This document shows positions 1 through 64,000 of a DNA stretch of 64,000 nt, one piece after another (position 1 is the stretch's first letter; each line of letters opens with the position of its first letter). The stretch comes from Symbiodinium sp. CCMP2592 (lineage: Eukaryota; Sar; Dinophyceae; Suessiales; Symbiodiniaceae). Both the position numbers and the translations under genes were made by a program. Where the stretch lies: NCBI GenBank assembly GCA_905221615.1, contig CAJNDT010006020.1, forward strand, positions 1 to 64,000. The letters run 5' to 3'. Under the pieces are notes generated by a model. The model had not been told where the DNA came from. It saw only the letters and a program-made list of their open reading frames with translations, and ran no database searches.

Positions 1-2390
1 CTCCTGCAGCTTTTGGTGCGACGCACGTTCATCGGCCTGACAGCAAGAACTACTTCACTTCAAAGCACAAAACATCCCACCTGGCGACGACACCGACGCC
101 TCGCTGCAACAGAAGCTGACATGGACAATCATCAAAAAAAGCCGAGTCCCCATGAAGCCTGCTCCCCGACAATGCTCTGTGATAGAGCTTCCAACAAATC
201 CGCTTTGGAGAGAGTGCGCCCGGCTGCGTGTCGTTGCACATCCGCAGCGACACAGAGCTCAGCCAGCTCATCCTTGCTGTGCTTCCGCAACTCGCCGCGG
301 AGCCAGGCTGCGCCCTGCTCGGCATAACCCGTGCGCAGCTCCTGCAGCCTTTGCTGCGACGCCGGTTCATCGGCCTGACAGCAAGAACTGCTTCACTTCA
401 AAGCACAAGACATCCCACCTGGCGACGACACTGACGCCTCGCTGCAACAGAAGCTGACATGGACAATCCTCAAGAACGCCACTTCCCCATGAAGCCTGCT
501 CCCCGACAATGCTCTGTGATAGAGCTTCCAACAACTCCGCTCTGGAGAGCTTGCGCCCGGCTGACTCCTGTCGCACATCCGCAGCGATGCAGAGCTCAGC
601 CAGCTCCTCCCGGTTTTGCTCGTCCAGCTCGGTGCGAAGCCACGCTGCGCCCTGCTCGGCATAACCCGCGCACAACTCCTGCAGCTTTTGCTGCGACGCC
701 GGTTCATCGGCCTGACAGCAAGAACTACTTCACTTCAAAGCACAAAACATCCCACCTGGCGACGACACTGACGCCTCGCTACAGAAGCTGACATGGACAA
801 TCATCAAAGAACGCCGATTCCCCATGAAGCCTGCTCCCCGACAATGCTCTGTGATAGAGCTTCCAACAGATCCGCTTTGGAGAGAGTGCGCCCGGCTGCG
901 TGTCGTTGCACATCCGCAGCGACACAGAGCTCAGCCAGCTCATCCTTACTGTGCTTCCGCAACTCGCCGCGGAGCCAGGCTGCGCCCTGCTCGGCATAAC
1001 CCGTGCGCAGCTCCTGCAGCCTTTGCTGCGACGCCGGTTCATCGGCCTGACAGCAAGAACTGCTTCACTTCAAAACACAAGACATCCCACCTGGCGACGA
1101 CACTGACGCCTCGCTGCAACAGAAGCTGACATGGACAATCCTCAAGAACGCCACTTCCCCATGAAGCCTGCTCCCCGACAATGCTCTGTGATAGAGCTTC
1201 CAACAACTCCGCTCTGGAGAGCTTGCGCCCGGCTGACTTCTGTCGCACATCCGCAGCGATGCAGAGCTCAGCCAGCTCCTGCCGGTTTTGCTTGTCCAGC
1301 TCGGTGCGAAGCCACGCTGCGCCCTGCTCGGCATAACCCGTGCGCAGCTCCTGCAGCTTTTGCTGCGACGCCGGTTCATCGGCCTGACAGCAAGAACTAT
1401 TTCACTTCAAAGCACAAAACATCCCACCTGGCGACGACACTGACCCCTCGCTGCAACAGAAGCTGACATGGACAATCATCAAAAACGCCGATTCCCCATG
1501 AAGCCTGCTCCCCGACAATGCTCTGTGATAGAGCTTCCAACAGATCCGCTTTGGAGAGAGTGCCCCCGGCAGACTTCTGTTGCACAGACGCAGCGACAGC
1601 GAGCCCACGCAGGTCCTGCAGGTTTTGCTTGTCCAGCTCGGTGCGGAGCCAGGCTTCGCCCTGCTCGGCATAACCCGCGCGCAACTTCCGCAGCAGCAAA
1701 GCCATGGGATGGAAAAAGTCGTCCACACCGGCCCTTTCGCAAGACAGCGTCGAGGCGGGCAAACAGCTCTCCTAAGTATTGTCAGCTGATAAGATGAGAA
1801 AAATCTCCACACCGGCCCTTTCGCAAGACAGCGTCGAGGCAGGCAAGGCAACGTACTAGGTGTAGTAAGATGCTGCAATGTGTGCAACATGCTGCAACGC
1901 GTTTTCCCTTGCTTCTCCCTTTCGAGCCAAACGAGGCAGGCAAACAACAGACACCAGTATAGGAAGATGTTGCAACATGCAGCCCCTTCCGAGCCTGCAG
2001 AAGTCGTCGGCCAGGCAGCGGCGCGGTGCGCCGTCGCAAGACACCGTTGGCGACGACACTGACGCCTCGCTGCAACAGAAGCTGACATGGACAATCATCA
2101 AAAACGCCGATGCCCCATGAAGCCTGCTCCCCGACAATGCTCTGTGATAGAGCTTCCAACAGATCCGCTTTGGAGAGAGTGCGCCCGGCAGACTTCTGTT
2201 GCACAGACGCAGCGACAGCGAGCCCACGCAGGTCCTGCAGGTTTTGCTTGTCCAGCTCGGTGCGGAGCCAGGCTTCGCCATGCTCGGCATAACCCGCGCG
2301 CAACTTCCGCAGCAGCAAAGCCATGGGATGGAAAAAGTCGTCCACACCGGCCCTTTCGCAAGACAGCGTCGAGGCGGGCAAACAGCTCTC
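1..2390 (-). CDS. Tandem-exon gene encoding SAP/Rho_N-like repeats (partial, 5' and 3' ends not seen)
   Basis: On the minus strand each ~337-bp repeat unit holds one open exon: 2390-2124, 1771-1505, 1383-1168, 1046-831, 711-496, 374-159 and a partial 36-1. The four shorter complete exons are exactly 216 nt (72 codons) and the two upstream ones 267 nt (89 codons). All begin and end in phase 0, so any number can be joined in frame. Acceptors read TGTCAG|G (TTAG|G in the long exons) and donors GAGCAG|GC, a GC-AG type. Each exon ends with a conserved stretch such as LSKADLLEALSQSIVGEQ after a leucine-rich helix, which resembles a SAP or Rho_N helix-extension-helix nucleic-acid-binding module; this is inference. 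Open frames in other registers here are shadows. The start and end of the gene are not visible, and function is unknown. Confidence 0.62.
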
Positions 2391-2662
2391 CTAAGTATTG
2401 TCAGCTGATAAGATGAGAAAAACCTCCACACCGGCCCTTTCGCAAGACAGCGTCGAGGCAGGCAAGGCAACGTACTAGGTGTAGTGAGATGCTGCAATGT
2501 GTGCAACATGCTGCAACGCGTTTTCCCTTGCTTCTCCCTTTCGAGCCAAACGAGGCAGGCAAACAACAGACACCAGTATAGGAAGATGTTGCAACATGCA
2601 GCCCCTTCCGAGCCTGCAGAAGTCGTCGGCCAGGCAGCGGCGCGGTGCGCCGTCGCAAGACA
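1..2662. repeat. Higher-order tandem repeat (about 337 bp units, later 619 bp)
   Basis: The landmark ATGGACAATC recurs at 121, 459, 793, 1131, 1468 and 2087. Units 1 and 3 resemble each other more than units 2 and 4, so the array has a dimeric (~672 bp) order. From 1468 the unit lengthens to 619 bp by adding a block with the CACACCGGCCCTTTCGCAAG segment, itself present twice per unit (about 1725 and 1805). The last copy degrades at about 2662 into microsatellite. Each unit carries one minus-strand exon (see the CDS entry). Confidence 0.85.
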
Positions 2663-2691
2663 GCGTGCGCGCCGTACACGCGCATGAATAT

Positions 2692-2822
2692 ATGTCTATC
2701 TATCTATCTATATCTATCTATATATATATATAGATAGATAGATACATAGATAGATAGATAGATATAGAAATATATATATATATATATATATATATAGATA
2801 GATAGATATAGATAGATAGATA
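2692..2822. repeat. TATC/GATA and TA microsatellite, self-complementary
   Basis: Runs of TATC on the left and GATA on the right flank TA repeats, so the block can fold on itself. Short reading frames here are low-complexity artefacts. Confidence 0.9.
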
Positions 2823-3747
2823 CCTAGGGGTTCCTTCGTCAGGGTTTTTTCCATGATCATCGAGAAACGCTGAGAAACCCTTAAAAGGCGCTTAAATCGG
2901 TCCCCTAAAACAGTCACGCATGGATTCTGAAGAAACGCGTGGAAAATCGCGATTGCTGCCGCTTAGAGGCTCCGCGGCATACATGATGGTTCGCCTAGCT
3001 ACTTTAATAGATATCTGGGGTATACTACCTTAAGATAGGGCTTATATATATATATATATATATATATCGATAATATATATAATATATAGGAAGTCATTCG
3101 GAAGAACGTTCTTGGTGACCGCGATGTCGCCATCCTGCCACGGTGTGCCCGGTCCCGCTGGCTGGTTTCTGTACTGCTGTGATTTCGCGAGGAATGCATG
3201 CAAGTGATTCGTATCGCTCTGCTGCAGATGGCTTCATGATGTTATCGGACCGATTGGTACAGCCAATACTGCATTGCACTGCATGGCAGGGAATTTAACT
3301 CGATTGCATGGCATGTGCAGTTCGCATGAGAAAGCATATAACGCAGTTACTTAAATTTGCACTGTGTATGCCATGGCGACCCTGGCTGAGACCTGGAAAA
3401 AACTGCATGGCATGGAAGAACGTGGGGCTTCTGGACGACTCGTTGTAGGACCAGTGAACCTACAACGTGTCGACTTAGACTTCAATTGGGATATTATCGG
3501 TCACGCTATAGTGTGGAATGGCTGTCGACCGAGTATCGACCCACTTACGGATGCTTGTGCCGATTTTTTTCAGATGACTCGGCCACGCAGCAAGCCCCCT
3601 TGCAGCCGTAACACGGCTGCAAAATATACAACATGCATTTATAATATGATGATCCAGCATAGATTAGGCCCTGCCTCTAACAGTAAATCGAGGCCTCTCT
3701 TTACAAGGAAAGAGCTTGGGGAGAAGGGTAGATATATTATTAGGTTA
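2823..3747. other. No gene recognised; contains a TA microsatellite
   Basis: A (TA)n tract lies at about 3041-3090. A 131-codon plus-strand frame (3364-3759) starts in this stretch and ends inside the neighbouring minisatellite. It has no recognisable motif and was not called. Confidence 0.5.
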
Positions 3748-4161
3748 TTGAACACTTAATTCTGGGATATTGAACACTTAATTCTGGGATATTGAACACT
3801 TAATTTTGGGATATTGAACACCTAATTCTGGGATATTGAACACTTAATTCTGTGGTTGTTGAACACTTAATTCTGGGATATTGAACACTTAATTCTATGG
3901 TTCTTGAACACTTAATTCTGGGATATTGAACACTTAATTCTGGGATATTGAACACTTAATTCTGTGGTTGTTGAACACTTAATTCTGGGATATTGAACAC
4001 TTAATTCTGGGATATTGAACACTTAATTCTGTGGTTGTTGAACACTTAATTCTGGGATATTGAACACTTAATTCTATGGTTCTTGAACACTTAATTCTGG
4101 GATATTGAACACTTACTTCTGGGATATTGAACACTTATTTCTGTGGTTGTTGAACACTTAA
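3748..4161. repeat. 22-23 bp minisatellite, about 19 copies, TTGAACACTTAA core
   Basis: I count 19 copies of TTGAACAC. The spacer alternates between three types (CTGGGATA, CTGTGGTTG and CTATGGTTC), giving a higher-order pattern. The core resembles the cores of the arrays at 14342-14930 and 25175-25520. Confidence 0.95.
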
Positions 4162-4195
4162 TCTCCTGGGCTTCCAGCGCTTCGGACATCCACTT

Positions 4196-4290
4196 GTTTA
4201 GGGCTGGGGGTTTAGGGCTTTAGGGTTTAGGTTTTGGATTTAGGACTTTAGGGTGTGGGGTTTAGGATTTAGGGCTTATATTGCCAGGGC
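4196..4290 (+). repeat. Degenerate TTTAGGG-like interstitial telomeric sequence
   Basis: Multiple TTTAGGG and TTTAGGNNT variants are interspersed with TTTGGATTTAGG. Plant-type TTTAGGG telomeres are reported for dinoflagellates. Shorter traces recur near 11063-11110, 11815 and 22248. Confidence 0.55.
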
Positions 4291-4416
4291 TTATATTGCA
4301 GAGACAACAGAACAAATCGCATCATGCGATCATGGGCACGAGGGGGATTGCTTGCTTTCGACATGCGGCATAAGATATCACTTTCATCTCTCAGCCGATA
4401 TCGGCTTCCAATCAGC

Positions 4417-5754
4417 ATGGATTTTAGCGAGTTCTTTTCGGATGGGGAAGCTTCGCCTGAGCATGGTTCAACTGGGGTTGAATCTGCTCAGCATGTTCCA
4501 TCTGAAGATCCTGCTGTCGCTGATAATTCTGCTGATTTGAGTGCTGCACTTGATCTTGGGCAATCATCTGGTTTTGATCTGCTAGATTTGGTGGCAAATG
4601 ACGAGCAGATTGGATCAGAGATCATGCTTCCAGCTGCCCAAGAATCTGCTATCGTGCCTCAGGCGACTGGTGCTGCCTCTTCATCCAAGAGTCAGAAGCA
4701 GGGCTATTCATTGGTTGGTAAAGTAGGCAAAGGTCGTCACGGTGGGCCGCTGGAGCAACAGATGGTATGTGCCCATATGAGGGCAGAGAAACGTGCAAAG
4801 CGAGCGAGGGACGAGATGGAATTTGTTGTTGAGGCTTTGAATGGTTGCGAGTTTAGTAAAGGCGGCGACAAGTTCAATGTTGTAGCTGGTCGGAAGGGAG
4901 GCATACAAATCGTTCTGCACAAGAAGGCGGCGAAAGGGAATCGATATGTTCGAAAGATTCATTTCTCGAAGTTCTTGAGGGCTGCATTTGGGATGAACAC
5001 ATGTAACATTGCCCTGGCCGCCGCCCTTGATGTAGATTCATCAACAATTCCTCGCCTGCAGAAGACTGTTTCAGGAGTGTTCATGATGTCCCAGGCCCGC
5101 TTATTGGCCAAGCTTTACAACTACTGCAGAAACAATCCCCCTGCTACGATCCATACTCAACTGAAATGGGATGAGACGACAGTGGCCACAACATTGCGAC
5201 CAGGAGGAACCGCTGAGACTGTCAAGTCAGCTTGGAGTGTGCTAGTTGTCCGATGCCGATTGCTGGTCTCTTGGTCATCAGGTGCTTCCATTCTCATGCG
5301 GATCGTGATGCCTGTAGTGCCCTTGATGGGAAGTTCGGCTGATCAATTATACTATGCACTGAAGTATCATCCCTCTTTTTTCTCACTTACAGAGATGATG
5401 AGGATGATTTCTGGTACGTGCTCGGAGCGATGTGTTCTGCATGAAGTTGATGGAGCATATTCCAACCTCAGGTTGCATCACCACCTGCTTGCACAACCAT
5501 CTTTTGATCCCTCGCTTCCAGACGGGAGGTTTTTGGACTGTGCTCGCTGCCAAAGCCATGCTACACACTTGATCTCGGTCTCCATGTTGAGTCTTCTTGG
5601 GGGCGGCCTTCTCAGCAAACTCTACGGCCTAGCAGTATTTTTGAGGAACCTTGGATATCTGTTACGACTTCAACTGGCGGTGCAGAATTGGATCGAGGAC
5701 AGCGGGGCCCTGAACAAATCCCGATGGTACCGAAATCCAAACCCCGAGACTTGA
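4417..5754 (+). CDS. Gene A exon 1: acidic N terminus plus possible RNase-H-fold transposase-like region
   Basis: The frame is open from 4324, and the ATG at 4417 starts a plausible acidic N terminus (MDFSEFFSDGEAS). A basic stretch follows (residues ~115-145). Further on are WDETT (~residue 251), EVDGAYSN (~343) and a C-x-x-C-x-x-H-x-x-H cluster (~375), after which come hydrophobic residues. The D and DGA-x-x-N spacing recalls DDE-type (P-element or hAT-like) transposases, but I recognise no family and no third acidic residue is assigned. The true 3' splice border lies before the stop at 5754, somewhere after the VQNWIED segment (about 5700). The next exon starts in phase 0. It could equally be a dinoflagellate-specific gene of unknown role. 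Confidence 0.5.
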   Translation: MDFSEFFSDGEASPEHGSTGVESAQHVPSEDPAVADNSADLSAALDLGQSSGFDLLDLVANDEQIGSEIMLPAAQESAIVPQATGAASSSKSQKQGYSLVGKVGKGRHGGPLEQQMVCAHMRAEKRAKRARDEMEFVVEALNGCEFSKGGDKFNVVAGRKGGIQIVLHKKAAKGNRYVRKIHFSKFLRAAFGMNTCNIALAAALDVDSSTIPRLQKTVSGVFMMSQARLLAKLYNYCRNNPPATIHTQLKWDETTVATTLRPGGTAETVKSAWSVLVVRCRLLVSWSSGASILMRIVMPVVPLMGSSADQLYYALKYHPSFFSLTEMMRMISGTCSERCVLHEVDGAYSNLRLHHHLLAQPSFDPSLPDGRFLDCARCQSHATHLISVSMLSLLGGGLLSKLYGLAVFLRNLGYLLRLQLAVQNWIEDSGALNKSRWYRNPNPET

Positions 5755-6735
5755 CCCTAACATATCACCAAAATCCTGAAAACCCGAAATCGCTACTCAT
5801 GTATGGTCAACTAACCTAAACCTGAAAGCCTACCCGACCCTAAGTCCCAACTTCAGATTTGGGGGTTGCATAGTGCTCCGTGCCACATGCTGGTATTGTG
5901 ACCTGGAGCTGCAGCTATGTTTTTCTCAGGGTCAATACATTAGTTAAATAACCCTCGTAATGCTTAAGGTGTCTTGAAGGATTCCTGTGCAACGGCACAT
6001 ATGCTGGGACTTGGGGGAGGGAATACAGCTATGTACTCTATAGTATACTAGTATAATATTTGTAGAATTATCGAATTATATAATATAATTATATAACTTC
6101 TAAAACTTATTCCATAATTATAAGAACTGTTTTAAGGAAGTATAGATAACTATTACGATGTCTGCGACTATAGACTATAGACTACACCGACACCTACTCA
6201 TATAACTAACTTCTAGCCGTTCTAGCCTTGTAGCCTTTCGCTTGTAATGCCATATAATGTAAATACCTCTTTGCTGAAGACTAGCACCAAAATCGGCGCA
6301 ATCGGGCTTCTGTGGTATTTTATTTGTGGGCTAAAATATCTATAGGTTGGATCTCGGTCGAGTTTCAGGTTTGGGCTCAATTTCCGATATGATAAATGAT
6401 AAATGATATATATATATATAATTATAATATAATATAATTATATAATATATGATATTGATATAGACATAGACTAGACATAGACATAGACAGTGACATAGAC
6501 ATAGACCGATTGGACTATGGAGTATGTATAATATACAAATATACAGGAATAGTGGAATAGGAATAGGCATAGTATCAAGTGAGATTTGGACGGTAATATA
6601 CAGAGTTCAGATTGGATTAGCTTTCGGGGGTACGAGTTATGAGTTATGCTTATGTATGAATCTGTATGAGGCATGAGTTATGACTGTGAGATTCGAGATT
6701 CGAATATTAGGTTTATGATCCCAAGCTTCCCAGAG
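5755..6735. other. AT-rich intron of gene A
   Basis: AT-rich non-coding sequence with many TATA and ATAG runs and no supported reading frame. It ends at an AG|G acceptor at 6735/6736. Confidence 0.5.
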
Positions 6736-7944
6736 GCAAACTTGCGCTGGTCGGCCGACGATATAGGTTTGGCGGATCCTGATCCACTGATGCAGGAAAC
6801 TTTGGATTATCTCCAAGTGTGGCATCACGGAAGAGATTCTGACGAGGACATCGCCGGTGATCTTGGTGAGGGCAAGAAGCGGAGAGGGATTTTCGAGACG
6901 AACCTAGAAGCTTTCAGGGAGATGTGGAACGGATCGTATACGGGGCAGCCCCAGCACAGATGTCCTTACCATAATCATTGTTCTTCAAGGGCCGATGCTT
7001 GCAAGAAGATGGCTTCAACTTTTATCTCTCTCTTGATGCTCGCATTACCTGCGATCCCGGCACCAAATAAATGGACGAAGCTCTTTCCAGCCTCTGACTT
7101 TGTTGGAGTTGGACTGTTGATCAACAGCTATTTGCCTGCGATCTTTGAACTTGCTTTCCAGCCAGTCATGTTTAAGACGGATTCACCTGAGGGCGAGGAT
7201 ACAGATCCGAGGCTTCTAGAAGGATTGTACTTTCATGCAGTCCAAGGGAAACGATATCTGGCTTCTCGTTCTTTCCTGACAACCCCTGCCACACAATGGG
7301 CTTGCAGATGTTGGCTGCTGATTTCAGAGCATCTTCGGCGCTTGGTGTTTCATTGGCTGCAGAACCTGTCAGCTTCCAAGAAGCCTCGCAGCCGATATCC
7401 AATCCTTGAGTTGCTGGATGTACGTACTAGTGTTGCTTGGGCGGTTCTACAGTGCATCGCTCATCAGTTGATGGATCCCCTTGGCAGATGTCGTATATCC
7501 ATGATCTGGAGGTCTTCAGGTTTTAGCTCACATGAAGAGTGGTGCAGAGCATCAGCACATGAGGTGCGGGAATTGCGGCGGGCCTTGCTTTCTTTAGCTG
7601 CTTGGGTGTATAGGCGACATGTGTTCTATTGGCGGCAGTTTCCTTGGCTCCTGTTACAGTTCATCGACCCATCAGCAGACGAAGCGATCATCGAAGAGAC
7701 CAAGCAGGCTTGGGATGCATTGGAAATATGTTGTGCCAGCCCAGGGTTGGCTCGGCAATTGAAGCAGCGAGGTGTTTCTGCTGATGCATTGCAAAGTGAG
7801 CCGGTTTGGCGATCGGTGCTTCGAGGGTATGCTTCGCTGTTAGAGATGAGCATCGCTGACGTCGAGACCAAGCATGCTTTGAGCCGTCACTGGTCCGAGC
7901 GACCGTTTCCCACCATCGTCGCCAAGCACGTCAATCGTGAAGCG
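6736..7944 (+). CDS. Gene A exon 2, unknown function
   Basis: Open phase-0 frame starting after CCCAGAG|G at 6736. Proposed end is GAAGCG|GTCGCT at 7944, before a stop at 7963-7965. The product contains a CPYHNHC motif (about 6960-6980) that may bind metal, then a helical, tryptophan-rich region. No membrane anchor or known domain is recognised. Phase 0 at both ends lets it join exon 1 upstream and exon 3 downstream. It was called because the frame stays open for 1.2 kb with codon use like its neighbours and ordinary amino-acid composition. Confidence 0.5.
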
Positions 7945-8716
7945 GTCGCTTCTTGCCGCATATGAGGCAATAGAGGGCCAGTGGTTGTACAGCTTTCGGT
8001 GCTAGTTCTTATTAGGGTCCCATCATGTTAAAGATAGACTAAGATAGATATTCGATAGTCGGTTTCAATATAACAACAATATATTATATATAATTATATA
8101 ATTGATTATATAATTATATAATTATATAATTATATAATTATATAATTATATAATTATATAATATAATAATAAATAATAAAAAAATATATAGAAATATATA
8201 TTTATATTTTCATATAGCCGATAAAAGGTTTAGAGCTTGCCGGGACGAGGGCATTGTCGCAGTCATTGTGAATTCTCGTTGTCGTTGAGGTTCGGATCTG
8301 TTGTCTTAGGTGGTACCGTGGACCGTAGCTGTACCATTAAGGGAGCAACTAGTACAAGTATCGTTTCGAAGAACGTGCAATTCATACCGAAAAACTATAC
8401 AGAACCAAGATGTAACAAGAAGAACGAGTGTCATTGTTTTAAACTTAAACTATTAGTTGAAGGAAATTTAACCTGCACCTTATTAATCTATAACTTCTAT
8501 AACAACTATAACTTCAATTCCCTGTATCTAACAATTCAACAACTTATAAGTTCTAAAGTTTAAAGCAGAACAACTTGTTTATAAGAACTGACTAGGTTAT
8601 ACGTTATAAGTTTGGGGTTGTCGGTTTAAATTGGGGTTGCCTTTTTAATAGTGTAGCAGAGAAGAAGTGACGACAATGTAAAATGATAATACATTGTTGT
8701 TTCTGTTCTTGCGCAG
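7945..8716. other. AT-rich intron of gene A
   Basis: Contains a long ATAATT tract (about 8085-8175). The 3' end has a pyrimidine-rich run followed by GCGCAG|G at 8716/8717, a convincing acceptor. Confidence 0.55.
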
Positions 8717-10726
8717 GTATGTGTGCAGGAAGCTCGAAGCCATGCCGAAGCAATCCGAAAGCTGCTGCCGGGAACAGCTGCTGCTGCGAGTGCGACGGGA
8801 GTGCATTGCAAGAAGACCAAAGCGAGTGTCGTGCTGAAAGGGCAACAGATTCGTGGGAAGTCTGCTCTGCTTTTCTTCCGTGATGATTTTCTTGAGAATC
8901 GAAGACAGATCTTGGCGGGGTCAATCGTGAACCCTTGCTCGAAAGAGTTCTGGGCGGAACTGAAGCAGGCTTGGGCAGCTATGCCCAAGGCGAGACAGTC
9001 GTACTACGAGGAGCTGTCCATGCAATCGTTGCAGAAGGCCGCTGTGGAACGGACTGCGAAGAAGCAGAAGCAGGCTCCAGCTCCTGCTTTATGCAGTGCA
9101 CCGTGCTCTGAGGTATCAAGTCCATCTTTGACGGAGGCGGGACTGAGGCCCTTGTTGTCGTTATTGCAAGCTAGTGGATCTGAGCAGCTGCCTGCTGCAG
9201 TGCCTTTCAATCCGTGGACCTTGGCAGCAGCAAGCAACAATTGTGGAAGCATTCCGGAGCTTGCAGAGGACATCAGGAAGTTCCATTCGACGAGCCCCTC
9301 GAGTGATCTGAATCTTGCAGACGAGTTTCTGAGTTGTAGCCCCGTTTCAGAAGATCAGCTTCAGAGCAATTGGCAATCCAATGTGCAGAAGGGACGGACA
9401 TGGGCTCAGGCATTGAATCACTTCAACATGCAGGCCCAACGATTCAGTGTCCCACCATCGGATGACAAATTTCCTGATCGTGTGATGTACCAAAGCTGCT
9501 GTGGCAGCTTTTGCCGCTCGAAGGCTTCGCCCCAGGATCTGTTCTTGTTTGGTAAGTTTTTGGATAGCTTTGAAGGTGTCATCAAGCAGTGCGGCCACGG
9601 AACCGCACCCTCAGCAGCGAGCTGCGACATCCTCTTGCGATTCAGCTTCTTTGACGAGCAAGATGAAATGCCTAGAAGGGACATGTATGCTTGGATGACG
9701 GCCATGACAGCACGGAGTGGCGCCCACAACTGCACTCAGAACTTCATACTGATGTCGGTAGCACAGGATTCGTCCTCTGAGTGTTTGCAGTTGAAGTTGG
9801 CTTCGCAGGCAGCAATTCAACACAAGCTGAAGTGGTGTTCGACTCTCTTGCAATCTGGCCCCTTATGTCACTTCAGTGAGCAGGAATTTGCGAGGCACCT
9901 TCTGGATATCTTCCACGAGTGTTGTGCATGTGTCGTCGTTATCACTCGTCTTGCTTTCCAGGACATAGACTTGGGTACGGTCGTCGTAGAGGGCAGTTGG
10001 GATTCATGGCAAGATTTGACAGTCCAATTCCTTGGGCAGCAGCCGGTTGGGGAGGAAACTGAGCAACCAGGCGATGGGCCACAAGCTGTGGCTGATGATG
10101 CTGCACCCAGCTCAAGCTCTGCTGAGCCTGATCAGGGAAATCGTTTCGACTTGCTAGCAGAAATTTCGGAAGGTGATGGAGTTCGGAAGCGGGGCAAAGG
10201 CAAGGGCAGAGGTCGTGGAACTACCTCTGAATTGCGCCGTGGGTTGGTTGCAGCTTTGCCCTTCGATCCTGCTGCTCAGCAGGAGTTGCAACGTGAGTTT
10301 CAGGAATTTCTTGCAAATGAGAATGTGCAGCCAGAGCTGGTGCTTCCTGATAAACCTGCTTGCTCAGAGATTGAGAGAACCTTGAGAGACCCCGCTATCG
10401 CCGCATCGCTGGATGAAGCAGCTGCCGAGTCTGTTCTTCAAGCTGTGTCAACTTGCAGGCAAGCGAGTCCAGAATTAGAGGCTCCCTTTGTGGAGTCGGA
10501 TGATGACGACATCGTGGAGGATGCAGTTGATCCTGAACAAGAGCCGCCCGAGCCTCCTGCAGCTGGAGGTATTGGCAGTCCGGTGGCTTTCGATGATGAG
10601 TCGGTTGCTGCTGGGGCTGATGGTGATGCTGATGCTACTGTGCCTTGCTTCTGGAATATCAGAGCTTCGTGGCAGAGTCTCCATTTTCCATGCCCAGATT
10701 TGTTATTGGATATTGTACCGGGGTAG
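8717..10726 (+). CDS. Gene A exon 3: HMG-box-like domain and RG/KG-rich segment
   Basis: Starts in phase 0 after a pyrimidine tract and CAG. Residues ~55-110 resemble an HMG box: an aromatic SALLFF start, then an EFWAELKQAWAAMP helix ending in a SYYEEL-like motif. Downstream is a long helical region, a KRGKGKGRGRG basic patch (about 10190-10220) and an acidic tail (DDDDIVEDAVDPEQE). Together these suggest a nuclear nucleic-acid-binding protein; this is inference. The 3' end is probably a splice donor some bases before the stop at 10726, because the next exon is also phase 0. Confidence 0.5.
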   Translation, partial: VCVQEARSHAEAIRKLLPGTAAAASATGVHCKKTKASVVLKGQQIRGKSALLFFRDDFLENRRQILAGSIVNPCSKEFWAELKQAWAAMPKARQSYYEELSMQSLQKAAVERTAKKQKQAPAPALCSAPCSEVSSPSLTEAGLRPLLSLLQASGSEQLPAAVPFNPWTLAAASNNCGSIPELAEDIRKFHSTSPSSDLNLADEFLSCSPVSEDQLQSNWQSNVQKGRTWAQALNHFNMQAQRFSVPPSDDKFPDRVMYQSCCGSFCRSKASPQDLFLFGKFLDSFEGVIKQCGHGTAPSAASCDILLRFSFFDEQDEMPRRDMYAWMTAMTARSGAHNCTQNFILMSVAQDSSSECLQLKLASQAAIQHKLKWCSTLLQSGPLCHFSEQEFARHLLDIFHECCACVVVITRLAFQDIDLGTVVVEGSWDSWQDLTVQFLGQQPVGEETEQPGDGPQAVADDAAPSSSSAEPDQGNRFDLLAEISEGDGVRKRGKGKGRGRGTTSELRRGLVAALPFDPAAQQELQREFQEFLANENVQPELVLPDKPACSEIERTLRDPAIAASLDEAAAESVLQAVSTCRQASPELEAPFVESDDDDIVEDAVDPEQEPPEPPAAGGIGSPVAFDDESVAAGADGDADATVPCFWNIRASWQSLHFPCPDLLLDIVPG

Positions 10727-11302
10727 CCGGGATAGAGATAGAGCTATTTGAAAATTACTTGTTTGTTGTTGGTTTGGGGTCCATTTTTGGTTACTACTAG
10801 GTAGGATTGTGACTCTATCTATGAGTCAATGAGTCTATGAGTCTATGACTCCTTCATGATTAATTGATTGATATTACTCCCTCATCGCGACTCCTTACCT
10901 ATCTCTTGACTAAGACTCTGACTCTGACTATAGACAATAGCTATGGCTATGCCTTTGAATCTGTGACTAGTACTTACTACTTACTATTGCTATTGTTGCT
11001 ACTTTTAGTACTCTGATTACTAATTATCGCTAAGTATTCGTACTATTGTTCTGTATGGTGTAGGGCTTAGGCCTTTAGGGTTCAGGGTCTAGAATCTAGG
11101 GTTTTAGGTTATTGCACGGGCTTGTGGGTCCATTGGTACTTCCAACTAGTCAAAAGTCCGCTGCAACTAGTGTTGAGTGTAATTGGTTCGAAGAACATGG
11201 CATTGTTGAGTCCAAGTAACATCCTGTCAAACAGTAGTCCATCAACCCAGCATCCTGTCGAATCCTGAACTAGTCAAGTTTTACCAACCGCTGTGCTCCC
11301 AG
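10727..11302. other. Intron of gene A, nothing recognised
   Basis: Low-complexity ATGAGTC/ACTATT-rich sequence with a short TTTAGGG-like patch near 11063-11110. It ends with the acceptor GCTCCCAG|G at 11302. Confidence 0.45.
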
Positions 11303-11692
11303 GCGGTACCGGCGACTACAGCAGATTCCTGGGCATCACCGGCGATGCCGATGGCAACAAGCTCTGCCGGGTCTTCGTCTGCACGTTCAGGGGGCGATCG
11401 CTGTGCTGAAAGCACTTTGGGCACTAGTGATGCAGGATTTCCGTTGAAGCTCCTTGAAAGTAAGCACGACAGTGTGAGATTTGAAGTCTGGGAACAGCAG
11501 CCGCAAGGAACTGTTGTGTGGGGTCAGATTCGTTTGATGGCCTTTGCCAATCGACCCACGTACAAGGCGACTTGCAAGATTCACAAGAATTGTCATTGTG
11601 TCATTAACGGTTTACAACATGAGCGGCTCGTGGAGTGGCTAGCCGTGGCTGGCAACAAGTCAGCAAAAGAGCACGAGCTTCTCAGTCGTGAG
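11303..11692 (+). CDS. Gene A exon 4, unknown function
   Basis: A 390-nt exon, phase 0 at both ends, bounded by CTCCCAG|G and GTGAG|GTAAGAA, the best canonical GT donor in the window. The product has a beta-rich segment (KHDSVRFEVWEQ, then VVWGQIRLMAF) and a small C/H cluster (ATCKIHKNCHC) that could bind zinc. No family recognised. The boundary evidence makes this exon more secure than its neighbours. Confidence 0.6.
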
Positions 11693-11734
11693 GTAAGAAC
11701 TTCACTAGGGATGCGAATTAGGAAGAAATCCTGA

Positions 11735-14200
11735 TATGTGGGCTGCCAGTGTCGCAGCAAGGTCTGGAGGGAGCCGGGCGAATTCAGACAATTCATACCA
11801 TTGGCGCCGGGTTTAGGGTTGTTGCTGTGTTTGTGATTCGTGATATCTTATTCTACTCGTCTAGATGGGGCGGGGCTCTTCCTGTTTGAGGGCTTGTCCG
11901 GGATGATTTCAGGCGAATTTGCTTGACTTGAGATTGTCACCTTCTGCGGTTCGGCGGGCTGTGTGCAGTTTCGGGTCTTGGCTGAGTTCTCGGCTATAGG
12001 GCTAACGGTGTAGGCTAATAGGTGCTTGGATTGCAAGTATTTCTTGGAGACTGCCCCCACTCAGTAATCCATGATTCGGTATATAACGGTATATAGGGCC
12101 CTTAAATCCCTATGACTGACAATTACTGTATGGGGGCAGTACCCAAGTTATGGCATAGAGTCATAGTCATAGTTTTTGCGAGTTATATTCTGTATAGTCT
12201 ACAATTACGAGTTGCGAGTTAGCTAGTTAGGAGTCGTTATGATTCAATATGATATGGGGCTGGGCGAGCAGGAGTCTTGTCCAGCTGCAGCCAGCTCCTG
12301 TTAATTAGGTCCTGCAATATAAATGGTTGGGGTCTGGAGCTTAAAAGTTTGGGTCGCGATAGGAGATTGCTGAGCTGGGTTTGCCTCCCGACTAGCCCTA
12401 GCCTCACCGATGCTGATATAGAGTCAGGGGTGCCAGAGAAGCTTAGCGGGTACCACTCTTCTCTTCATTCTACCCGAGATTTAGGTGAACTCGCGATCAC
12501 GGTGCCCGAGCCGTTGTAAACTTGACCTTCTCAAAACCAAAAACTACCTGTAGAGTGCCTATACTGTAGGACCCACCCCAGCGACCCCAATACCTATTTA
12601 TTTATAAGCCTTAGCCTATACCTCCTAAAGCCTATAGCTTGTGCCTATAACTTAACTATAGACTATAAGCTGACTGAGTAGTAGTCATGACCATCAATCA
12701 ATAATCAGTATAATATGATATGTTAGTAACAAATAATCAGGCATCAGACAGGCACTGCCGAAGACATCGTCCGCCACATTGGGGCACAATGGCTGCCGAA
12801 GGGGGCATGTAGTAATATTAATATTAGAGAAGAGTATACATATAACTTAGGTATGGTTAGTTATAGTATAGTTATAGTTATAATTAGTTATGATAGATAT
12901 ACATTTATTTTTTATATTGGGACTCGGGCCGAGCATATGTCTCTCGACAACTAACTTATACTGTTAACCCTGACCCTACCTGGTTCATGTCACCTTGGAT
13001 GGGTGATGACATGGGTGATGCGATGGGTGATGCGATGATGGGACGTGTCACTGTTTGTGGGTGATGGTCCTGTGATGGTGACTGGGTGATGCCTGCCGTC
13101 TAGTGCTGGGAGGAGGGATAGCTCCGTGGAATATAGAATAAGAGGGATCGTGGAGGGAGGGAGCAGTGCCATTCCCTGTTTATCGTAATCTTTTTTTTTT
13201 TCTACTATTTACTGCTGCTGCTGCTGCCACATTTGCTACTGCTACGGCTGCCCATGCGAGTTCTACGACTTCAGCTACTCCTACTGCTACTACTACTATT
13301 ACTGATACTATAGACTCTCCAGAGGACTATGGGCTATGGGCTATATAGACTACAGACGATAGCCTACAGACTATATATTGTATAGTCTATAGACTATAGA
13401 CTATAGACAATTATAGACTATAGACTATCCATATGGAGAGACTATCGCGACTATTATAACTAGCTTTTCTATTATGCAGCGAGTGCTATTGCTTGTTACT
13501 TGTTACTTATGACTTATGACTATTAGTCTATTAGGAATACTCCGAGCCCCACTGCTCCTTACTGCTGCTGCGACGATCCACACTGTCCCCCGCTTGCAGA
13601 GGGGCTCGACATAGTTATGTTCGTAAGTAAGTAACTAAGTAACTAACAGTTCACACATTTAGGCGATGGGTTGGCAGCCCACAACATGCACGAAACCGGC
13701 TTGCGGTGCAGTTGAGAGAGATAGCATTCGGATTTCCGGAGTCAAGAGTCATTCCGAGTCATTCCTGTTCGTGTTCCCTCCAAGAATTGCATAATGAAAT
13801 AGCAGTTAATATGTTCATATCAGCAACTTATATATGTCATCTACATACGGAAATCCTGGGCTACTGGTGAGGGGCATGAACGTGGATGACTTGGCGAGTG
13901 CTTCAGCTGCTACCCACGGCCATGGCAGACCCAAGGCAGAACATTTTCAATATAGTGTAATATAGGTCATTGTAAATTATAAATTTAAAAGTTATAAGTT
14001 ATAAGTCATGCTTAATTATTAAATTATTAATTTTTGTGTTATTAATTAAATATTAATTAATTAATGTTTACTTTAATTAATTTGACGTAAGTTTCATTTA
14101 ATTTCATTCTGTTCAATTTAGTTAATTTGACATAAATTTACTTTAGTTTTATCTACTTTACTTAATTGTACTTCATTTTAATTTTGTTTAATTTTGTTTC
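11735..14200. other. Non-coding, low-complexity sequence
   Basis: Either a long intron or an intergenic region. Holds GATGGGTGATG repeats (about 12985-13100), a CTG/CTA-rich patch (about 13200-13310), an ACTATAG repeat patch (about 13350-13440) and a TTAATT-rich stretch (about 13970-14195). No exon could be supported. Confidence 0.5.
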
Positions 14201-14210
14201 GCTTACGACA

Positions 14211-14345
14211 GGGCAGGGCAGGGCAGGGCAGGGCAGGGCAGGGCAGGGCAGGGCAGGGCAGGGCAGGGCAGGGCAGGGCAGGGCAGGGCAGGGCTGGGCT
14301 GGGCTGGGCTGGGCTGGGCTGGGCAGGGCAGGGCAGGGCAGGGCT
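14211..14345 (+). repeat. GGGCA/GGGCT pentanucleotide array, 27 copies
   Basis: About 16 GGGCA units, then 6 GGGCT, then 4 GGGCA and a final GGGCT that runs straight into the palindromic array. G-runs every 5 nt on one strand make G-quadruplex formation possible (inference). Confidence 0.95.
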
Positions 14346-14930
14346 CGTAGTTGAACAGTTAGGGGCCCCTAACTGTTCAACTACGAGCCCCCAGGGGGCC
14401 TGGTTTGGGGATTCGTAGTTGAACAGTTAGGGCCGGTTAAGTTGAACAGTTAGGGGCCCCTAACTGTTCAACTACGAGCCCCCAGGGGGCCTGGTTTGGG
14501 GATTCGTAGTTGAACAGTTAGGGCCGGTTAACTGTTCAACTACGAATCCCCAAATGTGGATTTTCCCTATAGCTTTTACACAAAACAGCAATTTGGGGAT
14601 TCGTAGTTGAACAGTTAACCGGCCCTAACTGTTCAACTACGAATCCCCAAACCAGGCCCCCTGGGGGCTCGTAGTTGAACAGTTAGGGGCCCCTAACTGT
14701 TCAACTACGAGCCCCCAAACCAGGCCTCTTGGGGGCTCGTAGTTGAACAGTTAGGGGCCCCTAACTGTTCAGCTACGAGCCCCCAAACCAGGCCTTGGGG
14801 GCTCGTAGTTGAACAGTTAACCGGCCCCTAACTGTTCAACTACGAGCCCCCAAACCAGGCCCCTGGGGGCTCGTAGTTGAACAGTTAAGCGGCCCCTAAC
14901 TGTTCAACTACGAGCCCCCAAAGCAGCTCC
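14342..14930. repeat. Array of nested palindromes built on GTAGTTGAACAGTTA
   Basis: Half-sites CGTAGTTGAACAGTTA alternate with their reverse complement, joined by GGGGCCCC or GGCCGG, so most pairs form a hairpin of about 20 bp. On a larger scale the block is an inverted repeat around a unique spacer near 14555-14590. The separators CCCCCAAACCAGGCC and their complement repeat throughout. Confidence 0.95.
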
Positions 14931-14994
14931 TTTCACCGCCCCTGTCCCTGCCGCTGCCCCTGCCCTGTGCCTGGCCTGCACCGCCTTCGGTTGA

Positions 14995-16117
14995 AAGAAT
15001 GTGAACTAAACTACACTAAGTAAAATAGCAACAAGTGAATATTCTAAATTAAAATAAATGAACTTGAGCTAAATTAGACTAAGTTAAATTCCATTAAGGT
15101 AAGTCAGACAGTCAAGTCAAGTTCATTAAACTAAACTAAGTTAAGTTAAATTAAGCAAACGAATTAAATTAAATTATTAAATTAAATGGAATTTAACAAA
15201 AGAAAATAAACCAAATTAAAACAGTGTGATGTAATTTATAGTTTTTTAAATGAACTAATTTAAATTGATTTGAAATCAATTAAGCTACAACATTAAATTA
15301 AATCAGTTGAAAATGAATTAATCTGAATTAAGCAGTTACATTAAAATTAAATAAATTGAATATTAATATAATAACTTAAACTGAAACTGTTATGAGTTAT
15401 GAGTCATGAGGTGCTTAACTTAAAGTAAATTAATGAACTTAGATTATGATTATGTTACTTGTATTATGCTGTACTGCAGTAGTTGATATTACATTGACTT
15501 TCGTTAAATCAAATCAAATTAAGTTGAACTCAATCTAATTAGGCTAGATTGACTAGAATTTAATTCGGCTGGATTCAATGAATTTGGCTTGGACTCCATG
15601 TAACGATGACTTAGACGTAGCTATCGGGTATGGGCTATGGACATATGACATATTACATATTAACATCGAGTTTGGTAATATAAACAACAAAACATAAATA
15701 TGTAATAGACCCTCGTTCTGTCTTGGGCTACCGTGCTTCCAGTTGCAGCCGGCCTGAGATTTGTGCAGCACGTGGTGCTGTCTTATTGGCAGGGGTCTCG
15801 GAGACTAGGGTGACTGTACGACCATCAACTTGCCCACTGCATGCCTGCTTGGGACCTAAAATACTCCTATCCGAAAGAGCTGGATACGTGGTTTGGGTGA
15901 TTCTGGCACTGCTGATGGTCGTACAGTCTCAGACCGTTTCTACATGTTCCGATATAAGCTCCGCAGGGATTTGCCGATAAGTCTTTCTATATATCAGTGA
16001 AACTTATTCATACGGGACATAATAATAACAATAGAAGGGTATTATTATTCTTATTTTATATAAATTATAGAACTTATATTATATGACTAGACTATAACTA
16101 TGACTATAACTAGTACC
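14995..16117. other. AT-rich non-coding DNA with a 16-bp inverted repeat
   Basis: AAATTAA-rich sequence to about 15560. GACTGTACGACCATCA at about 15809-15824 has its exact complement at about 15913-15930. A short open frame here (15723-15980) has no supporting signal. Confidence 0.5.
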
Positions 16118-16229
16118 CTCACCTGATTATGGCATCATTTAAGTTTATATAGTTATAGTCTATAGTTATAGACATAGACTATAACTATAACTAACTATAT
16201 AAACTTAAATGATGCCATAATCAGGTGAG
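16118..16229. mobile_element. MITE-like palindrome with 38-bp perfect arms
   Basis: CTCACCTGATTATGGCATCA onward (16118-16155) is repeated as the reverse complement at 16192-16229, and the ACTATAG-rich centre is itself self-complementary. Size and structure suit a foldback or MITE element. No target duplication was resolved. Confidence 0.55.
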
Positions 16230-18113
16230 GATACTATGAAATTAGTATGGTCGGTATGATATTTGTTTCGGAAAGCCAGGTCAAAGACACAAGGCGCCAG
16301 TTCAAGGTTGTGGACCTCCCTCGTCTCGGGTGTTGATGCAAAGTTTCCTAGGAGTTTGTGTGTCATTCTGAGGCCTGACCCAGCCTGTCAGATATGACAT
16401 TGATATGACATGAGGCAGTTCCTAGCATTTGATCCTTTTGTACTTTGCACGTTTAGATATAGATATAAATCGATATAAAGAAACTTGAAAATGCCATTAT
16501 ATTCGCTCACCCTAAGCTCTCCGATCTAGGCCCACGACGAAGGGATTGTCAACAGAGTCCTTTCGCATGCCGAGGTGTCACTAATCCAATTCGCCCTCTG
16601 CTAGATGCCAAGCTTAGCCGATTGTGACACATAACAACAACTACATACTTGATATTTGAAGTCTAGGTTCAGAAATATTATGGGGCCCAGTGCTTTCGTG
16701 CTTGGCGGATGATACACAGAGCTCGGCGGCTGCATGGCAACAGGAAGTCAGATGGCACAGCTGGCCTACCAGCCAAGTAAGGTGACATCGGTGTTACTTT
16801 GGCGAAATATTTTGAGTAGGTGAACTGAACAGGACAGCAGTTCCAAGCTTCGTAGTTTTGTAGAGGTTTAGACTAGATTGGTTGAGAAATAGGAGTTTTC
16901 AGCACTCGTGTTGCTGTATTGGTTCTTTTAATGAAAGCCAGAGGGATGATGTGTTGGTTGAGGAGTTTACTGTAGGTCTTCCTGTGACTATGACTACGAC
17001 TATGACATAGCAGACCGTCGTGGCTCGCATTGGAGATTTCTTGCTTGCTGTGTCATTTACCGTGTAACATGCCCCAATATATCGCAGGTGTCTCAGTGCG
17101 AGATCTACCTTGATTTAGGTGTAGGTGTGCCGCCGTATTATAGTTAATAGTTATGAAACGAATGCACTTACGACTGAAATGAACATATATAGGATGACAT
17201 GACAAATATCACATATCACATGTCACATATCATATATGTCATGTCAGAAGCCATTCGCAGGTCCAGCTGTTCGACTGCCGATATGATATGATATGATTCT
17301 ATGATATATCAAATGATTTAATTGTATATGTTTTATCAGTTATGTCTATGACTCTATGACTATAGGTTCTTAGGCGAAGGACTGCAATCTTGGGATCATA
17401 GGCCATAGTCGAAAGTATTGCCTTGTACTAGCACCTATTGCCTATTGCTTATTGCCATTTCCTTATTGCTGCAGTTGCTGCTGCTGCTGCTACTTCCTAC
17501 TACTGCTGCTGCTATTGCTGCTGCTATTGCTGCTGCTGCTAGGATCGATGCTTCAGTTCCTGCACATGATTTGGTTGTCCTACTGATACTAGGGCTATGA
17601 CTATGGTCCCTATGATGTTGGCACTGGTCGCTGTTCGCCATTCCATCCTGAGTACCTCCAGGTCTACTGAGTTTCTATTTTGAGCACAGAGACCTATGGC
17701 AGCACGTGGCAGTACTTCCTTGCATCCGGGGGAAAAATATTGAAATGGCGACAAGGACGAGAGGTTGTGAGGAAGCCAGCAGATTGCGCCGAACGAGCTT
17801 GGCACCTTCATTCATTCCATTCCCGAAGACAGAAGTTGACCGAACAGTTAGCATTCCCCGAATTCTCATGAGACTCATAATCGTGCTGAGGCAGTGATGC
17901 TGTTCCATTTCTACATGTCCGCATGTCCTGTCATTTGATCGGCGATCGGCGATCGGTATTCAATGACTTGCAGTGATTCCTCAACCTTGGGCAGTTCTCG
18001 TTTCCATTCACGGTGTGCTCGAGTGTCTCAGTTTGCACGATAGGGAGTATCTCTGCTGCCTCTCGTTAGATTGTAATTCGTAGTTGGTTCGCCACAGTGC
18101 GATAGGAGCTGCA
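16230..18113. other. Non-coding, includes CTG trinucleotide repeat
   Basis: A CTG/CTA tract lies at about 17467-17541 and a CATATGTCATGTC inverted pair at about 17190-17245. No exon supported. Confidence 0.45.
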
Positions 18114-19760
18114 ATGCCTAGGGCTTCAAGTGGTGCTTGTGTCCGATGCAAACGTGCCTGGACGTCCCCGAATCCTCTCGTCAAGGACCCGGCTCCGGAG
18201 AACACTTTGAAGCGACGAGGCCAGGCAAACTTCTGTCAGCCTTGCTTCTCCTACTGTTCTTGCGATCCTCAATTCAAACAACTGTCTGCTGCGGAGATTG
18301 TGACAAAGATCGATGAGGATCAGGCTAGCTACGACAGTGGACTAACTTCCTGGGAGGAGAGCAGGCGTGAAGGTGGCCGTCGTTCCAGAAATCCGGATCG
18401 TTCGACCCAAGTGACGGGCGAGGTTCGCAATGCGGTGTCCACGAAGCAGCTGCTTGGTTACTTGTGGCCACAAGCCCTGTTGAAGAAGCATGGGCTACTA
18501 GACCTGTGGACGAAAGGTCCTCGACAGACTATAATCCATTTTGGCCAAAAGCTGACTGGAGTCATGCGGGAGGTCAATGGGGTAGGGGCTGTCGAGGTGA
18601 CCCAGGACAGCCAGATTGCAGCTGTAAGAGCTCACCAGGTTTGTGATCGCGAAGCAGATGAACAAGATGAGGCGGATGACGTCCACCAGAGCTTGACCAA
18701 GCAGCTCAAGCTGACCCAGGATGATGATGGCAATGGGTTGCTCAAGGGCAAGAAGAAGGGCAGGGATGATTTCGATGATTTCTTCGGCATCTGGGGGGTT
18801 TCGGGGGCTGTATCGTCGTCAGGCTCCAAGGACAAGGACAATGACGAGGATGCAACAGATGCTGTTCAGACAGGTACCCCGAAACCCAACAAACGTCCTC
18901 GCAAAGAGGTGGCCAAGGCCTCCACTTTCAGTGGAGCGGGGTGCCGATTGTCCGGTGGCACTACTACTTTGACTGTGAATGCCCAAGGAGGGGGGGATGA
19001 TTCCACCACTCAGCCAGACTCATCGACTCCTCAGTTTGGGTCATCCGCTTCATGGCTGTTTGGAGGGAGCAGCAAGATTCGCGGTGCAAAAGGAAAAGGC
19101 GCCGGCAAGGGGTCATGCAAGGAGTTGGATCTCACCGACAAAATCCTGCAACAGTATGACAACACGAAGGTGGCTTTCGCCAGTGATGCCTCCTTCATGA
19201 GCATTACCTTTGCAAAGGTGACCACAATGGCCGAGAAGCTACAGGGTCGAAGCAGCGAGGAGTGCTTGAAGCTCCTCAGGGACTTGACGGCATCCGGTTC
19301 CGGTACCGACACTGAGAGGGCCTTGTCCATTATGCGGAGGCTCAGTGCTGCAAACTCCGAGGTTGCTGCTCTTTGCCAGGTGGTTTCAGCGGTGCATGAC
19401 ATGGAAGCAAGTGCCGCCACTCTGCTAGAGGGTATCAATGAAGCCAAGAGTGCAGGAATTTCTCTGCCAGGGAGTTTGCACCAGATGTACCATGCTCGGG
19501 CATTGAAGGAGGAATGCAAGTCGGGAAATTGGCAGGGCTTCTTGGACATGCTGCAGTGTGCGGAAATTGGCGCTATGTTCGGCACAGGATCTGAGCAGGA
19601 TGCTCTCATTGAATTCCAATTTTGCTCCTTCCGATCCTCGTTGTCCAAACTCTTGCAGCAGGAAGTCTCCCCGGCGGATGTGCAGAAGCCGGACCCCAAT
19701 GTGCCATCGCCGCCGATTTCCGAAGAAGAGAAGTCTCGCCGAGAGGCAGCCAAGAACCAG
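18114..19760 (+). CDS. Gene B exon 1: N-terminal Cys-rich motif, unknown function
   Basis: The frame is open from 18084. The ATG at 18114 gives a product with ACVRCKRAW followed by FCQPCFSYCSC (residues ~7-45), a likely zinc-binding module. A disordered acidic/basic middle part holds DFDDFFG, KPNKRPRKE and KGKGAGKG. A helical C-terminal half follows. The 3' border AAGAACCAG|GTGCTC at 19760 is a GT donor in phase 0, and the next exon also starts in phase 0, which supports the joint. An alternative is that translation enters from an upstream exon at TTCGTAG|TTGG (18084) or CTAG|G (18122), making this the same gene as gene A. Confidence 0.55.
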
Positions 19761-20882
19761 GTGCTCTGATGCCTAGCCTGTGCCCATAGAATAAGTAACA
19801 GAATCTGAGCCTAGGAATTCATTCTGTTACGTATGAAACATTCTAAGAATTCAAGGATAAGACATAATTTGAAATAACTCCGTACAAAATTGTAGTAGCG
19901 ATGACTTGCAAAAGTAGATGGGTTGCAGTTCATATTTAAGTTTCGTCGGCTCAGTTAAGTCAGATTAAACTAGCAGAAACACGGCCACCGATGAAGTTGT
20001 CAAGAGTTATCAGTTAGCAGTGATTATCATAGTGATCATTTATCATTTAACGGTTGTTATCAGTTTATCAAAAGGGCAACTCTCGATAATCAGTGTCTTG
20101 AATCATTGTTGTCAAGTGGGGTTATGGGTCACCGGATCGCAGGTATCAGTGTTATCAGTTATCAATATCAATCGGTTACCAATTATCAAGTTATCAGTTA
20201 CCAGTCATAAGTCCCAGGCTCGAAGTAGTACTGTATCCCCAATGTGAGTCGTTGCCGAAATCCAGCCCCAAAATGGGTCCATGAACTTTGTGGGCCCGTC
20301 ATGCTACACTTGCAGACCACCGGAGATGAAAAAAAAGAACATGCAGCAAGCATCACAGTTTGTATCAGTGTATAGTTCCATGACCCATGTGCACAGCTGT
20401 TGGTTGGCTATGAATTCTTTGTGGTTGGGAGGTCTGTTTTTTAAAGGCATCCGGTGGCTACAAAAGCAGATGATTTATGATATTAGCTTCGATATTCTAA
20501 TGATAACAATTGTGGGTTAGTATGCTGGCGGTAAATTATATTTAAGTTAGATACTGATCTACTGGTATACCGGTATACCTATGTTAGCCTGTATACTTTA
20601 TAGGCTTATAGGTATGGTATTTATTGTGAGTTGTTGTTCATTCATAGGTTCATATCCGATACTGCTAATATAATGTATAATTGTATCTAGTGAAGTACAG
20701 AAGTAGGTATTGTCAATTCCTGTCCCTCAATTATCATTGTGGTCATTATTCTTGAACTACTATTATTGACTATTATTTCTATTACTATTATTTATACAGA
20801 TTATAAATAAAATTACTATTGTTGTTATTCTTATTATCGTTGAATACCCACTTAGCATTAATCTTTCTTATCATATTGGCAG
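19761..20882. other. Intron of gene B
   Basis: Contains TTATCAGTTATCA-type repeats (about 20000-20210) and TATT/ATTA runs (about 20750-20850). Ends in TATTGGCAG|G. Confidence 0.5.
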
Positions 20883-21995
20883 GCTATGAAGGCAAGAGCT
20901 TTGGAGCTGGCGAATGGGGTCAAGGACTTCTTGCACTGTTTCCTTGAATCGCCCTTGTCTGCTACCTGGTCCCAGCATCCTTCCGTGGCGTCTTTCGTGG
21001 TGGAGATAGAGAATTTGAAGAAAGTGGCCGATGCAGCATGCATGGGTGAGGCTCTCCAGCTGCATGCCGATGATATTGATACCTTGAGAAGTGCTCGGTT
21101 GTCCGTGGTGAACAAAAAGGCCGCAATGCATGAGTGCATGACCCTTTTTCCTTTAGGTCAGTTCATCCAACAGATGTGCAATGCTGGGCTGGAGGCTTGG
21201 CATCGTGATAGGGCTCTCGCAGCAGACTTGGAGTCCTGCATCACTACCTGTTCTCAGATGAAAAGCTTCACTGCGGACATGCTGTTGAAGGGCGAGGCTC
21301 CCGAGATCACAATTCAGGTTCCAGGGCAAGCGAAGCTTTGCGAGGTTGTGCAGAAGATGAACATGATTCAGAACACCGCCTCGCCCTTGTTCCTGCAGGA
21401 GTTTTCTTCCCAGGTGGCATTGGTCGAAACCAAGATGCAGGAGGTGAGGGATGCCTTGTTCCAGGCTTGTGCTCGGAAGTTTCACCTCGTATGTGGTGAT
21501 GCTGTACTTGGGGTCTTGAGCACGATCCTCTCAGAGAGCCTGACAGCAGATCTCACGGCCAAGCTCATCGAAAAGATTAACTCGGCCAAAGCCTTCAGTC
21601 CATGCTCCCAAGCTCTTCTGCAGAAGTGCATCGGCATGCAAGCCCAGGAAGTAATCTCCGTTGTGACGGGTGTGCGAGACTTCTTCGGAGCCTTTGCAGC
21701 TGCTCTTCCAGGCCTTGTTGCTCTTTGGCAAGCCGCCGGCGATGCAGCTCTGTTCTCCCCGTCCCGTTTGTTGCATGCTGAGATGACTAAGTTCATGGCG
21801 GCTTGGGCGAGTGCTTCCACAAGGTCTGCACTACAGGAGATGGCGCCCGAGATCGACGAGAAGCTTTCTGCAGTGGTCCGGAAGATTTGTGAGAATGCCC
21901 TGTTACCGGAATGCATTTCATTTGGTCATCTGAGTATTCGAACTTGTCAATTTGTTTCGGAGTTCGGAATCAGGATTGTTACATGTGGTTCGTGA
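20883..21995 (+). CDS. Gene B exon 2: all-helical region
   Basis: Phase-0 start after TATTGGCAG at 20882. The product is almost entirely amphipathic helix with scattered cysteines and no charge-run low complexity. The true donor is uncertain: the coding character ends around PECISFG (about 21925), and the stop at 21993-21995 is probably intronic. The next exon needs a two-base overhang. No known domain recognised. Confidence 0.5.
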   Translation, partial: AMKARALELANGVKDFLHCFLESPLSATWSQHPSVASFVVEIENLKKVADAACMGEALQLHADDIDTLRSARLSVVNKKAAMHECMTLFPLGQFIQQMCNAGLEAWHRDRALAADLESCITTCSQMKSFTADMLLKGEAPEITIQVPGQAKLCEVVQKMNMIQNTASPLFLQEFSSQVALVETKMQEVRDALFQACARKFHLVCGDAVLGVLSTILSESLTADLTAKLIEKINSAKAFSPCSQALLQKCIGMQAQEVISVVTGVRDFFGAFAAALPGLVALWQAAGDAALFSPSRLLHAEMTKFMAAWASASTRSALQEMAPEIDEKLSAVVRKICENALLPECISFGHLSIRTCQFVSEFGIRIVTCGS

Positions 21996-23124
21996 TTCCT
22001 AACAGATCGTTCTTTCGGCTGCAGTCGTGCCACTTTCTTCCTTTGTTTGTTGCTGCCTGTCGACTAGGCTGTGTGGTTCCTTCGACTAGACAGTGTTGTT
22101 TGGAAGGGTCGGTTCATCTTTGTCTCGGCTGGTGAAATTTATACAATGCAGATTCGTAGATACTACTTATATTTAGTTTGCCAGTGGGATTTGGATGATA
22201 GCGATATCAGATATCTCAGATATCTCAGATATCCATTCTGGGTCTGGGTTTAGGGTTTCGTGGATAAACAGATTGCCGGATCGGAGATTCAATGATTGAG
22301 GGTTTTCCAGGCTTGGAGATAAGTTTAGGAGACAGATGATTGATTACAAGTGATATGGGGTGGTAATCCTGGGTGATATCATAACTAGTTGTGAGTTTGA
22401 AGCTATTCTAATTCCCATATTGTTAGCTTCTAAGAACGAAACTTACTTCAACTTATTTCTTGTGGCTAGATGAAATCTTGTCTTTGCCTCCTGGCTTGCT
22501 GATCAGTGAGCTATCTTATGAATCTTGGTATTAGTCAATTTTCTGGGGTTGGGGAATCAGGTGAACCGACATCATCACCGGCTTGAAATGTGCGACCCCA
22601 GATCAATGGAATACTGTCTGGGTATAGACTAGACAGTGAAGACAGCTACTACTTTTCATTGAGATAAGAAGTAAGTTGAACTATTTAAACTTGTCACTTA
22701 TTGGCATCGTTTCATCACGAATGACATCATCATATGATTCGTCTCATGCGCCTCATACCAGAGTCACTCACACATCCTACCAATCATATCAACCATATCA
22801 TATCATATCATATCATATCATATCATATCATATCAGGTCATATCATATCATACCATAGCATATCATAGGTATATAATAATAATAATAATTTATAATCATG
22901 TCATATGATCATATCTATCAGAAGCATATCCTACCAAATAACATCGTAATACACACATTCATGCGGTTACACAGTAAATCACATCATATAATTCATATAA
23001 TGTATCATTTACATCATTTATATCATGACTGGTTTCATACCCCGAGTCACGTGAAATCTTATGGAATATATCATAGTAACATATCATATCATGCCCGGCA
23101 GTGCCATTATCATGTCTTCCTTAG
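21996..23124. other. Intron of gene B with TCATA pentanucleotide repeat
   Basis: CATAT/TCATA repeats at about 22785-22870. Ends in CTTCCTTAG|G at 23124. An open frame running from 22898 through this stretch is an artefact of the repeat. Confidence 0.55.
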
Positions 23125-24249
23125 GTTGCTCGTGGCTACCGAAGCACAAGGCTTCATCAACTTCGTCGTCTTCTTGACCAAGGGAGATGCAAGCGAGGAC
23201 ATGAAAACCATCGTGGGCGAATTCCAGGGCGACGAAGACAAGGTGATGTTGGACTTCGAGGGGATATTCGAGCAGTACTCCATTGAGTTAGCCCGGGATT
23301 GGTATCCTCTTCAGGAAGGTGATCTGCAGCTGTCGAGTTCGGCGATTTGTGCAGCCGGGTCAGTTCTTCCTCTTGCGAAGATGGTTGTCCATATGTCGAG
23401 TTGGACACGATCCATTTCCCTGACGACTTCCACTGCACTTGCTCTGCAGAAAGGCGTCAGCAACCCCAAGGATTTGTTTGTGGATTGTATTATGACTAAT
23501 CTGGGCAGCAAGGAGCACGAAGCAGGTAAGTTCATGCATTGTCTACGACGGGCCTCTCAGGGTGCAAATACTACACAGCAGCAGATGGCCGCTGAGTTTG
23601 TGAATGGCTGCTTGGTCAAGGGTGCACACCTTTTCCTAAAGGCGATTGAGATTGCCACCGCAGATTTCCGGGAGCTTCGCGACACCTTGCATGTTTGCTA
23701 CAAGCAGTTCGACGGCCTCGTGGAGTTCAATGCATCCTTGGATGAGGGAAAGATCGACTCGGTTCTCACGGATCGGCTATGCCAGTGCCCCTCCATGCAG
23801 AAGTGTTTTCTTTTCCTTTCGCATGGTCCGGAGATGCTTGAATCCTTGCAGAAGTTCCTTGTGGGTCTTGAGGCAGCTGCCACTCAAGGCGGCCAGGGTA
23901 TGTTCAGGTGTGGGTCCGCATACCAGCCGGTAGCCCAAGCGGCAAATGCGAGCATACAGGAGCTGAAAGCTTTCATGGTTTCGGATTGGAATTCGAAGGT
24001 CACCATCGAAGAGCTAAAGGCTTCTTTGAATTCTGAGTCCAAAAAAGAGGATTCTTTCACGATTGGAGTGATTCAGTCTGCAGTAGCAAATGCAACAATC
24101 GCCCAAGCCTGTTGTCGCACCCTGAAAACCGGCGAGACCAGGCAGGCTTTGATTAGCCGGGCTCACACTGGCATCCGAAAGCGCGGATGGCCAGTGCATT
24201 CTGTGTTGAATCGTCGTTGCACTGCTGTTCTGGCCGGAAAGCCGACACA
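23125..24249 (+). CDS. Gene B exon 3, unknown function
   Basis: Begins with the third base of a codon after CCTTAG, and ends at CCGACACA|GTAAGG, a good GT donor in which the frame would otherwise meet a TAA. The product is helical and Cys-containing like exon 2, suggesting they are parts of the same large helical protein. Downstream coding parts may lie at about 24780-25000 but could not be assigned a frame. Confidence 0.5.
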
Positions 24250-24440
24250 GTAAGGATGACTAATTAGAGTCATGATCCCTCTTTGGCACGAGCCCTCCAG
24301 GGAAATAGCATAAGTTAGGCATTCCTCCCAAATTAATCGTGTCACCAACTAGGCTGCCCACAAAAAGATCCGAGCTTTCCCTAGGCTTTCCTCCCGAGAA
24401 AAGTTAAGAATAGCTTATGGCTTATGTTATACATTACAAC

Positions 24441-24569
24441 TTATAAATTACCTATAGTCTCCATTGTAGTTCCTTTTTTTGGTTACCCAGTTTTATGGTT
24501 AGGATCCTATAATAGAGTTTTTGGTTAACCAAAAAAAGGAACTGCAATGGAGACTATAGGTATAAATTA
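24441..24569. mobile_element. MITE-like inverted repeat, about 43-bp arms
   Basis: The segment from TTATAAATTACCTATAG at 24441 to about 24484 pairs with 24527-24569 with few mismatches. The loop is about 42 bp. Confidence 0.45.
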
Positions 24570-25174
24570 TACAATTTTTTTTTAGTATTTCATGTGGCTT
24601 AAGGGGTTTCAGCTTAGGCTGAGAATTGACGACGTTATCCCGAAATCGTGGGAACATACGCTCACGAGCAGCCCTCCCATAAATACAGAGTTTCCCAGCA
24701 GGCCATCTACAAAGAGAGACCCGAATATCTCGTAATCCGTACTCCTCTGACCGCCACTAAACCATAATGATTATGATTCTGATACTTCGAGGGCTCGCCA
24801 AGCAGATCAAGTTTCGAGCTGTTTGGGACGTTCGTGGCACTTGCATCTGCCAATCTTGTGGCGGGCGTACAGTACCGTGCCTGCTTCCTTCTTTACAAAG
24901 CTTGCAACCGATGGAGAAGAAGAAATTGCACGTCGGCCGCATCATGCAGGCACTCATCTCGAGGGATGTCGGATTGATTCCAAAGGTTTGAGATTTGAGA
25001 TGACACCGGAAGTCGACCAATCATTCAGCCTAATTGGCCATTGATTTCTGCATTATTAGCTGTTTAGCTACCAGCTACCACCCAAGAAAGTGTTTAATTA
25101 CCACCCCATAAACTTTTCAAGTACCCTGAACTACTTGAAACTGTGCAGTTGCCACCCCAGATGACGGCCCAACT
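24570..25174. other. Mostly non-coding; possible unplaced exon at 24790-24990
   Basis: More than one frame is open between 24780 and 25000 and none has decisive splice signals, so no exon was called. From 25070 the sequence grades into degenerate copies of the following minisatellite (TTAATTACCACCC, CAGTTGCCACCC). Confidence 0.4.
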
Positions 25175-25520
25175 AACTGTTCAATTACCACCACAATAAC
25201 TGTTCAACTACCGCCAAGTTAACTGTTCAACTACCACCAAGTTAACTGTTCAACTACCACCAAGTTAACTGTTCAACTACCACCAAGTTAACTGTTCAAC
25301 TACCACCAAGTTAACTGTTCAACTACCACCAAGTTAACTGTTCAACTACCACCAAGTTAACTGTTCAACTACCACCACAATAACTGTTCAACTACCACCA
25401 AGTTAACTGTTCAACTACCACCAAGTTAACTGTTCAATTACCACCAAGTTAACTGTTCAACTACCACCAATTAACTATTCAACTACCACTGTTCAACTAC
25501 CACCAATAACTGTTCAAGAA
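25175..25520. repeat. 23-bp minisatellite AACTGTTCAACTACCACCAAGTT, about 16 copies
   Basis: Sixteen TTCAA cores were counted, most identical. Read on the minus strand the core is GTAGTTGAACAGTTAA, matching the half-site of the 14342-14930 array. Confidence 0.95.
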
Positions 25521-25583
25521 CCCTATAAAGAGTTACTGTTAGAGGAAGCCCCTAAGTTTTACTTTATGGATTTTGTGGTACAG

Positions 25584-25990
25584 GTAGAGCAGCAGAAGGC
25601 CGCTTCCGCCCAGCGCCAGTTGAAGGCAGGACCGGTCGAACTGTAATTTGAGCATATCTTGAGTTTAATGCTGCAGGTACAGGAGCAGAAGGCCGCTTCC
25701 GAGGGCCAGTTGAAGGCAGGGACCGGTCACCTTGAGTTTGGTAGATTTTATTTTATGGTGCAGGTAGACAAGCAGAAGGCCGCTTCCTCCGAGGGCCAGT
25801 TGAAGGCAAGGACCGGTCACCTTGAGTTTGATAGATTTTACTTTATGGTGCAGGTACAGAAGCAGAAGGCCGCTTCCTCCGTTTGCCAGTTGAAGGCAGG
25901 ACCGGCTCACACTGTAATTTGAGCATGTGTTGAATTTACATGCTGCAGGTACAGAAGCAGAAGGCAGATTCCGCCAAGGGCCACTTGAAG
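25584..25990 (+). CDS. Five tandem micro-exons encoding a VQKQKAAS...QLK coiled-coil repeat
   Basis: Exons 25584-25625, 25677-25715, 25764-25805, 25854-25895 and 25949-25990 are 42, 39, 42, 42 and 42 nt. Each starts after CAG|GTA, ends TTGAAG|GCAG or GCAA, and is in phase 0 at both ends. The 39-nt copy has lost exactly one codon, which argues for coding constraint. Intervening segments of 48-53 nt would be very short GC-AG introns. Two of them are also open in frame (48 nt), so the alternative of a read-through 90-nt coding repeat exists for copies 2-4, but stops after copies 1 and 4 favour introns. The product is a charged helix repeat. The parent gene is not identified; the exon at 27832 begins similarly (VQKKLKEV). 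Confidence 0.6.
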
Positions 25991-26225
25991 GCAGGACCGG
26001 TCACGCTGATTGACTGTAAGCATAATTAATATAAGACTTGACGAAGATCCGATTCCACTGGCACGCGACGGCTCAGTCAGTGCAGTCCAGTTTCAAGGAG
26101 TCCAGCAATGTTTGAGTTGAGTCCGTAGCTAGTCTAGCACACTGACTTTGAAAGCGGCGGGCCCGTGGCTTAAATTGCTTTGCAGACTTTAAGTTTAGTG
26201 GTGGTAGCACTGCCCGTCCGGGTCC

Positions 26226-26660
26226 GTGATGAGACTTGGTCGCTTTGCTCGCGGATTCCGGCAGCGGCGGCGCGAAGAATCTGCTCATGCTGCTCTCATG
26301 AAGTCATGGGGATTAAGCGCAAAGCCGACGGAGGAGGAGTTTGTCATGACGCCTGAGTCGACGGAGTCGCAGCTTCTTCGTGATGTCAAAGCTCTCTATG
26401 CTAAGTGCGAAGGGCTTTTTGAGCTGATAAAAGATGTGAAATTCCAGCAAGACAGGATCCATATGCAGCTTATAGCCACTACTCAGAAACTGGACGAGGT
26501 GAAGGAGGAGTTCGATAGTTTATCTTTCGATGTTGGCGAACCCAATCATGGCGCAGCATCGTCGTTGCGGCAACAAATTCAGGAGCTGCAGACCGGGCTG
26601 GAATCGGTGAGGTGCCGAGTGGATGGTCTGACGCGTCTCGGAGTTCACATTTTGCCATAG
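26226..26660 (+). CDS. Small coiled-coil protein ORF, possibly retroelement-derived
   Basis: An open frame of 144 codons with basic N terminus and long heptad-like helices (LRDVKALYAKCEGLFELIKD, then QQIQELQTGLESV). The best start may be a later ATG at about 26346. Size and style match the two small coiled-coil ORFs at the 5' end of the tyrosine-recombinase element at 58.0-59.3 kb, so this may be a remnant of a related element on the plus strand. No direct homology was demonstrated. Confidence 0.4.
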   Translation: MMRLGRFARGFRQRRREESAHAALMKSWGLSAKPTEEEFVMTPESTESQLLRDVKALYAKCEGLFELIKDVKFQQDRIHMQLIATTQKLDEVKEEFDSLSFDVGEPNHGAASSLRQQIQELQTGLESVRCRVDGLTRLGVHILP

Positions 26661-27056
26661 GGCAGCTAGCCGCTAGCCTCGTTCTGCTGTGGCTTCGGGA
26701 CAGATCCTTGAAGGTGCTGTCCTGTTGTTGCCGCGAGCTGACTGGCACCGCAGTTGAAACACTTGCTTGCTACTGAGGGTCTGTGATGCACACAACAGTA
26801 ACACTCACTCTCATTGTCATGTCTCTTCCCCCCTTGAGGCTGTTGCACGCTTTTAAGCATTCAGGGGACTTGATTAATAATCTGACGTTTGTTCGTTAGG
26901 GCTCCGAAGCTGTCACAGTGACAGGGACAATGTAATGCAGAGCAGAACAGAAACAGCCGTAACATGACATGTCATGCCAATCCTATTCGACTTGGCTTTT
27001 AAATTGCTAGACTAGAAATTTGATTTGCAGGCTAGCACTGACTGTCTGGATGGAGG

Positions 27057-27308
27057 ATGGAGGGCTCCGAGGCTGCAGCAGCTGACTCTTCCAGCGAGCA
27101 TGAGGTGGACTCCTCTGAGACCTCCACTATGAGCATGGTGTCCCGGCACGTCTTCGACTTGCAAGTGCAATTCGATCGTCAACGCGAGGAGCTGGTTGCC
27201 TTGAAGGTTCGTTGCGAAAGGCTGGAGGCTTCACTGGCTCAGCAACAGTCTCGACTTACATGGCTTGAGCGGCTGATGCAGCGGATTAACCTTGCTTTTC
27301 TCGAGTGA
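27057..27308 (+). CDS. Small acidic/coiled-coil ORF, possibly retroelement-derived
   Basis: 83 codons: an acidic-serine N terminus (MEGSEAAAADSSSEHEVDSS) followed by a coiled coil rich in QRE, RLE and QQQ heptads. It parallels the 58966-59310 minus-strand ORF, which also starts acidic/Ser-rich and ends as a coiled coil. Lies 400 bp after the previous small ORF, the same two-ORF layout as in the 59-kb element. Confidence 0.4.
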   Translation: MEGSEAAAADSSSEHEVDSSETSTMSMVSRHVFDLQVQFDRQREELVALKVRCERLEASLAQQQSRLTWLERLMQRINLAFLE

Positions 27309-27831
27309 TGTACGCGACTTCGGAGCCAGACGCCTCAACAGTGAGCGAATCTTCCAGAGGTGGTGTGCAAAGCTGACAGTTTTGAGCAGTGCACGGTTTG
27401 CTTGGTCGGCTTGTGTGAAAAAACGATGGGACTGACAGGGTCTTGAAACTAAGAGTCGACACGGCCGGCCATCATTTGCTAACTTAGCACGGGGTTGCAG
27501 GTTCTAGGGGTTTAGCTTAAAATCTTTGGGTTCAGATGGTGGCGGTCATTGGGTTTAACGTCTCGGTCAGACAAAGAATGAAAGCAGAATGCGGCCAGTC
27601 CCGCGCCGGTAATCAGAAATCCCAGACCTTGCAAAATACTTTCCCATGTTCTAATAAAATAGGCAAATTAAAGAAGTTGTTAAATTCTCGTCAAACACCC
27701 TCTGAAAGACCCATTGCCATATGAAAGACCCTTTGCCTCATCCGCGGGATTCCCTCTCCTCCCTCCCTGCTTCATTGCCAGTCTCCTGTAATAACTACTA
27801 GCACTTGCCTTTCGCTCTTTGCCGCTGTCAG

Positions 27832-27910
27832 GTGCAGAAGAAGTTGAAGGAGGTTTCAAAGGACGAGGGATTGACAAAGAAGAAGAAGAAGGACACACAG
27901 CAGCAGCCAG
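27832..27910 (+). CDS. Lysine-rich short exon
   Basis: 79 nt between GCTGTCAG|G and GCCAG|GTACGT, both good splice signals. Encodes VQKKLKEVSKDEG followed by a lysine run and TQQQ, and leaves one base over. May belong with the micro-exons at 25.6-26.0 kb or the methyltransferase gene downstream. Confidence 0.5.
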
Positions 27911-28585
27911 GTACGTCTGTTGCATTTGTTTTCCAAATTGACATTGAGGAACAGTCGCGAGCTTCGAAGACACTTCAGGCCATTGCCGTGTGTTGTTGGG
28001 TTGCAAGTCTTCGTCGAGCCAGGCAATTGACAATTCAGTCGCATCGCGTGGGATGTACAGGCGATGCTGGTGAATGCCCAGAAGAAGCTTTCCGTGGGAG
28101 AGATGCAGATGTTGGGAAGTTTTCTTCTCACGAGAAGAGATAGGTTGCCGCCTTGTGCACGCGCATGTCTCCGGCCCCAACGGGGGGGTTGATGTTTCGG
28201 CATATGCTGTCCGATTTGGGCAAGCTGCTGCTTTGAATCTTGAGGTGGCCCATTCCTGAGTTTTCTCTCCTGCTGTGCAATGGCAGCCGTAACCAGTCTT
28301 AAAACCAAGAGCTCCCAGGAGGTGCCTGGGCGTGGTAAGGATGCTATTAAAAGCAACGGGGCCTTGAAGTTTCGGGGCACGAAGATCTTCAAGTCTTGGA
28401 GCACCATCCGTCCGGTGCTCAGTGCGCATTACAAACTAAACCCACCGTTGTAAAGCTCGTCTCAGTCAGGCTGCTTCGGTGCTACGTTCAAGGCCTGTGA
28501 TCCTGATTCCGTGTCGCAACGTGGCATCCGCGACACTGGGCTTCTGACATGCAGCACTTCAAGCCGTTGAGTCTGTAAGACTCAG
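27911..28585. other. Non-coding or unresolved
   Basis: Several overlapping frames are open on both strands in a GC-rich stretch, but none has a motif or matching splice signals. Confidence 0.35.
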
Positions 28586-29874
<1,289 letters not shown>

Positions 29875-31119
29875 GACTATAGATTTCGGTTTGATTTGTT
29901 GTCGATCTTGGGTGTGTTATCCGGAGTCAAGCAGTCAGAACGGCAGCAGCACGTGCAATGATGCTCGTCTGAAGATTCAGATTCTTTGGGCAGGAAGCTC
30001 TGCATTCTGCATACATTCATTGTTGACTTGTCAAGTCAGCTGCCATGGACACACTTCTCAGCCATGCCACTTGCTGGCGGGCTCCCCAGGTGCAGTTACA
30101 GAGTCAGATTCCGTGAAGAATTCAACCCAATTATACATACCACTATTTATTAATTGATCCTTATGCAGCATGGGGTGCTCGTAAGTGATGTTGATACAGG
30201 CGTTCTGACCTTCAAGCTTCTACGGAAGCTTACGACTCCGTGTATAAATTATACACGGAGTCGGAAGCTTCCTTAGATGCGACCTTGGAGCCTGCGCTGC
30301 CTCACTGCTGATTTACTTCTGATGTCAGCGGGTGCTCCAGATGCAGTGTCTTGTCTTCATATGGGATGTCTGTTTCAGGATGCAAGCCAGAGTCTCCATA
30401 TGTGATGATAGTGAAATTGTCCATACTTGCTATATAACGATCGAACATCGTGGTCGTGGTATCGGAATTGAATTGGCGTCGGTACTAGGACGTGACAAGT
30501 GCTGACTATAAAACTACTAAGACCCCTTATTAATTAAATCGGAGGTTGGCGCCCGTGAACGATATCGAGTCCGGTGCACCGGCAAGCAGCAGCAACCAGG
30601 AGAAGTGAAGTTGGGTTGTTGGATTTCAGCCTTCAAGTGTCAGCTGTGCTCATTGAATTTGGGATGTGGGCGTGTTTCAGCTGCTGACTGCTGATGTTAC
30701 CTGTTGCCTCTTACTCCGTGTCTGAGCGCGTGCCTGCAGTTCAAGCCCATGTCATGACGAGTCAATATTGGTTTCAGAAGGACAAAATACTTGGCTCAGT
30801 GAGTCAGTGCAATCCCAGCCATCATTTACAGGGTCGTGATTCATAATTTGTATCATGCTTAGAAATTTCTCTGGGCAGGAAGTCGGAAAGTGTTCAAGTG
30901 CACCCAGAGTGGTTAGAAGTCCCGCAGCCTGATAAATTGATCCTGTCACGCATTTGTACTTTGAGCACGGTTGTCATCTTAGAAGAAGTCCTGCGCTCCA
31001 GCAGTGCCTCTGTTGCACTTGATGGTGGACCGATCGTTCTGCCTGGTGCTGTATGATTCTTGGTGATGGTAGGCCGTGCTGACTGTGACGTTGACCATGC
31101 CTGCCAGACTTGATGGGGC
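29875..31119. other. No exon resolved; contains a 24-bp-arm palindrome
   Basis: A near-perfect palindrome (GGAAGCTTACGACTCCGTG and its complement around TATAAATTATA) lies at about 30220-30272. Searched for methyltransferase motif VIII-X exons and found none convincing. Confidence 0.45.
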
Positions 31120-34100
31120 ATGGTTCCTGGTGATGGCGGGCTGCCTGCGGATGTCAATGAGCTGTCAGACAGCTCTGAGAGTGCATGTCGTCGGCCTGCG
31201 GGGCCCTCGTTAAAGAAGGCAAGGACAGCTGGCCCTGCTGCAGAGAAGGACAAGCGACGAGCTGCGGCCGACGACCAGTTGCACTTGAAGCGCATGTTGG
31301 CCAAATCATGCTACAAAACGTGCAAACGAGGTTGCAAGCGATGGTTCCAAGCTAAGAAGGGCTTTGATGAATTGCTGGCCTTCCGGAAAGAGTGGAGGCA
31401 GTTCCACGAGACGGATCAGGATCAACTCGTCTCCCGACTCACTAATTCAATCATGATTCGTCCAGTAAATATATTATAACGTATTGTGTTGGGTTTTTAA
31501 TGACTGAAGCCAGAGATCTGGCACTATTAGTATAGTGTTAATTATTCTTATTCCACGACTGTCATTTGTAGTTAAAGCTAGCATTTTCAAAGTAGCAATT
31601 TAAATTAAGCGGAGGTACAATCGAAAACTTGAAGTCTGTCATTATCATATCATGTCATGAATTCAATTTTAATGGCGGCTGACAGGTCTTCGAGCGGGTC
31701 CGAGAAGCCTTGGAGAAACCAGTGTGCAAACGCTGGGTGTTTCTGGGCCGTTCTGTATGTCTGCGAGCGTGGCTTGCGCTTCATGGCTTGGGCGCCTTGG
31801 CAGCCGTTAGTATTATTATGTTAGTTTGAACATGTCATTCTCAGACTGCCTTCACTATCCATTATCGTCATCATCCTTAGGCCCACTGCTAAATTTGTCC
31901 CTAAAGGGTCATATTAAAATTAGTAACCATTCGTTGTGATTCTGTTCGATGAGCACGGTTCAAGAAACTGCGGAAAGCTGTCAACGACGGTCTTGCTGGC
32001 CCACCTGCCGACCTCCGGTTTCTGAAGAAGTGCAAGCCTACACAGGAAGGCGTTTCGGAAATATTCTCGTTCCTTCAGGAGATTTACAACAGTGTGGCAG
32101 AGAATATGCCAGATGTCCGAGATTCTACCATGGATCCAGACCAAGATCCTTACGCAGCGGCCCTTACCAACCCTGACAGAGAGCTGGACTTGCAAGCGGA
32201 GGTTGCTGCTGCTGCTGCTGCAGGCGATGCCAGGAAGACTCGACAGCGATTCAGGAGTGTCACAGCTTCTGAGAAGACGGACGACCAGGAACCAAGGTTT
32301 CTACCGCCTGGCAGCATGAAGGAATACTTCGAGCAGTTCCTTTTGCAGTCCAAGCAGAAAGTTGGTTTCGCCACGTTCTGGCGGGCAGCTCAACTTCAAC
32401 ATCAGTTAACAGTTTTAATAAATCATAGTATCATAAATAATTACAATAATAGATAAAACTAATTTGGTAACGGACCAATCACAGCCGCGAACCTTGCAAT
32501 CCAGGTCTGGCGCCGGCACTTCCCACGCATGACATTCAGGCCGACGAGCTCCCATGCAGTTTGCACCACCTGTGTGCGTCATAAGAGTTTGATCGCGTCC
32601 TTGAACCATCACCTGAATGCACGACGACACCAACAAGAACTTTACTATGCCCATATTCGTCAGCAGTTCAATGACCGTTGCATTTACTGGTCCATGCGAG
32701 GCCTGGCACGGTTGAGAACTGACACCGTCACGATGATCTGCGACGGAATGGATCAGTCGAAGTTCTGTTTACCAAGAAGTCCGTTCATGCGGGCGAAGGC
32801 ATTCGACTCATGGGCGCGGCCAAAGCAGCACGTCTATTGCTGTCTGGTACACGGACAGTTCATCGCAATGTCCGTCTCCGAGCCTTGTCTGCGCAAAGAC
32901 TCCAATACTTGTGTGGAACTGGTCGGGTCTTGCCTCCAGCGCTTGAAGGATCGGGGAATGCAGCTCAGCAGGACCCACGTGAATATCCAGGCAGATAATA
33001 CGTCTCGGGAGATGAAGAACGGACCTGTCCTTCGAATGTTGGCAGCTTTAGTCAGCAACGGATCCTGCTTATCCGCTACGGCATCCTATTTACGCACGGG
33101 GCACTCACACGAAGATGTAGATCAGCTCTTCGGCCAAGTTGCTAAGCATCTAAAACGTGTGAGACAGTGCCAAACTTCGGAGGAGCTGGTTTCGCATGTG
33201 CAATCTTTTTTGGATGCCCTGCCACGCCCGTACGAACCGGGCCGCTTTGCATTCAAGGTGGACAACACCCGTGAATGGCGGCTGGGAATCAATGGTTCTG
33301 ATGCGGGAAATCAAACTTAGTTAAGTCAGAGTTTGACAGATTCCACTCCAAGTTCAAGTTGTTTTCGTTCCATCCGACTGACTTAATTATTAATCTCCAT
33401 ATAATATTATACACATTGAATGCGAGCCACTTCTTCCTTGTACTGTCGCCGCAAGGGTTTATTTAGTTTGTCACAGCTGCTGTGCTAGGAAAGGCTTCTA
33501 CCTCAAGGCCGTACCTGTGCAGCTCACTGGCATCGCTGGCCCTGGTGCCCCGCATGTCTTCCGCTTCGAGAGACGGTGTGATGCAGGATCATGATGTCAC
33601 ATTTAATTACCAATGTGCACTGGCACAGTGTGCAAGTAACAGTAACAGTAATTAGTTTGTCACCGGCATGCCATTTCATTGTCTTCCCTTGTCATTATGA
33701 GTCTCGAATGCAGGACTCGACGAGAACAGCATCAACGACAAGTTTTGGGGTTCAAAGTACCCGGACCACCCGCACGACGTCATCCTGCGGTTCCGTGTTT
33801 GCATGAATCATGAATTATAGGTTCTTGAGGCTTTGTTGACTCTGCTCTCGTTGTTACAATAATTCCGGTTTCAACATGGGCGTGCAGGACCAAGCAGTGG
33901 ATGGCAGACAAAGATTGGTCGGACTGTTTTCGCTTTTTGCCCCGTGCGGTAGCTGTGGCAAGGTTTCCCCAGGGACTTCCCCAAGGCAGCTCCGGCACAA
34001 AGTGTTCCTTTTTTCAATACATGGGTTAGTTTTTAAGGCTGGAAAATGAAGCTTGATGGTCTGAGGGTCTCACGGGCTTCGAGTAATTTAATGTAGACCC

Positions 34101-35104
34101 CGAACCCGGAAACCTTCTATGGGTCCTTTAGTTTTGTGCAAACCCCGAAGATCGTCTTGGGGGAAGGCTTGGCGGTTCAATTGCGTTTAGGATTGATCTC
34201 AGAACCAAAGTGTGCCAATCTGTTCCTTCTGCATTGCCAGTTCTGGCGGAGAAGAACCCCATTGATACCACCACGCGCGAGCACATTGCGAAGTACGCGC
34301 CGATGCTGCGTGACCGGGCTTTCAGGCTTGACAAGGCCGCTGACTATCTGGAAAGTTGGGTGGCCGGGGTTCTCGTGGAGAAGCCATTGCTCAACTGCGA
34401 TGTGACACCTGCTGTGCATTCAGTGGGCATCAGATTTTTATATTGCATACAGCTACTTGAAGAAGGTTTCTTATTCATACCTGCCAAGCGTGTGACTTGA
34501 TCATTGTATTTCGCAGTCTACAGTAGTATAGAACGAGCGTTTCAGGGACCTTCCACGTCAGACTGCCTGAGGCTTCGCTTGGATGGGAATGCTGCTGCTT
34601 CGAGCAGTGACGTTCCAGCCCCACCAGCAGCAGTTCTGGAACCGTCTGCAAACCCTCTCAGGCACGTGAGTTTCTGAGATTGCAAATTGAGAGCAGCAGC
34701 AGCAGCAGCAGCAGGAGCAGTAATTGTACTACTAGTAGTCGTCGTCCTCCTCCTCGTCATCATAATCACAATAGCAGTCAGTAGCGGCAGCAGCAGCACC
34801 AGGAGTAGTAGTAGTAATGATTATTATTGTAATGTAGTAGTAGTAATAATAATAGTAGTAGGTACTAGAAGTAACAGTAATGGAAGTCATGGCAGTAGTG
34901 CAGTAGTAGCAGCAGTGTGGTAGTAGAAGCAATGGCAAGTACTAGCAATGCTATTACAGTTTGGTTGTTCTTGTTGTTGTTATTGTTCTTCTTGTTATTG
35001 TTATGTGACGGTGGTAGTGGTGGCGGCGTTGTCGTTCGTAGCTGCTTTCAGGATATTGTTGGTGGTGGTGGTGGTGGTGGTGGTGTTGGTGTTGGTGTTG
35101 TTGG

Positions 35105-35135
<31 letters not shown>

Positions 35136-35508
35136 GGTGCTGTTGGTGTTCTTGTTGTTTTGCACGATCGGGGCATGCACATATAATGAATGATGTATAC
35201 ACGGGGCCCATTGGCATTTTGCAATCCCCTGGACTCTGAGCAGGCTTGGCCGTCCGAAGGATCACACAAAACTCGTCCGTGAGTACGATCAACGGGCCGA
35301 GCGATCGATCGTGCTGCGTTCAGCCGCGACAGCGTGGGCTGATGGAGTACCCTGGGCAGACGCTCTTCACATGGCAGAAGTCGCTCAGGAGCGTGCCGAA
35401 GCTGCGTCTGCAAGGCGTGATCGGGTCGCCGGTAAAGGCCGCGGAAAGCAGGGTGGGCCACGTGGCAAAGGGCGAGCTTCTGCAGTCGCTGCTGGCGCGG
35501 CGGCCTGA
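31120..35508 (+). CDS. Transposase-like (DUF7869-type) protein in ten phased exons
   Basis: Predicted exons: 31120-31419, 31686-31791, 31954-32384, 32505-about 33290, 33489-33571, 33714-33789, 33888-34001, 34203-about 34400, 34546-34661 and 35244-35508, the last ending in TGA. Most junction phases agree. Exon 1 is basic with CYKTCKRGCKRW. Exon 2 has VFLGRSVCLRAWLALHGL. Exon 4 has CTTC then ICDGMDQSKFCLPR, later IQADN and GHSHEDVDQLFGQ, an RNase-H-fold D/D/H-D pattern that I associate with the transposase-like DUF7869 family. The C terminus is KGRGKQGGPRGKGR. Donors are GC, GA and GT. It may be a domesticated transposase or an intron-bearing member of a repeated family. The start Met and the two approximate borders are uncertain. 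Confidence 0.6.
34690..35160. repeat. AGC/AGT/GTT trinucleotide repeat block
   Basis: Successive AGC, AGT and TTG/GTT repeats filling the last intron of the transposase-like gene. Open frames over it are low complexity. Confidence 0.9.
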
Positions 35509-36189
35509 CAATCACTCGTCGACCGAGGTGGGTCATAGAGATCCAAAAGCACCGTAATTAGAAATGGAGTGATTCTTTTATAACCCAAATACAGAAGGGG
35601 TTGCCCGAACGAGGGATGTTCTGCAGCCATTATCTAAATTTAGGGGCCTTGAGACGATCCTAAACCTAAAAATAGAGTTCCATGGCTTGGCTGCAACGAA
35701 ATTAGGCTAGAAACATTTCTTGCTCTGGTCGATTTCGGTCTTATTCGCTGGGTTTTTCATAGATTCTGAATTACGAGTTCGATCTTCAAAAACCCAAATT
35801 TGATGACGGTCCGGCCGTGGCCGGTCATTCTCCCCGGGAAGGTGCTAGTAGCGTGCGTATCTACTTTTCGCCGCAAAAAAAATTGGGGTGCGGCATTGTA
35901 GTTAGGAGAGACTTGTCGGGGTTGGAGTAAACATGGCTGGCGCGGACACCCGCCCAGCCTGGCGGCTGGCGGGTGGCGGATTTCTAGGCTCCGGGAGCCT
36001 AGAAACCCCTCAGAATCGCGGAAACGCCCATTGTTCAGCAGATTTTGCGTGCTAGAGTGGAAACCTATTGAAATGGCCGGCCAGGAGGAACCACCGATTT
36101 GTGTTGAAACCCAGGTGCTTTTCAACTCAAATCGCTCCCGCGGTCCTGCGTCGCGAGAAGCGTTTAGCGCGGAATCCCTCTGTCCAACG
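35509..36189. other. Intergenic, nothing recognised
   Basis: No frame with motif or splice support on either strand. Confidence 0.4.
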
Positions 36190-36900
36190 CGAGAGGCGTT
36201 TGCGTTGAATCCGTCCGACGCGAGAGGCGTTTGCGTTGAATCCGTCCGACGCGACAGGCGTTTGCGTCGAATCCTTCTAACGTCGGTTGGCCAAAGCCCA
36301 ATTTGCGATGAATCACAGGTAGGATTCGACTCAAATTGGGGCTTCGGCGAGAGAGCCGATTTGTGATGAATCCCAGGTGGGATTCAACTCAAACTGGGCC
36401 TCTGGGCCAGGCTGGACCACCCCTGAAATTTTACAGGAGTAGTGAAACCTGGCCCAGAGGCCCATTTTGAGTTGAATCCCACCTGGGATTCATCACAAAT
36501 CGGCTCTCTCGCCGAAGCCCCAATTTGAGTCGAATCCTACCTGTGATTCATCGCAAATTGGGCTTTGGCCAACCGACGTTAGAAGGATTCGACGCAAACG
36601 CCTGTCGCGTCGGACGGATTCAACGCAAACGCCTCTCGCATCGGACGGATTCAACGCAAATTTTTTTCGCGTCGGACAGACAGATTCAACGCAAACGCCT
36701 CTCGCGTCGGACGGATTCAACGCAAACGCCTGTCGCGTCCGACTGATTCAACGCAAACGCTTGTCGCGTCGGACAGACAGATTCAACGCAAACGCCTCTC
36801 GCATCGGACGGATTCAACGCAAACGCCTGTCGCGTCGGACGGATTCAACGCAAACTTTTTCAATCGCGTCGGAGGACAGACAGATTCAACGCAAACTCCT
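36190..36900. repeat. Inverted repeat of about 220-bp arms ending in a 31-bp minisatellite
   Basis: Arms at about 36190-36414 and 36450-36668 are near-perfect complements around a spacer of about 35 bp. The right arm continues as a tandem array of GATTCAACGCAAACGCCT plus CTCGCGTCGGACG (about 30-31 bp, with occasional GACAGACA insertions) to about 36900. The left arm holds about three inverted copies of the same unit. Confidence 0.9.
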
Positions 36901-36952
36901 CTGAACTGATTTGTCTGTGACCGCAACACCTTCAGTGTTACAGACAGTCGGG

Positions 36953-36986
<34 letters not shown>

Positions 36987-36988
36987 GA
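36953..36988. repeat. (CAGA)n microsatellite
   Basis: Nine or so ACAG units, apparently an expansion of the GACAGACA insert seen inside the preceding minisatellite. Confidence 0.9.
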
Positions 36989-38335
36989 AACACATCATCA
37001 TGATGTCATCATGGCTACTAGTAATAGTTAATTGTACTGTATCGAAAGTCTTTGTCCATGTTCTCTTTCTTTAAGCCCTGCAGGAGCCTGCGGGACGATT
37101 CGGTGTGACAAGCGGTGCTCTGTTTGTTTGCTTCTGGATGCTGGTCCTGGACGATCATTACATAATCTGCTCTGACAGCTGCTGCAAGCCACACGTTGTG
37201 ATTCCATGGTCTCCTTTCACGTGGAGCCCAAGTGGCTTTGAGTCACTGCTGTTGCAGTGCGCCCACCGAGTCCGACTCCAGCAAAACAGTTCATGTGCGA
37301 AGTGTCTAAATTAAATCCATAGCGCCTCTCAGCTCCAAAACTGTAACTTCGATTCGGCAAGCTAAATTAAAGTAAAGCTGAATGTTCCAGCCTGTCCAAT
37401 TACCCAAAACAGACATGCAATAATAATTTACCAGATTGAAATCAGACAGGTCAGCCTCAAGGCCCATAGCTGCTCCTTACAATGACAGGCCCAGAATGTC
37501 CCAGTTTCCGTCTTTATGGCAGCATGTCAATGCCCCTTAGATTGCCACGCAGGATTTTGGCGTTCCGCAGATTCTGCTACGGCGATGAGAATGTTCAGTT
37601 AGTCAATTCAGAACAAGCGTCACTTGGCCTCATTATCACAGTTCTTCAGCCGGGACCCTTGGCAGCAGGACATATTTAGTAGTCGCCTGGAGCCTTTGAT
37701 GTGCATTACAGTACGCTTCTCATTGTCTGTTGCTGAGCCATCCTAGGACAGTGGCGCCTTATTGACTGAGTGTGAATTTGACATCATAAGAAATTGGGCG
37801 GCTTGCTATGCAGCGCTGAGAGTCGCTTTCTGATGCACTGACCAGGCTCAGGTAGCCCTTGATGCATCTGATGTGTCAGCATTGATGCTTTCATCCCTCA
37901 AAGTTTTCCGACTCGAGCGTGCGGTTGACTCTGTCGATGTGAGGACCTAGCCTAAGTAACTGAATCACTTAACCTGGTGTTAAGTTAAGGCTTCAGGCTC
38001 AGTTTCATGTCATTCGGTGTTACATGTTTTGAATTCAGATTCATTCATTCAATGTCACTGGTCCCGCTGCTGAGTATTACTACTGTTACTCTCTAGGCCA
38101 GACTACCTTAACCTAGCATGGTGTTAAGTTGACGGCTAGTTTCAGGTTCATTCTGTGTTACTGTTACTGTTACGAATTCAATTTCATCCTTTCAGCATTG
38201 TACTGTAGGCCACACCGACAAGCTTAATTGCAGTCCGGCCGCTTGCCGAGCGAAACTTGTCCTGAACTCAGAGATTCATTCAGTGACAGTGCAGTAGTCC
38301 TGCAGCTTGGGCCCTGCCTCACGGAGTGAGTGACC
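36989..38335. other. Intergenic, nothing recognised
   Basis: Unique-looking sequence with paired segments such as CCTAGCATGGTGTTAAGTT and its near-copy about 140 bp upstream, but no supported gene. Confidence 0.4.
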
Positions 38336-38484
38336 ATGGCCGGCAAGCGGAAGTCAGGGGAGGGCAAGGCTGGGCCTGCCAATGCGAAGGCAGCCAAGCA
38401 AGGAGCAAATCCGGCCACCCTGGAAAAGTACAGCTATGTTCACAAGATCACGGCTTGGAAGCTTGTTCTGCAAAGTTCATGCTA
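38336..38484 (+). CDS. Short lysine/alanine-rich ORF, possible first exon
   Basis: ATG in a GTGACCATGG context opens 49 codons: MAGKRKSGEGKAGPANAKAA then an aromatic helix ending LVLQSSC. Composition is protein-like and the start context is good. It could be the first exon of a gene disrupted by the retroelement insertion 470 bp downstream. No homology known. Confidence 0.3.
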
Positions 38485-38957
38485 AACTGTTCAGCAGCAG
38501 CTCTAGGACTAATAGATAAAGCCTAGTTTGGGTAGCGAAGCGGACCAAACAGTTTGTTCCAGGGAGGCCCGGGGGGGAGGGGGGGAACAATGGGGGCTTG
38601 AGACCACTCTCAGTTCTGTACGCCTCAGCCATCGTGCTTCGGTCCACGGCCTACATGCAGTTGCTCTCAGTCATGTCAGTTATGTCAGTCATGTCAGTTG
38701 CTTGCAGTTTTCAGTTTCCTTTTCACGCGATTCATTTCAGTTCTCCCTTTTGCGAAACATTTATGTGAGGATGATTTTGAAGTGACTTCATCACTTGTGA
38801 TTATCACCTTATTTCCTTTTTCACAACAACCGTTGTCGTGTTACGACAAGGTTGAACATGGTGATTTTCATGAGATTTCCGTCTTTTCACGATTTGCTCT
38901 TTTACTTTCACGCATGAGCATTGAGAAACATGGGCATTTGAATGACGATACGAATGC

Positions 38958-38997
38958 AAGGTTTCTTGCTCAAGTGGGCAGGAAAAAATTCTTTTTA
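38958..38997. repeat. Left inverted terminus of the DIRS-like element (3' end)
   Basis: AAGGTTTCTTGCTCAAGTGG onward, 40 bp, exact complement of 59346-59385. Inside it the sequence switches to a C-rich run not shared by the other end. Confidence 0.9.
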
Positions 38998-39012
38998 CCC
39001 CCCCGCCCGCCC

Positions 39013-39270
39013 GGGGTATGATCGGGTGCGCAAGTTCTCGACTTATCTCATCGACACATGCGTCTTGCATTGGATGCTTGACCTTGGGGCCGATGGAGAT
39101 ATCAAACTTTGATCGTTTCGACCCCTTTTTTTTTTTGATGATATTGCGCAATGCCGTGGGGTCGAAACGATCAAAGTTTGATATCTCCATCGGCCCCAAG
39201 GTCAAGCATCCAATGCAAGACGCATGTGTCGATGAGATAAGTCGAGAACTTGCGCACCCGATCATACCCC
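39013..39270. repeat. Perfect hairpin, 113-bp arms and 32-bp loop
   Basis: 39013-39125 and 39158-39270 are exact reverse complements. The loop starts with an 11-T run (an A11 run on the element's sense strand). Lies in the 3' noncoding region of the DIRS-like element, between its RNase H stop and its terminus. Confidence 0.95.
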
Positions 39271-39299
39271 CAGCACTGTGCGCACATGTAGCCGTTCCT

Positions 39300-41539
39300 T
39301 CAAACAAGCAGCCTCTCACCACTAGTCTGCATCTGCTGAGCGCCTTGATTCAAGAGCCTTTTGCAGCAGTCGCGGCTTGGCTCGTCCGCTGGATTCGAGT
39401 GAGTCGGGACTCGCCCGAACCATGGCCTTGCCCGCCACCTGTGTTCAGCATCCAGGAAACGTTGGACCAGCTTCCTTCCATGATCCGTGCCCGAACGGCC
39501 CGCGATGAGTGCTGACTGAGCGGCTTCGTTATCAAGGTAAAAAACGGAAAAGGAATCCTCTAATAAGGGTCCCCAAATCTCAACTGCAACCAAGGCGGCA
39601 TACAGTTCAACTTCATATATCGGATGATCAGAAGTTTCCTCAAGAGCCCGCAGATCGTCCTCGTTCACCTGTGCAGAGAAGAATGACAACGGCGTGCCAG
39701 TGCTGTCATAGAGGACGCCACCGATGCCGGCTCGCTTCTCAGCCGTGGGCTCATACGAGCCATCTGTAAAAACATACAGCTCACGCCCCGTCGTTTGCCT
39801 CAGCTCCAATGGCCTGGAATCCGCCACGTAGCGGAGCAAAGTTTGAATCGCCTCAGTCAGGTCGTCAGTGAGCCTTGTGCATGAGTCCATACATTGTGCC
39901 CTCAAGGATATCTGTCTCATCGCCTCACACGGCGCACGACCGAAAAGATACGAAGTAAACCAGTGCATCCTTCCCCTCAAAACTTCCGCATCCTTAGGTC
40001 GGAGTACAGCATCACGTAAGATTCCCTCGAGTGTCTCCACCAGCTCAGCAGTACGTGCTTCCGTATGCCGAATGACGACCACCCCCTCATTGAATCTCGT
40101 CAAGTCATACTGCAATCCCAGGGCGGCAAAGGTGTAATCGAAGTCAGTGGCCTTCTTACCCTCCTTTGCGTATTGGATCCCCAGTGCGTCGAACACTTCT
40201 CCAGCCAATCCCCCAACCTGGTCTTCATGACCTTCAAGGGCCATCAAAGGAAAATCGTCAAAGTAGGCGCACCATCCCAGGCCAAGGTCCTGGATGCCCG
40301 TGTGCCAAATCGCCGCCGAAACTCGCAGGAAACCCGCCACACTTCCGGTGGCACCGAAAGGAAGAACGTTGGTTCCATAAATCCTGACCATGCCAGAGTC
40401 GGTGTCATAGACCCCGATCCTCAAGTGACGCCTGTCTTGAGGGTGGATTGGATAGAATTTGTACGCAGAGACAAGATCAATGGTTTTCCCTTTGATCCTT
40501 TTGCCGGCAGCTTCAGGGCGGTTGAGCAACTCAATGAAAACTCCAGCAAGCACGTCCACTCCATGCAAGGTGAACTTCTCTGGTAGCCCACACGCCAAGT
40601 TGAGGCCACACTCCTTGCCGTTGTCGATCACACGAACTTTGTCCTTCTGCTGCAAGCCGAAACGATGGGCCAAGACTATGTCATCAAGATTTGCACTTTC
40701 ATCCCGAAAGATCCATCCCTTCTTCTCTTCCTCCACCGTTTCAGCCCACGCCTTGCGTGCCGTGATGTCAACAACAGTCTTCTGTAGCCTTTTCAAGGTC
40801 AACGGTGTTTGGTACTGGGATTGACTTAGCAGGTGCTCCAGCGATGTTTGCGGGGGACGGACTTTCTTGTCGAAGATTCCAGTGTCCCGCATCCAGCCAG
40901 TCAGTCTAAGTCCATCGCGCAGGTCGGACCAGAGTTGTTGGTCCGGGAAGCCATTGTCACCAAGAATACTTTTCCAGGCCAAAAGGTTCTTATCCCCTAA
41001 CGCGGTCACAATGTAGTCCGGCTTGTGCTTCAACATGTTGTGATTCAAGGGCTTAGTCGTAGCCGCAATCTGACTCCAACGATCCTTGGTTTTTGAGGCA
41101 AGCCGCTCCCTCCGTTCGAAATCCATGAGGATGGCATCTGCAACTTTGGAGGAAGGTCCTTCCCGGCTCGCGTTCAAAGCATTCCTAGGATGTCCAGCCT
41201 TCACGGCATCCGCCACAAAGTCGCAAGGTTCTTTGGGTATTCCAACAGAAACAATCTCCGCATGCTCGGAGCACGGATCGTCTGCAGCAATGAAACCTGT
41301 TATCGCAACTGTCTCGTCATGCTTGAGGTGGTCCTCCTCAATACAATCAGCGATCTTCACCCGTTGGGGGTATTTGGAATGCAACGACGACAGGTCGATG
41401 CCTGTGCATTTGGAAGGCACGCAAACCCGCACCATACCCCAGGATACCAGTTTGCGTTGAATAATGCGCGCTCCCTTTGGGTAGCAAGCCAGCAGCGTGG
41501 AGGTGAGATCATCGGATCGAACAGGGATGGCCCAGTCAT
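39300..41539 (-). CDS. 3' half of DIRS-like polyprotein: reverse transcriptase and RNase H
   Basis: Continues, after the Copia insertion, the frame that starts at 54289. Reverse transcriptase motifs include TIDLVSAYK (about 40465-40490) and the catalytic AYFDDF (about 40250-40270). RNase H follows with FTDGSYE (about 39740-39765), EVELYAA and YLDNEAA, ending with VPTHSNPADEPSRD. RT copies the element RNA and RNase H removes the template. The frame first meets an ATG-type start inside the fragment (41435), but that is not thought to be its real start. Junction arithmetic: 1702 nt before plus 2240 nt after the insertion equals 1314 codons including the stop, with no internal stop at the joint. 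Confidence 0.85.
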
Positions 41540-41544
41540 CACTT
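41540..41544. repeat. Copia target-site duplication, left copy (CACTT)
   Basis: CACTT directly before the 5' LTR, repeated directly after the 3' LTR at 52519-52523. Five bp is the usual size for Ty1/Copia integrases. Confidence 0.9.
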
Positions 41545-41722
41545 TGTTAAACATTCTGCCAGGAACAGTAACACAGCTAGTGCAGTACAGTTAATGTACA
41601 GGAACAGCCGTCACGCACACGCGACGTGCAGGCTCGAGACCCCAGGACACACCGTGCCCAGGAACAAAAGTGTCCGACAGTCTTTGTGGGTAGGAACCCT
41701 TAGTGAAGCCCGTTCTTTAACA
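41545..41722 (+). repeat. Copia 5' LTR (178 bp)
   Basis: Begins TGTTAAACATTCTG and ends TTCTTTAACA, with short inverted tips TGTTAAA/TTTAACA. Carries four AGGAAC hexamers (41561, 41600, 41660, 41692). Confidence 0.95.
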
Positions 41723-44700
41723 TGGTAGCGGAGCTGCCTCCAGGAACCTCCTTGGCAGCGATGATGCTACTCGTAGCCATAGGAACCATGATGCTCGGCG
41801 CCATGGCAGTTTGCCTCGTTGCCGGATGGAAGCAGATGCGCGCAAATGAGCAGATCACCAAGAAGACGGAGACAGTGCTCAACATGCCCACGCTCAGGAT
41901 CGCAGTCCGTTCAGGAACAAAGTACCACCGCAGAGGTTGTGGACACCTTCGCAACCACAACGTGACAGCAGGAAACGCGCGAGACTTTGACGCTTGCAGC
42001 GATTGCTACCCCGACCGAGTGTTGGTGGAAGAGAAAGAGAAAAGGAACATGAAGTGCTACGGTTTGGCAGCATGTATGGTGCTGCTGGTTGGTTTCGCAC
42101 TGGGAAGCCTCGCAACTTTGTGCGGGATGATCTTGGTCCCAGGAGCAAGAAGTATGGCGGTGAGACCGTGGCAGGCCCTTGGCAACAACGTGGAGACCAA
42201 GGAAGAACTTGCCCTTGGAGACGTCTTATCCTCCAAGGATGCGAGCCGTGGGAGAAAGGAACTCACTTACGTGGAGAGCGACGAGAGCGAGCTCATGGCA
42301 GTGTGGTCGAGCAGAAGGAAGCCCAATACGCACCGGAACCGCTACAGGAACTACGACGTGTACGGCGAGTACTACCAGCAAGGCTACAACGAGTGCAGCG
42401 TGAACCCCGACGGCACCAACGTGAACACGATCAGGAACACGAACGCGTACACGATTAAGGACTATGTGGAGATAGGAAAAGTCATGGTACCGTACGCTTT
42501 GTTGTGCATGAACCAAGTGATGAACGAGCTCTACAGCGTCGTTAGCGTGACCGGCGAGTACTACACGGAAGAGAACAGGAACGGCAACCAGAACACCGAG
42601 AACCAGGAGAGTGAGAGCCTTGAGTCAGGCTACGCCCCTAGGTACCTAGTAAAACAACAGCGAGAAGTACTGAGGAAATTTGTACAGGAACATGTTCACA
42701 GTTTCGTAGAAAAGCTAGCAACTGTAGGAAAGAAGTTTCACGACGTCGTGCATGTGATAGTTCAGGAAGTCATTTCCAACAGAGTTGTATTTCAAGGAAT
42801 TCGCATAGCAGTGTTCTTAGGAACCCCAATGGGACTGATTACTTGGATCACCCTGTCGTACTATTCTAGTGTGTTTTTCGCAAGAGCAAGCAACCGCTCA
42901 AAGCACCAAAGGAAGACAAGAGGAGAAAGGAGAGCACAAGCAGTGTGCAGGAAACAGTGCAAGTCGCTACTTTTAGCAGCACTAGTGTACAGCAACCTTG
43001 AAACAGCAAAAGGAATGGAGGATGCATTGAAGGCACTTGCCGAGATCAATGCACAGACCTTACAAGGAATACAAACACTAGCAGAGGAGATCAGGAACTC
43101 AGCAGCTTCAGGAAGTCAAAGAGAAGCAGGACTTACACAAGCATTCCAGGAAACCCTGACAGCAGTTCAGGAACAGCAGAAGACAGCGCAAACAGCGTTG
43201 GCAGACGCCCACACGAACGCAGCAACGACACTTGAGGAGATAGGAGCATCTCTGGAGAAAGCAGTAAAGGAACAAAGAAAGCCTGGAGAAGTGGAGTTGC
43301 ACAAGCTGATTAAAAGCCCCGAAGCATTTTCCCCAGGAACATGGCAAGAAGAGAAGAGTGGATGGACAGAGTTCAGGAACAGGATGCGGATCTGGCTTGG
43401 AGCAGTGGATTCCAACATGGTGAAGATCATGGACATCGCCGAAAGGAACTTAAAAGATGATAAGCAAGTGAAGATGGCTGAGATGTCTGCAGAAGCAAAG
43501 GAAACAAGCAGACGCCTGTACAGTGTTCTTTGTTCATACACTAAAGGAAGGCCGTACCGAGTTGTAAAGCATGTAGCTGAGGAGAACGGTATGGAAGCTT
43601 ACCGTATGCTACTCAAGGAATATCAACCAACGAATCGTGCGAGATCGTTGGAGTTGTTTCACAACATTCTCAACTACAAATTCGCTCACAACAAAGGAAT
43701 TGCTGAGAATATCCTCGAATATGAGGAACACATCGAGAAGTACGAGAAGGCTACTGGAGAAAAGGTACAGGAGAATTTGAAAGTATCTACTCTTATTCAA
43801 GGTATGAAACCTGACGTGAAAAGGCACTTGTTGCTCAACATGGATGAGAAGACACAGTACAATACTCTTCGTCAGTACCTTGTGAACTATGAGTCAACCG
43901 AGCGTTGGACTAACTCTTTGGCAGCCCAGCAAGGAACACCTCACCGAACCACAACAGACTTGATCGACAAAGGTGATGACCATGGTGGTCTTGCAGCAAT
44001 GGATATCAACCAAGCATGGTACAAAGGAAAGAAAGGCTATGGCAAAGGTTATGTTCACCATAAAGGCAAAGGTAAAGGAAAAGGCAAGAAAGGTGGAAAG
44101 GACTTTGGAAAAGGTTACGGCTTTGACAGCAAAGGCAAAGGTAAAGGTAAAGGTTTCGGAGGTTTTGGCAAAGGCAGAGGTCGAGGCAACTGGAAAGGCC
44201 GAGGTAGAGGTTTCAGAGGTTACAAAGGAAAAGGCAAAGGTCGAGGAAGAGGTTTCTTCAGACACAAAGGAAAAGGTAAAGGCAAAGCCCAAGCAGCTAC
44301 AGGAGTGTGTCACTACTGTCATAAGTATGGACATTTCGAAGCACAGTGCAGACAGAAGATGCGTGACATGGGTTATCAGGCCAGGAACGTTGACCTTGAA
44401 AACCAGAGCGAGCAAGCGAGCACTACAGGTACTTCTACTCAGGCCCCTTCGTCAGCCAACAAGACCTCAACAAGCCAAAGCCAAGCAAGCCAAGGAACCC
44501 AAAGACCAGTGATTAGGATGGTCTCCATGTACCACATGGGAGACGAGCCCACAAGCTTTCCGGAGGAATTCGCGCTGAGTGAGAACTCTGAAGAGATAGA
44601 GATTGAGTACTTCGGAAGAGTTTTGCGGGTTGTTGGTGAAGAAGTTCAGGAAGAGAGGAGTGAGACAGAAGAGTTTTGGATTGGTGATGAAGATGATGAG

Positions 44701-47700
44701 TTTCAGGACTGTGATGAGGTGAGTGATGATGCATGGTTGCAATGGCATCTAGCAGGAACTCCGATAGGAACTCAGGATCGTGGATACTACTTTGAGTGTC
44801 CCAATGGATGTCATGAAACACCGTGGCACCCAAACATGCAGGAATGTGAGAACGGATGTCACCATCCTCCTAGAAGGAACAGAGTGGAGAGAACAGCACC
44901 CTCAAGGACCATCACCAGGTTTGCGCGTGCAGCAAGGAACGCGAGAAGTCGAGAGATCGAGGTCGTGCTGGATTCAGGAGCCGACATTTCGTTGGCACCG
45001 ATGTGGATGAAGAAGTATGGAAGAAAGGCACCCAACACTACCAAGGTAGTTTTGCGAGATGCACAAGGATCTCGGATCAAGGTTTCAGACCAAAGGATCA
45101 TTGAGGTTGAGTTTCGGGATGTTCAAGGAAACATTGTGAAGGTTGAAGAAGTGTTCTTGATTTCATCGGTTGTGCACCCTCTTTTGGCAGTAGGTAAACT
45201 GTTGAAGAAAGGCTGGGAGTTCAGAGATGGAACAGCAACAGGCACTTTCCTAACAGAAGGAACAACCAAGATCGCAGTGAACTACAACAACAACTCACTT
45301 ACAACAAAAGCCTTTGTGAGAGCAGTCAACTGGGAAGCAGAAGCAAAACCTATCCCTATGTACTTGTGCGAGAACTTGAAGGAACTCATTGAAGAACAGC
45401 GTGTTGGTTGGACCAACTGGCGAGACCCTTACCAAGTCCACTTCAGCCTAGGAACCTCAGAACACGTTGATACTTACTTGATGTTTCCACCAGGAAAGTT
45501 CGCATATCGAGCAGTGCTTATTGAGGATGATGATCAGTGGTATTTGTTGCATCACAGCATCATGTTTGAGGAACTTGAGGAACCGTTTGGAACAATCTTC
45601 GATGGCAGTAAGGAGTACCGCACGCTTACGCTAGTATCGCTCAAGGAATTTCCGCTGAACCTCATAGGCACCCCCAAGGAAGATGAGGATCGAAAGATGT
45701 TTGAAGAGTACACTGAGGATGCATGGTCAATCAGCATGGATGGCACTACACTCACGAGGTACCACAACTCGTTGAGGAAGACTTTGTTCAATCCTCGAGA
45801 TACCAATGACATTCCAGTAGACATTGGAAACCTCAAACCAGACAGGTACACGTATGGAGAAGAACCGATCAATAAGGATTTCTTTGAGGATGACAAGTTC
45901 TGGACTTTGGATGAGCCTCACAGAGACCCAGAACCACTAGGAGGTTTATCCTGGACAGGACGTAGTGTATTCGAACTCATTGAACCAGTGAACCCCAAGG
46001 CCAGAAGACCAAAACAGAAGGTTCACCAACTGGACACGATTCCAGAACAGGAAGAAGAACAGGAAGAGACCTCAGAGGCCCAAGCACCAGCACACAGGCA
46101 TGAACTTGCAGGAGAATTGTCTTTTACATTCAACGGTCATGAGTACAACCAGCAGAACAGCCTCAAGGCCCTGAGAGAGTTGTGCAAGGAACTAGGAGTC
46201 TCAAAAGCTGGCTCTAAGCAAGAGATTCTTAGAAGGCTCAGTAGATCCATTATGGAAGCAGAAAGGCATATGGAACTTGTTTCAGGCCAGAAGAAGTACA
46301 AAGAGTTTCTAGAAGCTGAACCTCTGAAGGTACCCAAACAGCCAAAGCCGGAGGAAGTTGCAGTGCATAATCTCACACACTTACCTTATGCATCGTGGTG
46401 TCCGACGTGTGTAGCATGCAAAGGAAAAGAGTCTCCACACCTTCGTGAGAACCCAGAGAAGGAAAGATCTTCAAGACCAACTTTCTGTATGGATTTCTGT
46501 TTTACAGGAACAAGTCATGATGAGGCACCAGCGGCAGTAAGTCTTGTGTGTGTTGATTCTTGGAGTAGGAACATGGTCTGTATCCCGACAGCATCTAAAG
46601 GAAAGGATCTTGTAGAGCACCTTTGCGAAGGAGTGACCTACTTGAGTACTCAGCTTGGATATGGAACCATCAACTTGAAGGCAGACAACGAAGGAACAAT
46701 GATGAAGCTGAAACAGGTCATCCAGAAGCAGCGAGCAGCTTTAGGTCTAGGAACAGTCTTGCAGGACGCAGTCAGTGGCCAGAAGGAAACCAACGGCATG
46801 GCAGAGAGAGCAATCCAGACCATTAGGAGACAAGGAACAACCCTGATTAGGCACCTTGAACACAGAACAGGAACATATATTGCTCATACTCATCCAATCT
46901 TCAGTTGGGCTTTCAGGCACTCGGCATGGACCTTGAACAGGTACCATCGCCATTCCTCCACAGGAATGACTCCGTATGAATTCATGGCAGGAAGGCCTTA
47001 TGAGGGCCAACTCGCCGAATTTGGCGAATCACTTTTGGTTTTGACCAATCGTTCAGGAACACGTGCCAATAGGAAAGGTGACCCTATTTGGTTGAGAGGA
47101 GTGTTTTTAGGAAAAACAGACAACAACCTCTTCATTACATGGCACATGGACGGCATCAAGACAAGCCGTAGCGCAAAACGTTGCTTGGAACACTTCGACG
47201 TGAAAGGAATAAGTAGCGTAGGAATTCACACTTGGGAAGTGAAGCACACTACACTGGCAACAAGGAACATTCCCAGGAAGAACATTCCAGGACCAATTGC
47301 AGAGGCGCCACCTGTCATGGATGGAGCAACTCAGGAACAGTCGGTCGAGGACTCGGCACCTTCCGCACCTTCAGGACCGATCGCAGGACCGATTGTCATC
47401 CAAGGCGGGGACTCTGCAGGGAAGTCAGGACCTACTAGGACAACCTACCTAGAGAGCAAAGCGAAGCAGGCACAGAGCAAGAGAAAAGCAGAAGAAGAAC
47501 TTGAGCAGGAATACGACCAAAACAAACACGACGAAGCAGCTTCAGACCCAACGTCTTCTAGTAGCAGCAGTAAGGAAATGGACGCAGCCTCAGAAGAAGA
47601 ACTCATCCCAGACAGCGCAATGGCAAGTGAGCTTCTTTCAGCTAGAGGACCAGCACCTCTTAGGAAAATGGAATTTGACGATGTAGGAACAGGTTCCAAG

Positions 47701-50700
47701 ATCCCGAAGATTGATTCTCCGAAGAAGAAGTACCCTCCGTTCAACGTAGGAAGAGTATTTGAGCACAATGATGAAGAACTACCTGAAGCAGAACCAGGTA
47801 CAGAGGACATTTTCTGGGAAGATTCATATTCGGACATTGGCGATTCCGATGAGGAACAAGACATCTTCAAGAGCGAAGATTCTGGACCTCCAGAAGTTGC
47901 AGAAGCCCAGTTGCAGGAACTGGATCGTGAGGCGATGCTCACAGAGATCAACAGACTCACCGAGATGAAGGCACTGGCAAGGAAACCCTTGCAAGAACTC
48001 GAGAGAGAAGAGGAGAGAGAGACAGAAGAAGAAGAGAGCAACCAAGGAACAAAGTGGTTGACGACGAAATTCGTCTTCGATTGGCGATTCAGGAACGGCC
48101 GATGGATGCGGAGAGCTAGGTTAGTAGCGAGAGAGTTCAAAGGAGCAGAAGTAAGGAACGACACGTTTAGCCCAGCTACGAGCGCATCGTTGGTGAGACT
48201 TATCCCGATCTTGGGATTACAACAGGAACATTCCCTGTACTCCATTGATGTCAAGGACGCATTCTTGCAGGTCCCACAAAGGACTCGATGTGCATGTCAA
48301 TTCCCGAAGGAATATGTGGATCTGTTTGGCGACCAGGACCCCAGTTGTAGGAACGAAGGTTTGTTACTGCTTAGAGTACTTCCAGGACAGCGAGATGCAG
48401 CACTACTATGGAGTGATCATTTTGCAGGAACCCTCAAAGAGCAGAACTTTGATAGGAGCAAAGCTTGCCCTACTTTGTTTCGTGACGACAGGAACAGCAT
48501 ACTTGTTGTGCATGTAGATGACATTCAGGCAGCAGGGAAAACAAGGCACCTAGAGCCCAAGCTAGGAAAGCTAGGAGAAACCTACGAGCTAAAGGTTGAA
48601 GGCCCCTTCTTGACAGAGCAGGAACTTGAGGTAGGAGAGTCACACCAGACAATCCGATTCCTTAAAAGGAAATTCAGCTACCACAATCACGAGCTCCACA
48701 TCACGAGTGACCCGAAGTATCTTGTGAAGCTTAAGGAAGAACTGAAGCTTACCAGCAAAGCCTCAAAGCCAACTCCGTGCACCCAAGAGTCGCAGGAACA
48801 GGACAACACTCAGACCTTGAACCAGGAACAAGCAGCATCGTTCAGGAAAAGCGTTGGCATACTCTTGTATGTCAGTCAGGACCGCCCTGACGTGCAGTTT
48901 GCCGTGAGAGGTTTGGCCTCCAAGATGTCGGAACCAACACATGGTTCTTGGAAACACTTAGTCCACCTAGTGCAGTACATGTCGAGAACTGAAGGATACC
49001 ATTTAGTGTACAGGAAAACGCCTAGAGGACTCAGTAATCTCCATGAATCCATCAGGAATGGTAACTACGACTTTACAGGAATAAGGCCCAAGGAACACCA
49101 CCTTTTGGAAGTCTTCAGCGATTCAGATTGGGCAGGAAAGAAGGACACAAGGCGCTCAACATCTTCAGGAATTGTTTGCCTAGACGGTCAGTGCATTTAC
49201 TCCTTTTCTAGGAACCAGAAGTCGGTTAGCTTGAGCAGTGGTGAAGCAGAGTACTACGCAGGAGCGTCAGCAGCGTCAGATTCTATATTGTTGAAGGAAG
49301 CAGTAGAATTCTTGACCAGGAAACAATGCAAGGTACACTTGTACATGGATTCTTCTGCAGCTAGAGGAATTATTACAAGGCAAGGTGTAGGAAGAGTCAA
49401 GCATTTGCAGATCAGGACCCTTTTTCTTCAAGACCTCCACAAAGAAGGAACAATTAGTGTTCACCCAGTAGGAACCAAGGAGAACACAGCCGACATAGGT
49501 ACCAAGCCCCTTTCAGCGAAACGTATCAGACTGTTGTTGCACTGGCTAGGTTTTCAAACCAGCGAGAACGAACCAGTAGGCAGAGAAGAGCTCAAGGAAC
49601 ACAAGGCCCAAACACAAGCTAAAGCAGTTGTAAGAATGATCAAGAGCCCAGGAACTTTGTCTTTTGCAGCTTTGTTGTTTGCAGGAATTTCAGGTATTTC
49701 AGACAGTCTTCAGATTCAGAGTTTCAAGGAACAGTGTTTTGAGAGTTGTGTTCAGGAAGAAGAGTTTCAGCCAGACTTTCAGGAACATGTTTTCTGTTGT
49801 GCAAGTGCATGTGAGCAGGACGGCATGTGCAGTGACACGAGTGCATGTGAGCTAGGAACGTCTGCAGGAACAGCGCATGGAACAACATGTTGTGAGATGC
49901 TTTCGCAGCTCAAGGAACTCTGCGGAACACTCGCGGAACGCTCAGGTATCCAGGAACTAGTTCGCCCGGTAGCAGAAGGTCAAGGAACCGTAGAACGACA
50001 GAGCCAAGGAACCTTAGCAGCCATGGAAGCAAGCGCGAGTTCGAGCAAGAACACAGCGGAAGTTTTCAAGGAACTTGAGATTTTGAAGGAAGCGGCGACA
50101 GCCTTAAGGAACGCTTCTGATGAAAGGAACTTGATCGCGGAGTCGATCAGGAAGAACACAGAGGAAGCTGCGCGTTTGCGCAAAAGCCAGGAACACGTGG
50201 CTGGTTGTGTGGAGTCCTTGACAGGACAAATCTACGACGTCAAGCACCAGGTTCAGGAAATGGCCGAACAGAACGACAGAGACCGGCAACAAGTCAAGGA
50301 ACACATGGCCTTCGTCCTAGGTACATGTGACGCCGTAAAGGAACAGCTGAACCAGATGATGCAGGACTTCTACGAGCAGCAGCAAGAGGAACAAGAAGAA
50401 GAGGAAGAAGACGAAGAAGAACAAAGGAAAAGAGAAGCCAAGGACCGAGAGCTAGAAGGTGAACTACGTCGTGAAGGACACGGACAAGGAACAGCACCGT
50501 CGAGAGCTACGTCACCTACGTCCCAGGAAAGGAAGGAATATTCGGACCGAGGCTACTTCGAGGGCATCCAGGAACGAGAGCAGGAAGCCGGCAACGAGAA
50601 CGAGGCCTACGTCAACAGCTACGTTGGAGGAGAAGATCCCGGGGAGTACCCCGATGAAGGAACAGCAGCAGCAGAGGAAGAAGAAAGTGAGGAAGCAAAG

Positions 50701-52143
50701 GAAGAGAGAAGGAAGAAGAAGATCGCGGAGATCAACGCCAAAAGCAAGCAAAGACTCAAGGAAAAGGAAGAGGAGAAGAAGCTTTTTCCGTACCCCTACG
50801 ACTACGCCAGCGAATGGAAGGAATACTCCGAGAACGGCGAGATCTACAGGCAACACAGAGTTACAGGAGAAAAGCAGTGGGTCGACAAGGACTACACGTA
50901 CAAGCACGAGAAGGGAACAAAAGGAAAGAAGGAAGGAAAAGGAAAAGGAAAGCCAAAGGCAAGAGCAGAAAGCACAGGATTTCGACCTCGAGATGAAGAT
51001 GATCGCAAGTACTGGGAAGAACAGGACAGGATCTCAAAGGAACAAAGAGAAGCAAAAGCAAAAGCAGAAGAGGAGAAGAAGGCAAAAGAGGAGCAGATTG
51101 CCAAAGCAAGGTTGATTCTGGAAGCGGCAGCAGAAGAACAGGAGAAGAGAGACAAGGAAGCAGCAAGGCAGGAAGCAGCCGCAGCCGCCGAGAGAAGGCG
51201 AGAGGTAGAAGCAGCAGCCAAAGCCAAAGCAGAGAGAGAAGCAAAGGAAAAGGAGGAGACCGAAGCGGCAGCAGCAAAGGAGGCAGAGGAGAAAGCAGCA
51301 GCCGCAGCAGCCAAAGAGGAAAAGGAAAGAAAGGAGCAGGAGAAGAAAAGAAAGGAGAAGGAAGCCAGGAAGAAAAGAGAGGAAGATCAAAAGGCAGCGT
51401 CAGCGTACATTGCCAAGAAGGAAGCAGAAAAGAAGGCAGCAGCAACAACAGCAACAGGATCAGGTGAAGGAGACAGGATCCAGAAGCTTGAAGAAATGAT
51501 GAAGGAGATGATGAAGGAACGCAAAGAGGATAAAGAAAGGATTGCAAGCCTTACACAGGAGCTTGAGAGCAGAGGATCAGCAGCCGGGTCGCAGGCACCC
51601 ACAGAACCTGACACAACACCAGCAAAGGAAGAGGAGAAGCCAGAAGCAAAAGGAACAGGAAAAGCAACAGGAAAGGAGCCACCGAACGTCACACAGCACA
51701 AGCAGAAGGAAGAAGACAAGGACGACCCAGAACTGTCCGCCAAAGGACCAGTGAACGAAGCATCGTTCATGAAAGGAAAAGGAAAAGGAGAGTTTGAAGG
51801 AAACTGGTTTGCAGTCTACAGTTTCCAGAACAGGAAATACCAGTGGAAGTGGAACGAAGCCAAGACACAGTGGTACTGGTATTCAGGATCAAAGGAAACA
51901 GGTTGGAAAGCAGCGTCAAAGGACAAGCAAGGAAAGGAAAAGTGCAAAGCGCAAGCAAAGATGAAAGAAGAGTGGCTAAAGGAACAGCTTCACGACCAAG
52001 AGGAAGCTAAAGACAGCGAAGAGGAAGGCAAAGTAACTTCCAGTGAAGCAAAGGAACCGCGAGCAGTACTGAGGCCAGAGAGCCAAGGAAAGAAGCAGCA
52101 GGACACAGGAACCGTGGCACAGCCCTTTTTGTTTCTGTGGTGA
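41722..52143 (+). CDS. Copia Gag-Pol polyprotein (3473 aa) with unusual N- and C-terminal extensions
   Basis: One uninterrupted frame. Residues ~1-440 hold two or three hydrophobic segments (near 15-35, 110-130, 355-385) and a small Cys/His cluster near 60-95. Gag core about 540-720, then a GKGKGKG/RGRG-rich stretch and a CCHC knuckle at about 863. Protease DSGAD at 1084. Integrase HHCC from ~1549, with D1591, D1655 and E1695. Reverse transcriptase with D2176 and HVDD at 2264-2267. RNase H about 2460-2615. Then about 850 residues not expected in Copia: a hydrophobic stretch and Cys-rich segment, long coiled coils, and two aromatic WW/OCRE-like modules (near 3020-3060 and 3360-3405). The frame's first ATG straddles the LTR and primer site; a later Met (about residue 14) may be used instead. 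No stop or frameshift, so it is probably competent. Confidence 0.93.
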   Translation: MVAELPPGTSLAAMMLLVAIGTMMLGAMAVCLVAGWKQMRANEQITKKTETVLNMPTLRIAVRSGTKYHRRGCGHLRNHNVTAGNARDFDACSDCYPDRVLVEEKEKRNMKCYGLAACMVLLVGFALGSLATLCGMILVPGARSMAVRPWQALGNNVETKEELALGDVLSSKDASRGRKELTYVESDESELMAVWSSRRKPNTHRNRYRNYDVYGEYYQQGYNECSVNPDGTNVNTIRNTNAYTIKDYVEIGKVMVPYALLCMNQVMNELYSVVSVTGEYYTEENRNGNQNTENQESESLESGYAPRYLVKQQREVLRKFVQEHVHSFVEKLATVGKKFHDVVHVIVQEVISNRVVFQGIRIAVFLGTPMGLITWITLSYYSSVFFARASNRSKHQRKTRGERRAQAVCRKQCKSLLLAALVYSNLETAKGMEDALKALAEINAQTLQGIQTLAEEIRNSAASGSQREAGLTQAFQETLTAVQEQQKTAQTALADAHTNAATTLEEIGASLEKAVKEQRKPGEVELHKLIKSPEAFSPGTWQEEKSGWTEFRNRMRIWLGAVDSNMVKIMDIAERNLKDDKQVKMAEMSAEAKETSRRLYSVLCSYTKGRPYRVVKHVAEENGMEAYRMLLKEYQPTNRARSLELFHNILNYKFAHNKGIAENILEYEEHIEKYEKATGEKVQENLKVSTLIQGMKPDVKRHLLLNMDEKTQYNTLRQYLVNYESTERWTNSLAAQQGTPHRTTTDLIDKGDDHGGLAAMDINQAWYKGKKGYGKGYVHHKGKGKGKGKKGGKDFGKGYGFDSKGKGKGKGFGGFGKGRGRGNWKGRGRGFRGYKGKGKGRGRGFFRHKGKGKGKAQAATGVCHYCHKYGHFEAQCRQKMRDMGYQARNVDLENQSEQASTTGTSTQAPSSANKTSTSQSQASQGTQRPVIRMVSMYHMGDEPTSFPEEFALSENSEEIEIEYFGRVLRVVGEEVQEERSETEEFWIGDEDDEFQDCDEVSDDAWLQWHLAGTPIGTQDRGYYFECPNGCHETPWHPNMQECENGCHHPPRRNRVERTAPSRTITRFARAARNARSREIEVVLDSGADISLAPMWMKKYGRKAPNTTKVVLRDAQGSRIKVSDQRIIEVEFRDVQGNIVKVEEVFLISSVVHPLLAVGKLLKKGWEFRDGTATGTFLTEGTTKIAVNYNNNSLTTKAFVRAVNWEAEAKPIPMYLCENLKELIEEQRVGWTNWRDPYQVHFSLGTSEHVDTYLMFPPGKFAYRAVLIEDDDQWYLLHHSIMFEELEEPFGTIFDGSKEYRTLTLVSLKEFPLNLIGTPKEDEDRKMFEEYTEDAWSISMDGTTLTRYHNSLRKTLFNPRDTNDIPVDIGNLKPDRYTYGEEPINKDFFEDDKFWTLDEPHRDPEPLGGLSWTGRSVFELIEPVNPKARRPKQKVHQLDTIPEQEEEQEETSEAQAPAHRHELAGELSFTFNGHEYNQQNSLKALRELCKELGVSKAGSKQEILRRLSRSIMEAERHMELVSGQKKYKEFLEAEPLKVPKQPKPEEVAVHNLTHLPYASWCPTCVACKGKESPHLRENPEKERSSRPTFCMDFCFTGTSHDEAPAAVSLVCVDSWSRNMVCIPTASKGKDLVEHLCEGVTYLSTQLGYGTINLKADNEGTMMKLKQVIQKQRAALGLGTVLQDAVSGQKETNGMAERAIQTIRRQGTTLIRHLEHRTGTYIAHTHPIFSWAFRHSAWTLNRYHRHSSTGMTPYEFMAGRPYEGQLAEFGESLLVLTNRSGTRANRKGDPIWLRGVFLGKTDNNLFITWHMDGIKTSRSAKRCLEHFDVKGISSVGIHTWEVKHTTLATRNIPRKNIPGPIAEAPPVMDGATQEQSVEDSAPSAPSGPIAGPIVIQGGDSAGKSGPTRTTYLESKAKQAQSKRKAEEELEQEYDQNKHDEAASDPTSSSSSSKEMDAASEEELIPDSAMASELLSARGPAPLRKMEFDDVGTGSKIPKIDSPKKKYPPFNVGRVFEHNDEELPEAEPGTEDIFWEDSYSDIGDSDEEQDIFKSEDSGPPEVAEAQLQELDREAMLTEINRLTEMKALARKPLQELEREEERETEEEESNQGTKWLTTKFVFDWRFRNGRWMRRARLVAREFKGAEVRNDTFSPATSASLVRLIPILGLQQEHSLYSIDVKDAFLQVPQRTRCACQFPKEYVDLFGDQDPSCRNEGLLLLRVLPGQRDAALLWSDHFAGTLKEQNFDRSKACPTLFRDDRNSILVVHVDDIQAAGKTRHLEPKLGKLGETYELKVEGPFLTEQELEVGESHQTIRFLKRKFSYHNHELHITSDPKYLVKLKEELKLTSKASKPTPCTQESQEQDNTQTLNQEQAASFRKSVGILLYVSQDRPDVQFAVRGLASKMSEPTHGSWKHLVHLVQYMSRTEGYHLVYRKTPRGLSNLHESIRNGNYDFTGIRPKEHHLLEVFSDSDWAGKKDTRRSTSSGIVCLDGQCIYSFSRNQKSVSLSSGEAEYYAGASAASDSILLKEAVEFLTRKQCKVHLYMDSSAARGIITRQGVGRVKHLQIRTLFLQDLHKEGTISVHPVGTKENTADIGTKPLSAKRIRLLLHWLGFQTSENEPVGREELKEHKAQTQAKAVVRMIKSPGTLSFAALLFAGISGISDSLQIQSFKEQCFESCVQEEEFQPDFQEHVFCCASACEQDGMCSDTSACELGTSAGTAHGTTCCEMLSQLKELCGTLAERSGIQELVRPVAEGQGTVERQSQGTLAAMEASASSSKNTAEVFKELEILKEAATALRNASDERNLIAESIRKNTEEAARLRKSQEHVAGCVESLTGQIYDVKHQVQEMAEQNDRDRQQVKEHMAFVLGTCDAVKEQLNQMMQDFYEQQQEEQEEEEEDEEEQRKREAKDRELEGELRREGHGQGTAPSRATSPTSQERKEYSDRGYFEGIQEREQEAGNENEAYVNSYVGGEDPGEYPDEGTAAAEEEESEEAKEERRKKKIAEINAKSKQRLKEKEEEKKLFPYPYDYASEWKEYSENGEIYRQHRVTGEKQWVDKDYTYKHEKGTKGKKEGKGKGKPKARAESTGFRPRDEDDRKYWEEQDRISKEQREAKAKAEEEKKAKEEQIAKARLILEAAAEEQEKRDKEAARQEAAAAAERRREVEAAAKAKAEREAKEKEETEAAAAKEAEEKAAAAAAKEEKERKEQEKKRKEKEARKKREEDQKAASAYIAKKEAEKKAAATTATGSGEGDRIQKLEEMMKEMMKERKEDKERIASLTQELESRGSAAGSQAPTEPDTTPAKEEEKPEAKGTGKATGKEPPNVTQHKQKEEDKDDPELSAKGPVNEASFMKGKGKGEFEGNWFAVYSFQNRKYQWKWNEAKTQWYWYSGSKETGWKAASKDKQGKEKCKAQAKMKEEWLKEQLHDQEEAKDSEEEGKVTSSEAKEPRAVLRPESQGKKQQDTGTVAQPFLFLW
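41723..41734 (+). promoter_or_regulatory. Copia primer-binding site
   Basis: TGGTAGCGGAGC immediately after the LTR resembles the complement of an initiator-tRNA-Met 3' end, the common Copia primer. The exact tRNA of this organism was not checked. Confidence 0.7.
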
Positions 52144-52340
52144 TCTAGGTAAAGTGCAGGAACGTCTTTTGTACAGTCGAGCAACCTTGGAGAGGATTGC
52201 GAGTGAACGTGCGCATACGTTTGCGATGAGGAACAGTGTTTGTTTTGCAAGTGAAAAGGAACTGCAGCGTGTTTACTGTTTGTCAAGGAAAAGTCGGAGT
52301 CACCTCAGTCGAGGAACTTTCGCTAACTCCGAAGGCGGGG
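52144..52340 (+). other. Copia 3' untranslated region with purine tract
   Basis: Non-coding after the TGA at 52141-52143. GAAGGCGGGG (52331-52340) abuts the 3' LTR and is the likely plus-strand primer. Holds four AGGAAC hexamers although it encodes nothing. Confidence 0.75.
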
Positions 52341-52518
52341 TGTTAAACATTCTGCCAGGAACAGTAACACAGCTAGTGCAGTACAGTTAATGTACAGGAA
52401 CAGCCGTCACGCACACGCGACGTGCAGGCTCGAGACCCCAGGACACACCGTGCCCAGGAACAAAAGTGTCCAACAGTCTTTGTGGGTAGGAACCCTTAGT
52501 GAAGCCCGTTCTTTAACA
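52341..52518 (+). repeat. Copia 3' LTR (178 bp)
   Basis: Identical to the 5' LTR except position 52472 (A versus G). Followed by the target duplicate CACTT at 52519-52523. Confidence 0.95.
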
Positions 52519-54289
52519 CACTTCCAGAATAGCAGGCAACCAGTGGTCGTGCAAAGCGAGGCTGTCGCTGCAAGTATACCTGGGAAAAAGGGCGCGGGTC
52601 GGGCGCAGCAAGCGCCAGTCCCCCAGCACGTGCGGCAATGATGTGGGCCATTCGTTCACAAAGCAGCACTGGATATGCAGCCTCATCGGCAGTCGGGAAA
52701 GAGGTAGCATGTGGCTGCAAACGAGGTTTCCAAGAAGCGTGCTGGTGGTCGCGTGAACATCGGAGAGCGAGAGGCTGAAACCAATCGGCAGAGCACCACA
52801 ACAGGGTGGTTTTGTCACGTGTGCCACCATGCATGCAGGCATCGTAGACCACGGTGTGATGTGGTGAGCGGAACAGCTCGTCCAGGCCATCACACAACCA
52901 AGCCAAAGAGTTGCGTGGGTTTTCCACGGTGACGAAGATTTTCAATTGTCGAGCCAGGTCAGCAATTTGCCCGACGGCACGGTAGAGCATATTGGCCTTC
53001 TGGACCCTTTCAAGATCTGCGCCAGTCAAAGTGGAGAGTCCTTGGGGTTCGGAAGTGCTGCGCAAAGGTTGCGGCACCCGAACACCAGCAGCAGTCAATT
53101 CTGGAATGGGTCTTGAGCGCGCCGCAGACGCGGTGCCACATGGCGGCGCACAATGGATCCAGACAATATTGGCCGCCTCAAGACGGATGATATCCAGAAG
53201 AATGCAAAGGTCGTCAGCATCGGTGAGGTCAAGACGTTGTATGGGGAAGCGTCCACGTGCGGTGGATTTATCGATTGCAAGCGTTCTGAAACCCAGTTTC
53301 TGACAGGCAGTGCTGAGCCGAGCCGTGCCTGCAAAGATCTCGATAACCAGCGGTGTGGCCCGTTGCGGAAAGGCCTCCTGCAAGCCAGTATGCGTGGAAG
53401 CAGATGCACTGGTGGATGGTCCGGCGTCAGGCGAACCTAGAGGTTTTAGGGAGGGGCAGGCGGCGGGTTTAGGGCCAACTAGGGGTCGGTAGGCGACCTT
53501 GGGCCGCTTGGGCGGTGGCACGGGGAGCACAGCGTCTGAGGCCGATCCGGACTCAACTTGAGGCAGGAGGAAACGAGCATCAAGGAGTCGAACACGATGT
53601 GCCTCGGACAGGAGGCCAGTGTCACGAATGCAGAATCCAACAATCAACAAGCGAGTACCGTCCCAGTCACAAGTTGCGTGCAGCCTCTCTGAAGGAAGCA
53701 ACTGTGGGCCGTCAGCAACAGGCAGCAAGTAGCCCAGACGCGGCACGTCGGGGTCGGGGCACGGACACTCGCCTTTACCCTCAACCCAAATCTGGCCTTT
53801 GTGGAAAACAGAGGCAGGCAAGATCAGGTTGGGATGGGCATGATCGTTGTTGGCGTCGTTGTGCAGAGGCGCCTTTAAATTCAAGAAAAGTCCAACAGAC
53901 GAGAAGCAGCGAGAGCCAAAAGACGCCGACAAGACGGCGGCCAAAAGCATGGTACTAAAAGGAAAGGCGTGAAAATTAGAGCGCAGTCCGGCTTTGGCTT
54001 GATGGACATATGCGCCGGATGTGAAAGATTTGGGAGCTGTCGGGTCCACAGATTCTTCTGACGGGGCACCGGCAGTGTCTGCAGGGAGCAAAGCGATCAA
54101 GCTCCGAAAATCGTCATGACTAGCAAAACCGGCCTGTAGGCATTGCAATGCTATCGCCTCCGCGGGTGCCAACACGTCGGCAACCTCAGAAGTGGCAGCA
54201 GGGGGAAAATGAAAGCCCACTGAGTGTGGGCCATAGCCAGAAATGGCAGCCGCCTCAACAGGCGGAGCTGAGGTGTCGAGATCTGTTTG
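52519..54289 (-). CDS. 5' half of DIRS-like polyprotein: 2OG-Fe(II)-dioxygenase-like and C5-methyltransferase-like domains
   Basis: The frame is open directly after the Gag UGA, with no nearby ATG; a GTG at 54220 is used here only for numbering. Residues ~75-205 show LH(120)-N-D(122), then KGQIWVEG, H181 and R190 in an RLHATCDWDGTRLLIVGF context: the HxD...H...R signature of 2OG-Fe(II) dioxygenases, close to TET/JBP or AlkB style. Residues ~290-500 show LVIEIFAGTARLS (motif I), CAPPCGTASAARSR with C361 (motif IV), and VENPRNS (motif VI-like, ENP). This suggests a cytosine-type methyltransferase fold. The frame then runs into the Copia LTR at 52518 and resumes at 41539 in RT. Pairing a modification writer with a possible eraser in one polyprotein is inference; neither activity is proven. 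Confidence 0.65.
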
Positions 54290-54292
54290 TCA
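54290..54292 (-). promoter_or_regulatory. In-frame UGA between Gag and Pol, candidate readthrough site
   Basis: Gag ends ...GKSE-UGA and the next codons (CAA ACA GAT ...) stay open in the same frame into the dioxygenase, methyltransferase and RT parts. The context UGA-C is among the leakier ones known. The second retroelement in this window has the same arrangement at 63216-63218. Confidence 0.55.
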
Positions 54293-55645
54293 CTCGGATT
54301 TACCCTTGCCGGATCCCTTCCAAGTGCGAGCTCGGCAATTACGGAAGGAGTGGCCCACACGGCGACAGTAAGCACAAACATGGACACCCCGAGGGCAGCG
54401 CGGTGGGTCTCCCTCAGTCTTGGCCTTGCAGCCGGCGCAATTATGGTCCCAACAGATGGGCTTGCCGTCCTCGGTTTTCTGGTGAGCGTCCTTAAGTTCA
54501 GCCGGCATGGTGCGTGCCTTTGTAGCCTGTGCAGCAGTAGCCTGGGCGCCTGTGCTCCGTCCTGGTGTCGTATGCTTGGCAGCGGTAGCCGCCTCTTTTG
54601 CACGGCGACGGCGCTTGGCGGCTCGGGACAGTCCTTCACCTGGTTTGGCAGGGGAGCCTTGCTCAAGGTCTTGAACCTTAACATCCGGTGCACGGCCCCA
54701 GGTAGCCATCAAGTACATGGTGATCCGAGGGTCTGTCCTCAAAGCATCCAAAGCCTTACCCAGAGGGTACTCGCCAGCGGTACTGGGCTTAAGCGATGGC
54801 ACCTCGGACGCCATGATCAACCAGGCTTCACGATCGGCCTGCACAATGCGGTTCATATCAGGCTTGTGGAACCCTGGAGGGCACTCCTTAGTCAGTGCGT
54901 GAAGCAAGCAGTGAACCCAACGCTCATGCTGGGCCCACGTCAGTACCTTAGCCTGGTCCAAGGCCAGACCGCGGCGCTGAAGGCACCACTGCAACTTGAT
55001 CGGCGAATCATAAGAAGCAATGTCCTTGGGCTGTTCACTTCCGACCTTCAAGGAGTTGTCCTCAAGTCGAAAGATTTTGCTTTGGTCCTTCGTTGAAAGC
55101 TGAATTTCTGATTCGCGGCTGGTGCATTTGCCTGGCGATATCCAAGTGATGCCCACATCATGCATGTGACAACAGAGGTCCACCAGAGCATGGGAAGGGA
55201 CCAAATCACGCTCTATATGCACCCCACTAAGCCGACGGCGCTGATCTTCGGCCCTGGCCTGTTTTTCAGCAAGTGGAAGCTTTCGAGGCTGTTCGGCAGA
55301 GTCCCCTTGCACAGCTTGACGCAACTGAGCTATGACATATGTGGCGGACTCGAACATCAATCGCTTCAAGATAGACACATCCCCCAAACGGGGAGCAGCC
55401 CCCAAGATCTTTACTGCAAATGCGTCCATTTCCGCCTGTGTGGGTCGATCCTGAGGCGTGCCACAGGAATATGCAAGCGAGGCAAAGGAAGTGATCCCTT
55501 GGTCAGACAGTGCGGTGTGAATTGCACCCCCGCCGACGTCTTGACATCGCTGCCGAAATGAAGCCTCACTGTCAACCAGCGACATGTCGCCCCCTAAAGG
55601 CGGCTCGAGCACCAAGTCAGCTGAGAAGTCAGGGCTGTGTTCCAC
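54290..55645 (-). CDS. Gag-like protein with C-terminal zinc fingers (DIRS-like element)
   Basis: 451 codons. Helical body, then a basic linker (AAKRRRRAKEAATAAK) and Cys/His clusters CWDHNCAGC, CPRGVHVCAYC and the CCHC-like CAYCRRVGHSFRNC, ending KGSGKGKSE. The position between recombinase and Pol and the zinc knuckle point to a nucleocapsid-type RNA-binding role. The ORF start is an ATG at 55645, 70 bp after the recombinase stop. Confidence 0.7.
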   Translation of the reverse strand: MEHSPDFSADLVLEPPLGGDMSLVDSEASFRQRCQDVGGGAIHTALSDQGITSFASLAYSCGTPQDRPTQAEMDAFAVKILGAAPRLGDVSILKRLMFESATYVIAQLRQAVQGDSAEQPRKLPLAEKQARAEDQRRRLSGVHIERDLVPSHALVDLCCHMHDVGITWISPGKCTSRESEIQLSTKDQSKIFRLEDNSLKVGSEQPKDIASYDSPIKLQWCLQRRGLALDQAKVLTWAQHERWVHCLLHALTKECPPGFHKPDMNRIVQADREAWLIMASEVPSLKPSTAGEYPLGKALDALRTDPRITMYLMATWGRAPDVKVQDLEQGSPAKPGEGLSRAAKRRRRAKEAATAAKHTTPGRSTGAQATAAQATKARTMPAELKDAHQKTEDGKPICWDHNCAGCKAKTEGDPPRCPRGVHVCAYCRRVGHSFRNCRARTWKGSGKGKSE

Positions 55646-55715
55646 TCACGTAACATGACCGGCACACCAGATGACCCCCAACACACAAGCATCACGCTCG
55701 GCCCCGCAAGGCGAA

Positions 55716-57443
55716 CTAGTGACTGTCCGCCACTGCCTTCTTGCAGTTGCGACACACTGATGAGTCAAACCTGATTCGCTGTGGAAGACTGTACAAGTCG
55801 CTAACCATCCGCCCACACATCAGTACGCGGCGGTTGTTGTCAGCAATCATGTGCAGCAAGCGAGTTCTCTGATGCTGTAAAAATGTTGTGCCTTCCGCAG
55901 GCTCCGGCGGCGGCATAATCCGGGCCGGTTCGTCATCGCTTCCGGAGCCATCACTTGAATCACTTGATCCACTCGAACTAGAAGAATCGGAATCCTTGCC
56001 GACAAGTTTGTCGTCTTCTGCGCCCAAAGAGGACACACCGCCGTCACCCACCTCAGCTTCGGGTGGCTCATCAGCAGAATCCTGCCCCATAAGGTTCGCG
56101 TCATCATCGCCCGGAAAGAAGACGTCTGGCTGGCTCGGTGCTCCCTTATCAAGCGCGTCGACCAAGCCAAACATGTCGTCGTCGCCCGTCACCCTCTCCC
56201 AGGACTCAGCAGAGGGAGGGTGGCGATCATCCGTCTGTGCAGCGAAACCCAATCGAAGCTCTTCCAAGCCACTCCCGCGCAAATAACCCGCACGACCAGC
56301 ATCTGGATCAAAGACACCCTCTCGGATCTCTGAGATCAAGGCCATGAGCAGGCGGAGGGGCCGGGCCAACTCGTCATCGCCATAAGTGTCAGCCATCCCG
56401 GCCGAGTTTGCGTGTCCACCCAGAACCAACCGGTCCAAGTGTTCCACGCCACGCTTTGTCGCCATGGTAAGGAAAGTCCTCTTCAGCGTGTGGCCAGATG
56501 TTCTGAGTGATCCACGGTCGACGAAGATCTTCTGAAGCCATAAAGACATCTCCTCAGTGCTCACGGATGCACCGGTAGGTTCTCCTGCAGGGCCTGGCGT
56601 AGGCAAGGGTGGAACGAACTCTGTAAGTCCCACCTCCATTCGAGCCTCGTGCCACAAATCGAGCCAGTTTGGCCCAGCGATACCTCGTCCAGGAGCGATC
56701 ATCCGAAGCGGTGCACCCGCAAAGAATTTAGAGTTGACTGTTTTGTAATCCTCACAAGTAAATTCCAGGAAGAGCCTCTCACCATCAGCCCCGTATTCCA
56801 GCCCACACGAGATAGAGTGCTGAAAATCGGACCAACGGGATCGCATGTACGCGCAGCACAAAGCTGCTCCCGCGAAAACTCGATCCCAAGCGGGGACACT
56901 CTTGTCCCCCAACATGGAATGGAGCAGCCTCAAGTTCTTCAAGGTCAAAGGGTCTGCCCTCTGGCGCGCCTTCCGCCGTGCACCCCTCGATGCTGCACCA
57001 AGACACCGCCTGCTGGATATCACGTTCTCAATCTCCTCAACTGAGAAGACATGTCGAACGAAGATCAACGCCTCACGAAGCGCACGCATATGTGCTGGCT
57101 TCGCTCCGCCAGCTCTGGCTGCAACCATGTGCTTGTAAACATTGCCCTCTTCATACGGAAAAGTCTCGTCGGACCATCCCTCACTTTTGTGAAAACGAAG
57201 CAGAGAGTTAACACGCTTAAGCAGCGTACTCGGAGCTTTTGGATGCAACCAATCCCGAAGAACTTCCGTACGTTCTTCTGCGGTAGCACACTCAAGCAGA
57301 CTCTTGCAGATCAAGAGGTCCGGGCGAAGATCGGCCCACCTCAAGATAACAAAGGTCCATCGAGCCATGGCCTTGTCGTGGTCCTTGTCGCGCTGATCTT
57401 GCCAAGATATGCCGTGGCTTTTACGTACCACCGAAAAACACAC
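55716..57443 (-). CDS. Tyrosine recombinase (DIRS-like element integrase)
   Basis: The catalytic domain lies in the middle: Arg in YMRSRWSDF, HTLKR (H-x-x-x-R region), the second His in LGGHANS and Tyr in DTYGDDEL, in the right order for the R-H-R-H-Y family. The upstream half resembles a SAM-like core-binding domain. A long acidic/serine C-terminal tail (DSSSSSGSSDSSDGSG) follows the catalytic part, which is unusual. Its first codon is a GTG. The natural N terminus is probably supplied from the overlapping acidic ORF (57341-57724) by frameshifting at a T5 run. Expected to integrate circular cDNA. Confidence 0.8.
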   Translation of the reverse strand: MCFSVVRKSHGISWQDQRDKDHDKAMARWTFVILRWADLRPDLLICKSLLECATAEERTEVLRDWLHPKAPSTLLKRVNSLLRFHKSEGWSDETFPYEEGNVYKHMVAARAGGAKPAHMRALREALIFVRHVFSVEEIENVISSRRCLGAASRGARRKARQRADPLTLKNLRLLHSMLGDKSVPAWDRVFAGAALCCAYMRSRWSDFQHSISCGLEYGADGERLFLEFTCEDYKTVNSKFFAGAPLRMIAPGRGIAGPNWLDLWHEARMEVGLTEFVPPLPTPGPAGEPTGASVSTEEMSLWLQKIFVDRGSLRTSGHTLKRTFLTMATKRGVEHLDRLVLGGHANSAGMADTYGDDELARPLRLLMALISEIREGVFDPDAGRAGYLRGSGLEELRLGFAAQTDDRHPPSAESWERVTGDDDMFGLVDALDKGAPSQPDVFFPGDDDANLMGQDSADEPPEAEVGDGGVSSLGAEDDKLVGKDSDSSSSSGSSDSSDGSGSDDEPARIMPPPEPAEGTTFLQHQRTRLLHMIADNNRRVLMCGRMVSDLYSLPQRIRFDSSVCRNCKKAVADSH

Positions 57444-57724
57444 TCCAGGAACGAGCCACTTTCTCTAAGACGCCTCTTCTTTTCCGAAGGTGGGAGAATT
57501 TCCTCGGGATCATCTGGCACAGGGAGGTCAGGCAGCATAAAAGTGTCTTCCCAACCCACCACATCGCTAGGCTCGAAGATGCTCTTGAACACACCGTGTT
57601 CCCAGGGCAATTCCGCGGGCTGTCTAGCATCGCTAGCACAAGCATCCACAGCCGCACTCAGCAAAGCTTCGAAGTCTATCCTTGGGCCCTGATCGCTCGA
57701 GCACCCGTTACTCGCCCCCTGCAT
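57341..57724 (-). CDS. Acidic ORF overlapping the recombinase N terminus
   Basis: An ATG at 57724 gives MQGASNG followed by an acidic segment (FMLPDLPVPDDPEEILPPSE). The last ~34 codons overlap the recombinase frame, which lies one base back (-1). The overlap holds GTTTTTC (about 57427-57434), where a ribosome could slip from this frame into the recombinase. Alternatively one base is missing or extra and both were one gene. Confidence 0.45.
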   Translation of the reverse strand: MQGASNGCSSDQGPRIDFEALLSAAVDACASDARQPAELPWEHGVFKSIFEPSDVVGWEDTFMLPDLPVPDDPEEILPPSEKKRRLRESGSFLECVFRWYVKATAYLGKISATRTTTRPWLDGPLLS

Positions 57725-58018
57725 TGTGCTCGAGTCGTGAGCGCAGCGAGTCCACTGCACCCGGAGGTCACAGGACGCGCAGGCCAGCACTCTCGGCCAT
57801 GCAAGTGCAAGCACAGGAGCAAGTCGGCGGACGTGCGATTGCAGCAGAAGCAAGCAGCCTGCTAGCAGCCAAAACTACGTGACAGGCCATAGTCAGCGAC
57901 GCTCGTCTGCAAAGAAGCAGCACTAAGGTCACCAGCACAGGCGCGACAAGTTGCGGCCACAGCAATGCAGCTTAATTTTGCCATCAGCAGACACGACCGG
58001 CTTCGAAAGTGAGGTGAT

Positions 58019-58546
58019 TCAGCTGGACCCATCGTGTGGGCACAGAGCTGGGGCTAAAGCGGCCTCCAAACGATCAAGACGAAAAGCTGTACTCATCGCA
58101 GTCTCGGCGGCCACACGTGTGAGCTCATCAAGACGTGAATGCAGAGTCCTGAGGGAGGCCCTGGTATCCAAAACAAACTCGGAAATCGCAGAAAAAGGAG
58201 AACTGGACTCTTGGCTAGCCAGCAAGGTATTCATCAAATGAGTGCGTCCCAAGCAGAGGTTGTCAACTCTGTGCCCCAGAGACTCACAGTCACTGCGGAG
58301 ACAGCAAATGTGGCGCAGCAACCTCGAGGGGCTGAGGTCCCGTGCCCGTTCCCCGGCAGCATTGGAGTGTTCTGTCGCATCGCGATTCGAGTCCCTGGAC
58401 CTCGAACGCTCACGCGCACGACTTGCCCTGGCAGAAGCAAAAGGCGGGCCAGTCTGTGCACGCTGACGTTCGGCCTCCCGAACGGCAAAGAGGGCCTCCT
58501 GGAGATCTCGCAAGAACTGAATCTGGGACCCCGTCAGCGCGTCCAT
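58019..58546 (-). CDS. Small coiled-coil ORF with RS-rich middle
   Basis: 175 codons from an ATG at 58546: a helix (SQIQFLRDLQEALFAVREAE), an arginine/serine stretch (ASRARERSRSRDSNRD), then heptad-like helices. The function in the element is unknown; its position is next to the 5' end. It may assist RNA packaging, which is speculation. Confidence 0.4.
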   Translation of the reverse strand: MDALTGSQIQFLRDLQEALFAVREAERQRAQTGPPFASARASRARERSRSRDSNRDATEHSNAAGERARDLSPSRLLRHICCLRSDCESLGHRVDNLCLGRTHLMNTLLASQESSSPFSAISEFVLDTRASLRTLHSRLDELTRVAAETAMSTAFRLDRLEAALAPALCPHDGSS

Positions 58547-58965
58547 CGATGAGGGAGCCGAACCCGCAGTAAAGAACCTAAAGGCGTAGGGTCCTTGCGA
58601 AAACTGAAAGATCAGCGGCACAGACAGCGCGCTATGACATGTGAGTGGCATGCCGGTCGAAGTCAAAGTGCACAGACCAGTTGTGGAGAACCACACCGCA
58701 AGGCACTGAAACATGCGACACATGTTGCACAACGCGCAGCAAGTTGAGTGTTTTGCCACTGCTGAGCGGGCCACGATCTGAGCTGGAACACCAGCGCTAC
58801 ATCATGAGATCTGCAATCAGGCGCCGATGCTATGCAGACAGCTAGCGCATGAAGTGAGGCTGACTCTGAGGTGTGGACTCGACCAGCCCTGCTTGGAACC
58901 ACAGCGAACTGCAAATTATCTGTCAAGCATGGCAAAGGGACCTGTTGTGAGCAAGAGCAACAAAA

Positions 58966-59310
58966 CTAATCGCGGGGCTCACTGTGGCGAGAGCAAGCCT
59001 GGCGCAACTCGTCAAAAGCCTCCTCGATGTCCGTGGCACGACCCTCCAGAACGGAGAGACGCTCGGAAGTCTCGGTGCGAAAGACGTGAAAGCTCTCCTG
59101 CAGCATGTGCACCTGAAAGATTATGGCAGCCAGGTCTTCGGCAATCTGGCTGAGCTGAGAGTTCAGCCGCCCTTCAGAAGCGCGAAGATCATGCTGGCCG
59201 ACGACATCTGCAGGACAAGAGGGAACAGGTGGAGTCTCCTCAACGACCACCTCCTCATAAGACGAGGAGTCATCCATGTCTTGAGACGCAGCACTCTCAG
59301 AGGCATCCAT
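58966..59310 (-). CDS. First small ORF of the DIRS-like element, acidic N terminus and coiled coil
   Basis: ATG at 59310: MDASESAASQDMDDSSSYEE, then QIAEDLAAIIFQVHMLQE coiled coil. It is the first ORF after the leader and the inverted terminus. A similar arrangement of two small ORFs occurs at 26.2-27.3 kb. Confidence 0.4.
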   Translation of the reverse strand: MDASESAASQDMDDSSSYEEVVVEETPPVPSCPADVVGQHDLRASEGRLNSQLSQIAEDLAAIIFQVHMLQESFHVFRTETSERLSVLEGRATDIEEAFDELRQACSRHSEPRD

Positions 59311-59345
59311 CTGAGCTGACAGCACGAGTGCAACCCACCCGCCCC

Positions 59346-59385
59346 TAAAAAGAATTTTTTCCTGCCCACTTGAGCAAGAAACCTT
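59346..59385. repeat. Right inverted terminus of the DIRS-like element (5' end)
   Basis: Exact complement of 38958-38997. Its outer three bases overlap the last bases of the DinoSL relic. Confidence 0.9.
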
Positions 59386-59402
59386 GAGCCAAAATGGCTA
59401 CG
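59383..59402 (-). other. DinoSL (dinoflagellate spliced leader) relic
   Basis: The minus strand reads CGTAGCCATTTTGGCTCAAG, identical to positions 3-22 of the 22-nt spliced leader that dinoflagellates trans-splice onto mRNA. It sits exactly at the 5' end of the DIRS-like element. A second, decayed TTCTTGCTCAAG follows 8-14 nt inside. The leader is not normally encoded beside genes, so this marks a retroposed trans-spliced transcript. Confidence 0.9.
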
Positions 59403-59616
59403 TTTTACCTTTTAACACTCCTCCTCAAAGGAGGTACTTTCCAAATCTTTGATTCATCATTTCAGTTGTTAGTGATTTTATGGTCTTTGAATTGTGGGCT
59501 ATTCGCCCCTTGTCAGTTCAACGATATATCTCGCGCCGATACATTTTGGATCAACCGGAAGGGGACTTTTAGTCCTTTTAGTGTCTGGGGGGCGCCTTTT
59601 CAGGCTTCTTCGCGCA

Positions 59617-61638
59617 ATGGAAGATAGGCTGTGGGGCCTTCTTGAAGAGAAGGGCTGCAGTGCTGTGGGTTTGCTTCGCATTCACTTTCAGACTCCTTGG
59701 CACCTGGCATGCGCAGTGGACAGTGTTGAAGACGCTGTGCGATTGGCAGAGCAGATCACTCCGAGTTCGATTCCTTCGGACCACAAACGGTTGGGATCTC
59801 AGATCTGGGAGTGGATGACTGCTCACACAGGTCTTTTCAAGCGGGTGCAAAGCAGGCTTACTGCGAAGGCCACACGAATTGAAGCGACCCCTGGAAATTC
59901 GGTGTCTCCTTGTGATATCTTCGATCAGTGCGTGAGCAATAGTCTTGATCTTTGCAAGCAGACCAGTCGTGCACATGCTAGATGGATTTCGAATGGCGCC
60001 GGGACCCCGGCGGATGCAGAAAAATCTTCCAAGAAATTCTGGGGAACTGTCCTGGTTCAGATCATGGTGGAGGCAAAGCTTCCTATCGTTGACATTCCGG
60101 TTGAGAATGAGGAGCAGCGTGTTTCTTATGCTCTCCGAGCCTTGGGAGCTCGGATGTCCAAGACACTCAGGAATCGTGCAAGGGCCTGGCGCAAGGCTCG
60201 TGACTGGATGCTTTCAGTGAAAGGTTACCCTTTCCCGAAGAGTCCTTCTGATGTTGTAGATTACCTCATCTTCTTGGAGCAGGAGGTGGGTACAAAGAGC
60301 TGCATTTCTGAGCTTATGAGCGCATTGTCTGTCATTGAGGATGCTGGACAGGTTCCTTTGACAAATCAGCTGTGCAAGAATCGATTGGTCGTCGCGGCCT
60401 CAAAGAGCACCGGGGCTGAAGTGCAGGAGGGGAAAACCAGCAGGAAGCAGGCGGCTCCCCTTTCGGTGGCGATGTTATTATCTTTGGAAATTTTTGTGGT
60501 GACTGGTACGAACCCTCATTATGCTCGGTGCCTGATGTGGGCCTGCTTGGTTTGCGTATGGGCTTGTATGCGTGTCTCTGATCTGCAAGGAATTGACGTT
60601 TCTCGCCTTAGGCTTTTTCGTGAGGGGCTTAAGGGCTTTTTAGTGAAGACCAAGACGACAGGACCTGATAAGAAGGTGGCCGAAGTTCCTTTCTTTATAG
60701 GCAGGTGTGTCGGGATATCAGGACGTGATTGGTTGGGCACTGGATTTGACCTGTGGAAAAGCTTGGGACAGCTTGATCGCACTTTCTTGGTTTTCCAGTC
60801 TTCTGAAGATTTTGAGGAGCCGTCTTACAAATTCGCCAAGCCGGAGGTCATTAGCAATTACATGCGTCTTATTTGGCGCCAGCTTTTGGTTCCATTCAGG
60901 AAGCTTGGTGAAGATGTTTGGAGATCCAGGGCTGAGGGGAAGCTGCTGGGCGATGAGTGCTATCTCTTCTGGACAGGTCACAGTATGAGACATGTTTTGC
61001 CGACAATTGCAGCGGTGCTTGGTGTTCCGAAGGAGCAGAGAGATTACCTTGGCAGGTGGCATGTCGGTCTGCACCAGAGTGCGGATTACATACATACATG
61101 TCGCCAGATCGTGCATGACTTGCAGCGACGGGTTTGTGACAAACTCTCGGGCGGAAAGCCTGGCTATGATGAGGAAGAGTTGTTTGATGAGCTTAGGGCC
61201 TGGCTTCGGGAGAGAGGCCTGGACCCTGAACCTTGGTTGAAGCTTCATGCCGTGATGCGCACCGTGAATGGTTGCAAGGTTTTGAATCAGAGATGGCCGC
61301 TGCTTGAGGATGCCACCGAAAGGTCGGACGACGCTGCCCCGGCCCCGCTGGTTTCTAACTCTTCACAAGATTCTGGAGAGTCTCCGTTTTGGGTGAGCAT
61401 CAGCAGGCACTCAGGGCACAGGCGGCTGCACATACGAAATGGCTGCTGGGTCACTCCCGGTAGTTGTCATCGCTTCGCTGAGGTGTGGAAGGTTGATTCT
61501 TCGGTGGCCGACAGTTTCTGTAAATTGTGCTATCGTGATAAGGAGAGCTCATCTTCAAGTTCGGGGGAGTCTTCCTCCACAGACTTGGGTGAGCCAGCAG
61601 AGCCGCTCGAGTTGGCCGACCCATCTTTTCACACTTGA
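59617..61638 (+). CDS. Tyrosine recombinase of the second DIRS-like element
   Basis: 673 codons from the ATG at 59617. Core-binding region followed by catalytic residues: Arg in ACMRVSDLQG (about 60565-60590), GHSMRHVLP (H-x-x-R, about 60976-61000), then LGRWHVGLHQSADYIHT with His/Trp and Tyr (about 61048-61095). A C-terminal domain has a Cys-containing segment (SFCKLCYRD) and a serine-rich tail. The frame has no stop or shift, so the enzyme may be functional. It has little visible similarity to the first element's recombinase outside the motifs. Confidence 0.78.
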   Translation: MEDRLWGLLEEKGCSAVGLLRIHFQTPWHLACAVDSVEDAVRLAEQITPSSIPSDHKRLGSQIWEWMTAHTGLFKRVQSRLTAKATRIEATPGNSVSPCDIFDQCVSNSLDLCKQTSRAHARWISNGAGTPADAEKSSKKFWGTVLVQIMVEAKLPIVDIPVENEEQRVSYALRALGARMSKTLRNRARAWRKARDWMLSVKGYPFPKSPSDVVDYLIFLEQEVGTKSCISELMSALSVIEDAGQVPLTNQLCKNRLVVAASKSTGAEVQEGKTSRKQAAPLSVAMLLSLEIFVVTGTNPHYARCLMWACLVCVWACMRVSDLQGIDVSRLRLFREGLKGFLVKTKTTGPDKKVAEVPFFIGRCVGISGRDWLGTGFDLWKSLGQLDRTFLVFQSSEDFEEPSYKFAKPEVISNYMRLIWRQLLVPFRKLGEDVWRSRAEGKLLGDECYLFWTGHSMRHVLPTIAAVLGVPKEQRDYLGRWHVGLHQSADYIHTCRQIVHDLQRRVCDKLSGGKPGYDEEELFDELRAWLRERGLDPEPWLKLHAVMRTVNGCKVLNQRWPLLEDATERSDDAAPAPLVSNSSQDSGESPFWVSISRHSGHRRLHIRNGCWVTPGSCHRFAEVWKVDSSVADSFCKLCYRDKESSSSSSGESSSTDLGEPAEPLELADPSFHT

Positions 61639-61948
61639 TGCAACTCGTTGGAAGTGTGTGTGAATAAAGACGGGGGGGCGCTCTGCGTGCAACTTTCAGT
61701 GCACTATCAGTCCATGCGTGAGTGCTTTCAGCTCTGGCGCAACTTCGCGCAAATTCTGTGGGATGCCGGCGGTATGCTCAAGGTTCCCTTTTCAGATATC
61801 AGAACATGTGTGTCACGATGTGGCAACTCTCAGATCGGCGAAGCTTGCTTCACTTTCAGCTCCCCTTTCGGGGTTTCAGTCTTCAGCTTCAGTGCATTCT
61901 GTCAGTCTTTTAGGTGACTTGATGTTAGATCCGCGGTAGTGAAGCGTC

Positions 61949-63218
61949 ATGGCCGCGGACCCAGCTGCGCAGCGGGCGTACTTGCAGGCTAATGTGGATG
62001 CAGACTTTGTGTTCCTTCTTGAGGAACACGGGGTCGAACTTGCACTTCAGTTTGCTATCGGTCAACATTACAAGAGCATTCGCACTTTTGCTGCTTTCGC
62101 TGATGATCGTGGTGCAGCTCGTACTGCGATTACAGCCGATTTCGCTATCAGGCCTGAGAGCGCGGCGGATCGAGCTAGGATGGCATGCATCATCACTGCG
62201 TGGGAAGCTTCCAAGATGATTCGTGAGGAGGAGGCTAAGCTTCGTGCTGAGGCTAAGGTTTTGGGTGTTCAGAAGCCACTCGCCTCTTCGGATCGCGCCC
62301 GGGTCGCCCTGGAAGCTGTTCGAGGCTACACCGTGCCGGAGTCCGAGGAGCCGGCGCCTGAGTACTTGGCACACAAGCTTGAACAGATTGAGAATGGCGA
62401 GCCCACTGCCAGCTATCTTGATGAAGTTATTTCTCGAAAAGAGTCCAACTCGCTGCAACTTCAGACTTCCTTGGACAATCAGGGCCGGCTTCGGGTCATG
62501 CGACAGAAGCCAAAGGGTCGCCTTCCGCAGAATACGGAGGAGCTGCGGGCGAAGCTTCGCCTCGAGGCCTCCACTTGGGTCATGCTCTCAGCCAAGTGTC
62601 GCGGTCGTGCATATTTGCAGGGGCTGCAGCTGTCACACTTTGATCGTTTCCTTGAGTTCCTGTTGGGTGACAAGTGTTACAGCATGCAAGTGGCTTCCAC
62701 TGCTCCCGCAAGCTCTTCTCATGCGGAGAAACAGGCACTGTCTGTGCCTTGGAATGTCCTGCTTCAGTACGAGTTTGAGCTTCGTAAGTGGGCTATCAAA
62801 GGAGGCCCATCGCGAAGGTACCCCGCTCGGTGACAAGTTGTATGAGGCCACTCGGAATACCGAGCTCAAGGAGCTCCACTTCACCTCTCAGGTCGCCTTG
62901 TCAAAACGTTCGGCCGCTCATGATCCTCCCCCTCCAAAGTGGCCCCGCAAGGGCAAGGACGGCGAAGGGGAAAAAGGCGGCAAGGACGGCAAAGGTGGCA
63001 AGGACGGCAAAGGGGGCAAGTCCACTGGCAAGATTCAGGTCGGGGAGTCCTGGTACGATTTGGTGGCCAAGACCCCGGATGGTCGCGAGCTGTGTTATGC
63101 ATACAACATCAAGCGGGGATGTCAGGTCAAAGGCTGCCAGCGCGTTCACGCATGTCGTGTTAAGGGCTGCCAAGGCAACCACCCAGCATATCAGCACGGC
63201 GCGCAAGGTGGCTCCTGA
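61949..63218 (+). CDS. Gag-like protein of the second element, needing a +1 shift
   Basis: Begins MAADPAAQRAYLQANVDADF with a helical body in one frame to 62833, where it stops. Protein-like sequence continues in the +1 frame from about 62815 (EGTPLGDKLYEATRNTELKE) through a KGGKDGKGGKDGKGG linker to a Cys/His cluster (CYAYNIKRGCQVKGCQRVHAC, then CQGNH) and a UGA at 63216-63218. Either an inactivating one-base insertion or a programmed shift near GCGAAGGTACCCC. The zinc cluster suggests a nucleocapsid role. Confidence 0.6.
63216..63218 (+). promoter_or_regulatory. In-frame UGA between Gag and Pol of the second element
   Basis: The stop UGA-C is followed by an open frame in the same register to the window end, matching the first element. 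Confidence 0.55.
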
Positions 63219-64000
63219 CTTCGCCGCGGTCCGTTGAATTCAGTTGGCGATGGTACTTCTGGGATACGTCCTACGCTTCGCGTGTTGTATCTGTTTTCAG
63301 GTCCCACTCGCAAATCGGATGTTCGTGGCTCCCTGGAGGCGCTTCGCAAGGCACAGAGTATCACTTTGGTAATGTCTGAAATTGACATCTGCCGCGATCC
63401 CAAACTAGACCTTTTGGATCCTGCCATCGCGGATCGATGCTTGCAGGAGGTTAGGAACTCTGAGTGGGATGTGGTTTTGGTGACCCCACCTTGTGGGACA
63501 TTTTCGCGGGCTCGGTGTGTGCAGCCGGGTCCTCGGCCACTGCGATCACGTCTTTATCCTCGGGGCTTTCCGTGGCTATCTGATTCTCACCGTGCTCTTG
63601 TTGAACATGGCAATCAGCTTGTCTCTTTTGCTTTTGAGGTCTGCACAAATGCGCTTTCGAATTCAGTACCTTTTCTACTTGAGCATCCTGAAGATTTGGG
63701 ACTCACTACCAACGGTCATGCTCCGGCTTCCATATGGCAGCTACCGGAGGCCGTTGCTCTCTTCAAGCATGAGAATGTCATCACTTTCGCAGTATACCAA
63801 TGCCAATATGGGGCGTTTTCGCCCAAGCCCACACGTTTTCTGTCTTCTATTCCGGTTACTTCTCGAATGCCCTTCACTGGGCCGCCTCGGTTTGACGCTT
63901 CAGATCGATACCTCGGCCCTTTACCGAAGTACTGTGGTCATCGACATCAGCAAAAACTGCTCGGGCCTGCGGCTACTTCCGCGGCCGCAGCTTACCCGGA
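63219..64000 (+). CDS. Methyltransferase-like N-terminal part of Pol (partial, runs off the window)
   Basis: 260 open codons in the same frame as the end of Gag, with no ATG before about 63376, so readthrough is the simplest way to make it. Contains LRVLYLFSGPTRKSDV (motif I-like), an ID acidic pair, VLVTPPCGTFSRAR with the PPC catalytic-type motif, and FLLEHPEDLG (an ENV/ENP-like motif with EHP). This is the same fold as the domain in the first element but without a preceding dioxygenase domain. Probably followed by RT beyond 64000. Confidence 0.6.

Follow-up and report, generated by a model that had tools for sequence, protein, structure and literature searches.

The window, by which we mean the whole stretch of 64,000 nucleotides of Symbiodinium sp. 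CCMP2592 DNA analysed here, contains on its minus strand a retroelement whose parts follow one another, in the order of transcription, as a tyrosine-recombinase-like open reading frame (ORF), a gag-like ORF, a 597-codon frame and, past an inserted Copia-type element of the opposite strand, a reverse transcriptase (RT) ORF. The tyrosine-recombinase-like ORF (55719..57464) was recognised by eye from its R, HxxxR, GGH and Y residues, and the gag-like ORF (54293..55645) has a CX2CX4HX4C zinc knuckle (CAYCRRVGHSFRNC) whose match to Pfam zf-CCHC_4 reaches no better than E 0.56. Pol continues in the reading frame of gag after a single TGA (54290..54292, GAG TGA CAA), and its first Met is residue 114, within the first of its domains. 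The 597-codon frame (52499..54289), in which the element's own part ends at 52519 and the remainder is Copia LTR, carries domain A, a TET/JBP-like 2OG-Fe(II) dioxygenase domain (residues 58-247, 53549..54118) delimited by its profile span, an AlphaFold2 model and fold matches, followed by domain B, a C5-cytosine-methyltransferase-like domain (residues 308-558, 52616..53368) delimited by predicted structure, fold matches, PHROGs and its profile span. Apart from the Copia insertion, all of these features lie on the minus strand.

The first-pass annotation, made from the letters of the sequence, had held that this frame is continuous with RT and RNase H once the Copia insertion is removed. The inserted element (41545..52518, plus strand; its Copia type was read by eye from its ORF) is bounded by LTRs of 178 bp each (41545-41722 and 52341-52518), which are 99% identical and have TG...CA ends, and by a CACTT target duplication (41540-41544 and 52519-52523). 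Since positions 52519 and 41540 are both the first base of a codon (phase 0), the pol frame ran on from domains A and B into the RT before the insertion, as claimed, and the same genome holds an uninterrupted form (L040, contig C4734), a single 1336-codon frame with domains A and B and RT whose domain A is 100% identical to that of the window. The pol continuation (39303..41546, minus strand; element part from 41544) has the RT motif YFDD and an RNase H-like end. Its match to Pfam RVT_1 (E 0.039) falls short of the cut-off, the best among relatives being E 1.9e-6, and the RNase H part of the claim was only weakly borne out, with Pfam matches at E 0.006-0.13 in relatives and none in the window ORF at E<=10. 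The Copia element itself has a single 3478-codon frame (41707-52143, plus strand) which, judged by eye, extends several hundred codons beyond its RNase H end into a Glu/Lys-rich stretch.

A second element (L039) begins on the plus strand, with a tyrosine-recombinase-like ORF (59491..61635), again read by eye, and a pol start (63219..63998) in which profile matches place domain B at 63402-63860; Pfam gave no match to the tyrosine-recombinase-like ORFs of either element in the window. The domain order is opposite to that of the first element, the methyltransferase-like domain coming first, and the possibility that this element has no domain A was rejected, as one was found after domain B at contig positions 64266-64742 (C5158), past the window end. 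Near the 3' end of the first element, just past its RT ORF, there is a perfect foldback (39013-39125 / 39158-39270) with 113-nt arms 32 nt apart, adjoined by a 41-nt stretch (38957-38997) that recurs in inverse orientation at 59346-59386. At 36143-36902 tandem and inverted repeats of 31/35 nt are densely packed, with arms of 265 nt that are 93% complementary.

Predicted folds and catalytic residues

The first-pass annotation had read domain A as dioxygenase-like from the residues H120-x-D122...H181...R190, which are present with the stated spacing as H143, D145, H204 and R213 in our numbering, an offset of 23. From the alignments, and with roles inferred from the family, H143 and D145 (HNDANN, 53855..53863, minus strand) would be the HxD iron ligands, H204 (HATCDW, 53678..53680, minus strand) the second iron-ligand histidine and R213 (53651..53653, minus strand) presumably the 2OG-binding arginine. 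A double-stranded beta-helix had been set beforehand as the test on which this reading could fail; the AlphaFold2 model of domain A (pLDDT 91) is such a beta-helix, with TET and AlkB enzymes as its top matches and no fold outside the 2OG oxygenases among the best 50 matches listed. The beta-helix is closest to TET structures, and this and the HxD...H iron triad with its following Arg, which is found in the window copy and its relatives, are features by which TET/JBP dioxygenases are recognised.

The window's domain A gave nothing credible against Pfam, PHROGs or PDB sequence profiles, with no Pfam match to Tet_JBP, and the Tet_JBP gathering score of 34.9 bits was unreached, the best scores being 29.6 bits in the genome and 14.5 for the protein P0015. 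Because that score was not attained we name the domain TET/JBP-like and have not filed it as a member of the family. A TET/JBP-like 2OG-Fe(II) dioxygenase fold is supported for domain A by the predicted structure.

The main rival to this reading is that domain A is functionally AlkB-like and removes N-methyl marks (of m6A/m1A type) or alkyl damage from the RNA or cDNA of the element, with domain B working separately. Such an enzyme could be likened to the Gypsy-borne AlkB of orchids, but all 16 Foldseek matches of the domain A model at E<=0.001 were TET enzymes and none AlkB, and the 2OG families that Pfam found among nine domain A members were Tet_JBP (two members) and Asp_Arg_Hydrox (one, E 0.19), with no AlkB family. 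We consider AlkB-like action unlikely.

For domain B, the cytosine-methyltransferase motifs that had been pointed out beforehand are present in the 597-codon frame: motif I (EIFAGTARLS), PPCGTAS with C384 of PPC (53138..53140, minus strand; motif IV, the presumed nucleophile), VENP with E456 of ENP (52922..52924, minus strand; motif VI) and HGGTRDK, the two residues being placed by sequence alignment. The Pro-Cys of motif IV and the Glu of motif VI are features of C5-methyltransferases. The predicted structure (pLDDT 84.2) agrees with the proposed fold, as the best 50 matches by VIA and the best 50 by Foldseek (best E 2.1e-6) are all C5-cytosine methyltransferases; the VIA scores are led by DNMT3 (DNMT3B 13.0, M.HhaI 12.6, DNMT1 11.6), yet M.HhaI is within 1 Z. 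A C5-methyltransferase fold is supported for domain B by this model. PHROGs phrog_757 'DNA methyltransferase' also matches the domain at E 1.3e-6 and, at E<=0.1, 11 of 29 of its homologues. Phage tblastn with domain B found nothing, so a phage link depends on phrog_757, and scans of IMG/VR with domain A, with alignment A3 (domain B onwards) and with the protein P0040 returned no confirmed relatives. We call domain B C5-methyltransferase-like because Pfam DNA_methylase (PF00145) had no match at E<=1 in five window proteins, 16 A1 members, 29 A3 members or seven pol ORFs; a survey based on PF00145, as de Mendoza et al. carried out, would be likely to overlook it.

Copies, domain order and selection

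A search of the assembly (1,098,105,373 bases in 5383 contigs) with domain A gave at least 150 matches, the best 150 of 4098 candidates, of which the weakest listed has E 9e-24 and a few are two parts of one copy. Among the matches listed, at least seven places, the window included, are 99-100% identical over all 181 domain A residues, and a second family at 62-68% identity has at least ten frames of 1359 codons. Homologues are also found in protein databases, where the named source organisms are Symbiodinium, several strains among them, in keeping with a symbiodiniacean dinoflagellate as the source of the genome. Another homologue, P0040, has 1215 amino acids with domains A and B and RT.

Retention of the four dioxygenase residues across copies was the other test set in advance, and the residues held: of 30 distinct genome copies (33-100% identity; drawn from 40 stretches of which ten were duplicates, each copy longer than 150 aa) all 30 have D145, while H143, H204 and R213 are each present in 29, with exceptions in L016, L013 and L035. 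The 16 aligned protein rows, window included, give H143 in 13 of 14 (the other two rows begin after it), D145 and H204 in 16/16 and R213 in 14/16, key residues being changed in P0002 and P0010. Three mis-spliced partial rows (P0013, P0029, P0032) were left out of that count; alignment A5 is also without P0002, P0004, P0008, P0009, P0010, P0039 and P0042, and the 16-row count is the full one.

Fifteen longer regions were picked by hand from the matches listed to span different families, and in all 15 domains A and B lie within one ORF, with A first in ten and B first in five (L039, L043, L045, L046, L048). In the 30 short loci L009-L038 the two are at least partly in one ORF in 25, the exceptions being L016, L017, L019, L036 and L038. 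Our own RT profile detected RT in the ORF of A and B in ten of the 15 regions, and a Pfam match (E 0.0017) added L043; by these two methods it was not seen in L039, L046, L048 or L052. In the alignment the PPC cysteine of domain B is retained by 13 of the 15 pol ORFs, which answers the question of its conservation largely in the affirmative, and the ENP glutamate by 12. Both catalytic residues of domain B are lost in L045 and L051 and the ENP glutamate in L048, again as aligned, and motif I is unaligned in L039, L043, L046 and L048; every one of these ORFs keeps its dioxygenase residues. As L045 and L051 keep the residues of A having lost both of B, the two domains need not work as a pair. In a tree of domain B labelled by the presence of domain A, A-bearing rows fall in three lineages, the labels of absence resting on gene models that often start inside the element.

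Ratios of dN to dS (NG86) were calculated for 16 hand-picked pairs, which share copies and so are not independent. They range from 0.03 to 0.32 for domain A in 12 pairs and from 0 to 0.49 for domain B in 12 pairs, the remaining pairs being saturated in dS and several of those counted having dS above 2; in seven close pairs (dS below 0.11) domain A gives 0.03-0.24. As far as such ratios reach, both domains are shown to evolve under purifying selection.

Domains A and B could instead have ceased to be nucleic-acid enzymes (A, and with it B) and serve as structural or protein-modifying modules of pol, for example by hydroxylating a capsid or host protein. This would sit well with the single weak Asp_Arg_Hydrox match, with the occurrence of YcfD, a ribosomal oxygenase, and of further 2OG enzymes that do not act on nucleic acids among the lower Foldseek matches of domain A, and with the absence of catalytic residues from domain B in two to three of 15 ORFs, but 29-30 of the 30 copies, the most distant at 33% identity, retain the iron triad and Arg, and the top fold matches are DNA or RNA dioxygenases, and we regard it as distinctly improbable. 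A chance motif in an old, drifting frame has next to no probability and is refuted, since, although the window copy is split by Copia and L016, L017, L019, L035 and L049 are decayed, the predicted folds of both domains are confident, database homologues exist (Symbiodinium strains and P0040 among them), many open frames of 1215-1359 codons are found among the matches listed and dN/dS is well below 1.

Element type, gag-pol junction and proposed role

Split direct repeats in the pattern A-coding-B-A-B were found in five (L041, L043, L044, L046, L048) of 12 regions tested, for example at 731-957 and 9276-9507 and at 9007-9277 and 9511-9779 in L041. The pattern is cut at the locus edges in L040, one of the two repeat pairs is clear within the stretch examined in L042, L045, L047, L050 and L053, and no such pair was found in the stretch examined of L039. 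In the window copy neither split direct nor terminal repeats were found, the 41-nt inverse match being the only one. An ORF homologous to the tyrosine-recombinase-like one, whose residues were read by eye, is present in 12 of the 15 regions, and one homologous to gag lies upstream of pol in ten. Repeats and RT, with a putative recombinase read by eye, point to a DIRS-type (tyrosine-recombinase) retrotransposon, and this assignment is part of the explanation that we prefer.

In eight of the 15 regions (L040, L041, L042, L044, L045, L047, L050, L053) a gag ORF identified by profile stops immediately upstream of pol and in frame with it, and the single stop at the junction is TGA in all eight, followed by C in six and by CTA in four; the gag of L042 contains a further in-frame stop. 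In L039, L043, L046 and L048 a TGA followed by C comes after at least 238 open in-frame codons, the upstream ORF not being recognised as gag, whereas gag is in another frame in L049 and L051 and only nine open codons stand upstream of pol in L052. TGA-CTA is a leaky stop. Conserved read-through of the stop codon at the gag-TGA-pol junction is probable from these comparisons, which would make the TGA a case of recoding.

The closest described elements are SymbioDIRS-Dnmt3 (de Mendoza et al. 2018, PMC5890265), DIRS-type elements of Symbiodinium that, according to the published description, have a DNMT domain and RT in the Pol ORF and share with the present element a separate ORF for a tyrosine recombinase (putative in the present one), the A-coding-B-A-B repeats and the existence of two domain orders in Pol. 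They were found through Pfam domains such as DNA_methylase PF00145, to which the present element has no match at E<=1, and the main text of their published description uses the words 'dioxygenase' and 'TET' 0 times. KnitGypsy-Dnmt3 of Klebsormidium nitens is another retrotransposon whose Pol holds a DNMT under purifying selection, but it is of Gypsy type, with no dioxygenase named in the account of it (PMC5890265). Dioxygenases of TET/JBP type are encoded by Kyakuja and other fungal DNA transposons, and the top Foldseek matches of domain A include CcTet, which lies close to the Kyakuja type; as described, those carriers are DDE transposons and some Helitrons (PMC12730594), whereas domain A forms part of a retrotransposon pol, next to a C5-methyltransferase-like domain. 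That fungal survey of December 2025 reports no retrotransposon with a TET/JBP enzyme among its findings (PMC12730594). Orchid Ty3/Gypsy elements with an AlkB m6A RNA demethylase are also retrotransposons that encode a nucleic-acid dioxygenase of 2OG-Fe(II) type, but they are LTR Gypsy elements with the AlkB-type enzyme in a separate ORF, and the account of them names no methyltransferase in the element (PMC9289625).

The first-pass annotation knew of no DIRS element combining the two enzymes; none was found in the open-access literature, nor any retrotransposon with a TET-like domain or mobile element with both. If our reading is right, a TET-like dioxygenase would here be seen in a retrotransposon for the first time, and the element would be the first mobile element known to us to unite a base-methylating and a base-oxidising enzyme in a single protein. 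It would offer a concrete candidate enzyme with which to approach two questions: the way in which a retrotransposon deals with epigenetic marks on its cDNA, and the enzymatic origin of the unusual oxidised bases in dinoflagellate DNA.

We think it likely that these elements are DIRS-type retrotransposons whose pol, reached by read-through, joins a TET/JBP-like dioxygenase, a C5-methyltransferase-like domain and RT, and that both enzymes act on element cDNA or on the target before insertion. Gag-Pol would be made by occasional read-through of the TGA and RT would copy the RNA in the particle, where both enzyme domains, travelling with RT in one polyprotein, could modify pyrimidines of the cDNA (or target). 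The likeliest chemistry would be the conversion of a C5-methyl pyrimidine into a hydroxymethyl base, starting from thymine or from 5mC, the latter made by the host or by domain B, after which the recombinase would insert the modified copy; the oxidised bases might shield the new DNA from silencing that depends on methylation, or make it resemble the host's own modified DNA. That the pairing of the domains matters is argued by the existence of both domain orders and their joint presence in 15/15 ORFs, and that the dioxygenase has a value of its own, perhaps on host 5mC or thymine, by its retention in copies with a damaged methyltransferase. In Breviolum, 5hmU pull-down is described as about twofold enriched for multimapping reads (PMC11071213). 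A wider role, in which the methyltransferase and TET/JBP-like oxidase in the pol of well over a hundred dinoflagellate DIRS copies would oxidise cDNA pyrimidines and jointly supply part of the host's 5-hydroxymethyl bases, seems to us doubtful.

One of the longer regions departs from this architecture: in L052 (C5003) an ORF of 1419 codons at 2977-7233, in which no RT motif was found, has about 650 uncharacterised residues ahead of domains A and B, and may represent another type of element.
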